DNA of 41,196 nucleotides from Alphaproteobacteria bacterium (GCA_026126245.1 JAHCJT010000004.1:1-41196); one strand, 5' to 3'. Positions 1 through 41,196 are shown, counted from the stretch's first letter. Numbers and translations: made by a program. Notes: generated by a model not told the origin, from the letters alone.

Positions 1-372
1 GAGCGTCTGGAAGCCGTGGGCCAGGCCGCGCGGGATGTAGAGGGCGTGGCGATTGTCGGCCGACAGCCGGACCGCTGCCGCCGCAAGGTAGCGCGGCGAG
101 GCCGGCCTGAGGTCGACGACGACGTCGTGGATCGCACCTGCCGTGCAGCGCACGATCTTGGTTTCCTCGTGCGGCGCGCGGGCGAAGTGCATGCCGCGCA
201 CGGTGCCGCGGCGGGCGTTGAAGGAAACGCTGGATTGGCGGAATCGATTGACGAGGCCGGCCGTGCCGAGTTCGTCCTCGCAGTAGGTCCGGGCGAAGAA
301 ACCGCGCTCGTCGGCGTGGCGTTCCGGCTCGATGAGGTACAGACCCGGCAGGTCGAGTTCCCGGAATCGCAT
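1..372 (-). CDS. dTDP-4-dehydrorhamnose 3,5-epimerase-like sugar epimerase (partial)
   Basis: Reading the minus strand from the ATG at 372 gives 124 codons open to the window edge, so the C-terminus is missing. The protein starts MRFRELDLPGLYLIEPE and carries RmlC-family cupin landmarks: the DERGFFARTY segment, the FNARRGTVRGMHFA segment with the family's catalytic-region His, DVVVDLRP, and LYIPRGLAHGFQTL. RmlC-type enzymes epimerise C3 and/or C5 of nucleotide 4-keto-6-deoxysugars in the cytoplasm. The start lies 10 bases after the stop of the methyltransferase gene, so it is the fourth gene of the rfbF-rfbG-methyltransferase operon. The substrate is therefore more likely a CDP-4-keto-6-deoxysugar (or its methylated form) than dTDP-rhamnose precursor. 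Family is certain; substrate is inferred. Confidence 0.88.
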   Translation of the reverse strand, partial: MRFRELDLPGLYLIEPERHADERGFFARTYCEDELGTAGLVNRFRQSSVSFNARRGTVRGMHFARAPHEETKIVRCTAGAIHDVVVDLRPASPRYLAAAAVRLSADNRHALYIPRGLAHGFQTL

Positions 373-382
373 CAGCTGCGCC

Positions 383-1612
383 CTATGTCACCGACAGGTG
401 CGGAATGGCGGTCACGAAGCGACCACCCCAGGCGCGGACCGCGCTCATTTGCTCGGCAATCTCGTCTTTGAGGTTCCACGGCAGGATCAGCACGTAGTCC
501 GGCTTCGCGGCCAGCATCGCCTCGGGCGAGACCACCGGGATGCGGCTGCCGGGCAGCAGCGTACCCTGCTTGTGTGGCGAGCGGTCGGCCACCATGCGGA
601 CGAACTCGGGACCGATGCCACAGTAATTGAGAAAGGTGTTGCCCTTGGCGGCGGCGCCGTAGGCGCACACGGTGGCGCCGTCGTCGTGCGCCCGCACCAG
701 AAATTCGAGCGCACGGCACTTGATCTCGACGACCTTGCCGGCAAATCCGCCGTAGCCGGCCAGCTCGTCCAGTTGCGCCGCCGTTTCGTTGGCCAGCACG
801 CCTGCCACCGATGGCGCGAGCACATGGCCGGCATCGGCGTGACAGAAATAGACCCGCAGCGAGCCGCCATGGGTCGGCAGCATCTCGACGTCGAACACGC
901 GCAGGCCGCACCGCTCCAGGATCTGGCGTACGACGCCCAGCGACAGATACGAGAAATGCTCGTGATAGATGGTATCGAACTGGTTCTCGGCGATCAGCTT
1001 CAGGAGGTGAGGGAATTCGAACGTGCCGACGCCCTCGCGCTTGAGCATGATGCGAAAGCCGGTCACGAAATCGATGATATCGGGCACGTGCGCGAGCACG
1101 TTGTTGGCGGCCATGAGGTCGGCGCCACCCCCGGCGTCGTACAGTTTGCGGGCACTCTCGGCGCCGAAGAACGTCACCTCGGTGGGCACGCCCCGCTTGC
1201 GCGCCTCGGCGGCGACGTTGGCCGCGGGTTCGACACCCAGCACGGGAATGCCGCGGGCCACGAAATACTGCAGCAGGTAGCCGTCGTTGCTGGCGATCTC
1301 GACGACCCGGTGCTGTGGCCCCAGCGCGAAGCGGCGGATCATGGCGGCGGCATAGGCCTCGGCGTGGCGCAGCCAGCCGGTCGAGAAGCTGGAGAAGTAG
1401 GCGTAGTCCGAGAAGATCTGCGCCGGCGTCTCGAATTCCTCGAGTTGCACCAGGAAACACGAGTCGCAGACATAGGCGTGCAGGGGATAGAACTTCTCGC
1501 CGTCGCCGGCCCGGTCGCGCGGCACATATGAATTCGACAGTGGCGACATGCCGAGGTCGACAAAGGTGTGGCGCAAGGCGGCACGGCAGGCGCGGCAAGT
1601 CGGGGTTCTCAA
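383..1612 (-). CDS. SAM-dependent sugar C-methyltransferase-like protein
   Basis: The 409-residue product has the three-part layout of nucleotide-sugar C-methyltransferases such as TylC3/NovU. The N-terminal zinc-binding domain has Cys pairs in CRACR (residues about 6-9) and in YVCDSCF (about 48-54). The central Rossmann methyltransferase domain has VEIASNDGYLLQYF as the SAM-binding loop. The C-terminal domain contains VCAYGAAAKGNTFLNYCGI. These enzymes methylate C3 of 4-keto-6-deoxy nucleotide sugars. Translation appears to start at TTG 1612, nine bases after GGGAG and just past the rfbG stop, so it is co-transcribed with rfbG. Its position between CDP-glucose dehydratase and an epimerase suggests a branched-chain deoxysugar for the surface polysaccharide. 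The exact position methylated cannot be read from sequence. Confidence 0.87.
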   Translation of the reverse strand: MRTPTCRACRAALRHTFVDLGMSPLSNSYVPRDRAGDGEKFYPLHAYVCDSCFLVQLEEFETPAQIFSDYAYFSSFSTGWLRHAEAYAAAMIRRFALGPQHRVVEIASNDGYLLQYFVARGIPVLGVEPAANVAAEARKRGVPTEVTFFGAESARKLYDAGGGADLMAANNVLAHVPDIIDFVTGFRIMLKREGVGTFEFPHLLKLIAENQFDTIYHEHFSYLSLGVVRQILERCGLRVFDVEMLPTHGGSLRVYFCHADAGHVLAPSVAGVLANETAAQLDELAGYGGFAGKVVEIKCRALEFLVRAHDDGATVCAYGAAAKGNTFLNYCGIGPEFVRMVADRSPHKQGTLLPGSRIPVVSPEAMLAAKPDYVLILPWNLKDEIAEQMSAVRAWGGRFVTAIPHLSVT

Positions 1613-1616
1613 GACA

Positions 1617-2717
1617 CTACGCTCCCAGCGATTCGTAACGCTCGATCTGCTCCAGGCACAGGCGCGTCGCGTCGCGGCCGTCGAGGCGGGCGCGATACCA
1701 TGCCATGGTCCAGTCCAGCGTGTCGTCGAGCCGCAGCCGACGCTCCCAACCCAGGCGTGCCCGCGCCTTGGATGCGTCGACCTTCAGGAAAGACGCTTCA
1801 TGCGGGTGCGGCCCCGGGCTCGCCGTCCAGGTTGCATCGCCGCCCCAGCCGGCGGCCAGTCGTGCGACGATATAGGCGACGGCGCGGCAATCCTCGTCCG
1901 CCGGCCCGAAGTTCCAACCCTCGGCATAGGCGGCGCCATCGGATGACGCCAGCTGCTCGGCCAGGCGGATATAGCCGCAGAGGGGCTCAAGCACGTACTG
2001 CCAGGGGCGCACGGCGTGTGGATTGCGGATCGGCACCGCACGTCCGGCACCGAATGCACGCACGATATCGGGCACCAGGCGATCGGCCGACCAGTCGCCG
2101 CCGCCCACGACGTTGCCGGCCCGGGCGGAGGCGACGCGACAGCGCGCCTGCGCCGGGAAGAAGGCGCTGCGGTAGGCAGCGGTCACAAGCTCGGCGCACC
2201 CTTTTGAACTGCTGTAGGGGTCGTGGCCACCCATGGGGTCGGTCTCGCGATAGGCGTAGAGCCACTCGCGATTTTCGTAGCACTTGTCGCTGGTCACCAC
2301 GATGACGGCGGTGACGGAGTCGGTTCGCCTGACCGCTTCAAGCAGATTGACCGTCCCCATGACATTGGTGGCGTAGGTGCCGACCGGATCGTCGTACGAC
2401 GCGCGAACCAGCGACTGCGCCGCCATGTGAAACACGATCTCGGGTCGGCTCTCGTCCAGGCAGGCGCGCAGCGCATCAAGATCGCGGACGTCGCCCAGGC
2501 GCGTGACGGCATGGCGGTCGGCGGCAAGGTGAAACAGGCTGGGATCGGTATCGGGCTGCAGCGCGAAGCCATGGACCTTCGCCCCGAGCCGAGAGAGCCA
2601 GAGCGTCAGCCATGATCCCTTGAAGCCGGTATGGCCGGTGATCAGGACGGAGCGGCCGGCCCAGAACCCGGGATCCGGATTTACTGGACCTTCCAAGGCG
2701 CGCGACCCTCCAGCCAC
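1617..2717 (-). CDS. rfbG: CDP-glucose 4,6-dehydratase
   Basis: An extended SDR of about 360 residues. The NAD-binding motif is GHTGFKGSWL near the N-terminus. Further markers are DVRDLDALRACL, FHMAAQSLVRASYDDP, VTSDKCYENREW and the active-site segment DPYSSSKGCAEL, which supplies a Ser in the usual Tyr-xxx-Lys context of this subfamily. The enzyme converts CDP-glucose to CDP-4-keto-6-deoxyglucose in the cytoplasm. It follows rfbF, which makes CDP-glucose, and the genes overlap. The longest reading starts at GTG 2717 (37-base overlap with rfbF). A TTG at 2696 preceded by GGAGGG at a 9-base spacing is an equally good start and trims only seven residues. Identity is strong from sequence and neighbours. 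Confidence 0.93.
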   Translation of the reverse strand: MAGGSRALEGPVNPDPGFWAGRSVLITGHTGFKGSWLTLWLSRLGAKVHGFALQPDTDPSLFHLAADRHAVTRLGDVRDLDALRACLDESRPEIVFHMAAQSLVRASYDDPVGTYATNVMGTVNLLEAVRRTDSVTAVIVVTSDKCYENREWLYAYRETDPMGGHDPYSSSKGCAELVTAAYRSAFFPAQARCRVASARAGNVVGGGDWSADRLVPDIVRAFGAGRAVPIRNPHAVRPWQYVLEPLCGYIRLAEQLASSDGAAYAEGWNFGPADEDCRAVAYIVARLAAGWGGDATWTASPGPHPHEASFLKVDASKARARLGWERRLRLDDTLDWTMAWYRARLDGRDATRLCLEQIERYESLGA

Positions 2718-3448
2718 AGCGATTCCAGATGATTCTTGTCGCGCAGCGTATCCATCGCGTGCCAGAAACCGCGGTGGAAATACGCCATCAGCTGTCCGTC
2801 GCGCGCCAGGCCTTCCAGCGGTTCGCGCTCCCAGACCGTGTCATCGCCTTCAACGTAGTCGATCACCTTGGGCGACAGGACGAAGAAACCGCCGTTGATG
2901 GTTGCGCCGTCGCCGGCCGGCTTTTCACGGAATCCCGTCACCCGTCGGTCCGAAACATCCAGGGCGCCAAAACGGCCAGGCGGAACCACGGCCGTGACCG
3001 TCGCCAGCCGGCCGTGCGATCGGTGAAAAGCGTGCAGTTCCGTCAGGTCAATATCGGCGACGCCGTCGCCATAGGTCAGAAAGAAGTCGTCGCCATCGAG
3101 GTACGACCGGATGCGCCGCAGGCGCCCGCCGGTCATGGTCGACAGGCCGGTCTCGACGAGGGAAACCCGCCAATCCTCGGCGCTGTTGCGGTGGAACTGG
3201 ATGTCGCCGCTGGCGACATTGACCGTCACGTCGCTCAGATGCAGTCGATAGTTCAGGAAGTATTCCTTGATGACGTAGCCCTTGTAGCCGAGGCAGATGA
3301 TGAAGTCCTTCACGCCATGCGCCGAGAAGATCTGCATGATGTGCCAGAGAATCGGCTGGCCGCCGATCTCGACCATGGGTTTCGGTTTGCTGCCCGTTTC
3401 TTCGGAGATTCGGGTGCCGTAGCCGCCCGCCAGGATTACAGCCTTCAT
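2681..3448 (-). CDS. rfbF: glucose-1-phosphate cytidylyltransferase
   Basis: The 255-residue product begins MKAVILAGGYGTRISEETG, the nucleotide-binding signature of sugar-phosphate nucleotidyltransferases. It then has KPKPMVEIGGQPILWHIM and DFIICLGYKGYVIKEYFLNY, which are highly characteristic of RfbF rather than of dTDP- or UDP-glucose pyrophosphorylases. YGDGVADIDL holds the metal-binding Asp. The enzyme makes CDP-glucose from CTP and glucose-1-phosphate. It is the first gene of a four-gene minus-strand operon. The 287 bases upstream, before the kpsE stop, should hold its promoter, but no convincing -35/-10 pair was found. Confidence 0.95.
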   Translation of the reverse strand: MKAVILAGGYGTRISEETGSKPKPMVEIGGQPILWHIMQIFSAHGVKDFIICLGYKGYVIKEYFLNYRLHLSDVTVNVASGDIQFHRNSAEDWRVSLVETGLSTMTGGRLRRIRSYLDGDDFFLTYGDGVADIDLTELHAFHRSHGRLATVTAVVPPGRFGALDVSDRRVTGFREKPAGDGATINGGFFVLSPKVIDYVEGDDTVWEREPLEGLARDGQLMAYFHRGFWHAMDTLRDKNHLESLWLEGRAPWKVQ

Positions 3449-3675
3449 AAACTCATCGCTCCAACCGCCCTCAAGCTAGCATTCGCGCCAAACGCCCGTC
3501 ACCGCCACCAAAATCGCCGCCATTCTTGCAATCGCATTTTACCATCGAAACGTGCGCCCGCAGGCGTTGTGTGGCCGTCGGATTGTCGCCGATATTCGTG
3601 GCAGGCCGGATGTGTGGTGTCCACGCCGTTCAATGCTGGCGCCACCCGCGGCGCGGCTTAGAACGCCCGGGCGGT

Positions 3676-3697
3676 CCGCCATCGTGACGATGGGCGG
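3676..3697 (-). terminator. possible hairpin terminator after kpsE-like gene
   Basis: The 287 bases between kpsE and rfbF (3449-3735) hold no gene. About 40 bases after the kpsE stop is an inverted repeat: CCGCCATCG (3676-3684), loop TGA, CGATGGGCGG (3688-3697) with one bulged G. There is no clear run of T after it, so it could be a weak intrinsic terminator or simply an mRNA 3'-end hairpin. The rest of the gap shows nothing recognisable apart from the presumed rfbF promoter. Confidence 0.3.
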
Positions 3698-3735
3698 GGT
3701 GGCACGCCCCGGGAATCCGGATGGCGCGTCGAAGA

Positions 3736-5004
3736 CTACGCCATGTGGTTCCGCACGACGCTGATCAGCCCGCAGAATATGGCCCACACGACCAGGGCGC
3801 CGGCGACGATGGCTGAGGTAAACAGAGCCCGCCTCGGATAGCGCGGCTCCTGCGGCACGCTCGGCTGCACGAAGGCGACAAGGTAGACGAGCTGTCGTTC
3901 GCTGGTTGCCCGCGCCATCTGCAGCGCGGCGGCGGCCGCGGTGTACTGGCGCTCGGCGATCCGGCGTTCCAGATCCAGCTGGGCGAATTTGGTCATGGAT
4001 TCTGACAGCACCTTGTCGGTCACAGACGTCGAGCGTTGCGTCGTCATCTTGGCCTCGAGCTCGGCGATCTGGTCATCCAGCGCCTTGATCCGGGCGCTCA
4101 GGGTCCGCATCTGGGGTGCCGTCGGCGAGACCGATTTCCGCTGGGTGTCGTACTCCTGTTGCAGGCGCAGGCGTTCGCCTTGCAGGACGGTAACCAGTTC
4201 TCCCAGTGCCTGGCCTGCCTGGTTGGCGTCGAGAAAGCCTTCCGCGTTGCGTACTCTCTGGTACTCGCTGCGCGCGCGGCCCAACCGGTCGGCGGCGCGG
4301 GCAAACTCGCGTTCCGCATCGGCCACGGTGCTAAGCAGCATGCGGCTGTTCATCTCGTTGACGAGCGCTTCGCTGAGTTGGATGACGTTGTCGGCGATCC
4401 GTTTGGCGTCCTCGGCGGTGAATGCGCGGACCGAGAACGTCACGATGCCGGACGAAACATGGATCGAGACGTCGGTCATCGATTTCCAGTACTTGACGAA
4501 TTTCTCGATCGGCTTGTCGCGATTGAAACGGGCATACCAGTCGGCGTCGCTGGTGCTGTAGAGCGTACGAAGATCGATCCGCTGCTCGAGCGCTTCGACG
4601 ATCGCCCGGCTTTCGATGAAGCTGGTAACAACCTGGGTGTCCTGGGCGATCTTGGCGGCCGGAATGCCGGTCATCGCGCCCATGCCGTCCATCTTCGGCA
4701 TCTCTCCGGTCCTGACCGCGAACTTGGCTTCGGAGGTGTACTGCGGCGACGCGATCAGGCCAAAATAGACGGACGCGACAAGACTCGGAATGGCCACAAC
4801 GAGTACAAAACTGGCGATGAAGGCCGCGCGGAACAGCCGCGCGTGGCGCCGCATGCGGAAGCTGCCGGTCCCGGAGACACGCCGGGTCCGCTTGGAGATG
4901 CGCAGGCGCCGCGCCGCATCCGCCAGCGCCTCGGACAGCGCTTCGGCGCGGCGCAGCGCCGGTGGCTTGCGAATTCCTGACGGCAGACTGTCGTCGTTTC
5001 TCAT
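3736..5004 (-). CDS. kpsE: KpsE/CtrB/BexC-family capsule export inner-membrane protein
   Basis: This is a polysaccharide co-polymerase/adaptor of ABC capsule export. A basic N-terminus is followed by one membrane segment (FIASFVLVVAIPSLVASVYF) and the start of the periplasmic domain, YTSEAKFAVRTGE. A long periplasmic coiled-coil region follows (EREFARAADRLGRARSEYQ to ERRIAERQYTAAAAAL). Then come the proline-rich PSVPQEPRYPRR motif and a second membrane segment (ALFTSAIVAGALVVWAIFC) near the C-terminus. In the family these proteins link the KpsMT pore to the outer-membrane channel. The ATG at 5004 (MRNDDSLPSG) is chosen because upstream codons are low-complexity; GTG 5046 and ATG 5034 remain possible and none has a good ribosome site. 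It lies directly downstream of kpsT. No KpsD/OPX gene is visible here. Confidence 0.88.
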   Translation of the reverse strand: MRNDDSLPSGIRKPPALRRAEALSEALADAARRLRISKRTRRVSGTGSFRMRRHARLFRAAFIASFVLVVAIPSLVASVYFGLIASPQYTSEAKFAVRTGEMPKMDGMGAMTGIPAAKIAQDTQVVTSFIESRAIVEALEQRIDLRTLYSTSDADWYARFNRDKPIEKFVKYWKSMTDVSIHVSSGIVTFSVRAFTAEDAKRIADNVIQLSEALVNEMNSRMLLSTVADAEREFARAADRLGRARSEYQRVRNAEGFLDANQAGQALGELVTVLQGERLRLQQEYDTQRKSVSPTAPQMRTLSARIKALDDQIAELEAKMTTQRSTSVTDKVLSESMTKFAQLDLERRIAERQYTAAAAALQMARATSERQLVYLVAFVQPSVPQEPRYPRRALFTSAIVAGALVVWAIFCGLISVVRNHMA

Positions 5005-5079
5005 GCGGGCAGGCCTGGCCGGATACGCCGGCATTTCACAGAGCACACCGGCCGTCGATCGACCACGGAGCGCTCCATC

Positions 5080-5733
5080 CTAACGGTTCAGTCGATTATA
5101 GACTTCGATCGCCTTTTCGACCGAGTCGAACATCATCAGGTGGCCGTCGACGAGTACGGCGCCCCGCGAGCAATATGTCCGGATTGTGGCCATCGAATGC
5201 GAAACGACAATCAGATCGGCCGACTCGCGGCGACGCGTGAACGCTTCCTCGCAGCGTCGCTGGAAGCGGACGTCGCCGACCGAGGTGATTTCGTCGACCA
5301 GATAGCAGTCAAACTCGATCGCCATCGAGACGCCAAACGCCAGGCGGGCCATCATGCCGGACGAGTAGGTCGACACCGGCGCGTCGATATAGTCGCCCAG
5401 CTCCGAAAAATCCTCGACGAAATCGACGACCCGCCGCACGTCCTCGCCATAGATGCGCGCCACGAACTTGACATTGTCGCGGCCGCTCATCTGGTGATGA
5501 AAGCCGCCGGCAAAGCCCAACGGCCACGACACGCGCACCGATCGGCGGATTTGGCCCGAATTCGGCAGTTCCGTACCCGCAATCAGCCGCAGCGCCGTCG
5601 ACTTGCCGGCCCCGTTGACACCCAGCAGGCCGTAAGACGATCCCGCCTCGAAGACGGCCGACACGTGGTCAAGGATGACCTTCACCTGCTGCGGCGTCTT
5701 GTAGAACTTGAACACGTTACTCAGTTGAATCAT
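5080..5733 (-). CDS. kpsT: KpsT-like capsule ABC exporter ATP-binding protein
   Basis: The start is set at ATG 5733 (MIQLSNVFKFYKT), giving 217 residues, the normal KpsT/Wzt-short length; a longer reading to 5841 adds only non-conserved residues. Walker A is GVNGAGKST, the signature is YSSGMMARLAFG (degenerate, as usual in KpsT), Walker B is CYLVDEI, and the H-loop is VVSHSMA. There is no C-terminal carbohydrate-binding extension, which fits group 2/3 capsule export rather than O-antigen Wzt. The protein energises export of lipid-linked polysaccharide through KpsM. The odd point is that kpsM is not in the same transcript: it starts 78 bases away on the opposite strand. Confidence 0.92.
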   Translation of the reverse strand: MIQLSNVFKFYKTPQQVKVILDHVSAVFEAGSSYGLLGVNGAGKSTALRLIAGTELPNSGQIRRSVRVSWPLGFAGGFHHQMSGRDNVKFVARIYGEDVRRVVDFVEDFSELGDYIDAPVSTYSSGMMARLAFGVSMAIEFDCYLVDEITSVGDVRFQRRCEEAFTRRRESADLIVVSHSMATIRTYCSRGAVLVDGHLMMFDSVEKAIEVYNRLNR

Positions 5734-5810
5734 GTTTGGCGGGTCACCCGGGGATATCCGTGCGAGCGGACTCAACCGACGTTTCAGGACCGAAAGGCCA
5801 GCACAGGCTG

Positions 5811-6614
5811 ATGAGAGCCATATCTCGCGATCGGATGTCAATGGCGGCGCTGTTGCGGGCCCAGTTTCGTGTGTTCGTGGCCATCATGCTGCGCGACATG
5901 CGAACCCGCTTTTTCGGTCACGGGCTGGGCTTTCTCGTCGCCATCGCGTGGCCGCTCGTGCACATCCTGGTTCTGATCGTGATCTTCTCGTTGCTCGGGC
6001 GGCGCGCGCCATATGGCGACAGCATGACCGTGTTCTTTGCCACCGGTCTGGTGCCGTTCATGACGTTCTCGTACATGTCGCGCTTCACCATGCTGTCGCT
6101 GATCATGAACCGGCCGCTGCTGGTGTTTCCGGCCATCAAGGTGCTCGACATTTTGCTCGCCCGGGCCATCCTCGAGCTGCTCGGGTCGTGTTGCACGGTC
6201 ATCTTCCTGCTTGTCATCTTCTGGGCCTACGGCATCGACTTCATGCCCCCGGATCCGACGGAAGCGGCATTCGCGCTTGGCGCCGCCATGTTGCTGGGGA
6301 TCGGCTTCGGGATCGTCAATGGCATCATCGCCATGGCCGTGCCGACCTGGGTGACCGGCTATATGCTGATCACGGTCGTCATGTACGGCATCTCGGGCAT
6401 CCTGTTTGTCGTCGACGCGCTGCCCGAAACGCTGCGCTATTACCTTTCCTTCAATCCCTCGCTGCAGACGGTCGAATGGATGCGCTCGGCGTACTATGAG
6501 GACTATTCGTCTGTGCTGGACAAGCCCTATACCATCGGCTGTGGCGTAGTTTCGATCTTTCTCGGTTTGATGCTGGAGCGACTGGTGCGCGGCCATCTCC
6601 TCATCAATCGATGA
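5811..6614 (+). CDS. kpsM: KpsM-like capsule ABC exporter permease
   Basis: An ABC-2 type permease of 267 residues from ATG 5811 (MRAISRDRMS); ATG 5835 is an alternative. The cytoplasmic amphipathic start, FVAIMLRDMRTRFFGHGLG, precedes about six hydrophobic segments, including AWPLVHILVLIVIFSLLG, VIFLLVIFWAYGI and LITVVMYGISGILFVV. The typical FNPSLQTVEWMRSAYYEDY stretch precedes the last helix. With KpsT it forms the inner-membrane exporter for capsule or K-antigen. It is read divergently from kpsT across a 77-base gap, unlike the usual kpsMT order. A 166-base gap with no recognisable feature follows. Confidence 0.92.
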   Translation: MRAISRDRMSMAALLRAQFRVFVAIMLRDMRTRFFGHGLGFLVAIAWPLVHILVLIVIFSLLGRRAPYGDSMTVFFATGLVPFMTFSYMSRFTMLSLIMNRPLLVFPAIKVLDILLARAILELLGSCCTVIFLLVIFWAYGIDFMPPDPTEAAFALGAAMLLGIGFGIVNGIIAMAVPTWVTGYMLITVVMYGISGILFVVDALPETLRYYLSFNPSLQTVEWMRSAYYEDYSSVLDKPYTIGCGVVSIFLGLMLERLVRGHLLINR

Positions 6615-6780
6615 TCACGGCCCGTCGCCGGTACGCATCCGACGGTCAGGGCACGGCGATGCCAGTTCAGTCAGAGCCAGTGATTGCCTGACGGTCCGGC
6701 AGGAGAGGGACGGGTCGCCAACGTCATCCGGCCAGACCGGGCGGCGGCGATGTCATGAAACGTCACTGTGGAGCCGCGTC

Positions 6781-7674
6781 GTGTTCGCCAGAATGCTCTC
6801 CGCCGCGCGACGCTGGATTGGTCGGCCAATGGGCGCGCCCGTTGCCACGTCGGGCGGCCGGGGCGCGCCAGGTCGCACCGCTGGCGGTTCCGATGCGGTT
6901 CTCGGGCAGTACGTCGAGACCATCCCCAGCGCTCAGAACGCCGTCGATGCCGTGCCTGGCTGGAGCAGCGCCATGCCGCCGCACATCGCGGCCGTGGCGG
7001 GTACGGCGCCGTTGTATGCCGATGGCCGCGTGTCGTGGTGCCTGGAGCAGTTCGGATCGGTTGCGGGTCGCAAGATCCTTGAACTGGGGCCGCTCGAGGC
7101 CATGCAGACCTACATGCTGGACCAGCAGCAGCCCGAGTTCATCCATGCCGTCGAGGCCAACAAGCTGTCGTTCCTAAGGTGCCTGATCACCAAGGAACTG
7201 CTCGACATCAAGCGGGCAAAGTTCCTGCACGGCAATTTCCTGCCATGGCTGGAGCAGACCGAGATCCGCTACGACCTGATCGTCGCGTCGGGCGTGCTGT
7301 ACCACATGAGTGATCCGCTCCGGTTGCTGGACCTCATCGCGGCGCACACCGACGCACTGTACATCTGGACGCACTACTACAGCGATGCGGCCATGCCGGT
7401 CGGCGACGCGCGCCGTGCGGCGTTTTCGGGCGAGGTAGAGCGGGTCGACTTTCGCGGCCATGCCGTGGCGCTGCATTGTCGGAGCTATCACGGGGCGTGG
7501 AAGGCCAACTCCTACTGTGGCGGCATGGTCGACCGCCACTATTGGATGGAACGCGACGACATCCTGGCGGTCCTCCGCCTTCTCGGGTTCGACGACGTCC
7601 GCACTGCACACGAGCTGACCGACCAGCCGAACGGCCCCTGTCTGTCGATCTTCGCCCGGCGGAGCTGCGTGTAG
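6781..7674 (+). CDS. class I SAM-dependent methyltransferase
   Basis: A 297-residue protein starting at GTG 6781, with ATG 6793 as an alternative. After a variable N-terminus of about 80 residues comes a Rossmann methyltransferase core. Motif I is KILELGPLEAMQTYML (Gly-poor compared with the usual E-x-G-x-G-x-G), the acidic SAM-ribose residue is in HAVEANKLSFL, motif IV is RYDLIVASGVLYHMSDPLRLLDLI, and the C-terminal part is MERDDILAVLRLLGFDDV. The acceptor is unknown. It lies between the export genes and two glycosyltransferases, so methylation of a surface sugar or glycan end is a reasonable guess. It converges on the GT2 gene, with 54 bases between the two stops and no strong terminator in them. 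Confidence 0.8.
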   Translation: MFARMLSAARRWIGRPMGAPVATSGGRGAPGRTAGGSDAVLGQYVETIPSAQNAVDAVPGWSSAMPPHIAAVAGTAPLYADGRVSWCLEQFGSVAGRKILELGPLEAMQTYMLDQQQPEFIHAVEANKLSFLRCLITKELLDIKRAKFLHGNFLPWLEQTEIRYDLIVASGVLYHMSDPLRLLDLIAAHTDALYIWTHYYSDAAMPVGDARRAAFSGEVERVDFRGHAVALHCRSYHGAWKANSYCGGMVDRHYWMERDDILAVLRLLGFDDVRTAHELTDQPNGPCLSIFARRSCV

Positions 7675-7728
7675 TTTCCGCGTCGCCACGCCGCGGCCGC
7701 CAGGTTTGGCGAGAGCCGGCGGGCATGA

Positions 7729-9788
7729 CTATCCCAGCGCCGTGCGAATCGACACCAGCGACAGGGCGGGATGGAAATAGGGATCGTCGCGCAGCCGCGC
7801 GCCCCATCGGCTTCGGAAGAAGGTACGCTCGGGTTCATATTTCGGGCTCAGCGCCTGCGATCGGCCGCGCGAGGCCGATTCATGGTGGATGAGGACGCTC
7901 TGCGGCGTGAAGATCGTGCGCCAGCCGCGGGCGTCGAGACGCAGGCAAAGATCGATATCGTTCAGTTCGACGGGCAAGTGCTCGGCGTCGAAGCCGCCAA
8001 TGGCGTCGAATTTCTTCTTTTGCACGACCAGGCAGGCGCCGGTGACCGCCGACACTTCATGGGGCACTGTCAGACGGGCGAGATAGCCGGGCTCGCCGCG
8101 CCGCGCGCCGCGATCGATATGTCCGGTCGACCCGGCGAGACCGACGACGACTCCGCCGTGCTGCAGGCGGCCGGAGGGGTAGAGAAGCTTGGCACCAACC
8201 GCGCCGACATCTGGCTGCGCGGCCCACGACAGGAGCGGTTGCAGCCATTGCCGGTCGACGATCTCAATGTCGTTGTTGAGGAAGACGACCACTGGCGCCC
8301 GCGCCGCGTGCGCTCCTTCATTGCACAAGAAGGAAAAATTGAAGGGGCCAGGCCGGTGAAGCACCCGAACACGATGATCGCCCGCCAGCGAGTCGTACAA
8401 AGCGAGGGTTTCGCTGTCGGTGCTGCCGTTGTCGACAATGACGACCTCGAAATCGGCGGGCGTGGTCGCCTCCCGCAGGCCGCGCAGGCAGGTTGCGAGC
8501 AGACGCGGCCGATCCTTGCTGGGGATCACCATCGTCGCGCAGGGACGACCCGCCATCTCCCCGGTGACCTCGGGCGGCGCCGGTGACAGGGACGCCGTTG
8601 GTTCGGTGCGGCGGGGCTGGCTGGACCGCGTCACGAGGACGCGGCGGATGTGCATGATGTCTTCTGCCGCGGCAGACGCCAGCGCATCACAGAGGCGCCG
8701 TTCGCGGGCCAGATCACCAAGGGAAACGGCGCCCAGTTGCGCCAGGCATCGGCCGCGCACGAACAGCGCCGATGTCGCATAGTCGGTGGCGGTGGCGAAT
8801 GCCGGGCTCCAGGCGGGGTAGAGGCGCGGATCGGCGTATCGACCGGCACCATCGAGGGCATCCTGATCGCCGTAGAAAAACAACGTCCGCGGTCGAGCGG
8901 CGGCATGTTCCGCCACAACGGCCGGCGCGTAGAACGGCAAGACGCAGCCGACCTCCAGCAAACAGAACAGATCGTCGGCTGATGCCGTGTCGCACACTGT
9001 GGCGACGCCGTCGTCGGAGCTACGGAGATGCAGGCGACCGGGGGCGGCGTCGGCAGACAATGCCTCTCCCAGGGCCACAGCATCCGGTGAGACGACCCAC
9101 AACGACCAATTCGGATAGACTTGGGCTTCCAGCTGCGCAAGGAGGCGGCGGAGCCACGCGACATTGCCGATGCTCGCGAAGACCACGAAGTGAATGCGCG
9201 GCCCGCGTGACCAATCCGAGCGTGGCGCGTCCAGCGAGGCGCAGTCCATGTCGCGCAAGCGCTGACGGCGCCACGCGTGATATCGCCGCAGTGGTGTGCT
9301 GCCGACTGCCAGCGTCAGAAGCCGACGCGCCTCGCTGCGATCGCCGGTACAGAATGCGCCAATGGCCAAGCGTGCGGCGCGAATCACATGACCAAGCGCG
9401 CGCGACGATGCCGCCGGAAGACAGCGGCTGGCAGCTGTCGAGGGCGAAGCCGAACGGGCCCGCGGTATTGACTGGCGATACCCGGATCTCCCGCGTCGTC
9501 TCGGGCACATAGCCCGACCATATTGCCCGGCCGAACAGCGGCGCCGCTATGGTCTGGTCGTGGTAGGCCGTCCAACACAGCACGAACTGAAGTGGCAATG
9601 AACTGGAAGACGTCGCGCGAGCTGGCACTGTAGACCAGGGTCAACCAGCGGCCGGCCGGAGGTGTGTCAGCGAAACGAAGCCGCAGCCACGGTGCCTCGG
9701 TGCGCGCGATGAACCGGGCACCGTCGCGATCCACGTTGTCGGCCGGCTCCAGTCGCACGCCGGGAGGGTCAGGCTGTTTGTTTGTCAT
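7729..9788 (-). pseudogene. two-domain GT2 glycosyltransferase with two frameshifts in its N-terminal part
   Basis: The uninterrupted 3' part (7729-9510) encodes a degenerate first glycosyltransferase-like domain (IHFVVFASIGNVAWL onward). It is followed by a complete GT2 domain: ATMVIPSKDRPRLLATCL, VVIVDNGSTD, a DXD-type FLNNDIEIVD, and ELNDIDLCLRL. Homologous-looking sequence continues upstream in other frames. ATG 9788 (MTNKQPDPPGVRLE) reads to WLTLVYSASSRDV near 9615. It resumes one frame over as LPLQFVLCWTAYHD through IWSGYVPETTREIRVSP, a beta-rich domain often found at the start of such transferases. It shifts again near 9396-9404, a GC dinucleotide run, into RALGHVIRAARLAIG. A repaired gene would encode about 686 residues. 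The defect may be real, phase-variable or an indel error. The donor and acceptor sugars are unknown. Confidence 0.8.
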
Positions 9789-10006
9789 GCCCGCTCGGAC
9801 AAGTGCCGGCCTTCTGTCCCTCACGCTATGACCTGACGCTCAACCTCGACGATCATCGAGGCGTTGTCAAAAAAACGTCGTGCTGCAGCCGGGCTCAAGC
9901 GCGCGATGCCGTATGCCGCCGGTCTGTCATGGTGACGTCACCGGACAAGCGTCGGCCTCGGCCATCACTTGCAATTCCGCCACCGCCGTCTAAACCGCTA
10001 CCCTGT

Positions 10007-11356
10007 ATGATGATGCCGAAACACCAGTCCGACATGCCGGCAGGTCGGCTCCTGGACCTGTCGCGGATGCTGTCGCGGCTGCGTCGCAGGGCACCGACGG
10101 GAATCGACCGTGTCGAGCTCGCCTATGCCCGACACTATCTCGACAGGTCGGCAGCGCATGACGTGCGGTTCCTGCTGACAAGCCCCATCAACAGCGGATT
10201 GATCACCCGCCGGCTGGCGTCGCGGATCGTGCGGCTGGCGGTACAGCGATGGTCGGCATCGTCCGGGGTGGCGAGCGACGACGCGGCCTTCGTCGACCTC
10301 AGCCGGCTGCTGCAAACGCCGCTAGGCAAGGACCGGACGCACGCCGTCATCAACGCCGCGCCGCGCCACGATACGCATGATCTTCAGGCAGCCGCGCTAC
10401 AATCGGCTGCCTATGTCCAGACGACGTTGCGCGCCGCGTTCAATCCATGGATGAACAGGCTGCCCCGCGGGTCGCATTGGTACCTGCATGTCTCCCATGT
10501 GAACCTGCATGAACCGCGACGCCTGTCGTGGTTTGGTGTCTCTGGGCTACCCGGCATGTTTCTGGTGCATGATCTGATTCCGGTCAGCTATCCCGAGTAC
10601 TTTCGTCCCGAAGAGGATAGGCGGCATCGACGCCGGATCGAGACCATCTCGCGGCTGGCGGATGTTGTCGTCTTCAACTCGAAGGTCACGCAGTCGGCAT
10701 GGCAGGCATATCTCGATTCGAACGGCCTGCCCCAACCGCGGGGCGAAGTCGTGCCTCTGGGAATCGAAAGCGTTTTCCAGACGGGCCGCAGCGGCCCTTC
10801 GATTGTCTCCGAGGTGCCGTATTTCGTCGTCGTCGGCACGATCGAGGCGCGCAAGAATTTGGCCTTCCTGCTTCAGGTGTGGAAGCAATGGAGCGGGGAC
10901 GGACGGCGGGCGCGCGCGCGCCTGGTCGTCGTCGGCCGTCGCGGCTGGGAAAGCGAGAATGCTTGCGACTTGCTGGATCGCAGCGTCGCGCTCGCGCCCA
11001 CGGTCGTGGAGATCGCCGAACTTGGCGATGCCGGCCTGGCCGTCTTGCTGCGCGGGGCGCGCGCGCTGCTGGCGCCGTCTCTCGTCGAAGGTTTCGGTCT
11101 GCCGATCGTCGAAGCGCTCGCGCTGGGCGTTCCCGTCATTGCCTCCGATGTCGAGGCGCATCGCGAGGTGGGCGGCACATTCGTGGAGTATGTCGATCCG
11201 ATCGATGGACCTGGCTGGATGGCCATGCTCGATGCCTATCTCGAGCCAGCATCCCCGCGTCGCGAGATCATGCGCACACGCGCTACAAAATTCCGCCCCA
11301 ATACGTGGGCAGACCATATCGATGCCGTCGAGGCAATCCTTGCGCACCCCGCGTGA
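10007..11356 (+). CDS. GT4-family glycosyltransferase
   Basis: Taking ATG 10007 (MMMPKHQSDMPAGRLLDLS) gives 449 residues. The open frame extends upstream to 9782 without conserved sequence, and ATG 10034 is also possible. The GT-B fold is recognisable: FLVHDLIPVSYPEYF in the N-terminal lobe, VVFNSKVTQSAW, VVVGTIEARKNLAFLL at the lobe junction, and the C-terminal donor site ALLAPSLVEGFGLPIVEALALGVPVIASD with the E-x7-E motif. It resembles mannosyl- or rhamnosyltransferases of O-antigen and capsule clusters. The protein probably adds one sugar to the polysaccharide repeat on the cytoplasmic face. It is divergent from the GT2 gene; the 218-base gap holds a small inverted repeat, CCTCGA (9844-9849) with TCGAGG (9856-9861). 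Confidence 0.9.
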   Translation: MMMPKHQSDMPAGRLLDLSRMLSRLRRRAPTGIDRVELAYARHYLDRSAAHDVRFLLTSPINSGLITRRLASRIVRLAVQRWSASSGVASDDAAFVDLSRLLQTPLGKDRTHAVINAAPRHDTHDLQAAALQSAAYVQTTLRAAFNPWMNRLPRGSHWYLHVSHVNLHEPRRLSWFGVSGLPGMFLVHDLIPVSYPEYFRPEEDRRHRRRIETISRLADVVVFNSKVTQSAWQAYLDSNGLPQPRGEVVPLGIESVFQTGRSGPSIVSEVPYFVVVGTIEARKNLAFLLQVWKQWSGDGRRARARLVVVGRRGWESENACDLLDRSVALAPTVVEIAELGDAGLAVLLRGARALLAPSLVEGFGLPIVEALALGVPVIASDVEAHREVGGTFVEYVDPIDGPGWMAMLDAYLEPASPRREIMRTRATKFRPNTWADHIDAVEAILAHPA

Positions 11357-11386
11357 GGGCGGCCCGCCATCAGGTCTATGGGAATC

Positions 11387-11412
11387 TAGTACGTACTATG
11401 CCTGTGCATAGT
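11387..11412. promoter_or_regulatory. compound palindrome upstream of rkpA-like PKS
   Basis: The 214-base gap before the PKS gene is less GC-rich than its surroundings. It contains a perfect 12-base palindrome, TAGTACGTACTA (11387-11398). This overlaps a second perfect inverted repeat, ACTATGC (11395-11401), CTGT loop, GCATAGT (11406-11412). No T-run follows, which argues against a terminator for the GT4 gene, though the site is only 31 bases after its stop. Symmetry and position suggest a dimeric regulator site for the PKS operon. The regulator is unknown. Confidence 0.4.
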
Positions 11413-11561
11413 CAAGTGGACGCGAGAAGCTCTCTTGGGAATTTCTCCTCGTCAGACTGACATAAGGCATGACGGCTGGTATGAAATTTGTTTAGGTGGT
11501 TAGAGCTCAACTACCGCTGGCCCCCGCCCAGTCCGGACTAACCGCTGTGACAACGAGAAAT

Positions 11562-11573
11562 GGAGCAGGTGTG
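11562..11573 (+). promoter_or_regulatory. ribosome binding site and GTG start of rkpA-like PKS
   Basis: GGAG at 11562-11565 lies five bases before GTG 11571. The longer in-frame reading from GTG 11496, and the GTG at 11547, have no comparable Shine-Dalgarno sequence, and the extra residues do not look conserved. This supports GTG 11571 as the initiation codon. Confidence 0.5.
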
Positions 11574-14500
11574 ACTCCACGGGTCAGCAGAAAATCAAAG
11601 CGACGCGAGGTTGCCGTCGTCGGGTATGCGGTGAGGTTGCCCGGCGCCCGGAACCGGCAGGGTTTCTGGCAACTGCTCGCCGATGAGCGCTGCGCCGTCA
11701 GCAAGATTCCGCCGGACCGGTTTCCGACCGAGTCGTTCTATCATCCCAAGGCGCGAACCGACGTGCCCGGCCGCAGCTACACGTTTGCCGCCGGCGTGCT
11801 TGACGACGTGTGGTCGTTCGACCCGACCGTATTCGGGATCAGTCCGCGCGAGGCGGCCCAGATGGATCCGCAGCAGCGGCACCTTCTGGAAGTGACCTAC
11901 GAGGCTTTCGAGCATGCCGGGCTGCGCCCGTCGCAACTCGCCGGCAGCCAGACCGGCGTCTACGTCGGCGCCTCGTCGTCGGACTACGCGACCCGCTTCA
12001 TGTTCGATCCGGCGGCGGTCGACGTCCATATGATGACGGGCAACACGCTCAGCATCATCTCGAACCGGCTCTCCTACTGCTTCGATCTGCGGGGTCCCAG
12101 TTTCACCGTGGATACCGCGTGCTCGTCGTCGCTGGTCGCCATGCACGTGGCGCTGGAAGCGATCCGTGAAGGCAAGATCGACACCGCCGTCGTCGGCGGG
12201 GTCAACATGCTGCTGTCGCCGTTCTCGTTCGTTGGCTTCGCGCGCGCCTCGATGCTGTCGCCGACCGGCCTGTGCAAGGCGTTCGACGCCTCGGGCGACG
12301 GTTACGTGCGCGGCGAGGGGGCTGTGGCCGTGGTGCTGCGCGCCGCCGACGTGGCGCAGCGAAACGGCAATCCGATCCACGCCGTGGTTGTCGGGTCGGG
12401 CATCAACCAGGACGGCCGCACGTCAGGTTTGTCATTGCCGTCGTGGGAGGCGCAGGCGGCGCTGCTCGAACGCGTCTATCGCGAGTTCGACGTGGCGCCC
12501 GACGCGCTCGCCTTTGTCGAGGCCCACGGTACCGGGACACGGGTCGGCGATCCGGCCGAAGCCGAGTCACTGGGTACGGTTTTGGGCCAGCGTCGCAAGG
12601 CGCCGCTGCCGATAGGCTCCGTGAAGACCAATATCGGTCATCTCGAGCCGGCCTCCGGTCTTGCCGGATTCGTCAAGTCGGTCATGGCGCTGGAACACGA
12701 TCTGCTGCCGGCCTCGCTGCATTTCCGCGAGCCCAATCCCGATATCCGCTTCGACGAACTGAACCTCAGGGTTGCGGCGCAGCCGCTGAAGCTGCCCAAG
12801 GGACGAGGACTTCGGCATGCCGGCGTCAACTCGTTCGGCTTTGGCGGCGCCAATGCCCACGTTGTTCTGCGCGAGGCCAGTCGGACGCAGGCGCGCGCCG
12901 CTCCCAAGACGAACGGCGCGGCGTCGCCGCCGCTCATTCTCTCGGCCCACAGCGCCGACGCCCTGAAGGCGCTCGCCGAGCAGTACGGCGACACGCTGCG
13001 GCAGCCGGGTATCACCGCGGCGTCGGTGGCCAATGCGGCAGCGCACACGCGCGATCTGCTGCCGGAGCGGCTGGTGGTCGTGGGCGGCAGGCTCGATGCC
13101 GCCCTCGCGGCGCATGTCAGCGGCGAAACGTCGCCGTCGATGTGGCGCGGCAAGGCCCTGGGCAACAGCATCGACGCCGCCTTCGTGTTTGCCGGCAACG
13201 GCGCGCAGTGGACTGGCATGGGGCTGTCGGCCTACCAAGCCAATGCGGCGTTCCGCGATGCGCTCCAGCGCTTCGACGCGCGCTTCACGGCGGTGGCCGG
13301 CTGGTCCGCGATCGAGGCGTTGCAGTCGCCGAACCTGGCTGTGGAAATCCGGCGCGCCAGCCGGGTCCAGCCCCTGCTGCTGGGGCTGCAGGTCGCCACG
13401 GTGGAGGCCCTTGCGGTCTACGGCCTCGAGCCGGCAATGGCGATGGGCCACAGCGTCGGTGAAATTGCCGCCGCCTGGTGCGCCGGTGGGCTTGATCTGG
13501 ACAGCGCCATCCGGGTCGTGCTGTCGCGCAGTCGCCGGCAGGAGGTCACGCGTCACCAAGGCGGCATGGCCGCGGTGCTGGTGTCGGCCTCGGAGATGGC
13601 GGCCCTGCTCGAGCGCGACGCGTTCGAGGGATTGGAAATTGCCGCGATCAACAGTGCGCGCAGCGTGACGGTGGCCGGCCCGACGCCGGCGCTCGACAGC
13701 TTCATCGCCTACGCCGAGCAGGAACGCTGGGGCGTGCGGCGGCTGGACATCGACTATCCCTACCACTGTGCACTGGTGGATCCGATCGAGCCGCGGCTCC
13801 TGGAAGACCTGGCCGACGTCAAGCCCGGCGCGACCCGCATTGCGTTGATCTCGACGGTGACCGGCGAGGAAATCGAGGGCGAAGCACTGGATGCCCGCTA
13901 TTGGTGGCAGAACGTGCGGCGCCCGGTGTCGTTCGAAGCGGGGATGCGCAGCCTGTGCCAGCGCGGCGCGCAGATCTTCGTCGAGGTCGGGCCGCGGCAG
14001 GTTCTGGGTGGTTATCTTAACGACGCGCTGCGACGCCAGAGCATCCAGGGCGCCGTCATCGACACGCTGGGACGAGACAGCGGCGAGCACGGGGACGAGA
14101 TCCGTGCCGCGGTCGCCCGCGTCCTGGTGGCCGGCGGTCGAGTCGATCTCGACCGCTTTGTCGGTCCGTGCGTGCGGCCGGCGGCCGAGCTGCCGGGCTA
14201 TGCGTGGCAGCGGCGCGTGATCGGCTTCCCCGAGACGCGCGAAGCGTTCGGCGCCTATGCGCCGCCGCCGCATCCGCTCCTGGGCTCGGCGCTTCGGCCG
14301 GACGCCGGCGACTGGTTTGCATCGATTGATCCTCAGCTGTTCCCCTGGCTTGAGGACCACCGGGTCGAGGACACGGCCGTCTTTCCGGCGGCCGGTTTCG
14401 TCGAGATCGCCCTGGCGGCGGCTCGACAGAAATTCGGGAGCGGCGCGCTGGAAGTCCGCGACCTCGAGATCCTGCAACCCCTGGTCTTCGACGGCGTGCG

Positions 14501-17500
14501 CTCCTTCGAACTGATGACGCGGATTTCGCACGATACGAACGTGCTGGAAATCCGGTCGCGGCCCCGACCGGGCGGTGACGAATGGTCGCTGCACGTGCAG
14601 GCGTCGATCGCGCAAGCGCCGGCCGCCGATGCGATCGTCCCGCCTCTGGCAGGCGAGGTCAGCGCCGTGTTCGACGCCGATCAGGTGTACCGCCTCGCGC
14701 AACGCCGCGGGCTGATGTACGGGCCGGCCTTTCGCAAGGCGGGGGCGGTTGAGGTCATCGGCGACCGGACGGCGCACATGGCGTTCGTGACGGCAGAGCC
14801 GGTCGCGGACCACCTCATTCTGGATCCGACAGTGCTCGACGCCGCGTTCCACGTGTCGTTTCCGCTGGCGGAAATGGACGCCGATCTGCCGCCGGATGCG
14901 CGCTTCCTGCCGATCCGCGTCGGCTCCATTCGCGTGTTCCGGCCCGGCGCCAGGGTCAGCCGCGGCCAGTGCCGCATCACGATGGCGACAAGCCGGTCGC
15001 GCGTGGCGGATTTCGTGCTGTTCGATGGTGACGGCAATGTTGTCGCGCAGGCGGTGCAGGTCCGGTTCCGCACGGCGCCGCGCGCGGCGCGGGAAACCAT
15101 GGACAGCCTGGCGTACAAGACCGGTTTCGTACGCCTGCACGCGCCGTCCCAGGCATCGGGAATGGCGGCGGCATGCGGCGCCGGTGCCGCCGACGTGTTG
15201 GCGCACGCCGCGCTCGCCTCGGGTGGCGTCGAAGAGGCGCGCGACGTGTCTCTGGTGCTCGACGCGGCGGCGCGGGTTGCAGCCTACGCGGCGATCAAGG
15301 ACATCCTTGCCACGGCGCCGGCGAGCCGAATGCCGGAACTCGTGGCGGCTGGACACGTGGCCATGTCGTCCTGGCCGCTGGCATCGCGCTTGCTTCAGGC
15401 GCTGTCCGAAGACGGTGTCGCGACGGAAAGCGATCAGGGCTGGCGGTTGTCGAACGCGCCCGATCTGCCGACCATCGGCGAACTGGTCGACGTGTTGCTG
15501 ACGCGCTATCCGGCGTGGGTCGCCGAAGCCACCTGCCTGGCACGCCTGCCCGAAATCCTTCCGGGGTTGCTGCGCGAGGGACTGGACCAGGGCATCGGCC
15601 TGGGCAATGCGGTGCGCGAGCACCTGGAGAGCGGGTCGCCCGCGGTCCTGCGGCTGAGCGACATGGCGCAGCGCGCCGCGCTGGACATCGTCGCGAAGTG
15701 GCCGCAGACGAGCCCGCTGTCCATCCTGGTTGTCGGTGTGCTCAATCTGCCGATGGCCACGCGGCTTGCGCCCGTCGTGGCGGCCATCAACGGGCGGGTC
15801 GTCGTCACGGATCTGGACGATGAGTCGCTGAAAGCCGCTTCCCTGGGGGTATCCGACGCCGCCGCACGCGGCCTGCAGCTCGTCGAATGGAACGAGGCGA
15901 TCGACGGGCGTGGTGGCTATGATCTGGTAGTCTGCGCGCGGACCCTGCACAGGGTGGCTGTCTCGCCGGGGCGACTTGACCTGCTGGCGCGCGCGATCAG
16001 AAAAGGCGGCGCCCTGATCGCCGCCGAACCGGCGCCCAGCCTGTTTGCCGACCTCGTCTATGGGAATGTCCCGTCGTGGTGGGCGGGCTCGGTCAACCCC
16101 GACTTCCCGGTGGGCGCGATCCTGTCCGGTCGCGACTGGCAACAGGCGCTGGAATCGGCGGGATTGCAGGCGGTCACGGTTCAGTCTGCGGGCGGAGAGG
16201 CGGCGGCGGGATTGCTGCTCACTGCCGTCGCCAGCGGCCGCGCCGAAACGACGCCGATCATCAGCGATCTCAGCGCGCGATCGATGATCCTGGTCGCCGA
16301 TTCCACCACCGACAGCCATGTGCTGGCCGATCTGCTGCAGCCCCGTCTGGCAACCGCGGGGCGGGTGGTTCCGCTGCGCGCCAGCGGCGGCACGCACGTC
16401 CAGCGCGGCTCGCGGCGAGTGAGGCTCGTGGACTTGCAGGAAGCCGAGGCCGCGGCCGGCGCGATCGCCGATCAGGTCACGCTCGGCGCTATTACCGACG
16501 TGATTTTCGTGGCCGTCAGCCGCGCCGCGGCCGACGATCCCGTGGCACGGCTGTCGCGCCAGTCGATGACGGTCATCAACCTGGCGAAGGCGCTCGCGGG
16601 CACCAGCACGGTCCGTCTGTGGATTGTCTGCTCAGGCGCCCTGAACGGCGTGGTGGACGGGCAGGCGCCGAACCCGGTGCAATGCGGGCTCTGGGCGATG
16701 GCGCGGGTCATCCAGAACGAGTTCGCCGACATCGACGTGCGCTGCGTCGACGTCGATCCCTCTCTGGCATCCGATGCCGCCGCCAGTCGCGTCGCCGAGG
16801 TGGTGGCCGAACCGGGCGAGGAGCGGGAATTGAGGCTCGACGCCCATGGGCGGTCGGCGCCGCGCCTGCTGCGTGGCGGCATCCTGCCGGAGCCGCGAAC
16901 GGGGCCGGTCGGCGAAAATGGCGTGATGCGCCTTGCGTTCGACCGCGCGGGGCAGTCCGACGGCTTTGTCTGGCGATCGCTCCCGCGCCGGCCGCCACAA
17001 GCCGGCGAGGTCGAGATCGACGTGGCGGCGACCGGTCTGAATTTCCGCGACGTCATGTGGAGCCTGGGGTTGCTGCCGGACGAGGCGCTGGAGAACGGGT
17101 TTACGGGCCCGGCCATCGGCATGGAGTGCGCCGGCGTCGTGCGTGCCGTCGGATCGGGGGTGGATAACCTGCGGATTGGCGATCGGGTCGTGGCGTTTGC
17201 CGGCAATGCCTTCGCCAGTCGGGTGACGGTCGGCCGCCAGACGGTTGCACGCATTCCCGACGGTGTCTCGTCCGAGGCGGCGGCGACCCTGCCGGTCGCC
17301 TTCCTGACGGCGTACTACGCGCTGGTGCACCTCGCCCGCCTGGAGGCCGGCGAAACCGTGCTCATTCACGGGGGCGCCGGCGGCGTTGGCCTGGCGGCGC
17401 TGCAGATCGCCAAGTTGCGCGGCGCCAAGGTGATCGCGACCGCGGGCTCGCCGGACCGCCGCGCTCTGCTGCGCGAGCTGGGCGCCGACCATGTCTTCGA

Positions 17501-19181
17501 CTCCCGCAGTCTGGCGTTCGTCGATGACGTCAGCCGCGTCACCGGCGGCGCGGGCGTCGAGGTTGTGCTGAACTCGCTGGCCGCCGAGGCGATGGAGCGT
17601 TCCGTCGACTGCCTCAAGCCGTTCGGGCGGTTCCTGGAACTCGGAAAGCGCGATTTCTACACTAACCGTCATCTGGGCCTGCGGCCGTTCCGCAACAACC
17701 TGTCGTATTTCGGCATCGACGCCGACCAGTTGCTCGGTGCGCACGCGTCGGTGGTCGAGAAGCTGTTCGGCGAACTGATGGGCATGTTCGCCAGCGGCCA
17801 GCTTGTGCCGCTGCCCTATCGCGTGTTCGAGGCCGATGATGTCGGCAAGGCATTCCGGCTGATGCAGCGGTCGGGCCACATCGGCAAGATCCTCGTGCGG
17901 CCGCCGAAATTGCCGCCGCAGGCGAGGGTGCCGACGCCGTTCGCCGTCGATCCGCACGGTCTCTACTTGATTGTCGGCGGTCTGGGCGGATTTGGCCTGG
18001 CGACGGCGCAGTGGCTCGCGGCAAAGGGTGCGCGGCACCTGGCGGTTGTCAGCCGCTCGGGTAAGCCGTCGGATCAGGCAACCGAGGCGCTGCGCGAACT
18101 CAAGTCCAGCGGCGTGCAGGTCGAGGTTGCCGCCGTCGACGTCGGCGATCCGGCGGCGCTCGAGCGGTACCTGCTGACGGTGAAGGCCGGCCCGGCGCCG
18201 CTGAAAGGCGTGTTCCACACCGCCATGGTGATCGACGACGGCCTGGCCCGGGACCTCGACCGCGGGCGCATGGAAGCGGTGCTGCGTCCCAAGGTCGCGG
18301 GCGCCTATCATCTCGATCGCCTGACACGCCGCTTCGACCTCGACTGCTTCGTGCTGTTCTCGTCGGCGACGGTCCTCGTCGGCAATCCCGGCCAGGCCAA
18401 CTACGTCGCCGCCAACGCCTACCTCGAGGGCCTGGCGCAGCGGCGACGCGCCGAAGGGCTGCCGGCGCTGGCGGTCTCGTGGGGTGCGATCGGCGATGTT
18501 GGCTATCTGGCGCGCAATGCGGCCGTGAACAAGGTGCTGGCGCAGCGGCTCGGCGGCGCGGCGCTGTCGGCCGGTGAAGCCCTGGCCGGGCTGGACGCGC
18601 TGTTATCCCTCGGCAATCGCGAGGTGCACGAGGCGGCGTTGGGCTATGCGCGGATGGACTGGGCGCTGATCCGCAAGGAGCTGCCGATCGCCAAGACGTC
18701 GCTGTTTGGGGAGCTTCGGCTGCCGGAGGCGACGGCTGACGGAACGTCGATGGCGGCCGAGGAACTGATGCGGATGCTGCGCGAACTGCCGGAGGCGGAA
18801 GTACACGCCAAGCTCGCCGATCTCATTGTCGGCAACATCACGCGCACGTTGCGGCTGCCCACGGCCGACATCGATCGCAACCGGGCCCTGTCCGAACTCG
18901 GCATGGACTCGCTGATGATGCTGGAACTGCGGGCCGCGGTCGAGGAGTCGATGGGGATAGAAATCCCATTGATGTCGTTGACGAGCAGCCTGACGGTGAT
19001 CGATATCAGCAAGCGGCTGGCGGCCATGCTTCGGACCCAGGAGAATGCTCTGATGTCGGCGCAGATGTCGGCGCTCACCCAGGGGCACCTGCAGGTTCCG
19101 GAGGTTGCGTCGGACGCGCAGGTCGCCACGGCAGCGGCGGCGGTGGCGCAGCGCGCCAAGACGGTGGAGGGCATTCTATGA
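11571..19181 (+). CDS. rkpA: single-module fully reducing type I polyketide/fatty-acid synthase (RkpA-like)
   Basis: About 2536 residues. KS (about 15-440) has the active-site DTACSSS (Cys184), EAHGTGT and NIGHLEPASG. AT (about 540-860) has GHSVGE near 627; its specificity motif reads YPYH, so malonyl versus methylmalonyl cannot be called. DH (about 900-1170) has HRVEDTAVFP, an Asp replacing the usual Gly of HxxxGxxxxP, plus DPTVLDAAFH. A degenerate C-methyltransferase region (about 1180-1560) lacks the Gly-rich SAM loop. A structural pseudo-KR half precedes ER (about 1785-2100, GGAGGVGLAALQ). KR (about 2130-2320) has GGLGGFG and NYVAAN. ACP has LGMDSLMML (Ser2447). No thioesterase is present. 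One module implies iterative chain building. The layout and neighbours match RkpA of Sinorhizobium K-antigen synthesis. The stop overlaps the rkpG start (ATGA), so release by the oxoamine synthase is likely. Confidence 0.92.
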   Translation: MTPRVSRKSKRREVAVVGYAVRLPGARNRQGFWQLLADERCAVSKIPPDRFPTESFYHPKARTDVPGRSYTFAAGVLDDVWSFDPTVFGISPREAAQMDPQQRHLLEVTYEAFEHAGLRPSQLAGSQTGVYVGASSSDYATRFMFDPAAVDVHMMTGNTLSIISNRLSYCFDLRGPSFTVDTACSSSLVAMHVALEAIREGKIDTAVVGGVNMLLSPFSFVGFARASMLSPTGLCKAFDASGDGYVRGEGAVAVVLRAADVAQRNGNPIHAVVVGSGINQDGRTSGLSLPSWEAQAALLERVYREFDVAPDALAFVEAHGTGTRVGDPAEAESLGTVLGQRRKAPLPIGSVKTNIGHLEPASGLAGFVKSVMALEHDLLPASLHFREPNPDIRFDELNLRVAAQPLKLPKGRGLRHAGVNSFGFGGANAHVVLREASRTQARAAPKTNGAASPPLILSAHSADALKALAEQYGDTLRQPGITAASVANAAAHTRDLLPERLVVVGGRLDAALAAHVSGETSPSMWRGKALGNSIDAAFVFAGNGAQWTGMGLSAYQANAAFRDALQRFDARFTAVAGWSAIEALQSPNLAVEIRRASRVQPLLLGLQVATVEALAVYGLEPAMAMGHSVGEIAAAWCAGGLDLDSAIRVVLSRSRRQEVTRHQGGMAAVLVSASEMAALLERDAFEGLEIAAINSARSVTVAGPTPALDSFIAYAEQERWGVRRLDIDYPYHCALVDPIEPRLLEDLADVKPGATRIALISTVTGEEIEGEALDARYWWQNVRRPVSFEAGMRSLCQRGAQIFVEVGPRQVLGGYLNDALRRQSIQGAVIDTLGRDSGEHGDEIRAAVARVLVAGGRVDLDRFVGPCVRPAAELPGYAWQRRVIGFPETREAFGAYAPPPHPLLGSALRPDAGDWFASIDPQLFPWLEDHRVEDTAVFPAAGFVEIALAAARQKFGSGALEVRDLEILQPLVFDGVRSFELMTRISHDTNVLEIRSRPRPGGDEWSLHVQASIAQAPAADAIVPPLAGEVSAVFDADQVYRLAQRRGLMYGPAFRKAGAVEVIGDRTAHMAFVTAEPVADHLILDPTVLDAAFHVSFPLAEMDADLPPDARFLPIRVGSIRVFRPGARVSRGQCRITMATSRSRVADFVLFDGDGNVVAQAVQVRFRTAPRAARETMDSLAYKTGFVRLHAPSQASGMAAACGAGAADVLAHAALASGGVEEARDVSLVLDAAARVAAYAAIKDILATAPASRMPELVAAGHVAMSSWPLASRLLQALSEDGVATESDQGWRLSNAPDLPTIGELVDVLLTRYPAWVAEATCLARLPEILPGLLREGLDQGIGLGNAVREHLESGSPAVLRLSDMAQRAALDIVAKWPQTSPLSILVVGVLNLPMATRLAPVVAAINGRVVVTDLDDESLKAASLGVSDAAARGLQLVEWNEAIDGRGGYDLVVCARTLHRVAVSPGRLDLLARAIRKGGALIAAEPAPSLFADLVYGNVPSWWAGSVNPDFPVGAILSGRDWQQALESAGLQAVTVQSAGGEAAAGLLLTAVASGRAETTPIISDLSARSMILVADSTTDSHVLADLLQPRLATAGRVVPLRASGGTHVQRGSRRVRLVDLQEAEAAAGAIADQVTLGAITDVIFVAVSRAAADDPVARLSRQSMTVINLAKALAGTSTVRLWIVCSGALNGVVDGQAPNPVQCGLWAMARVIQNEFADIDVRCVDVDPSLASDAAASRVAEVVAEPGEERELRLDAHGRSAPRLLRGGILPEPRTGPVGENGVMRLAFDRAGQSDGFVWRSLPRRPPQAGEVEIDVAATGLNFRDVMWSLGLLPDEALENGFTGPAIGMECAGVVRAVGSGVDNLRIGDRVVAFAGNAFASRVTVGRQTVARIPDGVSSEAAATLPVAFLTAYYALVHLARLEAGETVLIHGGAGGVGLAALQIAKLRGAKVIATAGSPDRRALLRELGADHVFDSRSLAFVDDVSRVTGGAGVEVVLNSLAAEAMERSVDCLKPFGRFLELGKRDFYTNRHLGLRPFRNNLSYFGIDADQLLGAHASVVEKLFGELMGMFASGQLVPLPYRVFEADDVGKAFRLMQRSGHIGKILVRPPKLPPQARVPTPFAVDPHGLYLIVGGLGGFGLATAQWLAAKGARHLAVVSRSGKPSDQATEALRELKSSGVQVEVAAVDVGDPAALERYLLTVKAGPAPLKGVFHTAMVIDDGLARDLDRGRMEAVLRPKVAGAYHLDRLTRRFDLDCFVLFSSATVLVGNPGQANYVAANAYLEGLAQRRRAEGLPALAVSWGAIGDVGYLARNAAVNKVLAQRLGGAALSAGEALAGLDALLSLGNREVHEAALGYARMDWALIRKELPIAKTSLFGELRLPEATADGTSMAAEELMRMLRELPEAEVHAKLADLIVGNITRTLRLPTADIDRNRALSELGMDSLMMLELRAAVEESMGIEIPLMSLTSSLTVIDISKRLAAMLRTQENALMSAQMSALTQGHLQVPEVASDAQVATAAAAVAQRAKTVEGIL

Positions 19182-20561
19182 ACGACATGCCCGATCCCGC
19201 CGGCATGTCGAAGCGGGCCACCGCCGACAAGCTTCTCGACAAGCTGCGTACCTCGGCCAGCCCGTCGCCAGACAAGGCGGCACAGCCGCGACGCGGATCG
19301 CCGGTGGCGACCGCGCGGCGCGCGGCGGATTTCTCGGCGCTGCCGGAATACCAGGCGCTGAGGGTGCAACGCGCCGCGGCCGACATGCTGAAGATCGAGG
19401 TGCCGTTCTTCCGCATGCACGAGGGCAGGGCGGCCGATACCACCGTCGTCGAAGGCCGCACGGCGCTCAATTTCTCGACCTACGACTATCTGGCGATGAA
19501 CGGCGATCCGCGGGTGTCGGCGGCCGCCAAGGAGGCGATCGACCGCTATGGCACGTCAGTCGGCGCCAGCCGGCCGACCGCCGGCGAGCGGCCGATCTAT
19601 CGCGACCTCGAGGCGGCGCTGGCGCGACTGCATGGGACGGAGGACGCGCTGTGCTTCGTCAGCGGCCACGCCACCAACGTCACGGTCATCGGCTGCCTGC
19701 TGGGCAAGAAGGATCTGATCGTCGCCGACGCCTATGCGCACAACAGCATTGTCGAAGGCGCCAAGCTGTCGGGGGCGACCAGCCTGCTGTTCCCCCATAA
19801 CAACCTGGATTCGCTGGAAGACCTGTTGCGCGAGCATCGGCCGCGCTATCGACGGGCGCTGGTCGTGGTCGAGGGTCTACAGCATGGATGGCGACATGCC
19901 CGACATGCGCCGTCTGCTGGCCATCAAGCGCCGCCACGATGCCTGGCTCATGGTCGACGAGGCCCACTCCAGCGGCGTTCTGGGCGAGCACGGCAGGGGC
20001 ATCGCCGAGGAGCAGGACATCGATCCGACCGAAGTCGAGATCTGGATGGGCACGCTCAGCAAGGCCTTTGCCTCGACCGGCGGCTATATCGCCGGCAGCA
20101 AGGCGCTCGTCGAATTCCTGAAGCTGCAGAGTCCCGGCTTCGTCTACAGCGTCGGCATGGCGCCGTCGGTCGCGGCCGCGGCGCTGGCATCGTTGAAGAT
20201 TCTCGAACGGGAGCCGGCGCGCGTGGCGGCGCTGCGGGCCAACGGCGCGCTGTTCCTGCAGCATGCCAGGGCTGCCGGCCTGGATGTTGGCCAAAGCATC
20301 GGCGCCTCGGTCGTTTCCGTCATGACCGGCGATACGCTGACCACGGTGCAACTCGCCAACAGGCTGCTGCAGCAGGGTCTTTACGTTGTGCCCATCATTT
20401 TCCCGGCCGTGGGCGAGAAGCAGGCGCGGCTGCGGTTCTTCATCACGGCGCGCCATTCGGCGCAGCAGATCGAGGCGGCGGTCGACCTGACGGCACGGGA
20501 ACTGTCGCGGCTGCGCAAGGAGGCGCCGATCGCCTTCGGGTTGGCGCAGACCGGCAACTAG
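19178..20561 (+). pseudogene. rkpG: alpha-oxoamine synthase (RkpG-like, BioF/serine palmitoyltransferase family), frameshifted
   Basis: A PLP fold-type I enzyme read in two frames. From ATG 19178 the first frame gives an unconserved 100-residue leader, then LNFSTYDYLAMNGDPRV, GTSVGASRPTAGERPIY, FVSGHATNVTVIG and RRALVVVEG. The second frame, entered near 19875, continues YSMDGDMPDMRRLLAIK, MVDEAHSSGVLGEHG (PLP-contacting Asp and His) and GTLSKAFASTGGYIAG with the PLP-binding Lys (codon 20061). It then runs to a normal C-terminus. The family condenses an acyl thioester with an amino acid, losing CO2, to give a 2-amino-3-ketone. The gene overlaps the PKS stop, pointing to direct off-loading of the ACP-bound chain. 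As written, the protein would lose its catalytic half. An indel error or real inactivation are both possible. Confidence 0.87.
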
Positions 20562-21364
20562 CCTCTGTCGTCGGCGATCTCGCGCTCGCCCTCCGGGTCA
20601 GGCTCGACCGTGGCCGCGAGGCGACCGACGATCCAGCGATACAGCGGCGATGGGGCAAGCGCCATCAGCCGGATGCCGAGCGCGAGTTGCCAGGGGAACG
20701 CGACAAGAGGCCGCTTGCGGTCAAGGCGGCGGCGGATGTAGCCGGCGGCCCTGTCCGCCGGCCACGCAAAGTGATTCGCGCCGCGGTGCCGCCGGCTCAT
20801 GGCGGAAGCGACATACCCGGGACAGACAACACTGATCGTCACGCCACTGGATCTTAGCCAGACGCCCAGAGCCGTGCCGTACGACACCAGCCCGGCCTTG
20901 CTGGCACTGTAGGCGGGCATGTGTGGCTGCGGGACCAGACCCGCGAGCGAACTCACGAATGCCACGTGACCTGTCCGGCGCTGCTGCATCCGATCGAGCA
21001 GCGCGGCAGCGGTCCTGACCGCGCCCGTCAGGTTGACATCGATGGTGCGCTGCGCCGACGCGAGTGGCTCGATCGTTCCTTGAGCATCGACGCCGGTCTG
21101 CACGCCGGCGTTGACGATCAGCAGATCGACGGGGTGCCGCCGGTCGAAGGAGTGCAGCCAGTCGGTCAGGCGCTCGGCATCCCGCACATCAAGCAAACCG
21201 GTCTCGACCGTCGCGCCGCGCCCGCGGCAAGCCTCGGCCACTTCCTCCAGCCGCTGCGGGTCGCGCCCCAGCAGGCCGAACGTCGTGCCGGCGCCGGCGT
21301 ACTCGATCGCCAGGGCCCGGCCGATGCCGCCGGATGCGCCGGTGATCACCACGGTCCGCGCCAT
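20558..21364 (-). CDS. rkpH: short-chain dehydrogenase/reductase (RkpH-like, possible 3-keto-lipid reductase)
   Basis: A 268-residue classical SDR from ATG 21364 (MARTVVITGASGGIGRAL). It shows the NAD(P) motif TGASGGIG, NAG in LLIVNAGVQTG, the catalytic Ser in FVSSLAG, and YSASK. A C-terminal hydrophobic stretch (VAFPWQLALGIRLMALAP) resembles membrane-associated lipid-modifying SDRs such as 3-ketosphinganine reductases. Paired with an oxoamine synthase, the likely job is reduction of the 2-amino-3-keto lipid to an amino alcohol (inference). Its ATG overlaps the stop of the KpsS-like gene by one base (TGATG), so the two are translationally coupled. Its stop interleaves with the rkpG stop in a CTAG, leaving no room for a terminator between convergent genes. 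Confidence 0.87.
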   Translation of the reverse strand: MARTVVITGASGGIGRALAIEYAGAGTTFGLLGRDPQRLEEVAEACRGRGATVETGLLDVRDAERLTDWLHSFDRRHPVDLLIVNAGVQTGVDAQGTIEPLASAQRTIDVNLTGAVRTAAALLDRMQQRRTGHVAFVSSLAGLVPQPHMPAYSASKAGLVSYGTALGVWLRSSGVTISVVCPGYVASAMSRRHRGANHFAWPADRAAGYIRRRLDRKRPLVAFPWQLALGIRLMALAPSPLYRWIVGRLAATVEPDPEGEREIADDRG

Positions 21365-22644
21365 CAGGCTGCACCTCGGCCGTCGGCGACAGCCCGTGGC
21401 GGCAGCCACGGCAGGCCCTCCTCAAGACGCTGCACCGTCGCGGGCACGGCCATGTCGAGCGCCTGTTGCGTGTAGTAGCCGCCGCGCACGTGCAGGGCGC
21501 CGGCAAGCAGGCGGATGAAATCGCTGACCAGCGTCGGGTCGGGCCGTGGTGGCGTTGTCCAGAAATCCGCCAGCGGCCCCTGAAACGTCATCCCCGGCAC
21601 GTCGAAGATGGCGTTGCCCAGGACTTTGAGGGGGCAGCCGCGCTGCAGCGCGAACAACCCCACCGTGCTGTTGACCAGGACGCAGCCGGCGGCGGCTCGC
21701 AGCATCTCGCCAAGATCGCCGCCGTCGACGTAGAAAACCCGCTCGGCGACGCGGCTGTCGGCGGCCATCCGGGCAATTGTCCGCCGCCAGGGCGTGAGGC
21801 CGGCATCGAGTGGGTGCACCTTCACGACCAGACGCGACGATGGCGGCGCGTGGGCGGCAAACGAGGCGATGACCTCGCGCGCGGCCGTCGGCATGTCGGG
21901 ATAGGGCGAGTGGTCGCGGATTTGATAGTCGGTCGACAGTTGCAGCGGCAGGACAAAGGTCGGGGCGTCGCTGGCGCGCAGTGCCTCGAAGGCGCGGGCC
22001 GTGCGCCGTCGCTCGATGGGCGATAGCAGCCAGTGCCGGACCCAGGCGGCATACTCGGCAAAGGGATGATAGATCGCGTGCCGCTTGTAGCCAGGGTATA
22101 GCGGCCAGAACAGGACCGCGGCGCCGTTGTAGACGATATCCAGCACGGACAATCGCCAGAAGGGCGTGGTGCAGCGGATTTTCATGTCGGGCGGTCCGAA
22201 CTTCGCAGCGAAGGCGCGGATCGTCTCGGGATCGCGCGGCATACGGGAATAGGTGCTCATCCCGTCGCGCTCCAGCACCAACCAATCCGGTCGCAGATAG
22301 CCGAGTTCGGCGCAGATGATCTCTGCGCCGCGAGCGCGCGCCTCCTCGATGGCAATGCGATGGTGCGGACGGCGGTCGCCCAGCAGGAACAGATGGGTGA
22401 TCGGGTCGGCATCGAGGATGCGCGTGATATAGGCGTGCCAGCCGTCGATCGTGCCACGGTAGTCCCTCGCGGGCAGGCGCCAGAACAAGCGGTCACCGAA
22501 ATGCAAATTGATCCGCGACGCGCGATGACCGCGGGCGATCAGCAAACGGGCAACTTGCTCCATGTAGAATGACGAGGGTCCTTGCAGGAAAAGCACATGA
22601 AGCGGCCCCGTACGCTGATGGTGCTGGGTATCCTCGTCGGCCAT
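21364..22644 (-). CDS. rkpJ: KpsS-type capsule polysaccharide synthesis protein (RkpJ-like)
   Basis: The 426-residue protein matches the KpsS/LipB capsule family. An N-terminal LFLQGPSSFYMEQVARLLIARGH is followed by INLHFGDRLFW, HLFLLGDRRPHH, CAELGYLRPDWLVLERDGMS and FVLPLQLSTDYQIRDHSPY. The diagnostic C-terminal motifs are LVVKVHPLD and CVLVNSTVGLFALQRGCPLKVLG. KpsS proteins of group 2 capsules are beta-Kdo transferases acting on the phospholipid terminus at the cytoplasmic membrane. In Sinorhizobium the homologue RkpJ is needed for K-antigen. No KpsC partner is present in this window. It is the first gene of a minus-strand pair with rkpH and is divergent from rkpI across about 150 bases. 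Confidence 0.88.
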   Translation of the reverse strand: MADEDTQHHQRTGPLHVLFLQGPSSFYMEQVARLLIARGHRASRINLHFGDRLFWRLPARDYRGTIDGWHAYITRILDADPITHLFLLGDRRPHHRIAIEEARARGAEIICAELGYLRPDWLVLERDGMSTYSRMPRDPETIRAFAAKFGPPDMKIRCTTPFWRLSVLDIVYNGAAVLFWPLYPGYKRHAIYHPFAEYAAWVRHWLLSPIERRRTARAFEALRASDAPTFVLPLQLSTDYQIRDHSPYPDMPTAAREVIASFAAHAPPSSRLVVKVHPLDAGLTPWRRTIARMAADSRVAERVFYVDGGDLGEMLRAAAGCVLVNSTVGLFALQRGCPLKVLGNAIFDVPGMTFQGPLADFWTTPPRPDPTLVSDFIRLLAGALHVRGGYYTQQALDMAVPATVQRLEEGLPWLPPRAVADGRGAA

Positions 22645-22767
22645 CGTGTTTCGTGCAGGTTCCGGGGGCAGGGCTGGCTCTTAATGGCTTCGACCGTGTT
22701 TGTCATCCGTACGACCGCTCGCCGCCGGGGTTGATGAAGCGGGTGTTCTGTGACTCTATGCTTGTCT

Positions 22768-22808
22768 GCGCCCGACGCGCGGATTTTGCACGGATTTGCG
22801 TCGGGCGC
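22768..22808 (+). promoter_or_regulatory. strong hairpin spanning the apparent rkpI start
   Basis: A perfect 11-base inverted repeat, GCGCCCGACGC (22768-22778) and GCGTCGGGCGC (22798-22808), encloses a 19-base loop. The loop contains an imperfect direct repeat (CGGATTTTGC, CGGATTTGC). The first usable start codon of the rkpI frame (TTG 22796) lies at the loop/stem edge, and no Shine-Dalgarno sequence is visible. In RNA the stem could block initiation; in DNA it could be a repressor site in the rkpJ-rkpI divergent promoter. Confidence 0.45.
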
Positions 22809-24321
22809 TGGAGGCAGCCTTCTTGCTGTTTGCCGCATCTTTCATTCTGTATCTCTGCCTCGCCCTGCTGATCGATTCGCGGGCGGCGCCGCGTGGCCGT
22901 TTCCTCAGGCGGCCTGTCTGGGGGCACGTGACATCGGTTGTCGGTCTGAGCCTGCTGTACGCGGTGTGGTTTGCGCCGTCGCTCCGGCCGGTGTTCGCGT
23001 CCGGGGCGGCCCTGATCTCGCTCAGCATTGTGATCCTGATCTCGGACTACAAGTTCCAGAACGTGCAGGAACCCCTGAACTTCATGGATTTCGCGCTCAT
23101 CCCGCAAATCTGGCGTCATCCGATGCTCTACCAAGCCAAGTTCCTGCGTCATCCGCTGTTTGTTGCCGCCGTCGCCGGCGTGCTGGGCATCATCTTCGGC
23201 TGGTGTCAGTTCGTCGAGCCGCCGCTGCTGGCCGGTGCGCAGTACGGGATGGGGGCCGCGGCCGCTACCGCGCTTGTCGCGGCGGTGATCGTCTGGAGCG
23301 TTGCCGGCCCTCTGCCGGCGAAGCTGACCTCGGGCTTGCATCGTCGTCTCATTCCGGTCAATTCGGCCCGCACGTCCGTGAACTCGGTCTGACAGCGTCC
23401 CTGGTTGCCGGTTTCCTGGGCTGGCGTCTGCCGATCGTCGGGGCGCCATCGGCACCTGCGACCGTCCGGGCGCTCGATGGTGCCACGGATCCGGCGCCCG
23501 TGGTCATCGCGGTCCAATCGGAGTCATTCGTCGACCTGCATGGCGCCGGCCTGCACGCGGAAAAGCTGCCGGCCCTGGAAGCGGCGAGGAGCCAGGCGGT
23601 CGCGCACGGGCGGGTCAAGGTGCCGGTCCAGGGTGCCTGGACGCTGCGCTCGGAGTTTGTCTTTCTGGCGGGGCGCCCGCTGGAGACCTTCGGCCTGGAT
23701 GCGCTGCATCCCTATCTGCGGCTGCCGACCCCGCCGCGCACACTGGCGCATCAGCTGCGCGATGCCGGTTTCGCGACCACGTTCATGCATCCGTTCGACT
23801 TGTCGTTTTTCAACAGGCGTGCCGCGATGCCGAAACTCGGCTTCGACCAGCTGCTCGACGACGAGGACTTCGCGCAGGTGGCGCGCGATGGCTACTTTGT
23901 GCCGGACCTGGCTCTTGCCGACCGGGTCCTGTCGGCGGCGGCGGCGGATTCGCGGCCCATGTTCTGCATGATCGCGACCATGGAAAACCACAACCCGTGG
24001 GACAAGCAGCGCCTGCCGGGGATCACGACGCCCGTCGAACAGTACGTGCATCATCTGCGCAACGCCGACCGGATGATCGACCGCCTGACGCATGGCATCG
24101 AGCAGCTGGAGCGGCCGGCGGTGTTCGCGTTCTACGGCGATCACGTGCCGACTATGCCGGATCTTGCAGACCCGTTTCCTGACCCGCGGACCGACTACTT
24201 TGTCATGGGCCGACGCAACGGCACATGGCTTGCGGGCGGCCACCACGATTGCGATCTGCACGAACTCGCGGACATCGTGCTGGAGACGCTCAATCAGGTC
24301 CGTGGTGCCGCGGCGGCGTAG
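22796..24321 (+). pseudogene. rkpI: membrane-anchored LtaS/sulfatase-fold protein (RkpI-like), frameshifted
   Basis: The first frame (from about TTG 22796) encodes four or five membrane segments: AFLLFAASFILYLCLALLI, VTSVVGLSLLYAVWF, ALISLSIVILI, and a pair near GVLGIIFGW and TALVAAVIVWSVAG. It runs into a stop at 23392. A second frame takes over between about 23340 and 23375 with FGPHVRELGLTASLVAG. That frame carries an alkaline-phosphatase-superfamily domain: VVIAVQSESFVDL (metal site), the TLRSEFVFLAG segment with the LtaS-type nucleophile Thr, MFCMIATMENHNPWD, and VFAFYGDHVPTM (metal site). Fused, this is the normal architecture of the LTA-synthase-like family. Sinorhizobium RkpI is a membrane protein of the K-antigen locus. 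A role in transferring a phosphate-linked head group is possible but unproven. The start codon is uncertain. Confidence 0.8.
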
Positions 24322-24426
24322 GTCGCCTTTGTGACGCCGCGATGGCGCCGCCAAAGTTTCATGCCGGTGTCGGACGGCGTGGATGTTCAATGGGCCGGAA
24401 AGGGCCTAGACTCTGCGTCTGTCGAT

Positions 24427-24451
24427 GTCGCAGTCGACGACTGACTGCGAC
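24427..24451. terminator. inverted repeat in the rkpI to radical SAM gap
   Basis: The 222-base gap (24322-24543) holds a perfect 9-base inverted repeat, GTCGCAGTC (24427-24435) and GACTGCGAC (24443-24451), with a 7-base loop. It is about 105 bases after rkpI and 92 before the radical SAM gene. No T-run follows, so it is either a weak terminator or a protein-binding site. Nothing else is evident in the gap. Confidence 0.3.
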
Positions 24452-24543
24452 GGTCGGACGACGGCGCAGTGAGACCGCGGAATGGGTGCCGGTCGCCCCA
24501 AGTCCATACCCTCTGATCCGCCACAAGGACACAGGCGAGGCGC

Positions 24544-26259
24544 ATGATCCCCAACGTCCTGATGGTGTTCCCCAAGTTCAACCCGAACTCGTTCTGGAGT
24601 CTCCAGGCGGCGTGCGACGTCTGGGGCGCGCGGTGCCCGGCACCGCCGCTGGGTCTCATCACCGTCGCGGCGCTGTTGCCGCCGGACTGGCCGGTTCGGC
24701 TGGTCAATCGCAATGCCGAAGAGCTGACAGCGGCCGACCTCGACTGGGCCGATATGGTCATGACCGGCGGCATGCTGCCGCAGCGGCCCGACGCGCTGGC
24801 GTTGATCGAGCTTTGCCGCCAACACGGCAAGCCGGTGGTCGTCGGTGGCCCCGACGTATCCTCGAGCCCGGAAGTCTATGAGGCTGCCGATTTCCGGGTC
24901 GTTGGCGAAGCCGAGGGTATCATTGACCGCTTCGTTGACGCGTGGAACGCGGGCGACCGTAGCGGCCTGTTCCAGGCCGAGAAATTCAAGATCGACGTCA
25001 CGAAGAGCCCGATACCCCGGTTCGACCTGCTCAAGCTCCAGCACTACCTGTTCGTCGGCGTGCAGTTCTCGCGCGGTTGCCCGTTCAACTGCGAATTCTG
25101 TGACATCATTGAACTGTATGGCCGCGTTCCGCGATCGAAGTCGAACGAGCAGATGCTGGCTGAGCTCGACGCGCTGTACCGCACGGGCTATCGCGGCCAT
25201 GTCGACTTCGTCGACGACAACCTCATCGGCAACAAGAAGGCGCTGAAGAAGTTCCTGCCGGCGCTGCGCGACTGGCAGCGGGCGCGCGGCCATCCCTTCA
25301 AGTTCTCGACCGAGGCGTCGATCAACCTGGCGGACGACGCGCAGCTGCTGCAGATGATGCGCGACGCCAATTTCTTCGTCGTCTTCGTCGGCATCGAGAG
25401 CCCCGACACGGCGACGCTGGTGTCGGCGCAGAAAAAGCAGAATACGCGGCGCAGCCTGGCGGAGAGCGTCCATCGCATCTACGCCGCCGGTATGTTTGTC
25501 ACGGCCGGCTTCATCATCGGCTTCGACACCGAGCAGACCAACGTGGCCGACGGCATGGTCGACTGCATCGAAGCCACGAGCATTCCGTGGTGCATGGTCG
25601 GCCTGCTGACGGCACTGCCGAACACCCAGCTGACGCGGCGTCTGGAAAAGGAGGGGCGGCTGCTGCACGACGTCTGGGGCGGCAGCGAGGCGGACCAGTG
25701 CACGGGCGGCCTGAATTTCGTGACGCTGCGGCCCAAGCGCGAGGTGCTGGCCGACTATCGCGCGGTCCTGCAGCGGGTCTACGAACCGGCCGCGTTTTTT
25801 GCCCGGGTGCGGCATGTCGGCCGGGTTCTGCGGCGGTCAAACCCCGGCGCCGCGCCGCCGGCTGCAAGCGACGCCGGACCGGTTCCGCCGGGCAACGAGG
25901 TGCCTGCAACCGCGGCGACGGACACCATGGCCGAGTCTGGCGCCGGGTCGGCGTCGTGGATCGAGGCCAGGACGGCCCTCTGGAAGGGCAGGCTGCGCGA
26001 GTATCGTGCCTTGGCGCGCGTGATGTGGCGCATGACGGTGCGCCGCCCCGATCTGCGCCGGCATTTCTGGCGCACCTTCATCGATTGCGCGCGTCACAAC
26101 CCGGCGGCCCTGGAGTACATTGTGATGATGATGGTCGTGTACCTTCACCTGGGGACGTTCGCCGACTTCGTCATCAGGGAACTGGACCAGCGCATCGAGA
26201 GCGAGCCGGCCCGGGTGCAGCCGGCCGTGGCGCTGCGCGGCGTGCCGCAAATTGCCTAG
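24544..26259 (+). CDS. cobalamin-binding radical SAM protein with DUF4070-like C-terminus
   Basis: A 571-residue protein from ATG 24544, preceded by GGCGAGG. The N-terminal B12-binding-type Rossmann domain (residues about 1-140) starts VLMVFPKFNPNSFW and includes PPLGLITVAALLP, MVMTGGMLPQ and VVVGGPDVSS. The radical SAM core has SRGCPFNCEFCDI (Cys179, 183 and 186), binding the [4Fe-4S] cluster. Later come FVDDNLIGN, FVGIESPD and AGFIIGFDTEQ. The C-terminal part (MRRPDL-type region to LDQRI) matches DUF4070, but a Pro/Ala/Gly-rich linker of about 50 residues (near 430-480) interrupts it. HpnP-like relatives methylate hopanoids; other members' substrates are unknown. Its place behind the lipid/capsule genes suggests C-methylation of a lipid or sugar here, as inference. 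Confidence 0.88.
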   Translation: MIPNVLMVFPKFNPNSFWSLQAACDVWGARCPAPPLGLITVAALLPPDWPVRLVNRNAEELTAADLDWADMVMTGGMLPQRPDALALIELCRQHGKPVVVGGPDVSSSPEVYEAADFRVVGEAEGIIDRFVDAWNAGDRSGLFQAEKFKIDVTKSPIPRFDLLKLQHYLFVGVQFSRGCPFNCEFCDIIELYGRVPRSKSNEQMLAELDALYRTGYRGHVDFVDDNLIGNKKALKKFLPALRDWQRARGHPFKFSTEASINLADDAQLLQMMRDANFFVVFVGIESPDTATLVSAQKKQNTRRSLAESVHRIYAAGMFVTAGFIIGFDTEQTNVADGMVDCIEATSIPWCMVGLLTALPNTQLTRRLEKEGRLLHDVWGGSEADQCTGGLNFVTLRPKREVLADYRAVLQRVYEPAAFFARVRHVGRVLRRSNPGAAPPAASDAGPVPPGNEVPATAATDTMAESGAGSASWIEARTALWKGRLREYRALARVMWRMTVRRPDLRRHFWRTFIDCARHNPAALEYIVMMMVVYLHLGTFADFVIRELDQRIESEPARVQPAVALRGVPQIA

Positions 26260-26309
26260 CGTCCGGCGGTGGTGCGGGCGCGATGTTAGCTGACGATCAG
26301 GCCTGAGCG

Positions 26310-27152
26310 ATGGAGTTGGAAACCGTTCTGCGGGCCATGACGCCGGGCGCCGGCTGGCTGGACTTCGCCGTGCTGCTGGCGGTGGTGATCGCAGCCATCG
26401 TGGCGATCCTGCTGGGCACCGGCCTGTTCTTCGAGGTCATGAACGCGCGGCACCCCGAGCGCAAGGTGCAGAAGAACCGGGTCAACCGGCGCAAGTGGCG
26501 GGAATTGGCCTATGCGCCGGGCTCGATCTTCACCCTCTCGCTGTGCTTCGCCGCCGGCCTGTTCGCGCAATGGCAGGGTTGGGCCCTGACGCCGCTGCCG
26601 CTGTCGTGGTGGTCGGGGCCGCTGATGCTGCTGATCTCGGTGCTGCTCTACGACACTTGGTTCTACTGGGTGCATCGCTTGCTGCATCTGCGGCCGATGA
26701 TGCGGTTCCATGCGCTGCACCACACCAGCGTCTCGCCGACCTGCTGGACGAACCACCACGAGACCATCGTTGAGGCCCTGCTGAACCAGCTGTTCTATTT
26801 CGTGATCGTGTTCGTGCTGCCGATTCCCTGGCCGATGCTGGTGGCGCAGAAGATCTACGACCAGATCAGCGGCATGCTGGGCCATGCCGGCTACGAGCAT
26901 TTCGCCTCGCCGCTGGCCCGCGCCCCCTGGCCGCTGGCCAGCACCGTGTTCCACGACCAGCACCACGGCCATTTCCGCTACAATTTCGCGCACACCTTCT
27001 CGGTCTGGGACCGCATGATGGGCACGCTGTATCCCGGCTACGACGCCACGGTGGAAGCGTTCGAGCGCGGCGCGCCGCCGGCCGAGGCGCCGGCGGTCAG
27101 ATCAGGCCGTGATACGAGCCCCCGTCGAGCTGCAGATTCTGTCCCGAAATGA
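26310..27152 (+). CDS. sterol desaturase / fatty acid hydroxylase family membrane protein
   Basis: A 280-residue integral membrane di-iron protein from ATG 26310. Hydrophobic segments include WLDFAVLLAVVIAAIVAILL, TLSLCFAAGLFAQW, LMLLISVLLYDTWFYWV and YFVIVFVLPIPWPML. The histidine clusters of the superfamily are all present: HRLLH, FHALHHTS, NHHE, GHAGYEHF and FHDQHHGHFRYNF. Members insert oxygen at unactivated carbons of sterols, fatty acids and sphingoid bases (yeast Sur2 is one). It lies 50 bases after the radical SAM gene in the same direction, so the two are probably co-transcribed, and it follows the PKS/oxoamine-synthase set. Hydroxylation of the lipid made there is a plausible role. 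Its last 56 bases overlap the 3' end of the convergent SDR gene. Confidence 0.88.
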   Translation: MELETVLRAMTPGAGWLDFAVLLAVVIAAIVAILLGTGLFFEVMNARHPERKVQKNRVNRRKWRELAYAPGSIFTLSLCFAAGLFAQWQGWALTPLPLSWWSGPLMLLISVLLYDTWFYWVHRLLHLRPMMRFHALHHTSVSPTCWTNHHETIVEALLNQLFYFVIVFVLPIPWPMLVAQKIYDQISGMLGHAGYEHFASPLARAPWPLASTVFHDQHHGHFRYNFAHTFSVWDRMMGTLYPGYDATVEAFERGAPPAEAPAVRSGRDTSPRRAADSVPK

Positions 27153-27876
27153 AGCCGGCCTGAGCGCTGCACAGGAAGGCGCAGGCGTCGCCGAATTCCA
27201 GCGGCTGACCGAACCGCTTGGCGGCGATCGAGCTGGCGATCTGGCGGCGCGCTTCCTCGAAGGTGATGCCCTGTTCCTTGACCATGCGCTCGGCCATGAA
27301 GCGCTGACGGTCGGTATCGAAACGTTCGGGCAGCATGTTGTTGATGGTGACGTTGTCGGCGGCGACCTCGAGCGACAGCGACTTGCAGAAGGCCGTGAGC
27401 CCGGTGCGCGCCGCGGTCGACAGCGCCATCGGCGGGCGCGGCGACTTCACCATCGCCGAGGTGATATTGACGATGCGGCCGAACTTGCGCTGCCGCATGC
27501 CCGGCACCAGGGCGCGGATCAGGAGGATCGGCGCCAGCATGTTGGCTTCCAGCGCCGCCAGCCAGGCGGCGTGGTCCCAGTCGGCGAGCTTGCCGGGCGG
27601 CGGCCCGGCGTTGTTGTTCACCAGGATGTCGGCATCCGGGCAGGCGGCCACCAGCGCGTCGCGGCCCGCTGCCGTGTTGATGTCGGCCGCGACCGGTGTT
27701 ACCGCGGCGCCGGTGGCGGCCTGGATCTCGGCGGCCGCCTTGGTCAGCTTGGCCACGTCGCGACCGTTGATGACCACGGCACAACCTTCGCGCGCCAGCG
27801 ACGTGGCGCACGCCTTGCCCAGTCCCTGCGATGAGGCGCAGACGATCGCTTTGCGTCCCTTGATGCCGAGGTCCAT
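27097..27876 (-). CDS. atypical SDR-family oxidoreductase lacking the catalytic Tyr/Lys
   Basis: A 259-residue SDR-fold protein (MDLGIKGRKAIVCASSQGLG). The cofactor loop is CASSQGLG, not the usual TGxxxGxG. It has NNNAGPPPGK and VNITSAMVK, with the Ser in place. Thirteen residues after that Ser, where YxxxK is expected, the sequence is STAAR: Tyr becomes Ser and Lys becomes Arg. The C-terminal FISGQNLQLDGGSYHG is normal. A group of annotated SDRs shows the same S/N-xx-AR pattern, so this is probably a real subfamily with altered chemistry rather than a damaged gene. It lies downstream of the GntR gene on the same strand (80-base gap), possibly forming one unit. The substrate is unknown. Confidence 0.85.
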   Translation of the reverse strand: MDLGIKGRKAIVCASSQGLGKACATSLAREGCAVVINGRDVAKLTKAAAEIQAATGAAVTPVAADINTAAGRDALVAACPDADILVNNNAGPPPGKLADWDHAAWLAALEANMLAPILLIRALVPGMRQRKFGRIVNITSAMVKSPRPPMALSTAARTGLTAFCKSLSLEVAADNVTINNMLPERFDTDRQRFMAERMVKEQGITFEEARRQIASSIAAKRFGQPLEFGDACAFLCSAQAGFISGQNLQLDGGSYHGLI

Positions 27877-27956
27877 CTGTGTCTCCCGATTGTCGACTGT
27901 GAATGGCCGGGGGCCGGGCGGCCGCCGGTCAGGCGGCTGGCCGCGGCGGCGTCTCG

Positions 27957-28655
27957 TCAGGCGGCATCGCCGATCGCCGGACGTTCGAGGATGCCCGACT
28001 CGACCAGCGTGCGCGTCGTGCTCTCGTAGTGCTCCGCCAGCATCGCGACCGCCCTGTCGGCATTGCGCGCCAGTGCCGCGTCCAGCAGGCCGCGATGCTC
28101 GCCCGCCTTGTTTCGCCGCCGCCGGTTGAGCATGTAGGACAGGCGGCGATACAGCTCCGAAGTGTCATAGAGCGAGCGTTGCAATTCCAGCAGCCGCGGA
28201 CTGCCGCAGGCCTCGGTGAGCGTCTCATGGAACTGGGCATGCGCCTGCGCGTAGGCCTCGCTCAGGCGCTTGGGGTCGGCCGGCGAATGCACCGGCGTGT
28301 GCGCCAGCCTGTGGTGCGCCGCGAGCAGGCGGGACTCCCACTCGACGCCGCCCAGTTCGATGGCGCGCCGCAGCGCCACGCTTTCGATCGCAATGCGCAC
28401 GAAGGTGAGGTCGCGCAGCTCGGCGACTGACAATGCCGTTACCGCGAAACCCTGTTGCGGCTGGGCGCGCACCAGCTTCTCGGCCGCCAGGCGCGTCAGG
28501 GCCTCGCGCACGATGCTCAGGCTGACGCCGTGCTCGTCGCACAGCAACGCCAGCTTGAGGCGCTGGCCGGGCAGCAACCTGCCGGCGAGGATATCGGCGC
28601 GGATGCGCTGATGAACCTCTTCGGCCAGGGTCTTGGCGTGTTGCGTGTAGGCCAC
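27957..28655 (-). CDS. GntR-family (FCD) transcriptional regulator
   Basis: A 232-residue regulator. The N-terminal winged helix (about 10-75) has LAEEVHQRIRADILAGRLLPGQRL and the recognition-helix region LSIVREALTRLAAEKLV, followed by QGFAVTALSVAELRDL, the usual link to the effector domain. The C-terminal all-helical FCD domain includes HAQFHETLTEACGSPRLLEL and the metal-ligand His-rich EHRGLLDAAL and LAEHYEST. FCD regulators usually repress catabolic operons and respond to carboxylic acids. The gene is divergent from the Liv-type transporter, and the gap has an AT-rich inverted repeat, so it probably controls that operon and itself. The effector is unknown. Confidence 0.93.
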   Translation of the reverse strand: MAYTQHAKTLAEEVHQRIRADILAGRLLPGQRLKLALLCDEHGVSLSIVREALTRLAAEKLVRAQPQQGFAVTALSVAELRDLTFVRIAIESVALRRAIELGGVEWESRLLAAHHRLAHTPVHSPADPKRLSEAYAQAHAQFHETLTEACGSPRLLELQRSLYDTSELYRRLSYMLNRRRRNKAGEHRGLLDAALARNADRAVAMLAEHYESTTRTLVESGILERPAIGDAA

Positions 28656-28693
28656 CGGACAACATCCATCCGCCCGGAACGGGCGGGACGATC

Positions 28694-28739
28694 TTTCGAT
28701 TTATGTTTAGATTATCGATTTATAATTTACAAATCGAAA
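28694..28739. promoter_or_regulatory. AT-rich operator/promoter between gntR and the Liv operon
   Basis: Within very GC-rich DNA, about 45 bases are markedly AT-rich. The flanks are a perfect inverted repeat, TTTCGATTT (28694-28702) and AAATCGAAA (28731-28739). A third related element, ATCGATTT (28714-28721), lies between. A perfect -10 hexamer TATAAT (28721-28726) lies inside, oriented toward the transporter; no good -35 is spaced with it. The layout fits a GntR-bound bidirectional control site. Confidence 0.6.
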
Positions 28740-28823
28740 ACAGCGCGGCACCATGCCCGCGCAAACGATTCGCCGCCGGCCGTGCGTGCGTTGCCGGCGG
28801 CGCGTCAGAACCAGGGGGAAGCG

Positions 28824-30044
28824 ATGACCAGGACTGCGCAGCCGTGGCGGCGTCGCCACGTATTGGCTGGCCTTGCCGGCGCTCTGTCGGCGGGATTTGC
28901 GGCGACCAGCAGGGCGGCGCCCTCGGGCAAGCCGGTGCGGGTCGGCAGCACCTTGTCACTGACCGGTCCGCTGGCGCCGACGGCGATCATCCACAAGATC
29001 TCCGGCGAAATTGCCGTCGAGATGATCAACAAGCGCAACGGTTTCCTCGGCCGGCCGGTCGAGTGGCTGCTGCTCGACGACCAGTCCAAACCCGAGGTGG
29101 CGCGCAGCCTGTACGAGAAGCTGATTACGGTCGACAAGGTCGACCTGATCACCGGCCCGTATGCGACGGCGCCGATTCTGGCGGCGATGGGCGTGGCACA
29201 GCGCTATCAGAAGTTCTACGTGCAGAACAGCATGGGCATCCCGAAGCATCTCACCTACGAGATGGCATTCCCGGCGACGCCGTTCGGCTCGGAACCCGAC
29301 AAGACCTTTCCCAAGGTCCTGCTGGATGCGATGGCCAGCACCGCAACGCCGCCCAAGAGCATTGCCATCCTGACCAGCAAGTTTCCGTCGGCGCAATTCA
29401 TGGCGCTGGGTACGCGCGAGGTCGCCAAGGAGCGCGGGCTCAACGTTGCGCTCTATCTCGAGTACGAGTTCGGCACGCGCGACTTCGGCGCCATGGCGGC
29501 GCGGGTGAAGGACGCCAACGCCGACTTCCTCTGGGTGGGATCGCTCGGCCTCGACAGCAACCTGCTGCTGGAGGCGCTGAAGAAGCTCGACTACGCGCCC
29601 AAGCGGCACTTCCATCTCTATCCGGCACCAGGGCCGCTGGCGCTGTCGCCGGACGGCGATCTGGCGCTGAGCTCGACGTTTCTGGAGCCGGCGCCGCCGT
29701 TCCTCGACCGGCCCGACGTGCCGGAGCTGGCCAAGGAATACAAGGAGCGCGCCACCAAGGCCAACGTGCCCTACACCGAGCTCGACGCCCAGGGCGCCGG
29801 CATGTACAGCCAGTGGCAGATCCTCGAGCAGGCCGTGAATGGCGCCAAGAGCCTCGACGACAAGGCGATTGCCCAGTGGCTCAAGAAGAACGGCGCCACC
29901 ACGATCTACGGCAAGCTGCGCTTCGACGGCCCGTTCAACCACGGCGATCCGGCCCAGCTGGTCAAGCAGGTTCAGAACAAGAAGTGGGTCGTCGTCTGGC
30001 CGACAGCGTTCGCGCCGCCGGGCGTCAAGCTGATCGCACCCTAA
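28824..30044 (+). CDS. Liv-type ABC transporter periplasmic substrate-binding protein
   Basis: A 406-residue protein from ATG 28824, preceded by an AGGGGGA ribosome site. The N-terminus has a twin-arginine-type signal, WRRRHVLAGLAGALSAGF with cleavage near SRAAPSG, suggesting Tat export. The mature part is a type I periplasmic binding fold of the LivK family: RVGSTLSLTGPLAPTA, VEWLLLDDQSKPEVA, VDLITGPYATAPI, VKDANADFLWVG. It is the first gene of the transporter operon. This family binds branched-chain amino acids but often also aromatic acids, amides or urea. The catabolic genes downstream favour an aromatic or alicyclic acid, which sequence alone cannot settle. Confidence 0.92.
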   Translation: MTRTAQPWRRRHVLAGLAGALSAGFAATSRAAPSGKPVRVGSTLSLTGPLAPTAIIHKISGEIAVEMINKRNGFLGRPVEWLLLDDQSKPEVARSLYEKLITVDKVDLITGPYATAPILAAMGVAQRYQKFYVQNSMGIPKHLTYEMAFPATPFGSEPDKTFPKVLLDAMASTATPPKSIAILTSKFPSAQFMALGTREVAKERGLNVALYLEYEFGTRDFGAMAARVKDANADFLWVGSLGLDSNLLLEALKKLDYAPKRHFHLYPAPGPLALSPDGDLALSSTFLEPAPPFLDRPDVPELAKEYKERATKANVPYTELDAQGAGMYSQWQILEQAVNGAKSLDDKAIAQWLKKNGATTIYGKLRFDGPFNHGDPAQLVKQVQNKKWVVVWPTAFAPPGVKLIAP

Positions 30045-30086
30045 CAAGGGATCGGGTCGGGGCGATGTGATCGGGCGGCGTCTGTC

Positions 30087-30938
30087 ATGCCGAGTTTCAC
30101 GCTGCTCGGTCAGTCGCTGGTCTCCGGTGTGCTGGTGGGCGGTCTCTACGGGCTGGTGGCGCTGGGCCTCAGCCTGAGCTGGGGCCTGCTGCGCCTGGTC
30201 AACCTGGCGCACTTCGCGTTCGCCTTCCTCGGCGCCTATCTGGTCTATCAGATGGGCACGTCATGGCACCTCTCGCCATGGTGGGCGGTACTGCTGATCG
30301 TGCCCTTGTTCTTCGCACTGGGCGTGGTGCAGCACGCAATCTTCCTCTACTTCCGGGTGGTGGAGCTGACCTCGCTGCTGGTCACGTTCGGCATCAGCGT
30401 CATCATTGAATCGGCGTTGCAGTGGATATGGACGGCCGATTTCCGGCGTTTCGAGACGCCGTACGCCAGCGTCTCGCTGAAAATCGGCGCCATGTACGTC
30501 CCCGTCGTCGAGCTGATCGGCTGTATCGCGGCCGCCGGTTTGGCGTGGGCGACCTGGGCCTGGCTGCGCTGGACCTATGTCGGCAAGGCGCTGCGCGCCA
30601 CGGCCGAGGATCCGGAGATCGCCGTCGCGTTTGGCGTCAACCAGCGTTTCCTGTCGTTTCTGCTGTCCGGCGTCTGCGCCGCCTATGCCGGCATTGCCGG
30701 TGCTTTCATCGCCCTGATCTCGACGCTGGCGCCATCGCAGATCTGGGCCTGGCTCGGCGTGGTGTTTGCCGTCGTCATCATCGGCCGGCTGGGCAATCCG
30801 CTGGGCGCCCTGATCGCCGGCATGCTGATCGGTGCCGCCGAATCGGTGGCCATGGCGACCTTCAGCCCGGCATGGGCGCCGGTCGTGTCGTTCTCGGCGC
30901 TGATCGTGCTGCTGCTGTGGCAGCCGGACTGGCTATGA
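30087..30938 (+). CDS. livH: LivH-type ABC transporter permease
   Basis: A 283-residue inner-membrane permease with about eight hydrophobic segments. It shows GLYGLVALGLSLSWGLLRLVNLAHFAFAF in the LivH pattern of an early loop before the N-A-H motif. The cytoplasmic coupling-loop region is KALRATAEDPEIAVAFGVN, and FAVVIIGRLGNPLGALIAGM lies near the end. It forms the membrane channel with LivM. Its stop overlaps the ATG of the following fusion gene (ATGA at 30935-30938), so translation is coupled. The real sequence ends in WLW-type DWL, with no extension. Confidence 0.93.
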   Translation: MPSFTLLGQSLVSGVLVGGLYGLVALGLSLSWGLLRLVNLAHFAFAFLGAYLVYQMGTSWHLSPWWAVLLIVPLFFALGVVQHAIFLYFRVVELTSLLVTFGISVIIESALQWIWTADFRRFETPYASVSLKIGAMYVPVVELIGCIAAAGLAWATWAWLRWTYVGKALRATAEDPEIAVAFGVNQRFLSFLLSGVCAAYAGIAGAFIALISTLAPSQIWAWLGVVFAVVIIGRLGNPLGALIAGMLIGAAESVAMATFSPAWAPVVSFSALIVLLLWQPDWL

Positions 30939-32722
30939 CGGCGCACCGCGCGATCTCCGGGGCCGGCATCGGTCTGGCGGTTTGCCTGCTGGCCCTGCTG
31001 CCGCTGGCGGGGCTGCCGGCGTTCTACGATTCCTTTCTTTACATCGTCTTCTACTGGATATCGCTGGCCACCAGCTGGGCCATCCTCAGCGGCTTCGGCG
31101 GCTATTTCAGCTTCGGCCACGCCGCGTTCTTCGGCGCCGGCATGTATACGACCGCGACGTTGAGCGTGAAGTTTGGCGTGCCCTTTCTCGTCACCTTGCC
31201 GGCCGCGGCCGCCGTGGCGGCGTCGCTCGCGGTCGGGGTCGGTGCCATCGTCTTCCGCCTCAAGCGGCTGCGCGGCGAATTGTTCGCGCTGCTGACTCTG
31301 GCCGTGTCGTTCATTCTGGCGACGATCATCCTCAACACCCCCATCGATGGCGGCGCCGGCATACTGACCAGCAGCGTGCCGCTGCCGCACATCATGCCCT
31401 CGCCGTCGCAGACCATCTATCTGCTCGGGATGTTGATGTGCGTCGGCACCCTGGCGCTGGCCTACATTGTTGCGCACTCGCGGCTGGGACTCGGGCTGTA
31501 CGCGATCCACGACGACGAGGACGTGGCCGAGGTTAAGGGCGTGCCGACCTTCCGCTACAAGCTGGCGGCCTTTGCGATCTCGGCCGCGATCGCCGGTGCC
31601 GTCGGCGGTGTACATGCGACATACGTCGGGTTTCTGACGGTCAGTGAGACGTTTGGCATCACCGTGCCGCTCTACGTCGTGCTGATGAGCGTGCTGGGCG
31701 GCGCGCGCCACTGGCTGGGGCCGGCGGTCGGTGCGGCGCTCATCGCCGCCTCGCTGTACACCTTCACCAGCGGTGATCAGGCGATGATCGGCCGCGGGCT
31801 TGTCGCGTTGGTGCTGATCGTGGCGATCCTGATCCTGCCCGATGGCATCGTGCCGTCGTTTCTGCGGTGGAGGGCGCGCTGGACGGCGCAACGGGCGACC
31901 GCGCCCCTCCCGCCTGTCGAGGCGCCGCAGCCGGCGGCGACGCCGTCGGGCGGCGACCGGCCGGCAAACGCGCAGGACTCCGGCATCGACAGGCCGGTGG
32001 CCCTGGCGATCCGCGACGCCAGGAAGTCTTTTGGCGGTTTGCAGGCCCTGCGCGGTGTCACGTTGGACATCCATGAGGGGGAAATTCTCGGCCTGGTCGG
32101 GCCGAATGGCTCGGGAAAGACGACGCTGATCAATGTCATCACGGGGCATTTCCCGCTGAGCAGCGGCGAGATCAGGCTGGGCGGCGCGCCGATCCAGGCC
32201 CTGCCGGCGCACGAGATCGCGCGTCGCGGCGTGGCCAGGACCTACCAGATTCCCCGGCCCTTCATGCATCTGAGCGTGCTCGACAATGTCGCCATGGCGG
32301 CCGCCTTCGGCAGTGCCGACCATGGTCGTGCCGCGAGCATCGAGGAGGCCCGCCGGTGGCTCGATTTCACGGGGTTGCGCGCCAAGGAGAGTGCTTTGCC
32401 CGCCGAGCTCAACCTGCATGAGCGCAAGTTCCTGGAACTGGCGCGCGCGCTGTCGGCCGAGCCCCAGCTGCTGCTTCTCGATGAGGTCCTGTCGGGTCTG
32501 AATCCGACCGAAATCGACCACGCCATCGCGCTCATCCGCCAGATCCGCGATCGCGGCACCACGATCGTGTTCGTCGAGCACCTGATGCGGGCGGTGGTCG
32601 AGCTTTCCGACCGGATCGCCGTTCTCAATGAGGGCACCTTGTTTGCGTTGGGCGAGCCGGGCTCGGTGATGCGCGATCCCCGCGTCGTCAGCGTCTATCT
32701 CGGGAAGGCCCATGCTGCTTGA
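30935..32722 (+). CDS. livM: fused LivM permease - LivG ATPase
   Basis: Starting at ATG 30935, one 595-residue chain holds both a LivM permease (about 1-315) and a LivG ATPase (about 350-590). The permease has FYWISLATSWAILSGFGGYFSFGHA and IHDDEDVAEVKGVPTFRYK. The two parts are joined by a Pro/Ala-rich linker. ATPase motifs are Walker A GPNGSGKTT, RRGVARTYQIPRPF (Q-loop), Walker B LLLLDEVLSGLNP and VEHLMRAV (H-loop). The ABC signature is replaced by LNLHERKFLELARAL, so LSGGQ is degenerate here. The partner LivF keeps a perfect signature, which would leave one fully canonical ATP site, as in asymmetric ABC transporters. Such LivM-LivG fusions are known in alphaproteobacteria. Confidence 0.93.
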   Translation: MTAHRAISGAGIGLAVCLLALLPLAGLPAFYDSFLYIVFYWISLATSWAILSGFGGYFSFGHAAFFGAGMYTTATLSVKFGVPFLVTLPAAAAVAASLAVGVGAIVFRLKRLRGELFALLTLAVSFILATIILNTPIDGGAGILTSSVPLPHIMPSPSQTIYLLGMLMCVGTLALAYIVAHSRLGLGLYAIHDDEDVAEVKGVPTFRYKLAAFAISAAIAGAVGGVHATYVGFLTVSETFGITVPLYVVLMSVLGGARHWLGPAVGAALIAASLYTFTSGDQAMIGRGLVALVLIVAILILPDGIVPSFLRWRARWTAQRATAPLPPVEAPQPAATPSGGDRPANAQDSGIDRPVALAIRDARKSFGGLQALRGVTLDIHEGEILGLVGPNGSGKTTLINVITGHFPLSSGEIRLGGAPIQALPAHEIARRGVARTYQIPRPFMHLSVLDNVAMAAAFGSADHGRAASIEEARRWLDFTGLRAKESALPAELNLHERKFLELARALSAEPQLLLLDEVLSGLNPTEIDHAIALIRQIRDRGTTIVFVEHLMRAVVELSDRIAVLNEGTLFALGEPGSVMRDPRVVSVYLGKAHAA

Positions 32723-33419
32723 GGCGCGACAGCTGCGCGTCGCCTACGGCGACGCCACCGCGGTATGGGACGCCTCGCTTGAGGTCGACGAAGGCGAGAT
32801 CGTGTCGGTGATCGGTCCCAACGGCGCCGGTAAGACGACCCTGATCAATGCGATCGCCGGTCTGCTGCGCTGCAGCGGCGGCGAGCTGCGTCTGGACGGT
32901 CACGACCTGACGCGCGTGCCGGCGCATCGCGTCTGCGCCCAGGGCATCGCCCTGGTGCCGGAAGGCCGCAGGCTGTTCACCCGTATGTCCGTCGAAGAGA
33001 ACCTGGAAATCGGTTGCTACGTGCCGGCGGCGCGCGCCGCGCGCAGCGCCACGCTGGAGCGGGTCTATTCGCTGTTTCCGGTGCTGCGCGAACGGCGCGA
33101 CGCGATGGCCGGATTGCTGTCGGGTGGCCAGCAGCAGATGGTGGCAATCGGCCGTGCCCTGATGGCATGCCCCCGGCTGATGTTGTTCGACGAGCCATCG
33201 CTGGGTCTGGCACCGGCGATCGTCGACGATGTCTTCGACGTGGTGCGGCGGGTGCGCGAGGAAGGTGTCTCGGTCCTGCTGGTCGAGCAGAATGTGCTGA
33301 AAGCCATGGAGATCGCGGATCGTGCCTATGTGCTGGAGCAGGGCAGGATCGTGTCGTCCGGCGTACCGCAGGATTTGCTCCAGCAATCGCACATCCGCGA
33401 GGCCTATCTCGGCGTCTAG
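32712..33419 (+). CDS. livF: LivF-type ABC transporter ATP-binding protein
   Basis: A 235-residue ATPase overlapping the end of the LivM-LivG gene by 11 bases, with GGGAAGG before the ATG. Motifs are complete: VIGPNGAGKTTL (Walker A), LVPEGRRLFTRMSVEENL (typical LivF), LLSGGQQQMVAIGRALM (signature), LMLFDEPSLGLAP (Walker B) and LLVEQNVLKAM (H-loop region, with Gln as in LivF). It pairs with the LivG half of the fusion. It is the last transporter gene of the operon; a gap of only 33 bases separates it from the next binding-protein gene. Confidence 0.95.
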   Translation: MLLEARQLRVAYGDATAVWDASLEVDEGEIVSVIGPNGAGKTTLINAIAGLLRCSGGELRLDGHDLTRVPAHRVCAQGIALVPEGRRLFTRMSVEENLEIGCYVPAARAARSATLERVYSLFPVLRERRDAMAGLLSGGQQQMVAIGRALMACPRLMLFDEPSLGLAPAIVDDVFDVVRRVREEGVSVLLVEQNVLKAMEIADRAYVLEQGRIVSSGVPQDLLQQSHIREAYLGV

Positions 33420-33452
33420 CGGTCGGCGGCGGGTATCGAAGGGGGAGGGGAT

Positions 33453-34424
33453 ATGGGCGCTACACTACAGCGGCGGACCGTGCTCGGCGCCGGGGCTGCC
33501 TTGGCGGTGGTCGCGTCGAACGCCGCGCGGGCGCAGCAGGGGTTCCCCAACCGGCCGCTGCGCGTCGTGCATGGCTACGACGCCGGGTCCAATCCGGATG
33601 TGATCGCGCGGCATCTTTCCGGACCGCTGACCGAGCTGCTCGGTCAGCAGGTTGCCGTCGAGCCCAAGCCCGGCGCGGCCGAGCGGCTCGCCGCGGCGCT
33701 GGTGGCGCGGCAGCCGGCCGACGGCCATACGCTGTACCTCATGACCGGCGGCCAGGTGGTGGTGTCGGCCACCGACAAGACGCTGCAGTACGACCTGCTG
33801 CGCGATTTCGATTTCATCTCGACGGTGACCCGGTTTCCCTTCGTCCTGGTCGTGGCGCCCGACTCGCGGTTCAAGACGCTGGGCGACTATCTGAGCGAGG
33901 CGCGCCGCTCGCCCGGCAAGCTCAGCTACGGTAGCTCCGGAATCGGCTCGACCTTGCATATGGCCATGGAGCTGATGCGCAGCCAGACGGGCATCGAGCT
34001 GCTGCACGTGCCCTACAAGGGCAATCCGGCGCAGCCGATCGGCGACCTGACGACCGGCCGCCTTGACCTGCACGTCATTACCTTCACCGGCGCCCAGCCG
34101 CTGATCAAGGCGGGCAAGTTGCGGGCGCTGGCGGTGACGTCGAAAGACCGCTGGCCGTTCTTCCCCGATGTGCCGGCGATTGCCGAGTCGGTGCCGGACT
34201 TCGACGTCTCGTCCTGGCTGGGCTTCACCGCACCGGCCGGCGTGCCGGCACCGGTCGTCGAGCGGCTGGCGACTGCCATTCGCACCGCGGTCGGTCAGCC
34301 GACGATCCGCGCCCGGCTGGAGGAACTCGGCAACGAGGTGTATCCCAGTACGCCTGCCGAATTCCGGGCACGCGTGATGTCGGATTTCGCGAAATGGAAG
34401 CCCCTGGCGCACGTCATCGGCTAG
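33453..34424 (+). CDS. TctC/Bug-family tripartite-type periplasmic binding protein
   Basis: A 323-residue protein with a strong ribosome site (GGGGGAGGGG before ATG 33453) and a twin-arginine-like signal, QRRTVLGAGAALAVVAS, cleaved near ARAQQ. Family landmarks are FPNRPLRVVHGYDAGSNPDV, DGHTLYLMTGG, the PGKLSYGSSGIGSTLHM segment, LHVPYKG, LRALAVTSKDRWPFFPDVP and FTAPAGVPAPVVERL. Bug proteins bind small carboxylates such as aromatic or dicarboxylic acids in the periplasm. No TctA or TctB permease is next to it, which is common for this family in beta- and alphaproteobacteria. Its place behind the Liv operon suggests sensing or capture of the same substrate class. Confidence 0.92.
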   Translation: MGATLQRRTVLGAGAALAVVASNAARAQQGFPNRPLRVVHGYDAGSNPDVIARHLSGPLTELLGQQVAVEPKPGAAERLAAALVARQPADGHTLYLMTGGQVVVSATDKTLQYDLLRDFDFISTVTRFPFVLVVAPDSRFKTLGDYLSEARRSPGKLSYGSSGIGSTLHMAMELMRSQTGIELLHVPYKGNPAQPIGDLTTGRLDLHVITFTGAQPLIKAGKLRALAVTSKDRWPFFPDVPAIAESVPDFDVSSWLGFTAPAGVPAPVVERLATAIRTAVGQPTIRARLEELGNEVYPSTPAEFRARVMSDFAKWKPLAHVIG

Positions 34425-34491
34425 GGCGTCAGAGGGTAGCGCCGCCGGGTGTCCGGCGGCGGCTGAACTGGTTCACTGGAGGTCGCCTGAC

Positions 34492-36834
34492 ATGGGCAAG
34501 TATGGCATCGGACAACCCGTCCTGCGCTTTGAGGATCCGCGCCTGCTGCGCGGCCAGGGCCGCTTCGTCAACGACGTCAACATCCCAGGCCAGGCTCATG
34601 CCGTCATCCTGCGCTCGCCGCACGCGCATGCCCGCATCCGCTCGATTGACGCCGCGGCGGCCCGCCAGATGCCGGGCGTCGTGGCTGTCTACACCGGTGC
34701 CGACTACGCCGCCGACGGCCTGGGCATGCCCAAGGCCACCATGCCGCGCAAGCGTCCCGACGGCTCGCCGATGTTCGCGCCGCAACGTCCGGCGCTGGTC
34801 GTCGACCGGGTGCGCTACGTCGGCGATCCGGTGGCAATGGTAATCGCCGACACGCTGGCGCAGGCCAAGGACGCGGCCGAACTGGTCGAGGTCGACTACG
34901 AGGCGCTGCCCTCGGTAACCGATACTGCCCAGGCCGTGACGCCGGGCGCGCCGGCGGTGTGGGACGAGTGCCCCGACAACATCTCCAACATCGTCGAGCG
35001 CGGCAACAAGGCGGCGACGGAGGCGGCCTTCCAGAAGGCGGCGAAGATCATTCGCCGGCGCTACGTGGTGACGCGCGTGCACGCGCAGTTCATGGAACCG
35101 CGCGGCGCATTGGGCACCTACGATCCCGGCGAGGACCGACTGACGCTCTACGCCGACGTGCAGTATCCCCACCGCGTGCGCAACATGCTGGCGCAGAGTG
35201 TCTTTCGCGTGCCGGAGAGCAAGCTGCGGGTCATCGCCGGCGACGTGGGCGGCGCCTTCGGCACCAAGGGCTGGCAGTATGTCGAGCACCGGCTGACCTT
35301 GTGGGCGGCGCGCAAGCTGCTGCGGCCCGTGAAGTGGACCTGCGAGCGCTCCGAGGCCGTGATGGCCGACGAGCACGGCCGCGACAACATCGGCGACATC
35401 GAGCTGGCGCTCGACGAGAACAACAAATTCATCGGCCTGCGGCTGAACATGCTGGCCAATATCGGCGCCTATATCGGCTCCGACCGCAACCTGCTGTCGC
35501 CGTTCGGCATGATTGGCACGGTGATCGGCGTCTACGCCTTCCCGGCCGCCTACGTGCATATCACCGGGCTGCTGTCCAACACCAACCCGACGGCGCCGTA
35601 TCGCGGCGCCGGGCGTCCCGAGGCGATCTATCTCATCGAACGCCTGATCGACGACGCGGCGCGCGAGCTGGGGGTCGATCGCGTCGAGCTGCGGCGCAAG
35701 AACATGCTGCCGGCCTCGGCCTTGCCATACCAGAGCCCCTTGGGGCCATACTACGACTGCGGCGAGTTCGAGAAGAACCTCGACATGGCGCTGGAGCTGG
35801 CCGACGTCAAAGGCTTTGCCGCCCGCCGCGACGAATCGCGGCGGCGTGGCAAGTTGCGCGGCCTGGGCATCGTCAACGCCATCGAGCAGGCGGCCGGCAA
35901 TGTCCAGCCGGAATATGCCGAAGTCCGCTTCAATCCCAGCGGCACGGCCATGCTACTCATGGGCACCAAGGCGCAGGGCCAGGGCCACGAGACGATGTAC
36001 AAGCAGATCCTTAACGAGCGTCTGGGGATCGATCCGGGCGACGTGCAGTTCATCGACGGCGATACCGACAGGGTGGCCTTCGGCATGGGTACGATGGGCT
36101 CGCGCTCGACCGTGATCGGCGGCTCGGCGCTGTTTTTCGCGGCCGAAAAGGTGATCGACAAGGGCAAGAGGATCGCCGCCCACTTGCTGGAGGCGGCGGC
36201 CCAGGACATCGAGTTCGCCGACGGCAGCTTCCGTGTCGCCGGCACCGATCGCACGGTGAGCCTCAAGCAGGTCGCCATGGCGTCCTTCCAGCCCGCGCGC
36301 CTGCCGCCGGGCGTTGAAGGCGGGCTCTACGAGCACGCCACCTACGTGCCGCCCAAGGAGACCTTTCCCAACGGTTGCCACGTCTGCGAGGTCGAGGTCG
36401 ATCGCGAGACCGGCCACGTGCAGCTTATGAGCTACGCCGTGGTCGACGATGTCGGCACGGTGATCAATCCGACCGGGCTGAAGGGTCAGATCCACGGCGG
36501 CGTGGCGCAGGGTGTCGGCCAGATCCTGATGGAACGGGTGGTGTGGGACCGCGAGTCTGGTCAGCTGCTGACCGCCAGCTTCCTTGACTACGCCATGCCG
36601 CGAGCCGACGTGATGAGCGACGTGGTAATCAAGAGCAACCCGGTCCCGACCAAGTTCAACCCGCTGGGTGCCAAAGGCGCCGGCGAGGCCGGAACGGTCG
36701 GTGCGCTGCCGGCCGTCATGAACGCCATCATGGACGCGCTGGCGGAAGTCGGCGTCACGCAACTCGACATGCCGGCGACCCCGGACCGCGTCTGGCATGC
36801 CATCGACGCGGCCCGTTCGGGATCGGCGGCGTGA
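34492..36834 (+). CDS. molybdenum hydroxylase large subunit (xanthine dehydrogenase/CoxL family, form II type)
   Basis: A 780-residue molybdopterin-binding subunit; GGAGG lies eleven bases before ATG 34492. The start GIGQPVLRFEDPRLLRGQG is typical. Cofactor-binding segments are DVGGAFGTKGWQYVE, APYRGAGRPEAIYLIE (the form II loop; true CO dehydrogenase has AYRCSFR) and KAQGQGHETMYKQI. The C-terminal active-site stretch GAKGAGEAGTVGALPA holds the catalytic Glu (about 732). Such enzymes hydroxylate aldehydes, N-heterocycles or aromatic rings with water as the oxygen source. The FAD and [2Fe-2S] subunits normally encoded alongside are absent from the window, so electron transfer partners must lie elsewhere. 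The substrate is unknown. Confidence 0.93.
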   Translation: MGKYGIGQPVLRFEDPRLLRGQGRFVNDVNIPGQAHAVILRSPHAHARIRSIDAAAARQMPGVVAVYTGADYAADGLGMPKATMPRKRPDGSPMFAPQRPALVVDRVRYVGDPVAMVIADTLAQAKDAAELVEVDYEALPSVTDTAQAVTPGAPAVWDECPDNISNIVERGNKAATEAAFQKAAKIIRRRYVVTRVHAQFMEPRGALGTYDPGEDRLTLYADVQYPHRVRNMLAQSVFRVPESKLRVIAGDVGGAFGTKGWQYVEHRLTLWAARKLLRPVKWTCERSEAVMADEHGRDNIGDIELALDENNKFIGLRLNMLANIGAYIGSDRNLLSPFGMIGTVIGVYAFPAAYVHITGLLSNTNPTAPYRGAGRPEAIYLIERLIDDAARELGVDRVELRRKNMLPASALPYQSPLGPYYDCGEFEKNLDMALELADVKGFAARRDESRRRGKLRGLGIVNAIEQAAGNVQPEYAEVRFNPSGTAMLLMGTKAQGQGHETMYKQILNERLGIDPGDVQFIDGDTDRVAFGMGTMGSRSTVIGGSALFFAAEKVIDKGKRIAAHLLEAAAQDIEFADGSFRVAGTDRTVSLKQVAMASFQPARLPPGVEGGLYEHATYVPPKETFPNGCHVCEVEVDRETGHVQLMSYAVVDDVGTVINPTGLKGQIHGGVAQGVGQILMERVVWDRESGQLLTASFLDYAMPRADVMSDVVIKSNPVPTKFNPLGAKGAGEAGTVGALPAVMNAIMDALAEVGVTQLDMPATPDRVWHAIDAARSGSAA

Positions 36835-36889
36835 GATTGAAATTCCCGGACGCTGCCGCGTCCGGTCGTTGAGGTGAATGGAGGAACCG

Positions 36890-37837
36890 ATGTCCGTGAT
36901 CAAGGTGGCGAACCTCGCCTATGGACGCCTGCGGGCGCCCGATCTCGATGCCCAGGAAGAGTTCCTGACGCATTTCGGCATGGTGCGCGCCGAGCGCACA
37001 CCGACGGCGCTGTACATGCGCGGCACCGACCCGCAGCACCACATCCATGTTACCGAGAAGGGCGATGCCCGCTGTGTCGGGTTCGCCTATTACGCCGCCA
37101 GCGAGGACGATCTGAAGAAAGTCGCGGCGGCGCCCGGCGCATCGGGGATCGAGACCATCGACGAGCCGGGCGGCGGCAAGCGGGTACGGTTGACGGAGCC
37201 CAACGGCTATCAGATCGAGGTCGTTTACGGCATCCAGGAACTGGCGCCGATCCACGTGGCGCGCGATCCGATGAATTCCGGTGACGAGCCGCTGCGCCGC
37301 GCCGGCAGACTCATGCGGCTGTCCAAGTCGCCGACCCTGATCAAGCGGATCGGCCATACGGTGCTGGCCTCGCCGCGGGTCGTGGAGACCGTGAAGTGGT
37401 TCCGCGACGTCATCGGCTTCACCTGCTCCGACGACATCTACGCCGGCAGCCGCGACAACGTGATCGGCTCGTTCAACCGCCTCGACCGCGGCGCCGACTA
37501 CGTCGACCATCACGTCTTCTTCTGCGTGCACAACGACAAGGCCGGCCTCAACCACCTGTCGTTCGAGGTGCCCGACATCGACGCCGTCTTCAAGGACCAC
37601 GAGTACATCAAGAGCCTGGGCAAGTACGAGCACATGTGGGGCATCGGCCGGCACCTGCTGGGTAGCCAGGTGTATGACTACTGGTGCGATCCGTGGGGCC
37701 GCGTGCACGAGCGCTGGGCCGACACCGACCGCCTCAACAAGGCCAATGGCGGCAACCTGCTGAGCGCCGAGGAGGGCTTCCAGTCGCAGTGGGGCGAGCG
37801 GCCGCCGGAGAAGTTCCTCGGCCACGTCAGCCTGTAG
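36890..37837 (+). CDS. VOC-superfamily protein, extradiol ring-cleavage dioxygenase-like
   Basis: A 315-residue protein with two glyoxalase/dioxygenase (VOC) repeats. The start ATG 36890 (MSVIKVANLAYGRLRAPD) is chosen because GGAGG lies about five bases upstream; ATG 36878 is too close to that site. The N-terminal repeat runs to EPNGYQIEVVYG. The catalytic C-terminal repeat has metal-ligand candidates in IGHTVLASPRV (His), AGLNHLSFEV (His) and GRVHERWAD (Glu), the 2-His-1-carboxylate pattern of type I extradiol dioxygenases. This predicts Fe(II)-dependent meta-cleavage of a catechol-like ring. The setting with a molybdenum hydroxylase fits oxidation of an aromatic or heteroaromatic compound. 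The substrate is unknown. Confidence 0.85.
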   Translation: MSVIKVANLAYGRLRAPDLDAQEEFLTHFGMVRAERTPTALYMRGTDPQHHIHVTEKGDARCVGFAYYAASEDDLKKVAAAPGASGIETIDEPGGGKRVRLTEPNGYQIEVVYGIQELAPIHVARDPMNSGDEPLRRAGRLMRLSKSPTLIKRIGHTVLASPRVVETVKWFRDVIGFTCSDDIYAGSRDNVIGSFNRLDRGADYVDHHVFFCVHNDKAGLNHLSFEVPDIDAVFKDHEYIKSLGKYEHMWGIGRHLLGSQVYDYWCDPWGRVHERWADTDRLNKANGGNLLSAEEGFQSQWGERPPEKFLGHVSL

Positions 37838-38007
37838 GCGTCGGTCTCGGCACGTCGCGTGCGCGCCGTCCGGGCGGCGACAGCGGCCCGGACCGGTGCT
37901 CGGGTCCACTCTGCGGAAGGAACGGCGGCGGACCGCGGTCGCCGGCATGACAGGCGCGCCGGGCCGGCTGTACCATCCGCCGCAGGTGTATTGCCTGCGA
38001 GGAAACG

Positions 38008-38805
38008 ATGGACCTGGGATTGGCCGGCAAGAGCGTCATCGTCACCGGTGGCGCCTCGAATATCGGGCGCGCGATCGCCCTGGGCTTCGCGCGCGAGGGC
38101 GCCAATCTGGTGATCGCCGATCTTGATGTCGCCCAGGGCGAGGCGGTCGTGCAGGAGGCGCGGCGGCTGAGCAACGGCGCGGCCGAGCTGGTGCCGACCG
38201 ACGTGACCGACGCCGGCCAGGTGCAGCGCCTTGTCGAGACAGCGGTCAAGCGCTTCGGCGGTGTCGATGTGCTGGTCAACAACGTCGGCTGGGACCAGCT
38301 GATGTTCTTCACCCAGACGACGCCGGAGTTCTGGGAGAAGATCGTCCGCATCAACTATTTCAGCGTCCTGCACTGCACCCGCGCCGTGCTCGAGCCGATG
38401 ATCAAGGCGCAGCGCGGCGCCATCGTGTCGCTCAGCTCCGACGCCGGCCGCCAGGGCGAGCCGCGCGAGGCGGTCTATGGCGGCATCAAGGCCGGCATCA
38501 GCGCCTTCATGAAGACCATCGCCAAGGAGAACGGCCGCTACGGCATCCGCTGCAATGCCGTGTGCCCCGGCGTGACGGTGCCGGAGGAGGACGTCGAGGT
38601 CGGCGACAATTCGATGTGGAAGCAGAAGGACTCGATGTTCACGCCGGAGCAGTTCGACCGCATCGCCAAGGCGCTGCCACTGCGCAAGCTCGGCCGGCCG
38701 CGCGATGTGGCCAACGCCGTCGTCTTCCTGGCCTCCGACACCGTGGCCGGGCACATCACCGGCCAGGTGCTGAGCGTCAGCGGCGGCTACAGCATGGTGG
38801 GCTAA
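38008..38805 (+). CDS. SDR-family dehydrogenase, BadH-like
   Basis: A 265-residue classical SDR (MDLGLAGKSVIVTGGASNIGRAIA) with TGGASNIG, DVLVNNVGWDQLMFF, VSLSSDAG, the catalytic YGGIK, and VCPGVTVPEEDV before a variable lid. The NNVGWD element and overall pattern recall 2-hydroxycyclohexanecarboxyl-CoA dehydrogenase (BadH), which oxidises a ring hydroxyl during alicyclic acid degradation. That assignment is tentative, though the acyl-CoA dehydrogenase next door agrees with it. The 170 bases upstream show no distinct promoter. The gene ends just before a perfect palindrome and converges on the acyl-CoA dehydrogenase. Confidence 0.87.
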   Translation: MDLGLAGKSVIVTGGASNIGRAIALGFAREGANLVIADLDVAQGEAVVQEARRLSNGAAELVPTDVTDAGQVQRLVETAVKRFGGVDVLVNNVGWDQLMFFTQTTPEFWEKIVRINYFSVLHCTRAVLEPMIKAQRGAIVSLSSDAGRQGEPREAVYGGIKAGISAFMKTIAKENGRYGIRCNAVCPGVTVPEEDVEVGDNSMWKQKDSMFTPEQFDRIAKALPLRKLGRPRDVANAVVFLASDTVAGHITGQVLSVSGGYSMVG

Positions 38806-38812
38806 CTCAGAA

Positions 38813-38837
38813 CACCTCTCCCCGTCGGGGAGAGGTG
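38813..38837. repeat. 25-base perfect palindrome, likely bidirectional terminator and dispersed repeat
   Basis: The arms CACCTCTCCCC (38813-38823) and GGGGAGAGGTG (38827-38837) pair perfectly around GTC. It lies 8 bases after one stop and 19 bases from the stop of the convergent gene, an ideal place for a shared terminator. The same CTCTCCCC/GGGGAGAG element is, from general knowledge, a common interspersed palindrome in many proteobacterial genomes. Only one copy is in this window. Confidence 0.7.
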
Positions 38838-38855
38838 GCCGGCAGCCAACGCGGC

Positions 38856-40010
38856 TCAATACGGCACCGCCACGCGGCCGACCTTTTCGCGGGCGACGAT
38901 CATCTTCTGGATCTGCTCGGTGCCGTCGCCGATCATCAGGCCGAGCACGTCGCGCAGGCGCTGCTGGTGCGGCAGGTCGCGGCTGTAGCCGCTGTGGCCG
39001 TGCGTCAGCAGGCAACGGTGCGTCGTCTCGAACGCCAGCTTGGGCGCCCACCACTTGACCATCGCCGCCTCCGCGGTGTGCGGCCGCCCCTGGTCGCGCA
39101 GCCACAGCGCCTTGTAGCAGAGCAGCTTCGCCGCGCTCATCAGCGTCTCGGCCTCGGCCAACGGCTCGGTGACGCCCTGGTACCTGGCCAGCGGGTTGCC
39201 GAAGGCATGGCGCTCGGTGATGTATTTCCAGGTCTCGTCGAGCGAGGCCTGTGCCGCCGCCAGCACCTGCAGGCCGATCAGGGCGCGGCTGTAGTCGAAG
39301 CCGTTCATCACCTGGTGGAAGCCGGCGCCGTCGCTGCCCAGGCGGCAGGACTCATCGACCCGCACCTCGTCGAAGAAGATCGAGCCGCGGCCGACGGCGG
39401 CCGAGCCGACGTCGGTGAAGGCGCTGCGCGAGATACCGGCGGCATCCATCGGCACGAGGAACGCCGTCACGCCGCGTGCCCGCTCGCCGGGCTGGCCGGT
39501 GCGGGCAAAGACGATGGCATGGTCGGCCTGGGTGACCAGCGAGATCGACGTCTTCTCGCCCTTCAGCACGTAGCTGCTGCCGTCGCGGCGGGCGCTCATC
39601 GTCAGGCTGGCGGCGTCCGAGCCGCCGCCGGGCTCGGTCAGGGCCAGCGCCACGATCGACTCGCCGGCGATGATCCTGGGCACCAGCGTCTGGGCAATAT
39701 CGGGCCGCGCGTGGCTGGCCACGATGAAGCCGTTGAGCGAGCTCAGCAGGCAGATGTAGCCGACGTTCAGGTCGGCGTAGGAGACCTCCTCGATGATGAT
39801 GCCGGACGTGACGCCGCCGGCGTCGAGGCCGCCGAAGTGCTGCGGCAGTTCCGGCGCGATCAGGCCCAGCGCGCCCATCTCGCGCACCAGATCGCGGTCG
39901 ATGCGGCCGCTGGCCTCGCGGGCGGCATAGCCCGGCGCCAGACGCTCGCGCGCGAAGCGGCGCGCGGTGTCGCGGATGGCGTCCTGCTCGGGCGTGAAGT
40001 CGAAATCCAT
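38856..40010 (-). CDS. acyl-CoA dehydrogenase
   Basis: A 384-residue flavoprotein from ATG 40010 (MDFDFTPEQDAIRDTARRFA), with GGAG six bases upstream. It has the N-terminal helical domain (MGALGLIAPELPQHFGGLD), the mid beta domain FAD/substrate region (VALALTEPGGGSDAASL and EKTSISLVTQADHAIVF), and the C-terminal helical domain ending in IGDGTEQIQKMIVARE. In most short-chain acyl-CoA dehydrogenases this last motif is YEGT, where Glu is the catalytic base; here it is GDGT, an Asp. The GLIAPELPQHFGG segment recalls cyclohexanecarboxyl-CoA dehydrogenase (AliB). With the BadH-like SDR opposite, alicyclic acyl-CoA oxidation is a reasonable but unproven role. Confidence 0.92.
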   Translation of the reverse strand: MDFDFTPEQDAIRDTARRFARERLAPGYAAREASGRIDRDLVREMGALGLIAPELPQHFGGLDAGGVTSGIIIEEVSYADLNVGYICLLSSLNGFIVASHARPDIAQTLVPRIIAGESIVALALTEPGGGSDAASLTMSARRDGSSYVLKGEKTSISLVTQADHAIVFARTGQPGERARGVTAFLVPMDAAGISRSAFTDVGSAAVGRGSIFFDEVRVDESCRLGSDGAGFHQVMNGFDYSRALIGLQVLAAAQASLDETWKYITERHAFGNPLARYQGVTEPLAEAETLMSAAKLLCYKALWLRDQGRPHTAEAAMVKWWAPKLAFETTHRCLLTHGHSGYSRDLPHQQRLRDVLGLMIGDGTEQIQKMIVAREKVGRVAVPY

Positions 40011-40180
40011 GGGCGCTCCGTTGGCTTTGCGGGCGACAGGATTGCGCGCAGCGGCGCGGGGATCAACGCTGGCATGCCGCGGCGCGCAGCGCTGCCGCGC
40101 GCCGGGATGCGGCAAAATCGGTTGGGTGCCGCTGTGCGGTTGGGCATCATGGCCAGGGGTCCGCGGGGAGGGGAGCGTTC

Positions 40181-41196
40181 ATGCTGCACGTGCCAGTCGA
40201 GCGTCTGCGTCGGCAATGCCTGGAGATCCTGGTCGGCTGGGGCATGAGCCCCGAGCACGCCGCGATCACCGCCGACATCCTGTGCGAGACCGACTTGCGC
40301 GGCGTGGAGTCGCACGGCATCTCGATGCTGCCGCTCTACGACGGCATGCGGGCAAAAAAGCTGAACATGCGGCCCGATATCCGGATCGTGCGCGACGCGC
40401 CGGCGATGGCGCTGATCGATGCCGATAACGCGCTGGGCCACGTGCCGTCGAAGATGGCGGTCGACCTGGCGATCGCCAAGGCCAGGGGCATGGGCGTCGC
40501 CGTCGTCAACGTGCGGCGCTCGGCGCATTTCGGTGCCGCCGGCTGCTACACCGACATGATCGCCCGCGCCGGCCTGATCGGCATGGCCATGACCTCGGCA
40601 CGCGGCATCACCATGGTGCCGACCTTCGGCACCCAGCCGGTGTTCGGCACCAACCCGATCTCGGTGGCGGCGCCGGCCGGAAGGCACCCGCCCTTCAATC
40701 TCGACATGGCGACGACGCCGGTAGCGATGAACAAGCTCAGGGTCTACGGCCTGAAAGGCATGGCGCTGCCCGAAGGCTGGGCCTACGACGCCGACGGCAA
40801 GCCCGAGCGCGACGCCGAGCGCGCCTACAAGACGCGCCGGCTGGCGCCGCTGGGCGGCACGCGCGAGACCGGCGGGCACAAGGGCTACGGCCTGGCGATG
40901 GTGGTGAACATCCTGTCGGCGACCCTGTCGGGCACCTCGTTCCAGCCGCTGCGCGTGCAGCGCGAGGGCGCCGACACGCCCGACAATATCGGCCACTTCT
41001 TCCTGGCGATCGATCCGGCGATGTTCCGCGATCCCGGCGACTTCGAGCGCGACCTCGACGAGATGATCGACTTCCTGCACGGCCAGACGCCGGCCGACCC
41101 GTCGCAGCCGGTGCTGGTGCCGGGCGATCCCGAGTACGCCGAGCGCGCGACGCGGCTGAGGGACGGCGTGCCGATTCCCGACACCGTGGCGCAACA
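40181..41196 (+). CDS. Ldh2-family malate/L-lactate/ureidoglycolate-type dehydrogenase (partial)
   Basis: The reading frame opens at ATG 40181 behind GGGGAGGGGAG and runs 338 codons to the window edge without a stop; the family is usually 330-360 residues, so little is missing. Landmarks are MLHVPVERLRRQCLEILVGWG, the catalytic-region DLRGVESHGISML, the substrate/NAD region VVNVRRSAHFGAAGCYTDM, FGTNPISVAAPAG, FNLDMATTPVA, and GGHKGYGLAMVVNILSATLSG. These NAD(P)H-dependent enzymes interconvert 2-hydroxy and 2-keto acids. The gene is divergent from the acyl-CoA dehydrogenase across 170 bases without an obvious promoter. The substrate is not deducible. Confidence 0.93.
   Translation, partial: MLHVPVERLRRQCLEILVGWGMSPEHAAITADILCETDLRGVESHGISMLPLYDGMRAKKLNMRPDIRIVRDAPAMALIDADNALGHVPSKMAVDLAIAKARGMGVAVVNVRRSAHFGAAGCYTDMIARAGLIGMAMTSARGITMVPTFGTQPVFGTNPISVAAPAGRHPPFNLDMATTPVAMNKLRVYGLKGMALPEGWAYDADGKPERDAERAYKTRRLAPLGGTRETGGHKGYGLAMVVNILSATLSGTSFQPLRVQREGADTPDNIGHFFLAIDPAMFRDPGDFERDLDEMIDFLHGQTPADPSQPVLVPGDPEYAERATRLRDGVPIPDTVAQ

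Follow-up and report, generated by a model that had tools for sequence, protein, structure and literature searches.

Chemistry related to the present locus is known from Pseudomonas fluorescens MYb115, in which PfSgaAB makes C24–C28 sphinganines and phosphoglycerol-sphinganines, the latter assigned to lipids that are 154 Da heavier (PMC12134224). SgaB is a serine palmitoyltransferase, an alpha-oxoamine synthase (AOS) condensing acyl-CoA with L-serine, and reduction of 3-ketosphinganine was proposed as the step carried out by SgaC (PMC12134224). In the text of that article, neither an assignment of the headgroup enzyme nor any mention of a capsule or of rkp genes was found.

The second relevant system is known from Sinorhizobium, where the rkp-1 region provides the K-antigen with a specific lipid carrier and mutation of rkp-1 abolishes K-antigen or poly-Kdo secretion (PMC4881576). 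For the acceptor of rkp/wcb-type capsules, the name "specific lipid carrier" has been in use since 1997; the accessible literature gives no defined structure for it, and a description of the terminal lipid was found there for no rkp/wcb capsule. In the group 2 capsule of E. coli, KpsS transfers Kdo to (lyso-)phosphatidylglycerol (PMC7694667). No paper joining the sphinganine chemistry of Sga to the rkp/wcb capsule genes was found, with most subscription papers and all bioRxiv preprints outside the search. Taken together with the capsule genes, the sphinganine result of 2025 (PMC12134224) provides a concrete acceptor structure to test, phosphoglycerol-sphinganine, and RkpI can be named as the candidate headgroup enzyme.

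The window studied here is a whole contig of 41,196 nucleotides (G000:C334) from a 4.98-Mb MAG assembled in 496 contigs and 87.7% complete. The nearest named relatives of this genome are Reyranella sp. CPCC 100927 and Rhodospirillaceae bacterium SYSU D60007; intact copies from CPCC 100927 stood in for the AOS and LtaS-like genes in comparisons. A preliminary description had read positions 11571–27152 as a sphingoid-like lipid pathway built into a capsule locus. Every gene family named in it was recovered by Pfam search with matches far above chance, including the SDR, KpsS-like, LtaS-like, B12 radical SAM and FA_hydroxylase genes, and the whole block from the PKS to the hydroxylase is syntenic in three further genomes of the genus.

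Judged from its predicted proteins, the region 11571–24321 (PKS, AOS, SDR, KpsS-like and LtaS-like genes) is an rkp-1/wcb-type capsule lipid cluster, in which a single-module PKS lacking a thioesterase is coupled to an AOS and homologues of RkpH, RkpI and RkpJ are present. By the same predictions, the window is the equivalent of rkpA-G-H-J-I. Like Sinorhizobium rkp-1 (rkpA, G, H, I, J), it has PKS, AOS, SDR, LtaS-like and KpsS-like genes, and identity to S. meliloti reaches 50% for the AOS and 46% for the KpsS-like protein, the latter being compared with the protein at the RkpJ position. In contrast to rkp-1, the SDR and KpsS-like genes are inverted, and a radical SAM and a hydroxylase gene are added; within 14 kb of the AOS of S. 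meliloti Ak57, neither of the two is annotated. The SDR and KpsS-like genes lie on the minus strand and the other core genes on the plus strand, and therefore the set is not one operon. Both the rkp/wcb core as a gene set and its chemistry, the latter from Sga, were known already; the hydroxylase and radical SAM form an added, variant layer.

The left flank consists of sugar-nucleotide, glycosyltransferase and ABC-2 exporter genes. Polysaccharide genes at 383–9510 encode a sugar C-methyltransferase, an epimerase/dehydratase, a nucleotidyltransferase, an ABC transporter ATPase, a KpsM-like permease and a GT2 enzyme, and a GT4 glycosyltransferase gene (9782–11356, plus strand), conserved in the genus with 56–66% identity in CPCC 100927 and two other loci, stands directly upstream of the PKS.

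The RkpA/WcbR/SgaA-type iterative PKS (11571–19181, plus strand) was recognized by its Pfam domains and is 73% identical to its homologue in CPCC 100927. The domain order is KS-AT-DH-(degenerate cMT)-ER-KR-ACP with intact KS, AT, DH, ER, KR and ACP motifs, and a domain search of 11571–19181 for a thioesterase returned none, so that the earlier reading of a thioesterase-less enzyme is borne out. The AT motif GHSVGE, common to 36 of 38 PKS homologues, is by the motif rule presumably of the malonyl type. The cMT region contains no SAM motif and is likewise degenerate in nearly all RkpA-type PKSs, which speaks against cMT-based chain branching by the PKS. The product expected from these domains is a saturated unbranched chain.

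An ATGA overlap joins the PKS to an RkpG/SgaB-type AOS gene (19178–20561, plus strand). This overlap agrees with the translational coupling claimed previously; however, the 559-aa open reading frame 19178–20857 is not a single AOS protein; it arises artificially from a break in the reading frame near 19876. Residues 1–235 match the relatives in frame 2 and the remainder, ending at 20561, matches them in frame 3, with 82% and 88% identity in the two frames to the intact 461-aa gene of CPCC 100927. The second part carries the PLP lysine motif TLSKAF, and the PDB relatives of the AOS include serine palmitoyltransferases. On the basis of its family and this motif, the AOS is predicted to be a serine palmitoyltransferase candidate. 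It meets the SDR gene end to end at 20561. The SDR (20558–21409, minus strand; adh_short, E 9e-43) is a candidate RkpH/SgaC-like 3-ketosphinganine reductase, 42–46% identical to SDRs from the PKS-AOS loci found in Pseudomonas and Paraburkholderia. Its suggested likeness to ketosphinganine reductases has, on the one hand, these homologues and, on the other, generic SDR matches only in a PDB search, none of them specific to KDSR.

The next gene (21364–22644, minus strand) encodes a protein of the RkpJ/KpsS-like Kdo transferase family (Capsule_synth, PF05159, E 6e-74), for which a PDB sequence search gave nothing useful. The orthologue of CPCC 100927 matched the NCBIfam model of KpsS (NF050054) with E 7e-67 and 226.5 bits, below the 600-bit equivalog cut-off, and the protein is therefore called KpsS-like only. 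It is followed by a candidate RkpI-like phosphoglycerol transferase of the LtaS/GacH family (22796–24321, plus strand) with a Sulfatase domain. The structure nearest to its intact orthologue from CPCC 100927 in PDB is the phosphoglycerol transferase GacH (E 1e-10). The catalytic Thr and metal ligands are conserved in 13 LtaS-like members, among them one from S. meliloti, in which the open reading frame between the SDR and KpsS-like genes of pSymB, the rkpI position, encodes an LtaS-like protein homologous to that of the window. Five N-terminal transmembrane segments and a periplasmic topology were predicted for the protein; its AlphaFold model (pLDDT 43.0) was too poor for use.

The core PKS-AOS with SDR, LtaS-like and KpsS-like genes recurs in varying order across alpha-, beta- and gammaproteobacteria, for example, on plasmids of Pseudomonas sp. 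TMW 2.1634, Paraburkholderia dioscoreae and Shinella and on pSymB of S. meliloti. Like PfSgaABC, the window combines an iterative PKS, an AOS and an SDR that is a candidate for a KDSR-like enzyme, with the serine palmitoyltransferase activity of SgaB and the lipid products known in MYb115; unlike the window, PfSgaABC was described as a secondary-metabolite pathway, with neither a B12 radical SAM nor an FA_hydroxylase described. Four locus tags separate SgaB from SgaC in MYb115, and at the equivalent place in the related Pseudomonas plasmid there are four genes (PhyH, KpsC, GNAT and LTA synthase), the PhyH dioxygenase gene being beside the AOS. Tag spacing suggests that the four MYb115 tags may correspond to these genes.

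A scheme for the biosynthesis of a capsule acceptor may be drawn from these comparisons. The iterative PKS would build a saturated, unbranched long acyl chain on its own ACP, the AOS would free it by decarboxylative condensation with serine to give 3-ketosphinganine, and the SDR would reduce this ketone to sphinganine. The RkpI/LtaS-like enzyme would then transfer phosphoglycerol from phosphatidylglycerol to the 1-hydroxyl group, forming phosphoglycerol-sphinganine, and the KpsS-like enzyme would place the first Kdo on the glycerol of this lipid, after which the capsule would be extended and exported. The first three of these steps have counterparts shown in the homologous cluster, the reduction being proposed there (PMC12134224), and the later ones are inferred by us. 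Phosphoglycerol-sphinganine would be a single-chain mimic of lyso-phosphatidylglycerol, the KpsS acceptor, and hence it is most simply read as the product of the LtaS-like enzyme and the substrate of the KpsS-like enzyme. As compared with group 2 capsules, where KpsS of the same enzyme family also works on a phosphoglycerol acceptor, the proposed acceptor is a sphingoid phosphoglycerol and not a glycerophospholipid. Such an acceptor fits the older view of the rkp-1 "specific lipid carrier" (PMC4881576).

In our opinion, it is about as likely as not that an ABC-exported capsule is built here on a dedicated sphingoid lipid made by the locus. The fuller version is put forward more tentatively, namely, that the capsule is anchored on a PKS-made phosphoglycerol-sphingoid, which in some lineages is tailored by a di-iron hydroxylase and a C-methylase of the B12 radical SAM type, and that the phosphoglycerol transferase missing so far from both pathways, Sga and Rkp, is the RkpI-type LtaS-like protein. 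The lipid pathway proposed in the preliminary description gains from the chemistry established in the homologous cluster (PMC12134224) and from modifier genes that track the AOS, while its capsule-acceptor and enzyme-substrate parts continue to be conjectural. Joining the sphinganine chemistry to the capsule genes also implies that the production of sphingolipids by bacteria is wider than the canonical SPT operons suggest.

In the genus of the window, the scheme would include a further step, in which an HpnP-like radical SAM enzyme C-methylates the alkyl chain and a di-iron hydroxylase adds a hydroxyl group, tuning the anchor. If true, such a tailored anchor would be a bacterial counterpart of modified sphingolipid anchors, and two uncharacterised enzyme groups, the HpnP-like radical SAM clade and the hydroxylase clade, gain a testable substrate. 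In other lineages, the anchor is perhaps tailored by PhyH or P450 enzymes.

The first of these genes (24544–26259, plus strand) encodes a putative lipid-chain C-methylase with B12-binding, Radical_SAM and DUF4070 domains, the domain set of the hopanoid C-2 methylase HpnP (PMC10697835), and with a CxxxCxxC motif; it is HpnP-like by this set and, unlike HpnP, tracks PKS-AOS. The second (26310–27152, plus strand) encodes a putative lipid hydroxylase of the sterol-desaturase superfamily (FA_hydroxylase, PF04116, E 6e-24). Like Sur2 and OlsE, it is a membrane protein with di-iron histidine motifs, and the HX3H/HX2HH/HX2HH motifs are invariant in the hydroxylases of the genus. An FA_hydroxylase domain with histidine motifs is thus present as in Sur2 and C4-hydroxylases, a likeness at the superfamily level with nothing Sur2-specific. 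Identification as OlsE was rejected with a score of 21.2 bits against the NCBIfam equivalog cut-off of 475 bits. A PDB sequence search gave nothing useful, and the AlphaFold model (pLDDT 40.6) was too poor for use.

The preliminary description asked whether the two genes co-occur with rkp genes elsewhere, and both were found with the RkpG-type AOS far above chance, in profile correlations made with no species-tree correction. Among 289 alphaproteobacterial genomes, all seven having a close hydroxylase homologue contain the AOS (12/289 contain it overall; p=2.6e-11), where "close" means E below 1e-40 (at least 39% identity), with the next match at 1.5e-28 and the gap chosen post hoc. The seven include the window genome and one congener, which affects less the family-level figure of five out of five carrier families with the AOS (p about 1e-7). 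The hydroxylase is missing from most AOS-containing genomes. In family f71, three of four hydroxylase carriers have the AOS, on the same contig at spacings of 6, 16 and 41 kb, and the fourth is an 82%-complete MAG; in the Shinella plasmid, a 48%-identical hydroxylase is located about 16 kb from the PKS within the capsule region.

Synteny of the radical SAM and hydroxylase genes holds throughout the window genus (4/4 genomes). In Reyranella, the radical SAM (at least 59% identity) was found in 9/9 genomes with the AOS versus 0/6 without it (p=2e-4), and in family f71, seven of the eight genomes containing the close radical SAM clade have the AOS (p=2e-4). The Reyranella proteins form two separate subclades in a tree among relatives, and the gene was therefore probably gained more than once. 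Physical linkage of modifier genes with AOS-type loci was seen in several lineages (five loci), in Shinella and in four more genomes, G212 and G863 among them; the radical SAM gene is divergently adjacent to the PKS in G018 and adjoins the SDR gene at a contig end in G830. In G858, a KpsM-like gene is about 7 kb from the radical SAM gene.

Proceeding from these patterns, the radical SAM and hydroxylase probably decorate the sphingoid-type lipid. A quite possible alternative, although not our favoured one, is that their substrate is a different one (hopanoids, lipid A chains or the polysaccharide, for example) and that chance or shared lifestyle explains their presence here. It agrees with the HpnP-like domain set of the radical SAM, since non-HpnP clades of such proteins have no known function (PMC10697835), and with the weak match of the hydroxylase to OlsE. 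Moreover, close radical SAM orthologues (58–60%) stand alone on plasmids of Komagataeibacter, Acetobacter and Methylocystis, so the enzyme is not exclusive to the AOS context, and one stand-alone orthologue adjoins a lipid A acyltransferase-like gene. No consistent conserved non-PKS partner was found in 15 loci with the radical SAM. Against another substrate speak the co-occurrence with the AOS at the class, family and genus levels, though the genes are usually unlinked, the restriction of both Reyranella subclades to AOS-containing genomes among those sampled, and a SwfC-like homologue adjacent to a PKS. The latter, a more distant relative with 43% identity to the window protein, follows a swf-type PKS in L063. 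In this locus and in the swf cluster of sponge symbionts (PMC3908369), a mono-modular PKS precedes a B12 radical SAM broadly related to that of the window, but the chain is released by a reductase/sulfotransferase protein, while in the window this role is assigned to the AOS.

The preferred assignment of the LtaS-like protein as the likely source of the phosphoglycerol headgroup, obvious as it appears from the gene set, has to be weighed against a GacH-like role, in which the exported polysaccharide would receive glycerol phosphate as the glycan of GacH does. The weak point of the scheme is one of sidedness: the catalytic domains of the LtaS family face the periplasm and KpsS acts on the cytoplasmic side, so that a flip, or the steps in another order, would be needed. 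We consider a polysaccharide target rather doubtful: it has in its favour GacH as the nearest solved structure and the predicted periplasmic topology, but in alpha-, beta- and gammaproteobacteria alike the LtaS-like gene accompanies PKS-AOS-SDR, immediately beside the PKS in several lineages, and phosphoglycerol-sphinganine was assigned in MYb115 (PMC12134224).

By another reading, which follows the proposal for P. fluorescens MYb115, the product of the PKS, AOS and SDR is a sphingolipid that is free in the membrane or secreted, and the capsule genes are mere neighbours; we consider this unlikely. The MYb115 lipids were indeed described without capsule or rkp genes (PMC12134224), and most other Reyranella PKS-AOS have no KpsS or LtaS-like genes within 10 kb. 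Nevertheless, the loss of K-antigen or poly-Kdo secretion in rkp-1 mutants (PMC4881576) speaks against this, and KpsS-like genes adjoin PKS-AOS in many lineages, accompanied in the Pseudomonas sp. TMW 2.1634 plasmid by KpsC, KpsF and KdsB.

The decay of the pathway in this organism, with no lipid made, is quite improbable. Frames are broken near 19876 in the AOS gene and near 23371 in the LtaS-like gene, and the sequence for the N-terminus of the upstream GT2 (9181–9758) runs through three frames. Intact genes, however, encode the PKS (7.6 kb), the KpsS-like protein, the radical SAM and the hydroxylase, three congeners possess unbroken AOS and LtaS-like genes, and with 496 contigs these indels may be assembly errors of a fragmented MAG as well as real lesions. 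Past about 28 kb, the right flank holds genes for a GntR regulator, for a branched-chain amino-acid ABC transporter and for catabolism, which are no part of the pathway.

The reading frame of the alpha-oxoamine synthase (AOS) gene in the window is disrupted near 19876, that of the LtaS-like gene near 23371, and that of the GT2 glycosyltransferase gene upstream of the polyketide synthase (PKS) within 9181-9758. The AOS and LtaS-like genes of three congeners are unbroken, and the disruptions in the window may reflect either decay or assembly error.

In a PKS-AOS capsule locus on the Pseudomonas sp. TMW 2.1634 plasmid NZ_CP016850.1, a PhyH dioxygenase and a GNAT protein are located between the AOS and the LTA synthase, and perhaps provide an alternative route to hydroxylation or acylation of the same lipid. 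Capsule lipid genes of the Shinella plasmid NZ_OZ000537.1 (locus L127) are adjoined by a cytochrome P450 and a lipid A-type acyltransferase (23441-25845), candidates for N-acylation or further tailoring. An LpxC-like deacetylase is inserted between PKS and AOS on a Paraburkholderia dioscoreae plasmid. A row of CysNC-like APS kinase, Stf0 sulfotransferase and the hydroxylase near PKS-AOS in genome G212 (locus L082, 162-3832) suggests a sulfated relative of the lipid.

An alphaproteobacterial operon resembling the sponge-symbiont swfABC cluster (genome G099, locus L063, 6377-17798) comprises a PKS, a B12 radical SAM protein matching that of the window at 43%, and a reductase-sulfotransferase. 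Three HpnP-like radical SAM genes stand in tandem in the AOS-containing genome G559 (locus L111, 4091-9458). RkpG-type AOS (42-52% identity) is carried by Streptomyces and Nocardia plasmids and, annotated as type I PKS, by a Planktothrix plasmid.
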